From a virus, in IMG/VR virus record IMGVR_UViG_3300046533_000398, positions 1 to 22,687 of that record: 22,687 nt of DNA; one strand, given 5' to 3'. Shown one piece after another: positions 1-22,687 of the stretch. The notes beneath the pieces were generated by a model that was given only the letters and a program-made list of their open reading frames with translations, searched no databases and was not told the origin of the DNA. The position numbers and the translations under genes were made by a program. The first letter of the stretch is position 1, and the number at the start of each line of letters is the position of its first letter.

Positions 1-127
1 CGCGGCTCGCCCGCAGCACCTGGTCGACGAGGTGCTCCCGTTGCTGGAGGTACAGCACGCGCAGGATCTGGTAGTGGGCCAGCAGGTCCCGCAGTTCATC
101 ATGCTGGTCGCGTTGCTGGGCGTTCAT
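1..127 (-). CDS. Partial early-operon protein, cut by the left edge
   Basis: An ATG at 127 overlaps the stop of the upstream nuclease gene as ATGA, so the two are probably translationally coupled. Forty-two codons are visible before the window ends. The visible part is hydrophilic and helical, with many Gln, Arg, Leu and His residues (start MNAQQRDQHDELRDLLAHYQ), and contains no transmembrane segment. I do not recognise the family. A coiled-coil or DNA-associated role would fit the composition but is not shown. The gene is the last visible member of the early operon. Confidence 0.6.
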   Translation of the reverse strand, partial: MNAQQRDQHDELRDLLAHYQILRVLYLQQREHLVDQVLRASR

Positions 128-381
128 CGCACCTGTGCCCCAATCACGCGCAGCGCGGCGATCGGATCGTGGACATAGACCAGGGGCCATCCCATCCGCC
201 GCAGTTCTTGCTGCGCCGTTGTCGCCCTGCCCTTGGGCATTTTCGCGTCCATCATGAACAACCGCCCACGGTAGTACGCCAGCAAGTCGAACCGATCGAG
301 CCGTAGCACCAGGGCGCCGACGTGCTCGAGCGCGTCCACAATCGCCGGCTCATTCGCATCGCGCCGCTTCGCCCAGCCCAT
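124..381 (-). CDS. Small VRR-NUC-like nuclease
   Basis: An 85-residue protein with the layout of a minimal PD-(D/E)XK (VRR-NUC-like) nuclease. It has an early helix Glu (E11), D32 in FDLLAYY, then D45-A-K47 in FMMDAKMP, followed by a Thr/Gln-rich helix (residues 54-60). VRR-NUC domains of about this size are common in phages, where they are thought to act on branched DNA or serve packaging and recombination; which one applies here cannot be told. The stop of the preceding gene (TAA, 384-382) directly abuts this ATG at 381, and its own stop overlaps the next start. The assignment rests on motif spacing only. Confidence 0.7.
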   Translation of the reverse strand: MGWAKRRDANEPAIVDALEHVGALVLRLDRFDLLAYYRGRLFMMDAKMPKGRATTAQQELRRMGWPLVYVHDPIAALRVIGAQVR

Positions 382-1422
382 TTACAGTCGCGTCCCGTCT
401 TGGCGACGACCACCGTTGCCGAATCCCGCCACCGTCATCAGGCCGGGCGCACACGTGCACTCGTAGCCCTTCAGGTTCCCGATGTCCTCGTCAGCCAGCC
501 GGCCGTCGCCGTCGTAGCCGTTGTTGAACTGGTTGGTCGCGATGGTTTCCCAGACCGTGAAGTCGATCGGATGGCCGCGTCCGCTGTCGTCGAGGCCCCA
601 CACCCCGCCGGGCGCGAGCCTGTCTAAGCAGTCGGTGCACCTCGCCGCCATCATGCCGGCCGACCACGCGGGATCGCACTGATAGAGCACGCCGTCCACT
701 TTGCCAAAATTCGCGCGCCAGAAGTCGGTGGGCGTCTCGTCGTTCGCCTGCCAGCTGATGTAATGCGGAAAAAAGTGCAACATGATCCGGCACCGCAGCC
801 CGATGAGCGCCGCGTCGTGATCGATCATTGCGCGCACGATCTCGGGCGACCAGTGATTCATTTCCCACGCGGGCGATTCGATTTGCATCGCGCCTTCGCG
901 GAGCAGCCGTTCGATGAGCGCATCAGGCACACGGAGGTCCGGCGGCGTCGGCGTGTAGTATTTGCTCCGCATCAGGTGATGCACGAACAACCCGGCCTCG
1001 CGACACCGCACGCTCATCGCGACGTAGGCGTCCTCGCTCAGGCCGGCCTCGAACGAATCTTGCGGCGAGAGCGAGATGTGCGTGTAGCCGTAGCTGCGAT
1101 ACGTTTGCAGAATCCGGTCTTCCCAGGCGCCGTAGCGATCGAGGAAGTAGGTTAAGACCCGATTCTGCGCGGGTCCATTCGCCCCGCCGGCCACCGCCGG
1201 CAGCCCGGGGATCGTCAACCCCCACGCATCGCCGCGCCACCAGCGCACGTCGGCTGTGGCCGGTGGTTCGGCGCGCAGCGTCGTGTAGACCGGCAGCGGC
1301 GCGCCCGTCTCGGCGTCCGTCGTCTGCACATCGAACGGCGGCAGCGGCGGCCGCACCACGATCACGGGCGGCGGCACTTCCGGCGTCGACGTCAAGAACG
1401 GCCAGGCGGTGGCGTAGCTCAT
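382..1422 (-). CDS. Putative TIM-barrel (glycoside-hydrolase-like) protein
   Basis: A 346-residue protein with a Pro-rich N-terminus (about 1-35) and then a chain of short hydrophobic strands alternating with helices, as in a (beta/alpha)8 barrel: WGLTIPGLP, YTHISLS, GLFVHHLM, AMQIESPAWEMNHW, RIMLHFFPHYISW, VDGVLYQCDP, VWGLDDSG, TVWETIATNQF. The Glu residues in WEMN and VWET sit at strand ends where glycosidases carry catalytic acids. No signal peptide is seen. The start ATG at 1422 overlaps the upstream stop as ATGA. It could be a depolymerase, a virion-associated hydrolase or an enzyme acting on a nucleotide sugar. Fold and function are inferences by eye; its place in the early operon is odd for a structural protein. 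Confidence 0.5.
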   Translation of the reverse strand: MSYATAWPFLTSTPEVPPPVIVVRPPLPPFDVQTTDAETGAPLPVYTTLRAEPPATADVRWWRGDAWGLTIPGLPAVAGGANGPAQNRVLTYFLDRYGAWEDRILQTYRSYGYTHISLSPQDSFEAGLSEDAYVAMSVRCREAGLFVHHLMRSKYYTPTPPDLRVPDALIERLLREGAMQIESPAWEMNHWSPEIVRAMIDHDAALIGLRCRIMLHFFPHYISWQANDETPTDFWRANFGKVDGVLYQCDPAWSAGMMAARCTDCLDRLAPGGVWGLDDSGRGHPIDFTVWETIATNQFNNGYDGDGRLADEDIGNLKGYECTCAPGLMTVAGFGNGGRRQDGTRL

Positions 1423-1709
1423 GGCGCCTCAAGTGTCGGCGGTGCTGGAACACGCTGGTAGTAGGCTGGCTCGGTGAACATCGCGTGGCACTGGGTGCAA
1501 ATCTGATGGTCAGGCTTCGTCTGTGAGCGCCTGATCTCCCAACGGTCGCACTGTGGGCACGCCGCGAACACCTCACCTCGTGCCTCCTCTTGGGCGAGGA
1601 GACGGAGGTAGTCGGTTGCCAGCGCCGTGGCATCCTCACGAGTGACCAACTCGAACGACCGCGTGCTCACGCAATCTTCCGCCAGCGCCTTCAGGTCTTC
1701 CTTCGTCAT
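1419..1709 (-). CDS. Small zinc-ribbon protein
   Basis: A 96-residue protein with a helical N-terminal half (about 1-48) and a zinc-ribbon-like C-terminal half. CPQC (residues 51-54) and CTQC (71-74) form two CxxC knuckles, which would bind one zinc ion. Such proteins in phage early operons are usually of unknown function and may bind DNA or host proteins. It overlaps the downstream gene by 4 nt (ATGA) and starts 7 nt after the stop of the upstream gene. No specific family is recognised. Confidence 0.7.
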   Translation of the reverse strand: MTKEDLKALAEDCVSTRSFELVTREDATALATDYLRLLAQEEARGEVFAACPQCDRWEIRRSQTKPDHQICTQCHAMFTEPAYYQRVPAPPTLEAP

Positions 1710-1716
1710 CGCTTTG

Positions 1717-2145
1717 TCACTCGTTCGGAATCGTCTCGGTGAACGGCACCAGATACACGTTCCCGGCGCGGCCCAGCGGCGCGAAGATGATCCGATCCGG
1801 CCGCTTCAAGCCTCGTTCGTAGGGCCCTTCACTGCCCGGCGCCCGCGTCTCGACCGTGCCGTCGGGCTGCACCGACAGCACCGTGTCCGCGCCGACCGGA
1901 TAGGTCACCGTGACGAGATCCCCGTCGAGGATGTTGATTTGGTGCGGGCCAATCGCGACGACGTCGAGCATGATCGGCGCGTCCTCGTCGGGGTCCACGC
2001 TCCGGGCCTCTGGTGTGGACAGGGCCGCGCGAATCGCGCTCGACAGGATCCGGCCGACGTGCTGGGGCTGGGCGCGGTCATAGGGCACCTTCACCACGAC
2101 GGCGATCACGGACGGGAGCGGACGACGATCAGGCAGCGGATGCAT
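1717..2145 (-). CDS. Hypothetical early phage protein
   Basis: A 142-residue protein without a recognised domain. The N-terminal third is mixed helix and strand. The C-terminal half (about 60-142) is strand-rich: LDVVAIGPHQINILDGDLVTV, then LSVQPDGTVETR, then RIIFAPLGRAGNVYLVPF. This suggests a small beta-barrel or sandwich. No Cys pairs, membrane segment or signal peptide is present. The start at 2145 is supported by a strong Shine-Dalgarno-like GGAGGG three bases upstream. Codon use matches the surrounding genes. Confidence 0.65.
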   Translation of the reverse strand: MHPLPDRRPLPSVIAVVVKVPYDRAQPQHVGRILSSAIRAALSTPEARSVDPDEDAPIMLDVVAIGPHQINILDGDLVTVTYPVGADTVLSVQPDGTVETRAPGSEGPYERGLKRPDRIIFAPLGRAGNVYLVPFTETIPNE

Positions 2146-2450
2146 CAGCCCTCCACCAGCACGGCCGTGAGCCGTCCAGGGATATACTTTTCTGGAATAT
2201 GGATGCCTACTTTCACGACGCCTTCGAAGGACTGCAGGCGTGTGCGCGCCATCTGATGGCCGCCAGCCAAGAAATCAACCAGGCCGGCGCCGAATTGATC
2301 AAGGTCACGACGGCAGCGCTGCACGCCAAGAACGAACACGAGGATCTGCGCGAGTCGGTGGCCCGCCTCGAAGCACTGATCATGGAACAAGGCGCCGAGC
2401 TTCGCGCCCTGCGCGATCGACTCGACCATCCCCCGACGTAACCGCGTCAT
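2145..2450 (-). CDS. Alternative minus-strand ORF, antisense to the coiled-coil gene
   Basis: A 101-residue ORF whose boundaries fit the operon exactly. Its ATG at 2450 overlaps the upstream stop as ATGA with AGAGGG just before it, and its TGA overlaps the downstream ATG as TGATG. That is the junction style of the rest of this operon and is the main argument in its favour. Against it, the middle of the product is rich in Phe, Gly, Leu, Val and Cys in a way typical of the antisense of a Glu/Ala-rich coiled coil. No family is recognised. GC at third codon positions does not separate the two strands here. Confidence 0.35.
   Translation of the reverse strand: MTRLRRGMVESIAQGAKLGALFHDQCFEAGHRLAQILVFVLGVQRCRRDLDQFGAGLVDFLAGGHQMARTRLQSFEGVVKVGIHIPEKYIPGRLTAVLVEG
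2199..2441 (+). CDS. Plus-strand coiled-coil protein inside the minus-strand operon (competes with the antisense ORF)
   Basis: An 80-residue ORF on the strand opposite to all its neighbours. The translation looks like a real soluble helical protein. After an N-terminal helix (MDAYFHDAFEGLQACARHLM), its C-terminal part has hydrophobic residues spaced 4-3-4-3 over about four heptads (from HEDLRESVARLEALI to LRALRDRL), a clear coiled coil. A TATACT hexamer at 2183-2188 lies 10 bases before the ATG, so the message would be nearly leaderless; I see no good -35 or Shine-Dalgarno site. The minus-strand ORF at 2145-2450 fills the same space with coupled junctions. Probably only one is real; I favour this one on composition. 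Confidence 0.55.
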   Translation: MDAYFHDAFEGLQACARHLMAASQEINQAGAELIKVTTAALHAKNEHEDLRESVARLEALIMEQGAELRALRDRLDHPPT

Positions 2451-2668
2451 CGCCCGCCCTCTGATCGCTTCGCCATCGTCAGCACCTTCGACACAGCCGC
2501 CCCCGTTTCCACCGCCGACGCGCGTTGGCGGATCCGCTCGGCCGCCTCGCGCCGCGTCTTCATCTTCACCGGCAAGGTTTCATCCGCGCGGTCATAGCGC
2601 ACCCGCGGCGGCACGATCAACGTGTCGATCAGCGCGTCGCCCTTGTGCCAGCGGCCGAACAGTCCCAC
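2447..2668 (-). CDS. Small basic hypothetical protein
   Basis: A 73-residue protein that starts with GTG at 2668. The start is supported by an AGGAGGG Shine-Dalgarno site 6 bases upstream. The product is charged and helical in its second half, with many Arg, Lys and Ala residues (TRREAAERIRQRASAVETGA), and could bind nucleic acid. It has no known motif. It lies one base after the stop of the upstream zinc-ribbon gene. The family is not recognised. Confidence 0.6.
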   Translation of the reverse strand: MGLFGRWHKGDALIDTLIVPPRVRYDRADETLPVKMKTRREAAERIRQRASAVETGAAVSKVLTMAKRSEGGR

Positions 2669-2669
2669 G

Positions 2670-2930
2670 TCAGCCCTCCTCGCCGCTCTGGCGTCGCTTG
2701 AAATCCAGCGGCAACAATCCGAGACGCGTCAAATCGAGCGGCGGCGGCGGGTCGGCGTACTCGATCGTCGCCGGCAGATCCGGCGGCGCCGGCCCCGCGC
2801 ACGTCGCGCAGCGATACTTCTTCGCCTTGCAGCTGCCGAAGGTGATCCGCAACAACACCGTGTCCGCGGGAATGTCCGCGCCGCACTGGCCGCAATGCCG
2901 CAGCGTGCGATCGCGCATCCAGGTGGTCAT
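2670..2930 (-). CDS. Small zinc-ribbon protein
   Basis: An 86-residue protein with two CxxC knuckles, CGQC (13-16) and CATC (41-44), that would form one zinc ribbon. The intervening segment ADIPADTVLLRITFGSCKAKKY contains a further Cys. A Pro-rich linker and a Leu-rich tail follow. It overlaps the upstream gene as ATGA. Function is unknown; it is one of several small Cys-rich proteins in this operon. Confidence 0.7.
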   Translation of the reverse strand: MTTWMRDRTLRHCGQCGADIPADTVLLRITFGSCKAKKYRCATCAGPAPPDLPATIEYADPPPPLDLTRLGLLPLDFKRRQSGEEG

Positions 2931-3289
2931 GCGCGTTGGCGTCCTTCCTCGCGAGCTCGGGCCGCATAGAGTCGCACCATGAGATCCGCTGCTTCGCCTC
3001 GCGAGAGCGGCCGCGCGTCGTCGACGGCTTCAATGTGCCGCGGATTGTTGGGGCGTCGCGCCGGTGTGCCAGGCAGCGGCCGATTGGATTCGATCAGCCG
3101 ATACGCCGCCGTGATGTCGTCGTTGGTCCACCGGATCTTCAGCCGCGCGCATTCAACCTTCAGGGCCTCGGTCAGGTCGGTCAGGGACTCGAAGGTTTCG
3201 CGGGCCAGCAGCACCCTGACGAGCCGTGCCAGCAGCCGCCCTTGCGACTCGAATTTCTTCTGGGTTTCTTGTCGTTCCATGAGAACCAT
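2927..3289 (-). CDS. Hypothetical helical protein at the head of the left early segment
   Basis: A 120-residue protein predicted to be mostly helical. Helices span about 5-30 (ERQETQKKFESQGRLLARLV), 35-50 and 57-70 (DDITAAYRLIESNR), and the C-terminal helix ends REEGRQRA. The first ATG is at 3289; an in-frame ATG at 3280 (residue 4) is an equally possible start, and neither has a good Shine-Dalgarno site. It is the first gene after a 179-bp gap holding a possible promoter. No family is recognised. Confidence 0.65.
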   Translation of the reverse strand: MVLMERQETQKKFESQGRLLARLVRVLLARETFESLTDLTEALKVECARLKIRWTNDDITAAYRLIESNRPLPGTPARRPNNPRHIEAVDDARPLSRGEAADLMVRLYAARAREEGRQRA

Positions 3290-3468
3290 TCGCGTACCCG
3301 CGAGGCCCTAATTGCTAATAGAACGAAGCGTTTACGAAGAGAAGAGGATCTAGCTAATTAGCTGGTTCTGTTCTTCGTTCTTAAAGAGAGCACGCCACAA
3401 GCACTGCTTAAGCGCAGCTTGAGTTCTGCTTTGAGCACGCCGCCAAGCACCGCCTGAAGCGTGCGTCG
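3290..3468. promoter_or_regulatory. AT-rich repeat island beside the replication gene; candidate origin or promoter
   Basis: This is the only gene gap over 100 bp inside the minus-strand early operon. The segment 3308-3387 is clearly AT-richer than the flanks. It holds a perfect 12-bp palindrome AGCTAATTAGCT (3352-3363), a 9-bp inverted repeat AGAACGAAG / CTTCGTTCT (3320-3328 and 3373-3381), and two imperfect direct repeats beginning GAGCACGCC (3388-3414 and 3433-3461). A weak minus-strand promoter can be drawn: -35 TTCTCT (3343-3338), 17 bp, -10 TATTAG (3320-3315). Lying just after a DUF1376 replication gene, it could be the phage origin, an operator-promoter, or both. No gene is seen here. 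Confidence 0.5.
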
Positions 3469-3837
3469 TTACACGCTTACGCGTTGCTTGAGCAGCTTGG
3501 CCGCCAGCCCGTTCCCGCCTTTGCGCGCGCGGACCACGTTGCGTTCATGGAGGCTGTTGGCCTCGGCCCAGACCGCCAGCTGGGTGTTGTTCACGAGGTA
3601 GTCGCCGTCCCGCCGCCAGTACTTTTCGATCTTGGGCCAGCATCGTTTCCACTCCTGTAGGGTGCACCCGATCGCACGGCGAATGGCTTCGTGATCGGCG
3701 GGCAGCTTACACTTCCGATTCCACGCCACCGTCAACATTTCCCGATACAGCCCGCGCGCTTCGATCGGCAGCACAAACGCCGACGATCCGATCCACCGAT
3801 CCGTCCAAAACCATTCCGCGAGTAACTTGTCGCTCAT
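3469..3837 (-). CDS. DUF1376 (YdaU-like) replication protein
   Basis: A 122-residue protein resembling the N-terminal DUF1376 domain of phage replication initiators. It starts with an aromatic strand (AEWFWTDRWIGSSAFVLPIEARGLYREML), then a helical block with the hallmark order of acidic start, LPADHEAIRRAIGCTLQEWKRCW, and the VNNTQLAVWAEA helix. The domain is known from proteins of the Rac YdaU and lambda O type and is thought to bind the origin and recruit helicase loading. The usual longer C-terminal part is absent, so this may be a minimal version. The stop at 3469 borders the repeat island. No helicase is visible in the window. Confidence 0.75.
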   Translation of the reverse strand: MSDKLLAEWFWTDRWIGSSAFVLPIEARGLYREMLTVAWNRKCKLPADHEAIRRAIGCTLQEWKRCWPKIEKYWRRDGDYLVNNTQLAVWAEANSLHERNVVRARKGGNGLAAKLLKQRVSV

Positions 3838-3853
3838 GTCGATGGGTGTCTCG

Positions 3854-4102
3854 CTAATGCCGGGTGTCGCGCCGCACGTCGGAGAACTGCAAGTCGATCG
3901 TCGGTTCCTCGAGCGCCGCGGCCGCGCGCGTGATCGCCTCGGTCGGCCCGCTCTCCGCCGTGATCGCCGCCGTCAGGATGCTGATCTGGTCTTCCACGAC
4001 GCCGAGGGTCACCATGATCCCGGCGACGCTGGCAACGATCAGGTGCAGCTCGTCGCGCAGCTGCGCCAGGTCGGCCATCATGCGCGTTTGGTGTTCAGTC
4101 AT
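3854..4102 (-). CDS. Small hypothetical helical protein
   Basis: An 82-residue protein with a long amphipathic helix (about 1-45, including LAQLRDELHLIVASVAGIM) and an acidic C-terminal half. The segment VASVAGIMVTLGVV is hydrophobic but short for a transmembrane helix. Its ATG at 4102 overlaps the upstream stop as ATGA, and 16 bp separate its stop from the replication gene. The family is unknown. Confidence 0.65.
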   Translation of the reverse strand: MTEHQTRMMADLAQLRDELHLIVASVAGIMVTLGVVEDQISILTAAITAESGPTEAITRAAAALEEPTIDLQFSDVRRDTRH

Positions 4103-4257
4103 CGGCGGTCATCCAGCATCTCGAGCAGCTTCTTCGCTTCCTCGATACGAATGGGGCTGTTCGCGGACGATGCCATCCACGAAATCAATGTGCCGAGTGT
4201 TTTTTTCAACGCGGCGACTTCCCGTTTTAACGCCGCGACCTCTGGCGCCTTGGTCAT
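4099..4257 (-). CDS. 52-residue coiled-coil protein
   Basis: A short gene fitted between its neighbours by ATGA overlaps at both ends (4257/4254 and 4102/4099). The product begins MTKAPEVAALKREVAALKKT, a Leu/Lys heptad pattern that suggests a short coiled coil, and ends with a charged helix (IEEAKKLLEMLDDRR). A longer reading to 4569 is open, but that extension is only Arg/Ala-rich antisense-like sequence, so the internal ATG is preferred. Function is unknown. Confidence 0.6.
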   Translation of the reverse strand: MTKAPEVAALKREVAALKKTLGTLISWMASSANSPIRIEEAKKLLEMLDDRR

Positions 4258-4532
4258 CCGCCGGCTCCTCCAGGCTGCCCGCGCTGCGCGAGCTCGGTGC
4301 GGCTGCGCGGACTGAGCCGCGAGCAATACCAGCAGCGCCGCAGGCCGTCCGGCCCTTTCATCGTGAAATCGTGTTGCGCGTGTCCGGTGGCGCAGGGTTC
4401 CTCGGGCGTGACGTCCCAGGGGTGCGGCTCGCGCGGGCGATCGGGCGGCACGTTGGGCCGCGCCTGCTGCAGCTGCTGCTGGGCGCGGTCTTCGGCGGCC
4501 TGGGCGGCGAGGCGTTCGCGGTGCGCGCTCAT
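4254..4532 (-). CDS. Small Cys/His protein, possibly zinc-binding
   Basis: A 92-residue protein. The N-terminal third is a Gln/Ala/Arg-rich helix (RLAAQAAEDRAQQQLQQARP). The middle carries C47, H51, H54 and a CWYC knuckle (67-70), which could form a single zinc site. The C-terminal tail is Gly-rich. It overlaps both neighbours by ATGA. No specific family is recognised. Confidence 0.6.
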   Translation of the reverse strand: MSAHRERLAAQAAEDRAQQQLQQARPNVPPDRPREPHPWDVTPEEPCATGHAQHDFTMKGPDGLRRCWYCSRLSPRSRTELAQRGQPGGAGG

Positions 4533-4762
4533 GGCTGATCTCCCGGCCGCGTCGACGACTGCACCGCAACCGAATCAGGATCGGTGAAAAACTCCCCGCA
4601 CCAATCCGTCGCCGCCGTGCCCGGCCACGCGCTCATGGGCCCCTCGTCCGTGAAGTCGACGACGGGCGGCCGCCGGCGGCACTGTCCGAATGCCTCGGTG
4701 CCTGGTTGCCAGTACAGGCAGCGACTGCACGACATGACGCGCACGTCGGTGGTGAGGGTCAT
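4529..4762 (-). CDS. Four-cysteine phage protein (CSRC...GQC...DWCGEF type)
   Basis: A 77-residue protein with the pattern CSRCLYWQ, then FGQCRRRPP, then AWPGTAATDWCGEFF. This arrangement recurs in small bacterial and phage proteins of unknown function; the four Cys probably bind zinc or another metal. The ATG at 4762 overlaps the upstream stop as ATGA and is preferred to more distant starts, whose extra residues are low-complexity Arg-rich. Its stop overlaps the next start as ATGA. Confidence 0.75.
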   Translation of the reverse strand: MTLTTDVRVMSCSRCLYWQPGTEAFGQCRRRPPVVDFTDEGPMSAWPGTAATDWCGEFFTDPDSVAVQSSTRPGDQP

Positions 4763-4992
4763 GGCTCCTCCGTGACGGCGAGGCCGCCGCGCGTGGTCTT
4801 GACGTGGGGCGGCACGGTCTCGGCGCCATCGAGCAGGGACGCGCCTTTGCGCGCCGGCTTCTGTGCTTTCGCCTTCGGCGTCCGGCGCGCGAGAATGCCG
4901 CGGGCGATCGCCAGGACGGTCTGCGCCTGCTCGAGCGGCGCGCTCTCGAAGAACGCCACCACCACATCGACGGGATCTTTGCGTCGACTCAT
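4759..4992 (-). CDS. Small basic hypothetical protein
   Basis: A 77-residue protein with an amphipathic helix near the N-terminus (VVVAFFESAPLEQAQTVLAI), a basic Lys/Arg/Ala-rich middle (RRTPKAKAQKPARKGA) that could contact nucleic acid, and an acidic end. It overlaps both neighbours by ATGA. No known domain is recognised. Confidence 0.6.
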   Translation of the reverse strand: MSRRKDPVDVVVAFFESAPLEQAQTVLAIARGILARRTPKAKAQKPARKGASLLDGAETVPPHVKTTRGGLAVTEEP

Positions 4993-5420
4993 GCGGCCAC
5001 CTCGTGATCCACCGACACACCCAGCCGGTGCGCGAAGTCGGCCACCTGGTCGAGATACGCGCTGAATTCGTCCTTCGTCAACGTGGTCGTGGTCGTCAGC
5101 GCAGCGAGTTCCACGTCGTCAACGACTTCGCCCTGGGCGTCGTGAATCAGCACCCGGTGCGCGGCCGGCAGAAACCGCTGCTTGAGATACGCGTGCACCT
5201 CGAGCGGTGAATAGCCCGTGTGCGCGGCCAGCGGTGCGACGTACCCGGCCCAGTACCGCGCGTTCAGCCCCCGGGATCGGGTCGCGCCTGCCGGCTCAAT
5301 GCGGACGAGGACTTCGCCATCCGGCCACGCCGCACACGCCCGCGTGAAGGCCTGCTTCTGGCGCAGCTTGAGCTGGCCGCCGCGGACGAAGCCCGAGGCC
5401 ACATAGGCGCGCGTCGCCAT
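4989..5420 (-). CDS. NinB-like recombination-associated protein
   Basis: A 143-residue protein with a hallmark seen in phage proteins next to recombination genes: a basic strand-rich N-terminus, then SRGLNARYWAGYVAPLAAHT with GYSPLEVHAYLKQRFLP, and a C-terminal helix of the form LTKDEFSAYLDQVADFAHRL. The order basic residues, Asn-aryl-Tyr-Trp and a helix ending in KxRFL resembles NinB/Orf-type or related accessory proteins; homology is inferred from memory of such sequences. The ATG at 5420 overlaps the exonuclease stop as TGATG. A longer in-frame start exists upstream but adds only Arg/Gly-rich sequence. Confidence 0.6.
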   Translation of the reverse strand: MATRAYVASGFVRGGQLKLRQKQAFTRACAAWPDGEVLVRIEPAGATRSRGLNARYWAGYVAPLAAHTGYSPLEVHAYLKQRFLPAAHRVLIHDAQGEVVDDVELAALTTTTTLTKDEFSAYLDQVADFAHRLGVSVDHEVAA

Positions 5421-6076
5421 CACGCCTCCACCAGCACGTCGGCCGCGAGCTGCGCCACGTCCTTGTAGTCGCGGTCGCACTCGGTGAGAAACAGCCGCAC
5501 CAGCAGTTCATAGGCCTTCAAGTCGACGTGCTCGCGGTAGACGCGCACGATCACCAGGCGTAACGCCTCGGGAAAGCGATCATCGAACGACACGAAGTCG
5601 CACCACGCCGCGCCGGTCAGCCAAATCTGATGCTGGATCTGCGCGAAGTAGTCCTTCGGCACCGCGTGTGACCGCAGGTACGCCAGGTGCGTCGCCGACT
5701 TCGGACACTTGATCTCGACCAGGCCGGTGTAGCCGCCGATCTCCCCGTCGGGCGAGCCGCCGGTGGCGAGCTCGGGGTGCTGCAGGAAGCCGCACGGCTG
5801 CACGAGGGCGCCGGTGGCCGCTTCATAGGCGGCGCGCGCGTCGGCTTCCTTGTCGATCCCGCGCTGCATCTCGGCGTTCACGAAGCCGGTGTCCTGGGAC
5901 ATGTTTGTCAAACGCTCACAAACAATTTGCATGCGGAGGTCGCGCCGGGCGGCGGCCTCGCCGGTCTTGATTGTCGCCAGCATGTCGCACGCGCGCGAGG
6001 CCGTCAGCTTGCCCACGCGCGCGGCATACCAGGCCGGCGTGCGTTGATCGGGGGTGAGGATCGTGAAGGTCACCAT
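5420..6076 (-). CDS. YqaJ-like (lambda-type) recombination exonuclease
   Basis: A 218-residue protein of the PD-(D/E)XK exonuclease family that works with a single-strand annealing protein in phage recombination. LTAS (24-27) opens the domain, E54 lies in a conserved helix, RGIDKEADARAAYE spans about 72-85, and D110 in SPDG with E121 and K123 in VEIKCP are the expected metal-binding and catalytic residues. The helix after them (YFAQIQHQIWLTG) is typical of the family. The enzyme would degrade linear double-stranded DNA to give 3' single strands. Its start overlaps the upstream nuclease-like gene by 7 nt. Confidence 0.88.
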   Translation of the reverse strand: MVTFTILTPDQRTPAWYAARVGKLTASRACDMLATIKTGEAAARRDLRMQIVCERLTNMSQDTGFVNAEMQRGIDKEADARAAYEAATGALVQPCGFLQHPELATGGSPDGEIGGYTGLVEIKCPKSATHLAYLRSHAVPKDYFAQIQHQIWLTGAAWCDFVSFDDRFPEALRLVIVRVYREHVDLKAYELLVRLFLTECDRDYKDVAQLAADVLVEA

Positions 6077-6708
6077 CGGATTTCGTCCGCAGTCACGGGT
6101 TTACCAACTGGACGCGCCTCGGCGACGAGGGGCTTTTCAGGTGGATCGACAAAGACCGTTCGCCAATCAAGGGCGTTGGCGGCCAGAGAATCCCTGGACA
6201 TCACGACATACGGATCGTTGCTGCCGTTGACGGCGGGAACCTCCACGATGTCGGTCTCGGGCCACAATTCCTGAAACTGGTTTCGAAAGAAACGCTTCAT
6301 CGGCGTCGTCCATCGATCGGGCAAGAAGATCACATCGATCGCCGGCACGGCCGTTGTCCAAAAAGCCGCTTCAAATCCGTCCTTTACGTCTCGGTAGACG
6401 TACAGACACGGCACGCCCAATCGGATGTAGTGCGTAATTGGCAATGCTTCGATCGAGGCCCGGGTGTAGCGGCCCGAATTGGTCTTCGCTTCAAAGAGTC
6501 GACAGGACTGGTCCTTCACCGCCACGCGATCGGCGCGGGCGCGGACATACAGCGCCGCCGGATCCCAACAGCGTCTCAGCGCGTTTTGCACCGGTTCTGG
6601 CATGACCGTGTGATACGTCGCCGATCCCACTACCCAGCCATTCGCCGTCGCGACGGCGATCAGGTCAGCCTCGAGGGCCGCATGGTGCGGATCATTGGGG
6701 TCAGCCAT
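6070..6708 (-). CDS. PD-(D/E)XK nuclease-like protein
   Basis: A 212-residue protein with the core D60...F72-E73-A74-K75 preceded by the segment RARADRVAV and followed by strand LYVYRD (about 96-101). This fits a PD-(D/E)XK nuclease-fold domain. The C-terminal half has strands around WTTAVPAIDVIFLPDRW and IVEVPAV but no recognised motif. The chosen ATG at 6708 overlaps the methyltransferase stop by 8 nt; a longer open frame upstream is Ser/Arg-rich and unlikely to be translated. Placed between a DNA methyltransferase and the exonuclease, it may protect against host DNA or help recombination; neither role is shown. Confidence 0.65.
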   Translation of the reverse strand: MADPNDPHHAALEADLIAVATANGWVVGSATYHTVMPEPVQNALRRCWDPAALYVRARADRVAVKDQSCRLFEAKTNSGRYTRASIEALPITHYIRLGVPCLYVYRDVKDGFEAAFWTTAVPAIDVIFLPDRWTTPMKRFFRNQFQELWPETDIVEVPAVNGSNDPYVVMSRDSLAANALDWRTVFVDPPEKPLVAEARPVGKPVTADEIRW

Positions 6709-7909
6709 AGACGACCTCCCGCAGGCGCTGCCGGGCGATCCAGACGGACTCCTCATCGATGTCGCAGGTGAGATAGCGGCGCGACGTCTGGAGGGCCGCT
6801 ATCGCCGTGGTGCCACCGCCGCAGAAGGGATCGAAGACCAGGTCGCCCAGGTTCGTCAGCGCCTCGATGTAGTACCGCGCCTCAGTGGTGCCCTGCTGCC
6901 ACGGGTGCGCGTCCTTCTCTTGTTTCGAGATCACCAGGTCGTTGACGAATCGGAGATCGTCGCGACTACGAAACTTGCCCTTGACAAACCACAGCAGCGG
7001 CTTCCAGTGCACGACGATCCCGTACTCCGTCATCCGTGCCAGCGGCCCGGAGTGCACCATCGCCAGCGGCCAGAAGAACGTCAGCCCGGCGGCCTGCAGC
7101 ATCGCGATCACTTCAGGCATGCGGTGATGCGACGTGTAGGTGATCAGCGAGGCGCCATCCTTCAGGACGCGCGCGGCCACCGTCCCGAGGTCGCGATAGA
7201 TCGGCAGCGTCTTGTCGTGATAGGGCGGATCGGTGAAGACCATCGACACGCTGTCGTCGGCGATCGTGGCCGCGACGTCCACAAAGGACCCGACCTCGAT
7301 TCCCAGGTCGTCGTCGCCGACTTGGTCGAGGGCCGCCGCTGCCGCCTGCGATCGGCGCGTTGCCCGGAGTTTGTCGCGTTCGATCTTGGCGGCCAGTCGG
7401 AGTAGTTCGATCGTCGACAGTTGCTTCTCGCGTTCAATGTGTTGATCGGCGAGGTACCACTCGACGTGTTCGTCGGTCACTCGAAAGACACGCTGCCACC
7501 TATCCGCCGTGTTGTGGCCGATACCGACTTCCTTCAGGGCTGACTGAAATTCCGTCCTCTCGGAGGATCCAATTTTGCCGTTTCGCGAAGGTCGCCCTGC
7601 GCCTCGGCGAGGATCCCGACGAATAGCATCGAGGGCCTCGCCTGCGACTCGTTCGGCCCGAATACGACTCGCGATCAGGCGATTCGTTGTCGGCCCAAGG
7701 GCCTTCGCTTCCCGCGCCACCTGGGTCCAAATCTTGGCCACCTTCTGCGCCTTGGCGGCATAGGCCAGTCCCTCAAGGGGATTGATCGCCACGGTATCGT
7801 GCGCCTTGCGAATGAGCGCATCGATCTGCTGTAGCACGCCCCGCGGCACTGGCTGGGCCGGGATGGCCCGCCTAGCAATTGCCGTGGTCTTCTTGGTCGT
7901 GCCCTGCAT
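6701..7909 (-). CDS. Beta-class DNA methyltransferase (N6-adenine or N4-cytosine)
   Basis: A 402-residue enzyme. The C-terminal half is the catalytic domain: DPPY at 227-230 (motif IV), then a target region, then FDPFCGGGTT at 359-368 (AdoMet-binding motif I). This motif order marks the beta class. The N-terminal half (about 1-215) is helical, with an HTH-like stretch (SALKEVGIGHNTADRWQRVF) and a long charged helix that may hold or direct the enzyme. No cognate endonuclease lies next to it, so it is probably an orphan methylase used to evade host restriction or in regulation. ATG at 7909 is preferred over GTG at 7912 because of its AAGGG spacing. Confidence 0.9.
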   Translation of the reverse strand: MQGTTKKTTAIARRAIPAQPVPRGVLQQIDALIRKAHDTVAINPLEGLAYAAKAQKVAKIWTQVAREAKALGPTTNRLIASRIRAERVAGEALDAIRRDPRRGAGRPSRNGKIGSSERTEFQSALKEVGIGHNTADRWQRVFRVTDEHVEWYLADQHIEREKQLSTIELLRLAAKIERDKLRATRRSQAAAAALDQVGDDDLGIEVGSFVDVAATIADDSVSMVFTDPPYHDKTLPIYRDLGTVAARVLKDGASLITYTSHHRMPEVIAMLQAAGLTFFWPLAMVHSGPLARMTEYGIVVHWKPLLWFVKGKFRSRDDLRFVNDLVISKQEKDAHPWQQGTTEARYYIEALTNLGDLVFDPFCGGGTTAIAALQTSRRYLTCDIDEESVWIARQRLREVVYG

Positions 7910-8886
7910 CACTCGCCCTTCGCCGCGTTCTTCTTCGCGTCCGCCTCAACCGCCCGCTTCTTCAACGTCTCCCACGCGCCGGGCTCGGTCGCCGCCAAGT
8001 ATTCGCGCGCCACCTGCGGCGACTGCTTCCAGGCCTCGGCGAGCAGCGCGGTCCCTTCATCAGCCACCGCCGTCAGGTCGGTCAGCCACTCGTCGAAGGC
8101 CTCGGGCTTCGCCTTATCGGTCGGCTTCGGGTCGCGCGTCGGGCCGGCGAACGCTTCGTCGACGGTCGTATCGCCTTCCTTGATGGCCGTGGCGAGGCCC
8201 TTGAGCGTGCCCAGGTGCTCGAGGGTGATGTCTTCGACGCCCTTCACTTCGAGCAGGCGAAACACCTTGTCGTTCAAGACGCCCAGCTTCAGGAAGTAGG
8301 CGAGCATCGCGTCGCGGCGCTTGACGAGCGTCGACGCATCGCCGACGGCGACCTGGCGGCAGGCTTCGTAGACCGGGCCCCAGAAGGCTTTTGGCACGAC
8401 CTTGAGGACAGCGTTACGGATGGCGATCGACGTCGCGGCGTTTGACGTGACGCCGACCATGTCGTCGGAGAAACGCTTGCCGTTCTTCGACGTGATCCGG
8501 CGTTTCGTCTCGAAGGCAATCAACACATTGTTTTGAATGTCGAACGCGGTCCCGCGGGCCGTGATGAACTTCCCGTCATCGTCGACGGGGCGGCCTTCAA
8601 TCCGCATGTTGCCGTAGGCGCTAGCGAGAATTTCCGCCAGCCGGGCCGACGGGCCTTCGATCGTTTTCCCGTCCCGCGGCAGGGCGTAGATGCAGCTCTC
8701 GGCCGTGTCCTGGTCGAGCGTGGCCATCTCGAGCGCGCGGTCCTTGAAGGTTTTCAAGCTGCGCGGGAAGCGCTTGGCCGTGGCGATCTGCACGTCGATT
8801 TCGCCCCGGGTGATCGCCTCGATCGCGTGGACACTCGTCACCTCGAGGGGATCGGGTTCCAGCACCGTCGCACCGTCTTTCGTCAT
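7909..8886 (-). CDS. Putative single-strand annealing / recombination protein
   Basis: A 325-residue protein of a type commonly found beside YqaJ exonucleases. The core contains a helix (ALEMATLDQDTAESCIYALP), then IEGPSARLAEILASAYGNMR, a sandwich-like region ending ITSKNGKRFSDDMVGVTSNA, and a helix ITSIAIRNAVLKVVPK-like segment (here ATSIAIRNAVLKVVPK). The C-terminus is charged and Lys/Ala-rich. By position and style it is likely to be the annealing partner of the exonuclease, but identity with RecT, Erf or Sak families is not established. The ATG at 8886 has a GGAGGG site 7 bases upstream and overlaps the small upstream gene as ATGA. Confidence 0.65.
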   Translation of the reverse strand: MTKDGATVLEPDPLEVTSVHAIEAITRGEIDVQIATAKRFPRSLKTFKDRALEMATLDQDTAESCIYALPRDGKTIEGPSARLAEILASAYGNMRIEGRPVDDDGKFITARGTAFDIQNNVLIAFETKRRITSKNGKRFSDDMVGVTSNAATSIAIRNAVLKVVPKAFWGPVYEACRQVAVGDASTLVKRRDAMLAYFLKLGVLNDKVFRLLEVKGVEDITLEHLGTLKGLATAIKEGDTTVDEAFAGPTRDPKPTDKAKPEAFDEWLTDLTAVADEGTALLAEAWKQSPQVAREYLAATEPGAWETLKKRAVEADAKKNAAKGE

Positions 8887-9002
8887 CGGCAAGCCCTCCA
8901 GATCAGGTGTAAACGGCGCCACACGCGCGTGAACCAGCGCGGCCGCCCGACGGGGATCCCGGGCGGCAGGACGGGCGGCCGCGGCGAGAGCAACGTCGTC
9001 AC
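8883..9002 (-). CDS. 39-residue basic micro-gene
   Basis: A tiny ORF fills the gap between two genes exactly. It starts with GTG at 9002, which overlaps the upstream stop as GTGA, and ends in TGA overlapping the downstream ATG as ATGA. The product begins MTTLLSP, the same seven residues as its upstream neighbour, then a Pro-rich segment, then a basic Trp/Arg-rich tail (FTRVWRRLHLIWRACR). The coupled junctions are the main evidence; the short length and the lack of a known family leave it uncertain. Confidence 0.5.
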   Translation of the reverse strand: MTTLLSPRPPVLPPGIPVGRPRWFTRVWRRLHLIWRACR

Positions 9003-9310
9003 GGCGTCCCCACCCGCGGATACGGGCCCCGGGCCTCATCGATGGCCGGGTAGATGAGATCGCGGATCTGGGCTTTCTCCCTGGTACCGATGTCGAGGCC
9101 CTCGACGAGCCGCCAGATCGCCTGGAGCGTTTCGAACATCACCGGCGCCGCGGCGATCAGGTACGCATTCGCATGCGCCGCTTCTGGCGAACCGCCATGC
9201 ACGCTCGCCACGATCTCTCTGGCGACCCCATCGAAAGATTTGCCTAAAATCGACCGCCTCGGTCCAACCGTCCACGGCCCCGGAGTCAGCGGCGACAGCA
9301 GCGTTGTCAT
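8999..9310 (-). CDS. Small phage protein with the HANAYLIAAAP motif
   Basis: A 103-residue protein with the features of a widespread small phage protein: an N-terminal TPGPWTVGPRRS stretch, a strand-rich middle, then HANAYLIAAAPVMFETLQAI followed by a C-terminal helix. Relatives are common in early operons of tailed phages and have no settled function. The ATG at 9310 overlaps the upstream stop as ATGA. Longer in-frame readings add Arg/Ala-rich sequence and are not preferred. Confidence 0.75.
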   Translation of the reverse strand: MTTLLSPLTPGPWTVGPRRSILGKSFDGVAREIVASVHGGSPEAAHANAYLIAAAPVMFETLQAIWRLVEGLDIGTREKAQIRDLIYPAIDEARGPYPRVGTP

Positions 9311-9612
9311 CGCCGCACCTCGTAGCCGTCGGCGATCTCCCCGTGGGCGGGCGGCTCGGGGCGGCAGCGGCCGGGATAGATCGGCGCCCGGCGCGCGCGC
9401 TGCTCGGCATACGTCGGGTGCCAGTGTTCCGCGAAGGGCTGCGCGGCGAAGCCGGTGATCACGGTCGCGCCGCAGTCGGCGCACGCCCAGCGATCGGCGT
9501 CCCAGAGTTTGTACGGGGCGCCGTCCTCGAGGAGTTCTTCGACGGTGACGCTGTTGCGCACCACGTGCATGAAGCGGCCACAGCCACAGAGGACGGACGA
9601 GGCGGTCGGCAT
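9307..9612 (-). CDS. Small zinc-ribbon protein with NSVTVEELLEDG motif
   Basis: A 101-residue protein. C9 and C11 and a later CADC knuckle (44-47) would form one zinc-binding site. Between them is NSVTVEELLEDGAPYKLWDADR, a segment I have seen in small phage proteins. After the ribbon comes VITGFAAQPFAEHWHPTY, with His residues. The function is unknown. The start overlaps the excisionase-like gene stop as TGATG, and its stop overlaps the next start as ATGA. Confidence 0.7.
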   Translation of the reverse strand: MPTASSVLCGCGRFMHVVRNSVTVEELLEDGAPYKLWDADRWACADCGATVITGFAAQPFAEHWHPTYAEQRARRAPIYPGRCRPEPPAHGEIADGYEVRR

Positions 9613-9827
9613 CAGGCCTGCCGCCTAAAAAAGCGCGATTGCCCCCATTGGCCGGCGAGATAGCGATCGACCAAGTCGGCGCGGTAGCGCACGGTCTTAC
9701 CGAGTCGGGGCTTGAGTTCCTCTAGAAACGGCAGCTTTCCCTGCGTTTTGAGATTGCGGAATGTTCCCACCGGCATTTTGAGCAACCCGCAGATTTCCGC
9801 CGTCGTGTAACACGTCGGGGCGCTCAT
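9612..9827 (-). CDS. Excisionase-like winged HTH protein
   Basis: A 71-residue protein of the MerR/excisionase-type HTH group: CYTTAEICGLLKMPVGTFRNL forms helix-turn-helix, then a wing LGKTVRYRADLVDRYL. Such proteins recognise direct repeats and act as recombination directionality factors or as small regulators. Position right after the Cro-like gene, in the divergent early operon, fits an excisionase, but the same fold serves other DNA-binding roles. The ATG at 9827 overlaps the stop of the Cro-like gene by ATGA. Confidence 0.7.
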   Translation of the reverse strand: MSAPTCYTTAEICGLLKMPVGTFRNLKTQGKLPFLEELKPRLGKTVRYRADLVDRYLAGQWGQSRFFRRQA

Positions 9828-10108
9828 GCCACCCTCGACTCACGTGTCCGGCGGCGACGACGCACGGCAACCCGCTGGCGGCCGTCTTGCGGTTCGTTGG
9901 CCTGCGCCGGATCAGGGCCGAGCCGCAGGCGCTCTAGCGGAATCGCGAGGGCTTCCGCCAGGCGCACCACGGTCTGATAGGTCTGGCGCTTGGGGGTTTG
10001 GGTTTCCAGTTTCGAAATGACGTTTTGGGGAATGCGGCTGATATCCGCTAGGCGGCGTTGCGTCCACTGCCGCTGTTCGCGGGCGGTGCGGAGGTAGATG
10101 GGTTTCAT
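9824..10108 (-). CDS. Cro-like XRE regulator
   Basis: A 94-residue protein with a classic XRE helix-turn-helix: REQRQWTQRRLADISRIPQN, VISKLET, then a helix YQTVVRLAEALAIPLERL. The C-terminal tail is Arg-rich (about 75-94) and may help DNA binding. It is the first gene of the early operon and is transcribed away from the plus-strand HTH gene, so by position it is the Cro-type partner of that regulator. Its predicted promoter contains the operator GCGATATCGC. Confidence 0.85.
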   Translation of the reverse strand: MKPIYLRTAREQRQWTQRRLADISRIPQNVISKLETQTPKRQTYQTVVRLAEALAIPLERLRLGPDPAQANEPQDGRQRVAVRRRRRTRESRVA

Positions 10109-10128
10109 AGCCAGCTCAACCGGGACTT

Positions 10129-10158
10129 ACGCTAGTCCATAGTGCGATATCGCGTCAA
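10129..10158 (-). promoter_or_regulatory. Predicted leftward early promoter
   Basis: On the minus strand a TTGACG (-35, plus positions 10153-10158) is followed after 18 bp by TAGCGT (-10, 10129-10134), about 20 bases before the ATG of the Cro-like gene. The operator GCGATATCGC lies within the spacer, so a bound repressor would block RNA polymerase. The -10 box matches only the key T, A and T positions. Confidence 0.5.
10144..10153. promoter_or_regulatory. Operator-like palindrome 1
   Basis: A perfect 10-bp palindrome, GCGATATCGC, sits in the spacer of the leftward promoter. It shares the half-site GCGATA with the second palindrome at 10329-10343, but with no central spacer. Confidence 0.6.
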
Positions 10159-10270
10159 GCATATTTTCGTGCCGGATCTGCACGGGAAATCTGGCGCTGC
10201 ACAGATACAGTGTGCCGTGCCCGCGCTATAGTCGCCTTCTGTAAGGGAAATACCCGAAGCGTCGGCCAAT

Positions 10271-10306
10271 GCCGGAAAACTCCGGTTTCATCCGGTAGCG
10301 TCCGGT
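10271..10306. repeat. Four CCGG repeats phased at 10 bp
   Basis: The tetranucleotide CCGG occurs at 10272, 10282, 10292 and 10302. Three of the copies read TCCGGT and the first reads GCCGGA. The spacing is exactly one helical turn, so a protein could bind along one face. The repeats end about 27 bp before the TATAGT -10 box of the rightward gene, a position suited to an activator or repressor. Confidence 0.7.
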
Positions 10307-10328
10307 AATCTCCACTAATATCCTATTT

Positions 10329-10343
10329 GCGATATAGTATCGC
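10329..10343 (+). promoter_or_regulatory. Operator-like palindrome 2 with the rightward -10 box
   Basis: GCGATA-TAG-TATCGC is a perfect palindrome of 6-bp half-sites around 3 bp. It encloses TATAGT (10333-10338), a good -10 box. The ATG of the HTH gene is at 10347, about where transcription should begin, so the message would be leaderless. Leaderless translation is known for lambda cI from PRM. No clear -35 hexamer is seen. Confidence 0.65.
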
Positions 10344-10346
10344 TCT

Positions 10347-10874
10347 ATGGATATTAACTGGCCGCGCATTCGGGCGTTCTACCTGCACTGCATGCAGACG
10401 AAACGCCTGACCCAGAAGGTGATCATCGCGCGCGGCGGCATCCGGAGCCAAAGCCTGCTCTCGCGCATGATCAACAACGATGGCTATGGGCCGACCGTCG
10501 AAATCTTCGTGCGGGCAGTGCGGGGACTTGGTATGGACATCCTCCAGTTCTTTACCGAATTGGAGCGCCATGAACGCACGCTTGCCCAACACGAGGAGTC
10601 CTATGGCCGTTCACCGTCTCCCCGGGCGTCCGGCGGGCTCACCGATGCCCAAATCCTGGCCGCCATCGCCCAAGTCAGCCAAGAGAGTCAAACCTTGGCC
10701 GCTCGCATCGACGATCTCCGCAGCACTCTCGGCAATGCGCGGCGTCCTCGCCCCGCTCGAGCCGGAGATCCTCAAGGAAGTCACGACCGCCCTGCCCCGG
10801 ATCCTGCATTTACTGATTCACGATCTCCGGCAGAAAAAGAAGCCAATGCTGCACGCCCTGCCGCGCGCCGATAG
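10347..10874 (+). CDS. HTH regulator, probable lysogeny repressor
   Basis: A 175-residue protein. The N-terminal 75 residues form a divergent helix-turn-helix (RLTQKVIIARGGIRSQSLLS, then RMINNDGYGPTVEIFVRAVR). A helical coil follows (LTDAQILAAIAQVSQESQTL, to about residue 130). The last 45 residues are Pro/Arg/Ala-rich and look like an out-of-frame reading, while another frame that begins inside it looks real. There is no LexA-type peptidase domain. It heads the plus-strand operon with int and has an operator over its own -10 box, so it probably acts as the repressor. The true C-terminus is uncertain. Confidence 0.65.
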   Translation: MDINWPRIRAFYLHCMQTKRLTQKVIIARGGIRSQSLLSRMINNDGYGPTVEIFVRAVRGLGMDILQFFTELERHERTLAQHEESYGRSPSPRASGGLTDAQILAAIAQVSQESQTLAARIDDLRSTLGNARRPRPARAGDPQGSHDRPAPDPAFTDSRSPAEKEANAARPAARR

Positions 10875-11097
10875 GGCGGCACCGACCATCAGTGCCCAGA
10901 ATCGTCCGATGACCAAACATGAACGCGAATTGATCCGCTTGATGTATCAGCAGCGGGTCGAAGAGGGCCGGAATCAGCAACGCCTCATCGAAAACCTACG
11001 CGACTCCATCGAAAGCGTGCAGCGAATGCAGGCGGCGCAAGACGAGATGTTGAAGCTCATTGGCGAGCTGCTCGAGTTGCAGCAGGACACCGAGTAA
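10735..11097 (+). CDS. Coiled-coil protein overlapping the repressor gene
   Basis: A 120-residue reading in the +1 frame relative to the repressor ORF, which it overlaps by 140 nt. Both halves look genuine: LEPEILKEVTTALPRILHLL near the N-terminus, then a charged long helix (about 59-120, including QQRLIENLRDSIESVQRM and LKLIGELLELQQDTE). The ATG at 10735 has no good Shine-Dalgarno site; another ATG at 10909 would give a 62-residue coiled coil only. It may be a separate gene, or the continuation of the repressor through a frameshift or an indel. The integrase starts 8 bases after its stop. Confidence 0.55.
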   Translation: MRGVLAPLEPEILKEVTTALPRILHLLIHDLRQKKKPMLHALPRADRAAPTISAQNRPMTKHERELIRLMYQQRVEEGRNQQRLIENLRDSIESVQRMQAAQDEMLKLIGELLELQQDTE

Positions 11098-11105
11098 CGC
11101 GCCAG

Positions 11106-12362
11106 ATGGCACGCAAGGAAAAGGGTATTCGACGACTCCCGAGCGGCAACTGGTACGTCAGGGTCCGCGTGAACGGCGAGGTCATCCCGCAAACCTTTCC
11201 GGGGTCCACCTCGCTCGAGACGATGCGCCAGTGGCGCGACGCGCAGAAGCAGGCGCCGCCCCCGCCGGCGCCGGTCGGCGGATCGTTCTGGGATGACATC
11301 GAGCAGCACCTGGCCCGCCCGACCGTCGCCAGTAAGACGGCGACGATCAAGCAGCGCACGGCCCATCTGATGTTGTGGGTGGAGGCGCTCGGCCGCGACC
11401 GCCCGCGCGCCAGCATTCAGCCGCGCGAGATCGAAGCGGTGGCCGCACGCTGGCGCCGCACGCCGACCAATCAGCCCGACCCGACGATCCGCGGTCGCCG
11501 CGGCCGCCCCAGCGCGCCGCACGGCCTGGCGCCTGGCACCGTGCGGAAACGGCTGTTGTATCTCCAGCTCTTTTTCCTTGAGCGCAACGGCGCGGCGGGC
11601 GCCAATCCGGTGCGGGGCTTACTGAAGCAGCATCGCGAGCCCAAAGCGGAAGCCCGGGCGATCGACTATGCCGTCATTGAGCGCGCGCTCGCGGCGATGC
11701 CGACGACACGGCTCGAGGGGTCGCGTCGCGGGCCGGCCCCACAGCGCGTCGTCGTCAACAAGGCCCCCTTACGCGCCCGCGTGATGGCGTACACCGGCAT
11801 CCCGCCGATGATCCTGATGCAGATCAGACCGGAGGACATCACGTGGACGACGCCGGCGTCAGTGCGCGTCCCGCCGCGCGACAAAGGGGAGGGCGTGGAA
11901 GCGCGCACGCTCCCGCTCGACGGGCCCGGCCTCGAGGCGTTCCGGCAGTTCCATGCCGCGCACGCGTATGGCGCCTTCGCGGTCGGGGCGGTCAACGTCT
12001 CGTTCAAGCGGGCGTTGAGGCGCACGGGGGTCACGGCGGGCAATCTGCATCTGTATGACCTGCGCCACAGTTTCTTGACCGAGGTCTACATCCACACGCG
12101 CGACGAAGCGACGGTGGGGCGCCTCGGCCTGCATGCGGAGGGATCACCGATGCCGGCGCGCTATACGCGGGGGGCGCATGCCGTAGTGGACCGGGCCGCG
12201 GTCGCGATGGTCGGCGCGGCGCTCGGGGCCCGCCAGCGGGAGGTGGCCCTGCCAGGGCCTGCGGCGGCGGCGCCAGTACGGCAACCGGCCCAAAAGTGTC
12301 ACGCGAAAGTGTCACGACGACGGAAGACCAGCAAGCAGAAGCACTTGAGAGCCGTCTCGTAG
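11106..12362 (+). CDS. int: Tyrosine integrase with unusual catalytic residues
   Basis: A 418-residue tyrosine recombinase. It has an N-terminal arm-binding-type strand region (about 8-30: IRRLPSGNWYVRVRVNGEVI), a core-binding helical domain (about 60-175) and a C-terminal catalytic domain. The nucleophile is probably Y353 in ARYTRG, Arg-II is R320 in YDLRHS, K260 fits the beta-hairpin Lys and H343 the third box. The usual Arg-I position in TG-x-R is Pro (P233 in TGIPPM), and the first His of HxxR is Tyr (Y317). It should insert the phage at tRNA-Glu. Its stop codon lies one base before the att core, and its 3' end encodes two arm repeats. Confidence 0.9.
   Translation: MARKEKGIRRLPSGNWYVRVRVNGEVIPQTFPGSTSLETMRQWRDAQKQAPPPPAPVGGSFWDDIEQHLARPTVASKTATIKQRTAHLMLWVEALGRDRPRASIQPREIEAVAARWRRTPTNQPDPTIRGRRGRPSAPHGLAPGTVRKRLLYLQLFFLERNGAAGANPVRGLLKQHREPKAEARAIDYAVIERALAAMPTTRLEGSRRGPAPQRVVVNKAPLRARVMAYTGIPPMILMQIRPEDITWTTPASVRVPPRDKGEGVEARTLPLDGPGLEAFRQFHAAHAYGAFAVGAVNVSFKRALRRTGVTAGNLHLYDLRHSFLTEVYIHTRDEATVGRLGLHAEGSPMPARYTRGAHAVVDRAAVAMVGAALGARQREVALPGPAAAAPVRQPAQKCHAKVSRRRKTSKQKHLRAVS
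12293..12316 (+). repeat. P-arm repeats (two copies of AAAGTGTCACG)
   Basis: Two copies of the 11-bp motif AAAGTGTCACG start at 12293 and 12306, 13 bp apart, inside the int coding region. The same motif recurs on the far side of the core at 12523-12544. By analogy with lambda arm sites these are candidate integrase arm-type binding sites. Confidence 0.7.
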
Positions 12363-12405
12363 TCCTTTCAAGGCCAAAACACGGGTTCGAATCCCGTTGG
12401 GGACG
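12363..12405 (+). other. attP core: 3' half of tRNA-Glu(TTC)
   Basis: The sequence matches the 3' half of a tRNA. The anticodon loop CTTTCAA (12365-12371) holds anticodon TTC. It is followed by the 3' anticodon strand GGCCA, variable bases AAAC, and a T arm with stem ACGGG / CCCGT around loop TTCGAAT (12381-12397). The acceptor 3' strand TGGGGAC and discriminator G end at 12405. This matches tRNA-Glu, whose 5' end in many bacteria is GTCCCC. The 5' half is absent and no CCA is encoded, so this is not a working tRNA but an attachment core that would restore the host tRNA gene on integration. Confidence 0.88.
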
Positions 12406-12729
12406 TACCCTCAAATCACTCGAAATACTGAGCAAAACATCAATAAATCAGCCAGTCCGCGCCGTGAAGGTACATGCTGTGGACTTCCAATTGCTCCCGA
12501 TTTCTCCCACGAGCGAGTACGGAAAGTGTCATGAAAGTGTTATGGCAGAGCTATGGGGGTTTACGTCATCCCTGATGGCGATCGCGCCGCCTGCGCCCGT
12601 TCTGGCGGTTCTGGGCGGCCTCCAGCCCGTCGTCGTTCGTCCGGCCATCTCGGAGGTCCGCTGACGGCCGTCCGACAGCCTCTGGGCCGAATCATTGGGG
12701 TTTTTGCGGGCATTGGTCTTGCCTCTTGG
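12406..12729. other. Gap with AT-rich stretch and P'-arm repeats; no gene
   Basis: No convincing gene is seen in this 324-bp gap between the att core and the exported-protein gene. The part at 12411-12446 is relatively AT-rich, as expected of att DNA that must bend. The P'-arm repeats lie at 12523-12544. Longer open frames towards 12553 give a Gly/Arg/Pro-rich product and lack a ribosome binding site. Confidence 0.6.
12523..12544 (+). repeat. P'-arm repeats (AAAGTGTCATG and AAAGTGTTATG)
   Basis: Two tandem 11-bp copies start at 12523 and 12534. Together with the P-arm copies they give the consensus AAAGTGTYAYG. They lie about 118 bp beyond the core. The same orientation and motif on both sides of the tRNA-like core indicate one intact attP. 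Confidence 0.7.
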
Positions 12730-13494
12730 ATGGCCATGATCGACAACAGGATCTCCCAATCTCTCTGCTCCGCGACCACCGTCGTGCTGCTATTCATGAG
12801 CGCCACGCTCGGCGCCCAGACGCCCGCACCCATTCCGCTGCGGCCGTTGTTCGATCAGATTCGCGGCTGGTCCCCGGAGCACGGTGCCCTCTACATGCTG
12901 ACCTACCGCTACCATGACCACACGCCGCAGACCGGCGACCAGGTCTGGAGTCGCATCGCCGAAGCGAAAGGGCGTCAGCCGATCAATCCGATCGAACAGG
13001 CGTCCTATGCCTTCGTCACCGGCTACTACGAGGCCTTAAGTCAGACGTTCGAACTGATGACGAGCGGACGCTTCGTCTCCACCGATCCACTCATCCCCTT
13101 ACTCGTGGGCGCGCATCGCGACCAGGTCGCCGTCGTCATCGAAGGACGTGTCTACGATCAAGTCTTCAACACGCTGAGAACGACGACGCACGGTCGCGCG
13201 CTCGATGTCGCACGCGCCGTTGCGTTGCCCGCGCTGCACGCGGCCAAGCCGTTGTGCCAACTGCCCGCCGTCGGCTTCGTCGGCCTCGAGGTCATCTATG
13301 GCAGCAAGAATTTTCTAGATCACGCCGATGACTCGCTCAAGGCCGAAGTCCTGACCGTGGTGACACCGTCCGCGACGTGCCGCCAATTCATCGCCGGCGC
13401 CATCTCCGAGGACGAACTGCTCCGCAGCGCCGATGTCTACCTGCAAGATCGGGATAGTCTCGAGACCCGCAAAGTCACGTTGGCGATCCAGTAG
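12730..13494 (+). CDS. Putative exported protein of unknown function (cargo gene)
   Basis: A 254-residue protein. From the ATG at 12736 it has a Sec-type signal peptide: short N-region (MIDNRIS), hydrophobic core (ATTVVLLFMSATL) and a likely cleavage around GAQ/TPAP, ending near residue 28. The mature part contains helical stretches such as NPIEQASYAFVTGYYEALSQ and three Cys residues, two of which (in LCQLP and ATCRQF) could pair. I recognise no family. It is read on the opposite strand to the converging tail genes, next to attP, which fits a moron or lysogenic-conversion gene. No Shine-Dalgarno site marks the start, and 12736 is as likely as 12730. Confidence 0.65.
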   Translation: MAMIDNRISQSLCSATTVVLLFMSATLGAQTPAPIPLRPLFDQIRGWSPEHGALYMLTYRYHDHTPQTGDQVWSRIAEAKGRQPINPIEQASYAFVTGYYEALSQTFELMTSGRFVSTDPLIPLLVGAHRDQVAVVIEGRVYDQVFNTLRTTTHGRALDVARAVALPALHAAKPLCQLPAVGFVGLEVIYGSKNFLDHADDSLKAEVLTVVTPSATCRQFIAGAISEDELLRSADVYLQDRDSLETRKVTLAIQ

Positions 13495-13554
13495 GCCGCG
13501 ACTATTCCTGGCCGAAGTGTTCCGAAAATTCCTCGTGAGCCGCCAGCGTAGCCG

Positions 13555-13842
13555 CTACGTCTCGTCCGCCGTGTTGCCGCCGAAGCGTTCCGAGAATTCG
13601 TCATCAGAGATCACTTCGATCGGCTGGCCCGAGTAGCGATTCGAGATCACCCACTCGGTCTCGTGCAGCTCGTAGGCCTTCGTGTCCGTGAAGACGCGCG
13701 GCAGGCCATCCGTGAAGAGGTCCGGGATCAGGACCGCGCCGATCGGCAGCGGCTGGGCGAGGAGGTACTGCTCCGCGAACACCTTCAAGGGGCGCTCGGT
13801 GTGCTGCTTCTGATTACCCTGCGGCGGAAAAGGGGCGGCCAT
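13555..13842 (-). CDS. Hypothetical protein at the end of the tail operon
   Basis: A 95-residue protein, the last visible gene of the late operon. The start at 13842 has a strong AAGGAG site six bases upstream. The product is mixed strand and helix (LPIGAVLIPDLFTDGLPRVF, then ETEWVISNRYSGQPIEVI) and ends EFSERFGGNTADET. It may be a tail accessory or a small chaperone, but no family is recognised. A short copy of the DNA for EFSERFG lies just downstream of its stop. Confidence 0.65.
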   Translation of the reverse strand: MAAPFPPQGNQKQHTERPLKVFAEQYLLAQPLPIGAVLIPDLFTDGLPRVFTDTKAYELHETEWVISNRYSGQPIEVISDDEFSERFGGNTADET

Positions 13843-13852
13843 GTGATCTCCT

Positions 13853-14389
13853 TCAGGGCAACTCGTAACTACCGCGCACAGAGAGCACGGCGCCCGCGGC
13901 CCACGTGAACGGGGTGGTGGGATTCACCAGTGCGCCGGACACCGTCGCCATATAGACGCCCGCGCCCAGGCCATAGGCCGCGATGGGTCCCTGAATGGAT
14001 CCGCCGCCCGTCATCGCCCCGACGCGCAAATGCGTCGCCTGCGCGTTCGCCCCGGGCTCCAGGCGCGGCGTGAAGGGGAGCGACAGGGTCCAGTAGGAAC
14101 TGCTCCCGTACGTGGTGGTCGACCCCATCACCAGCACGATCGCGACGTCGATCCATTGCCCGATCCGGAAATACCGCCCGATGAGGGTGGCGTTCCCGAG
14201 GCCCGGGCCGATGTTGTCGGCGCCGGCCCACCCGGGGACGTAGGGGGTCCAGAGGCCGCTGACGCCGGGCAAGGCATCGATCGGATCGAGCACCACGGTC
14301 TTGATCTGGTTTTTGTTCCAGACGGTGCCGACGGTGTTGGTGCCGTCGTCGTCGACGAGCGCATTGAACGGCGCGCGGTTGATGCTCAT
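13853..14389 (-). CDS. Distal tail protein with fibre-like beta domain
   Basis: A 178-residue Gly/Thr-rich protein. Its middle has the style of phage tail-fibre or tail-spike distal beta domains: GNATLIGRYFRIGQWIDVAI, then VLVMGSTTTYGSSSYWTLSL. It lies after the tail hub and overlaps it by ATGA. A role in host contact is likely from position. It is far too short to be a complete fibre, so it may be a tip or decoration protein. Confidence is moderate since the family is judged by style alone. Confidence 0.65.
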   Translation of the reverse strand: MSINRAPFNALVDDDGTNTVGTVWNKNQIKTVVLDPIDALPGVSGLWTPYVPGWAGADNIGPGLGNATLIGRYFRIGQWIDVAIVLVMGSTTTYGSSSYWTLSLPFTPRLEPGANAQATHLRVGAMTGGGSIQGPIAAYGLGAGVYMATVSGALVNPTTPFTWAAGAVLSVRGSYELP

Positions 14390-16779
14390 TGCCCACCTAA
14401 CGTCTTGGCGAGTTGGCGAATCAAGTTGTCGAGCGAAAAGCGCGTCGTGGACGCGGTGACGTCGAAGCGCGGCGCGAGACCGGGCGCGATGTCAATCTCG
14501 GAAATCTGCACGTCCTGGATCACGAGGTCGGCCACGATCGGCGGGCTGGCGAGATTCACCGTCACCGGCTTCCCGGACTTGGTCTTCAGGTCGCGCGTCG
14601 CGTAGCGCACGGTACGGATCGCCGTCGCGAAGATCGCGAGCGTCGCATCACAGAGGGCCGTGAGCGACGGGATGCCGCGGCGTTCATCGACAATCGGCTC
14701 GCCTTCGTACACGCCATCGGCGGGCGTGATGCCGTTGACGGCGTCGATGACCGCTTGCGAGGCTTGCGCGGCGAGGGCGTCGCGCTGCACCCAAATGTTG
14801 ATCGGCGTGCCCTTCGGGATGGCCGCCGTGATGCCGGTGACCCCGGTGAGCTGCGGCACGGCGACGAGATGGTCGCCATAGCGGACAGAGTTCACGAGGG
14901 CGCCCGGCCCCGACGCCGGGATGCCGGTCACGTTGTTTCCTGTCACGCCGGTATAGCGAATGACCTGGCCGCCGTCCAGGGTCGCCCAGCCCTGCGCCGG
15001 GAGGGCGCCGAGGCCCGACGTCGGGAGCGACGTGGCGCCCGCGTTGATTTGGCCGGACGGCTGCGTCAGGCCGGAGGTATCGGTCCCTGGCGCAAACGCG
15101 CCGAGTGATCCATCCGGGGTGGCATCCTGCACGCCCGTGGTCGCGGTATTCCCGGCAATGGTCTGCTGCAGTTTCAGCTGCGTGCCGTTGACCGAGGTCC
15201 GATAGTACTTCCGGGAGATGGTGCCGCTCGGGCCGACGGCGATGCCCGCGATCGTGGCTTGCGTCAGGGCCGCCGCGCTCGCGTTGGCGGTCGGGGGCGT
15301 CACGCCGCTGTCGGGATACGCGCTGTCCTGGAACAAGGGCGTATCGGTCGGTGCATAGGCGAGGAGATTGCCGCCCGATTGAATCACCTGCCACGTCCCG
15401 CCATTCCGCCGGCGCCAGGCATGCGTCCAGGTCACGCCCGCGGGCGCGGCCGCATGGTTGGTGAGATAGCAATACACGCTCTTCGCGACGGTCCAGCCAT
15501 AGTTGGTCTGCCACGACAGCGCCTGCGCGACGGTGAGCGGGCCGCTGGCGGGGCTCAGGTGGGTCTCGTGCGTTAGATCGTTGGGGTCGGAGGCGGTGCT
15601 GTACGAATAGGCGTACTCAACGACATCCCCAATGTGGGGCGGTGGGGCCGTCGCGTTGTAGTCGGGGGGCGTGCCGCCCGACCCGAAGTGCCCTGGTGAA
15701 TCCACTTGCGTCGGCGCATCGGGCGTCATCGTCGGGTCGGCGATCGTGCGCGTGCCGAGCGTCGTGAAGACGGTGATCGGACTCGGCAGCGTTTCGCCGG
15801 TCGCCGTCACGAAGGTGTAGGCGCCCTTGTAGGTGCCGACGCCCAAGCCGGCGCCCGCCACGGGCGTGAGCGAGGGCTCCGTCGAGGGCGTCACCCCCGG
15901 GCCGATGATCGTCCCGTCCCCGCCCAGCGCACAACGGGTATAGGCCAGCCGCTGCGTGAGCGCGATGGCCCGCCCGCCGTCGGGGGCAAACATCACCGCG
16001 TCGTTGATCGGCACAATCGTCTCGCCCGCCAGCACGTCACTGAGCGTCGGCTCCGCGTGCCCCTTGCCATAGACGCGCGTCCGCAGTTGCGAGGTGTCGG
16101 CGCTCGAGGTGATCGGCGGCTCATTCAAGAACGGGTGCGCGGCATCGATGGGATCGCAGGGCGCATCGGCGAGCTCGGTGAAGAGATAGGCGACGCCGTC
16201 CTCGAACTTGAAATAGCCGAGGACCAGTTTCGCGAGCTGCGCGAAGGCGCCGCTCATGCCTTCGGTGCCGTCGAGGAACACGGTGACCGGCGGGAGACCC
16301 GCCTCGATGCCGGCGGTCGAGAGCGCCGGGGCAAAGGACGCCAGGAGCTCGAGCGCGACCGTGGTGGCGGAGATGTTCGCCCAGGATCCGAACGGCCGGC
16401 GACGGTTGGCCTGCTGCGTGTCATCGATGGCCGCGCAGTCCCACGCGACCGTGTGCGGCCGGCCGACGTAGCTGAGAGCGATAGTCTGCAGGGTGCCGCT
16501 GAACAGCACGATGGGAGAGTCGGCGTTCAGCGTGACGACGAGTTTCTGATTCGGCTGCGGGGCCGTCGGCCCGTAGTAGGTGAAGACGCAGCTATTCGGC
16601 GCGTCGTTGAGGATGTCCGAGATCCGCACGCTGCCGACCTTGACCGCGCCGGTGATCCACACGCCCGAGAGATAGATCCCGACCTTCGTCGCGCGGATCG
16701 GGATCAGCGCCGCCGGCAGGTAATTGAGCCGGAAGTTATTGAGGCGCGCGGTGCCGAGGACGGCGGGCTGCGTCGGCAT
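14386..16779 (-). CDS. Tail hub / tip protein
   Basis: A 797-residue protein encoded just after the tape measure, where siphoviruses place the baseplate hub or tail-tip protein. The N-terminal 240 residues resemble a hub core (VGIYLSGVWITGAV..., LVVTLNADSPIVLFSGTLQT, YFKFEDGVAYLFTEL). The middle has repeated Gly/Thr/Pro-rich beta segments (for example GTYKGAYTFVTATGETLPSP), as in host-contact domains. The C-terminal part (about 640-797) is helical, then strands. Its start overlaps the tape-measure stop by TGATG. Receptor binding is an inference. Confidence 0.75.
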   Translation of the reverse strand: MPTQPAVLGTARLNNFRLNYLPAALIPIRATKVGIYLSGVWITGAVKVGSVRISDILNDAPNSCVFTYYGPTAPQPNQKLVVTLNADSPIVLFSGTLQTIALSYVGRPHTVAWDCAAIDDTQQANRRRPFGSWANISATTVALELLASFAPALSTAGIEAGLPPVTVFLDGTEGMSGAFAQLAKLVLGYFKFEDGVAYLFTELADAPCDPIDAAHPFLNEPPITSSADTSQLRTRVYGKGHAEPTLSDVLAGETIVPINDAVMFAPDGGRAIALTQRLAYTRCALGGDGTIIGPGVTPSTEPSLTPVAGAGLGVGTYKGAYTFVTATGETLPSPITVFTTLGTRTIADPTMTPDAPTQVDSPGHFGSGGTPPDYNATAPPPHIGDVVEYAYSYSTASDPNDLTHETHLSPASGPLTVAQALSWQTNYGWTVAKSVYCYLTNHAAAPAGVTWTHAWRRRNGGTWQVIQSGGNLLAYAPTDTPLFQDSAYPDSGVTPPTANASAAALTQATIAGIAVGPSGTISRKYYRTSVNGTQLKLQQTIAGNTATTGVQDATPDGSLGAFAPGTDTSGLTQPSGQINAGATSLPTSGLGALPAQGWATLDGGQVIRYTGVTGNNVTGIPASGPGALVNSVRYGDHLVAVPQLTGVTGITAAIPKGTPINIWVQRDALAAQASQAVIDAVNGITPADGVYEGEPIVDERRGIPSLTALCDATLAIFATAIRTVRYATRDLKTKSGKPVTVNLASPPIVADLVIQDVQISEIDIAPGLAPRFDVTASTTRFSLDNLIRQLAKTLGGQ

Positions 16780-19088
16780 CAGGACGCCCCGAACTGCTGG
16801 CCCCGCATCGCCGCGCGCATGATTTCATCCGACACCTGGCGCGCGACGTCGGCCGCCGTGCCGTTGACGTGAATCGTGATGTTCTGCACGAGGCCGCCCA
16901 CGCCCCCGCCGCCACTCGTCAACGGGACAATGGCTTCCTTCCCGTGCAGCATCGCGAGCGTCCCGCTGCCGAAATCCCCGACGCCGCCCGCGGCAAAACT
17001 GTATTTGGGCAGCTGGAACGACGGCGTGTAGCCCGGCGTGTAGCCGGCGAAGGAGGGCGCCTGGAACGCCCCGCCCGTCGAGCCGCCCGCACTATTGGCG
17101 GCGGTATAGGTTCGCGTGGCCGCGGTGGCGGCATTCAAGGAGGCGACGGTCTTGTCAAGCGCGGTGGCCTTGCGCGCCGCCGCCTGCGCGGCGTCGTCAT
17201 CGGCCTTCGCTGAGGCGAGTAACGCATCGGTGTATTGCTTGTAGAGCAGGTTCTCCTGCTGCGCTTGGTCGATGCCGGCGACCTTCTTCGCGTGCAGCGC
17301 GTCCAGCCCCTTCTGGAGGGTGTCATAGGCAGTGATCTGCTGGGCGATGCCCCCCGAGGCCGTCAGGCCATAGGCGGCGTTCAGCTTCGTTTGCGCGTCC
17401 AGTTCTGCGAGCACCGCCGCGTTGACCACGTCCTTGCGCTGGTTCTCGAGCGCGATGATCTTGGCGCTGATCGCCTCGTGCGCCTTGCCATAGTCCTCGA
17501 TCAACTTCATCCGATCTTTCTCGGACGTGATGTTGTCGTAGACCGATTGGGTGAGGGCGAGTTCCTGTGCATCGAGCCGTTGCAGCGCGGCGATCTGCTC
17601 TTCGGTCCCGTAGGCTTTCGCGTTCGCCGCGACAACGGTGTCGAGCATCTTGATCTTGGCGGCGTAACTCGCCATTTGCATCGCATCAAAGGCCGCCTGG
17701 GCTTTGGTGGCTTCGGTCACGGCGGTTTTCAAGGCCTCGAGTTCCGCCGCGGTGAGCTGTGGGTAGGCTTTTATCAACGCCGCCATGGAGGCGCCGGCGT
17801 TGATGTAGTAGGTGACTTGCTCGGCGAGGACCGGATTGATCCCGGCGATCGTCTCGTGGTACGAGGTGCCTAAGGAGTTCAGCTCCTTCCAGCCCTCCGC
17901 GAACCGATCCGCCGCCTCGATCTCTGCTTTCGTCAGGACGATCCGCTTTTCCTGCTTCGGCAGTTCGATGTCCGTCGCGGCGGCGGCCGCCTGACCCGCG
18001 CGCGTGAGTTTGTCAAACGTCTGGGCGAGATTCGTGACATCGCCCGAGAGCAACACCAGCAGTTTCTCGTACGTACTCAGCTTGCTAAACGCCTCGGCGC
18101 CGATGACGGCCGCGCCGGCCTGTGACGTCGCCGCATTCTTGGTGCGGACGACGAACTGGTCCCAGGCATCGCCGAGCTTGTCGATCGCCCCGACCTGTGC
18201 GGTCGTGGCCGCGGTCGCCTTCTCCATCGATGCCGTAAAGCCTTGGTCGATGGCCTGCGCAATGCCGCCATACGACTTCTGCATCAGCTCGACGCCGAGT
18301 CGATTGCGTTCCTGCACGTTCGCCACGCCCTCGAGCGCCTTCGCCACGGTATTGAACTGCTGATCGACCCCCATGTTCATCAGGGCCTGATAGTTCAGGC
18401 CGAGTTTTTTGACCGCGTCCACGACGGGGGCCGTGCCACCTTCCAGTGCGATGCCGAGCCTAAAGGCCGACTGCGTAAAGTCCTCGACGGACACATGCGC
18501 GGCGGCCCCGACCTCGGCGAATTTCTGCAACTGCTCGACCGAGAGGCCGGTCTTCGCGCTCATGTCCGCGAGCGCCCCGGCGTTGTCGAGGATGGCCTTC
18601 CCCACGTCGATCAAGGCCTGCGCGCCTTCTCGGCCCCATTGCACGAGTTGGGTGGTGCCCAGTGAAATCCCGAAGCCGGCCAGGACGCCGCTCGCCACCG
18701 ACCAGGCCGACGTCGTGGTCTGCGTCGCCCGCGCGAGCCGCAGCATCTCTTCCGAGGCGCCGCGGGCATGATCGGCCAGGCTCTGGACCCCGGCCGGCAC
18801 GTCCTGGCCGAGCGCCCGCAGCTTGTCCACGGCTTGTTGGGCGGTGTTCCCGAGCCGTTGCAGCTCGTCGTAGGTCAGCTTCGTGACGCCGCCCAGGCGG
18901 TCGACGGCTTCGGCCGCCACGGTGGCCGCCTGCACGATCTTGACGCCCGAGATCGAGTTCTCCATCGCCGTCAGCGACGACGCCACCCTCTTCGAGTTGT
19001 CCTCGAAGGCCTGCAGCTGCGTCTGCGCGACCTGGACGGCCGTGCTGAACACAGTGAAGTCGGCTTGAAACGTGGCGCTGATGGGCAC
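16779..19088 (-). CDS. Tape measure protein
   Basis: A 769-residue protein that sets tail length. It has an N-terminal coiled region (TAVQVAQTQLQAFEDNSKRV), a hydrophobic section, the segment ADMSAKTGLSVEQLQKFAEV typical of tape measures, and long Ala/Glu/Lys helices in the C-terminal half. The C-terminus contains FAAGGVGDFGSGTLAMLHGK followed by EAIVPL, a hallmark of these proteins. At about 0.15 nm per residue it would give a tail of about 115 nm. Its position right after the chaperone frameshift gene supports the call. Confidence 0.92.
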   Translation of the reverse strand: MPISATFQADFTVFSTAVQVAQTQLQAFEDNSKRVASSLTAMENSISGVKIVQAATVAAEAVDRLGGVTKLTYDELQRLGNTAQQAVDKLRALGQDVPAGVQSLADHARGASEEMLRLARATQTTTSAWSVASGVLAGFGISLGTTQLVQWGREGAQALIDVGKAILDNAGALADMSAKTGLSVEQLQKFAEVGAAAHVSVEDFTQSAFRLGIALEGGTAPVVDAVKKLGLNYQALMNMGVDQQFNTVAKALEGVANVQERNRLGVELMQKSYGGIAQAIDQGFTASMEKATAATTAQVGAIDKLGDAWDQFVVRTKNAATSQAGAAVIGAEAFSKLSTYEKLLVLLSGDVTNLAQTFDKLTRAGQAAAAATDIELPKQEKRIVLTKAEIEAADRFAEGWKELNSLGTSYHETIAGINPVLAEQVTYYINAGASMAALIKAYPQLTAAELEALKTAVTEATKAQAAFDAMQMASYAAKIKMLDTVVAANAKAYGTEEQIAALQRLDAQELALTQSVYDNITSEKDRMKLIEDYGKAHEAISAKIIALENQRKDVVNAAVLAELDAQTKLNAAYGLTASGGIAQQITAYDTLQKGLDALHAKKVAGIDQAQQENLLYKQYTDALLASAKADDDAAQAAARKATALDKTVASLNAATAATRTYTAANSAGGSTGGAFQAPSFAGYTPGYTPSFQLPKYSFAAGGVGDFGSGTLAMLHGKEAIVPLTSGGGGVGGLVQNITIHVNGTAADVARQVSDEIMRAAMRGQQFGAS

Positions 19089-19603
19089 CTAGAACTCCTC
19101 GCGCTCGGCATCCCGCGATTCTTGTTTCAGCATGTCGACGAGGACCTCGTAGTCGTCGAGGCTCAGGCCGCGGACCCACTCGACACGCCAGCCGCAGCGT
19201 CGGGCGATGGCGAGATCGCTGCGGATGCCTTCTCGCCAGCCTGGCCGTTTTTTCGCGCGATCCGCGCCGCTTCGCAGGCCGCATCGTGGACATCGACGGC
19301 GTCCACAATCTCCCGATAGGTGTCGACATCGAGCCCGTCGATCGCCGCCTCGCTCACGGGCTCCGGCCGCCCGTCCATCCCGAGCAGCGACCACCCGACG
19401 ACATACTCGACGACCTTCGTCAGCCCGACTTTCTCCGGGTCCAACTTCGTCGGCTGCCCGGCGTGCATTTCCTTCACGAGCGCGCTGAAGATGCGGCGCG
19501 CTTCGCCGGCATTTAATTCCGCCTTGACGTCGACCCACTCGCCGCCCGAGAGCGGCAAGCGCATCACATCCCCTTGCACAAAGCGACAGCGTCGGTCTCC
19601 CAT
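19089..19603 (-). CDS. Tail assembly chaperone GT fusion (-1 frameshift product)
   Basis: A 171-residue fusion of the first 119 codons of the G-like gene with 52 codons of the -1 frame. The slip heptamer A AAA AAC lies in frame at CGA AAA AAC (plus 19253-19247). The T part (RPGWREGIRSDLAIARRCGW, RVEWVRGL and LVDMLKQE) is like the second part of GT proteins in siphoviruses. In lambda, G and GT load and hold the tape measure during tail assembly. The T reading has no plausible start of its own, which supports frameshifting. Confidence 0.88.
19163..19603 (-). CDS. Tail assembly chaperone, G-like
   Basis: A 146-residue acidic protein, the unshifted product. Its N-terminal region is strand-rich (MRLPLSGGEWVDVKAELNAG) and then helical (ARRIFSALVKEM, VVEYVVGWSL). 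The tail after the slip site is Ala/Ser-rich (ASAAISPSPDAAAGVSS). The ATG at 19603 follows the small upstream gene by 7 nt; a longer open frame is Ser/Arg-rich and not preferred. Location just before the tape measure is diagnostic. Confidence 0.85.
   Translation of the reverse strand: MGDRRCRFVQGDVMRLPLSGGEWVDVKAELNAGEARRIFSALVKEMHAGQPTKLDPEKVGLTKVVEYVVGWSLLGMDGRPEPVSEAAIDGLDVDTYREIVDAVDVHDAACEAARIARKNGQAGEKASAAISPSPDAAAGVSSGSAA
19208..19253 (-). promoter_or_regulatory. -1 ribosomal frameshift signal: slip site and hairpin
   Basis: AAAAAAC on the minus strand (19253-19247) is followed by an 8-nt spacer and a perfect 8-bp stem, TGGCGAGA / TCTCGCCA (19238-19231 and 19215-19208), with a 15-nt loop. 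This is the classical layout of a -1 frameshift signal. Confidence 0.88.
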
Positions 19604-19610
19604 CGGGTCC

Positions 19611-19895
19611 TCATTGCTCCGGTTGGCCGAGCACCGCGGCAAGCTGGTCGCCGACCAGATCGAGCGTCTCGATCGGCCAGCACCAGCGGCCCTTGTCGCG
19701 ATACGCGGTGAACAGCAGCGGGCGCTGCCGGCACTGGAAGGCATCGGCGCGCGTGACATGCGCCGACAAGATCCAGCGGGCTCTGCCCTGCGGCTGTTCC
19801 TGTTTCGTGATCGTCCACGCCCCGAGCTGGGCGGCGATGCGATAGCTAAAGAGCAGCTCGCCCGCCGATCCCCGCACGGTTAACCGACGGAACAC
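19611..19895 (-). CDS. Small protein between tail tube and chaperone
   Basis: A 94-residue protein starting with GTG at 19895, four bases after the tail tube stop. It has strand-rich segments (VRGSAGELLFSYRIAAQLGA, then WTITKQEQPQGRARWILSAH) and a C-terminal part with RPLLFTAYRDKGRWCWPIET followed by a helix. Small proteins of similar style and position occur between tube and chaperone genes in other siphoviruses and have no settled role. Earlier in-frame starts would overlap the tube gene and add Arg-rich sequence. Confidence 0.65.
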   Translation of the reverse strand: MFRRLTVRGSAGELLFSYRIAAQLGAWTITKQEQPQGRARWILSAHVTRADAFQCRQRPLLFTAYRDKGRWCWPIETLDLVGDQLAAVLGQPEQ

Positions 19896-19899
19896 GCGG

Positions 19900-20373
19900 C
19901 TACGCGGCGTGCGCCTGGTCAGGCGCCTGCGCGCGCGGCTCGCGGCTGCGTCCCTGCGGACCACGCATCAGGGTGGTGCCGCTGGCCATCGTCCACGGCC
20001 CGGCAGCCATCCACGTGCCGCTGACGGTCGGCGCGCCGTCGACCTTCACGTCGAGGTCGGCGTCGATGTAGGCCTTGCCGCTGAATTTGAACAGCGGCTC
20101 GGTGTCGTTGGGGGTGAGCTCGAGGAGCCCCGGCGTGTCGGCCAGCGCGGCCTCGAACATCGTCGTGTCGGCAGAGTTCCAGAAGCCCGCGAGCGTGCCC
20201 TGCACATCGGGTAAGCCGGGGACGTAGACTTTGTTGGGATCGCCGAAGCACGAGACGTCCTGCTTGGGGGTTTTCCAGCTGATCTTGAAGTTGTTGACCG
20301 AGATGATCTCGACGGGCGTCGTGCCCGCCGCGTCGTATTTCACGACCCCGTTGCGCCCTGAAAGAATCGCCAT
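19900..20373 (-). CDS. Major tail tube protein
   Basis: A 157-residue protein with the style of siphovirus tail tube proteins: MAILSGRNGVVKYDAAGTTP, a beta-rich body (EIISVNNFKISWKTPKQDVS, LPDVQGTLAGFWNSADTTMF), acidic and Gly-rich turns, and a basic Arg/Ala tail. It is the first of the tail morphogenesis genes after the terminator. The ATG at 20373 has an AGGAGA site 7 bases upstream. No sheath gene is seen nearby, which argues for a non-contractile tail. Confidence 0.85.
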   Translation of the reverse strand: MAILSGRNGVVKYDAAGTTPVEIISVNNFKISWKTPKQDVSCFGDPNKVYVPGLPDVQGTLAGFWNSADTTMFEAALADTPGLLELTPNDTEPLFKFSGKAYIDADLDVKVDGAPTVSGTWMAAGPWTMASGTTLMRGPQGRSREPRAQAPDQAHAA

Positions 20374-20400
20374 GGTTCGTCTCCTGTGTAACCCCTAGAT

Positions 20401-21231
20401 TTACGGCAAGACCGGAAGGACCAACACGAGGCCGCCCAGGCTGTCGACGATGGGCGTGCCCGATTCCAGATTGAGCATGTGATCCCAGTTCATGCGGGGG
20501 CTCGCGTCGTCCAGCGTGAACGTCACGCCCGCCCAGGTGCTCATCGTGGCCGTGGCGCGAAACACCAACTGGGCCCGTCCCGGCGCGCTCGGATCGGTGA
20601 CGTTGTAGTCGCTGAAAGACGGACTCAGCGGCAACCACTGATCGGGCGCCACCGCGGGATTCGAGGATCGGAGCTGGACGAGCACGTTGGTCGGATCTGG
20701 GACCGACACGGGCCCGTCCAGCCAGATCCCGATCACGAACAGCCCGAACTGTTCGGCGTGCAGCTCGCGCAGGTTCTCCACCGCGACCACCGACGCCGAG
20801 ACAATCGCAAAGCGATACGCCGTCACGCGATAGCGCCCGCCGCGGCGCTTCCACACGATCGTTGGATCCACCTCGTCGACTTCGGTGCCGCGGACAAACT
20901 CTTCGCGATACAGCGCGCTCACCTGGTAGCCGGGCACGGTCAACGTGCCGTCCTCGAGCAGCGCATCGATCCGGGCCGCCGCCGCCGCCGCATCGCCACC
21001 GCTCGTCCGCAAGACCCGCGCTTCCACGAGCAGCAGCGCCTCCTCGAGGACGCGGCCCTGGCTGAAGACCCCGGTGTCGGTGGCCAGGATCTGCGAGACG
21101 ATCGCGAACCGTTTCGCGGCGGGCGGGGCGACGTCCTCATAGACGTTGTCGGGCAGCAGCGCGAGCAGTTGGGGATCGCTCCCCAGCTTCGCGATCACGC
21201 CGTTGACGAGCGCCGAGGAATCAGGGCGCAT
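20401..21231 (-). CDS. Tail terminator with an extra C-terminal beta domain
   Basis: A 276-residue protein from ATG at 21231 (GTG at 21237 is an alternative). Residues 1-135 look like a tail terminator or completion protein: LVNGVIAKLGSDPQLLALLP, FAIVSQILATD, ALLLVEARVL and a C-terminal TIVWKRRGGRYRVTAYR. The remaining 140 residues are an added strand-rich domain (FGLFVIGIWLDGPVSV, NVLVQLRSSNP, ATMSTWAGVTFTLDDAS). Usual terminators are about 130-150 residues, so this is a fusion. The added domain may decorate the neck or bind a neighbouring tail protein. Confidence 0.7.
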   Translation of the reverse strand: MRPDSSALVNGVIAKLGSDPQLLALLPDNVYEDVAPPAAKRFAIVSQILATDTGVFSQGRVLEEALLLVEARVLRTSGGDAAAAAARIDALLEDGTLTVPGYQVSALYREEFVRGTEVDEVDPTIVWKRRGGRYRVTAYRFAIVSASVVAVENLRELHAEQFGLFVIGIWLDGPVSVPDPTNVLVQLRSSNPAVAPDQWLPLSPSFSDYNVTDPSAPGRAQLVFRATATMSTWAGVTFTLDDASPRMNWDHMLNLESGTPIVDSLGGLVLVLPVLP

Positions 21232-21637
21232 CGCCACTCACCAGGAGGCCTTCGCGCTCGAGCATCGCTTTCAGCGCGCGATACATCTGCGTGCGCGCCC
21301 GGACCACGGCCGGGATGAACACGTGCCCCGGCGGCATCGCGCCGCGGTTCGCGCCGAGCCGTGTGTGCCGCGCTTGCGAGCCGCTTTCGAAGATCCACGC
21401 GATCGGCGACGTGTTGCGGACCTGATACCCGACGCCGTACGGCCCCGTCGCCTTCGTGACCGTCCGCAGTCGGCGCTTGAGATCCCCGGTGCGGCTCGGA
21501 TAGCCGGCCGCGATCGCCGTCTGCGCGTCGTCCGCGGCGCCCTTGACGATGCCCTGGGCGTCACCGGCCAGCCGCTCGGGCAGCGTGCGCAGTGCGGTCA
21601 TCAGGTCCTCCATCCCCGACCAGGTCACAGCCGCCAT
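21221..21637 (-). CDS. HK97 gp10-like tail completion protein
   Basis: A 138-residue protein with the gp10-like layout: N-terminal helices (EDLMTALRTLPERLAGDAQG), then SRTGDLKRRLRTVTK with YGVGYQVRNTSPIAWIFESG, then the GAMPPGHVFIPAVVRA strand and a C-terminal helix. This family forms part of the head-tail neck. The ATG at 21637 overlaps the upstream stop as TGATG. Longer open frames to the right are out of character. Confidence 0.8.
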   Translation of the reverse strand: MAAVTWSGMEDLMTALRTLPERLAGDAQGIVKGAADDAQTAIAAGYPSRTGDLKRRLRTVTKATGPYGVGYQVRNTSPIAWIFESGSQARHTRLGANRGAMPPGHVFIPAVVRARTQMYRALKAMLEREGLLVSGDAP

Positions 21638-22008
21638 CAGGCCAGGACCTCCGTGCACGTGACTTCCAACACCCGATGGCGTTCCTCCAGGTCCTGCACA
21701 TTCAGCACATTGAACACGCGCCCCTCGAGGAGCAGCCGGCTGTGCGTGGTGACGTCGGGGCGATACCGGCCGCGCACCAGATTCGCCGCCGTCGTGATCG
21801 TGGTCCCGGCGTCCGGCCGCTCGCCCTCGCGCCGCGGCGCCGCAGTCAGGCTGACAGCCCACGTCGGCGGATCGGCGTCGGTCCAGGTCTGCGTATAGCC
21901 GCCGTCGCCGTCGGGGCCCGTGGTCGTGGGCGTCTGCACGGTCACCCGGTGCCGGTACGCGCCCGCCGCGATCAGCCGATCCCGTTGGCCCGCGAGGAAG
22001 CCGGCCAT
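21637..22008 (-). CDS. Head closure protein (SPP1 gp16-like)
   Basis: A 123-residue protein with a head-tail joining pattern: YRHRVTVQTPTTTGPDGDGG, YTQTWTDADPPTWAVSLTAA, then a loop, RGRYRPDVTTHSRLLLEGRV, and a closing strand VLNVQDLEERHRVLEVTCTE. The small beta-barrel of this family seals the connector and binds the tail. It overlaps both neighbours by 1 nt (TGATG). Confidence 0.82.
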   Translation of the reverse strand: MAGFLAGQRDRLIAAGAYRHRVTVQTPTTTGPDGDGGYTQTWTDADPPTWAVSLTAAPRREGERPDAGTTITTAANLVRGRYRPDVTTHSRLLLEGRVFNVLNVQDLEERHRVLEVTCTEVLA

Positions 22009-22343
22009 CAGGCGATCACCGCGTCGTGATAGGCGCGCAACAATTCACGGACGGTCACCCCGAGCGATTCGTCGGCCGGGCGCGGCGGCCCGTCGGGGTC
22101 ATCGCCGCGGTAGCGGTCGAGTTCGCCGCACTGCACCAGAATCGCGGCCACGACCACCGCCGGCACCGTTACGGGATCGGCGATCCAGCCGTCCACGAGC
22201 GCTTGGCACCGTGGCGTCACGCTGCACCAGTTGAGAATGTGGGCCTCGGCCTGGTCGACGAGCGCCTGCAGGTCCACGTCTTCATCCGTCGAGGTGATCC
22301 GCAAGCGGTCCTTCGCCTGCTGGAGCGTGACGAAGGTCGACAC
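22008..22343 (-). CDS. gp6-like head-tail connector
   Basis: A 111-residue helical protein: VTLQQAKDRLRITSTDEDVD, LQALVDQAEAHILNWC, then VPAVVVAAILVQCGELDRYR and a C-terminal helix. This matches the HK97 gp6 / phage connector family that attaches to the portal. It is the start of the head-tail joining genes in this window. Confidence 0.85.
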   Translation of the reverse strand: MSTFVTLQQAKDRLRITSTDEDVDLQALVDQAEAHILNWCSVTPRCQALVDGWIADPVTVPAVVVAAILVQCGELDRYRGDDPDGPPRPADESLGVTVRELLRAYHDAVIA

Positions 22344-22346
22344 GGC

Positions 22347-22687
22347 TTACCGCCGCCTCGTATCGTCATAGACCTGTTGCCAGTCCTTGCCGGCGGGCCC
22401 TGGCGGGCCGCTGGGGCCGTCCTTGCCGTCCTTGCCATCCCGCCCCCGCTTGACCTTCAGCGTCCACGCCTTGCTGCCGTCGCCGGGCTTGGTCGTCGTC
22501 GTCGCCAGGCAGTGCCACTCGGAGCCCGCCCACGTCACGCTGTCGCCGGGCTCGTACGTCCGGCCCTCGGCCCAGACCCCGCGATACAGGTCGACCGCGA
22601 ACCGCGCTGTCCCGATCTCCTTCACGCGATCACCGTGGGCGGCTGTGATCGTGAACGAGCGGTCATCGCGTTGCGTGACGGCGAGGT
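22347..22687 (-). CDS. Partial CBM5/12-like plus collagen-like protein, cut by the right edge
   Basis: The frame is open to the window end, so the gene begins beyond it; a GTG at 22625 is unlikely to be the start. Of 113 visible codons the segment YRGVWAEGRTYEPGDSVTWA with SEWHCLATTTTKPGDGSKAW resembles a carbohydrate-binding CBM5/12 module. It is followed by a basic linker and Gly-X-Y collagen-like repeats (GRDGKDGKDGPSGPPGPAG). Such proteins occur beside capsid genes and may decorate the head or help adhesion. Function and full length are unknown. Confidence 0.75.
   Translation of the reverse strand, partial: LAVTQRDDRSFTITAAHGDRVKEIGTARFAVDLYRGVWAEGRTYEPGDSVTWAGSEWHCLATTTTKPGDGSKAWTLKVKRGRDGKDGKDGPSGPPGPAGKDWQQVYDDTRRR

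Follow-up and report, generated by a model that had tools for sequence, protein, structure and literature searches.

The segment at positions 12293–12544 of the window, by which we mean the whole IMG/VR record of 22,687 bases analyzed here and classed as linear by IMG/VR, is very probably a complete lambda-type attP of a temperate Acidobacteriota phage, sampled as unintegrated or tandem DNA, whose tyrosine integrase (Int) probably employs Arg258 for the catalytic Arg I. The core, the arm-type repeats, their conserved geometry, the gene order of related contigs, and the mutual exclusion of the two arginines were read directly from the sequences. As in lambda-type attP sites, a core with the sequence of the host attB has arm-type sites and phage DNA on both sides. 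The integrase gene and the parts of the site were as follows.

11106–12362, plus strand: tyrosine integrase of 418 amino acids with an N-terminal beta-rich arm-binding-like domain, about residues 1–58 (phrog_1, E = 1.8e-11)
12293–12303, plus strand: left (P) arm-type repeat 1, AAAGTGTCACG, inside the int reading frame
12306–12316, plus strand: left (P) arm-type repeat 2, AAAGTGTCACG, inside the int reading frame
12364–12405, plus strand: attP core, identical to the 3′ half of Acidobacteriota tRNA-Glu(TTC)
12523–12533, plus strand: right (P′) arm-type repeat 1, AAAGTGTCATG
12534–12544, plus strand: right (P′) arm-type repeat 2, AAAGTGTTATG

The core matched the 3′ half of the tRNA-Glu(TTC) gene at 42 of 42 bases, from the base preceding the anticodon loop through the discriminator base, and covered the anticodon loop, variable region, T arm, and acceptor 3′ strand. 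The stop codon of int ends at 12362, leaving a single base before the core, as had been stated in the first-pass annotation. When public genomes were scanned with a 41-base exact pattern, the core matched 17 genome contigs, of which 16 were labeled Acidobacteria or Acidobacteriota (many of them gp6) and one Acetothermia (L022). The tRNA-Glu context was present 5′ of the core in these contigs, L025 starting within the gene. This search of host genomes, proposed in the first-pass annotation, bore out its view that the core copies the anticodon loop, T arm, and acceptor 3′ strand of tRNA-Glu. The core length of 43 bp given there was right to within a few bases: 42 bases were identical in the 17 contigs, and in one of them (L030) the identity to the window extended past the core to TACCCTC. 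Neither a complete tRNA nor a tRNA 5′ half was found in the window, and INPHARED phages gave only a 41-base match to the attP region, located within its tRNA-derived part.

Judging from the tRNA sequence, which was also found in the one non-acidobacterial genome (Acetothermia, L022), the host is probably a member of Acidobacteriota, Vicinamibacteria/'gp6'. A bacterial genome contig from the class of the tRNA-Glu genomes (G202:C45) encoded a related integrase with 42% identity, and a tRNA-Glu 3′ half was located about 200 bases past this int gene, followed by sequence without matches to the window genes. This arrangement would fit an integrated relative that uses the same tRNA-Glu gene and whose other end is off the contig. 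No prophage of the window phage or with the window Int was detected in the 15 tRNA-Glu genomes searched, and none of the window phage was detected in 193 genomes of the host class.

The arm-type sequence AAAGTGTYAYG occurred four times in the window, all within 252 bases, compared with 0.0099 copies expected over the whole window on both strands. The heptamer AAAGTGT was not found on either strand of the window beyond these four repeats. The repeats were located at offsets of −72/−59 and +118/+129 from the core, and the left pair lies within the 3′-terminal part of the int frame. The coordinates 12293–12544 proposed earlier proved to be the exact span of the four repeats, and the exact core with two arm repeats on each side confirmed the earlier claim of a complete attP.

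The exact core was also found in 16 other viral contigs, 14 of which encoded a relative of Int. The Int relatives in viral contigs were retrieved by profile searches with alignments; a peptide-pattern search of viral contigs with the window Int alone gave no match, and tblastn found no Int relatives among the INPHARED phages. In the homologous sites, the arm repeats were positioned at about −73/−60 before the core and about +118/+130 after it. An 8-mer common to the left and right arm places was present in nine of ten homologous attPs, the exception being L014, and left-right sharing of 8-mers elsewhere on those contigs was 4–8%. The repeat was AAGTTACC in L004, L007, L010, and L015, AAGTTGCCAG in L008 and L013, AAAGGTTAGCAG in L002, and AGTTGGCC in L003; its sequence differed by group of attPs, that of the window being AAAGTGTYAYG, while the distances stayed constant. 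Such covariation of the repeats within a site at fixed spacing is the pattern expected of Int arm-binding sites. A segment resembling AATCAATRAAAT, conserved to the right of the core in several relatives, aligned poorly with the window and is not claimed as a part of the site.

Several of the related contigs had features of their own around the site. L003 carried a complete tRNA-Glu (3497–3571, ARAGORN) directly 3′ of int, consisting of a diverged 5′ half and the exact core, and this phage-borne tRNA-Glu at its own attP is possibly functional. Short stretches with homology confined to the arm-binding N-terminus of Int were located to the right of the core, at about 224 bases in L007 and about 217 bases in L014, and these may encode an orphan arm-site binder able to regulate recombination. 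In relatives identified by their tail or early genes, other tRNA 3′ halves were located at the equivalent genomic place: a tRNA-Arg-like one in L064 (6684) and tRNA-Cys-like ones in L063 (6299) and L071 (15421). The presence of different tRNA 3′ halves at one genomic place indicates that the target tRNA has been exchanged within this phage group.

The gene order of the window, assigned by PHROGs matches, was early genes, repressor region, int, attP, one plus-strand gene, and tail/connector genes, in agreement with the lambda-like order around attP that had been described earlier. The genes and modules on the two sides of int and attP were as follows.

382–9410, minus strand: early module (RecE-like exonuclease, NinB, DNA methyltransferase, and unknowns)
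9612–9827, minus strand: excisionase-like small HTH protein (phrog_66, E = 3e-5)
9824–10108, minus strand: Cro/repressor-type HTH regulator (phrog_5823, E = 5e-11)
10347–10874, plus strand: putative repressor, divergent from the cro-like gene, with its role assigned from position
12553–13494, plus strand: 313-amino-acid protein between attP and the tail genes
13555–22685, minus strand: late module (tail proteins, tail completion, major tail, head closure, and adaptor)

Homologues of the excisionase-like protein were encoded near int in L003, L007, L008, L010, L013, and L014. The putative repressor gave no match in PHROG and Pfam searches, and its homologues were found at the equivalent place in L013, L014, and L015. 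No terminase or major capsid gene was recognized in the 22.7-kb record, and phrog_2 placed no terminase in the closest relatives. The frame cut off at the right end of the window (22347–22685) matched portal proteins as well as collagen-like tail fibre/CBM_5_12 models. L061 was 99.3% identical to positions 1–9006 of the window over 9.0 kb and beyond this had another integrase and regulator region, the two sequences parting at the start of the gene at 7909–9039; this comparison of sequences suggests the exchange of an integration-immunity cassette.

To the right of the core, six contigs (L002, L004, L007, L008, L014, and L015) contained homologues of the window tail genes in the same order and on the same strand, and the int-core-tail order was repeated in L004, L007, L008, L014, and L015 and the core-tail order in L002. 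These contigs agree with the earlier claim that tail genes, not host genes, lie on this side; host DNA right of the core was looked for in the relatives, and tail-gene homologues were found instead. The early and tail genes of the window were also collinear, with a different integrase between them, in contig 3300046736_000115 (L059/L064/L070, 29.7 kb) and in L065 (31 kb), and both contradict a second, unrelated phage beginning at 13.5 kb. An assembly join of two unrelated phages, or of phage and host, near 12.4–13.5 kb is highly improbable. The gene at 12553–13494, which has no relative in the viral contigs or the host class, would fit such a join; however, arm repeats of a single sequence flank the core on both sides, the int-core-tail order recurs in contigs of other metagenomes, and L064 and L065 each carry the two halves collinearly with the window. 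The two-sided arms and the gene order of the relatives largely refute a join, and the neighborhood is that of a single phage.

The product of the gene at 12553–13494 had no PHROG, Pfam, or viral-contig relative, and the gene gave no match in 193 host-class genomes in a search run without a positive control. In L065, a small lipoprotein-like gene (5017–5532, minus strand) occupied the corresponding place. The gene of the window may be expressed in lysogeny, and its place is a possible slot for lysogenic conversion.

The reading of the segment as attL or attR, the end of a prophage, was rejected since arm repeats and phage genes were present on both sides of the core. The same arrangement indicates that the sampled DNA was either unintegrated or in tandem. 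In the latter case, two or more head-to-tail copies would lie in the chromosome with an intact attP between the int end of one and the tail end of the next. The window is compatible with a tandem prophage throughout, and it is established for lambda that an attP ends up in the middle when attP recombines with attL or attR. This explanation would, however, have to apply to six or more independent attP contigs, none of which had a host flank, and we regard it as unlikely. Circular or virion DNA is the most likely physical form. The excised or virion form put forward in the first-pass annotation stands as the best reading, with the qualification that the record is classed as linear; the terminal overlap that the annotation suggested looking for was not seen in a repeat scan of the window, and the closure of a circle is presumed rather than seen.

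The integrase scored below the cut-off of the Pfam integrase model. In an AlphaFold2 model with a mean pLDDT of 72, an N-terminal three-stranded sheet and helix were followed by core-binding and catalytic domains, and the best structural match was lambda Int (1z19; Z = 15.3, rmsd 7.3 over 244 residues). The model thus predicts the core-binding and catalytic domain fold of a tyrosine recombinase. The active-site residues under discussion were encoded as follows.

11802–11804, plus strand: Pro233 codon at the place of catalytic Arg I, Box I reading TGIPP
11877–11879, plus strand: Arg258 codon, the proposed relocated Arg I, two residues before Lys260
12054–12065, plus strand: Box II, Tyr317-x-x-Arg320, with Tyr for the usual His
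12162–12164, plus strand: nucleophile Tyr353

Arg I is nearly invariant in tyrosine recombinases. Int retained K260, R320, H343, and Y353 and departed from the canonical RKHRH pentad plus Tyr at two positions, having Pro233 for Arg I and Tyr317 for the first His. Since known subgroups depart in the same way, the non-canonical pentad limits the subgroup and not the fold. We surveyed 75 sequences including the window Int, pairwise less than 90% identical and with the Lys, Arg II, and Tyr aligned; sequences in which no Lys aligned here, Xer-type proteins among them, were excluded. Arg I was absent in 63 of the 75 sequences, the residues at this place being Pro (44), Thr (12), Ala (4), Ser (2), and Ile (1). 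An arginine at the position of window residue 258 was present in all 63 sequences without Arg I and in none of the 12 with it, which had Ser (6) or Thr (6) there. The first His of the pentad was replaced by Tyr in 75 of 75 sequences.

Fisher's test of the arginine exclusion gave p = 4e-14, a value that ignores kinship. On a tree built without the arginine columns, each site changed twice and the changes coincided. Taken by themselves, two independent switches fall short of significance (sign test, p = 0.5), and the argument is carried by the exceptionless exclusion in this set together with precedent. The invariant upstream Arg223 was considered as a replacement for Arg I, and Arg258 was preferred, since every sequence surveyed had either Arg258 or Arg I and none had both. 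The sequence comparison indicates that Int probably uses Arg258 in place of the missing Arg I. The proline at this near-invariant place could also mark a relic, in which an integrase inactivated by the loss of Arg I accompanies a decayed attachment site. We consider this very unlikely: int has an open frame, the core has no mismatch, and both pairs of arm repeats are intact; Pro occupies the Arg I place in 44 distinct sequences with K, R, and Y retained, and Arg is found at 258 whenever Arg I is absent.

In the mechanism we propose for a functional attP, the N-terminal domain of Int would contact all four arm repeats, two on either side, and its core-binding and catalytic domains would bind the tRNA-derived core, with Arg258 standing in for Arg I. 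The attP core would recombine with the identical 42 bases of the host tRNA-Glu(TTC) gene, and integration would leave an intact tRNA gene at one end of the prophage. The phage DNA of the window would be unintegrated, either circular or packaged, or part of a tandem array.

The site resembles lambda attP and Int in that the core lies between arm-type sites, int is beside attP, the early and late modules are on opposite sides, and the predicted fold is shared. Unlike in lambda, the core of the window is a tRNA 3′ half and the arms are simple tandem pairs; Int also differs from lambda Int in lacking Arg I and having Tyr for the Box II His. In mycobacteriophage Boilgate, the attP core is 43 bp long, derives from tRNA-Lys with five mismatches, and is accompanied by putative arm sites (PMC10865867). 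Both attPs would restore the tRNA at one end upon integration, whereas the window phage has a host of another phylum, another tRNA, and an exact core. In tRNA-dependent lysogeny of the Fionnbharth type, a core of about 10 bp that does not rebuild the tRNA is combined with a phage-borne tRNA; the core of the window has 42 bases and comprises the whole tRNA 3′ half, and no tRNA is present in the window. An attP of the tRNA 3′-half kind is well known, and the relocated arginine in a group of phage integrases with attPs is the less expected part. For uncultured soil phages, the site points to Acidobacteriota with this tRNA-Glu as the host group and supplies an integration site together with a complete attP-int pair; such a pair could become the basis of integration vectors in a phylum for which genetic tools are scarce.

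Some members of the IntCTnDOT subgroup lack Arg I in Box I, and a downstream arginine replaces its function, as in IntDOT (PMC8138268). The group of the window Int likewise has Arg I either in Box I or, putatively, further downstream. In contrast to IntDOT, the window Int comes from a phage and not from a conjugative transposon, and its target is a tRNA gene; the IntDOT arm-domain model PF17293 had no match in the window and matched the control genome, Bacteroides ihuae. The IntDes subgroup, described from Desulfovibrio only and with unknown function, has a shifted Arg I, Tyr for the first pentad His, and an arm-binding domain (PMC8138268). By the published description, the window Int resembles it in the apparently shifted Arg I, the change of the first His to Tyr, and the arm-binding-like domain. 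On balance, we favor the view that the window Int is a member of a broad and undescribed integrase group of soil phages, in which Arg I has moved, in at least two switches, to the residue two before the catalytic Lys. The group would be a natural experiment on whether the catalytic arginine of tyrosine recombinases can move, with many sequences in both states and their matching DNA sites at hand, and, if this view is true, the linked attPs would assign a biological role to the IntDes-like active site.
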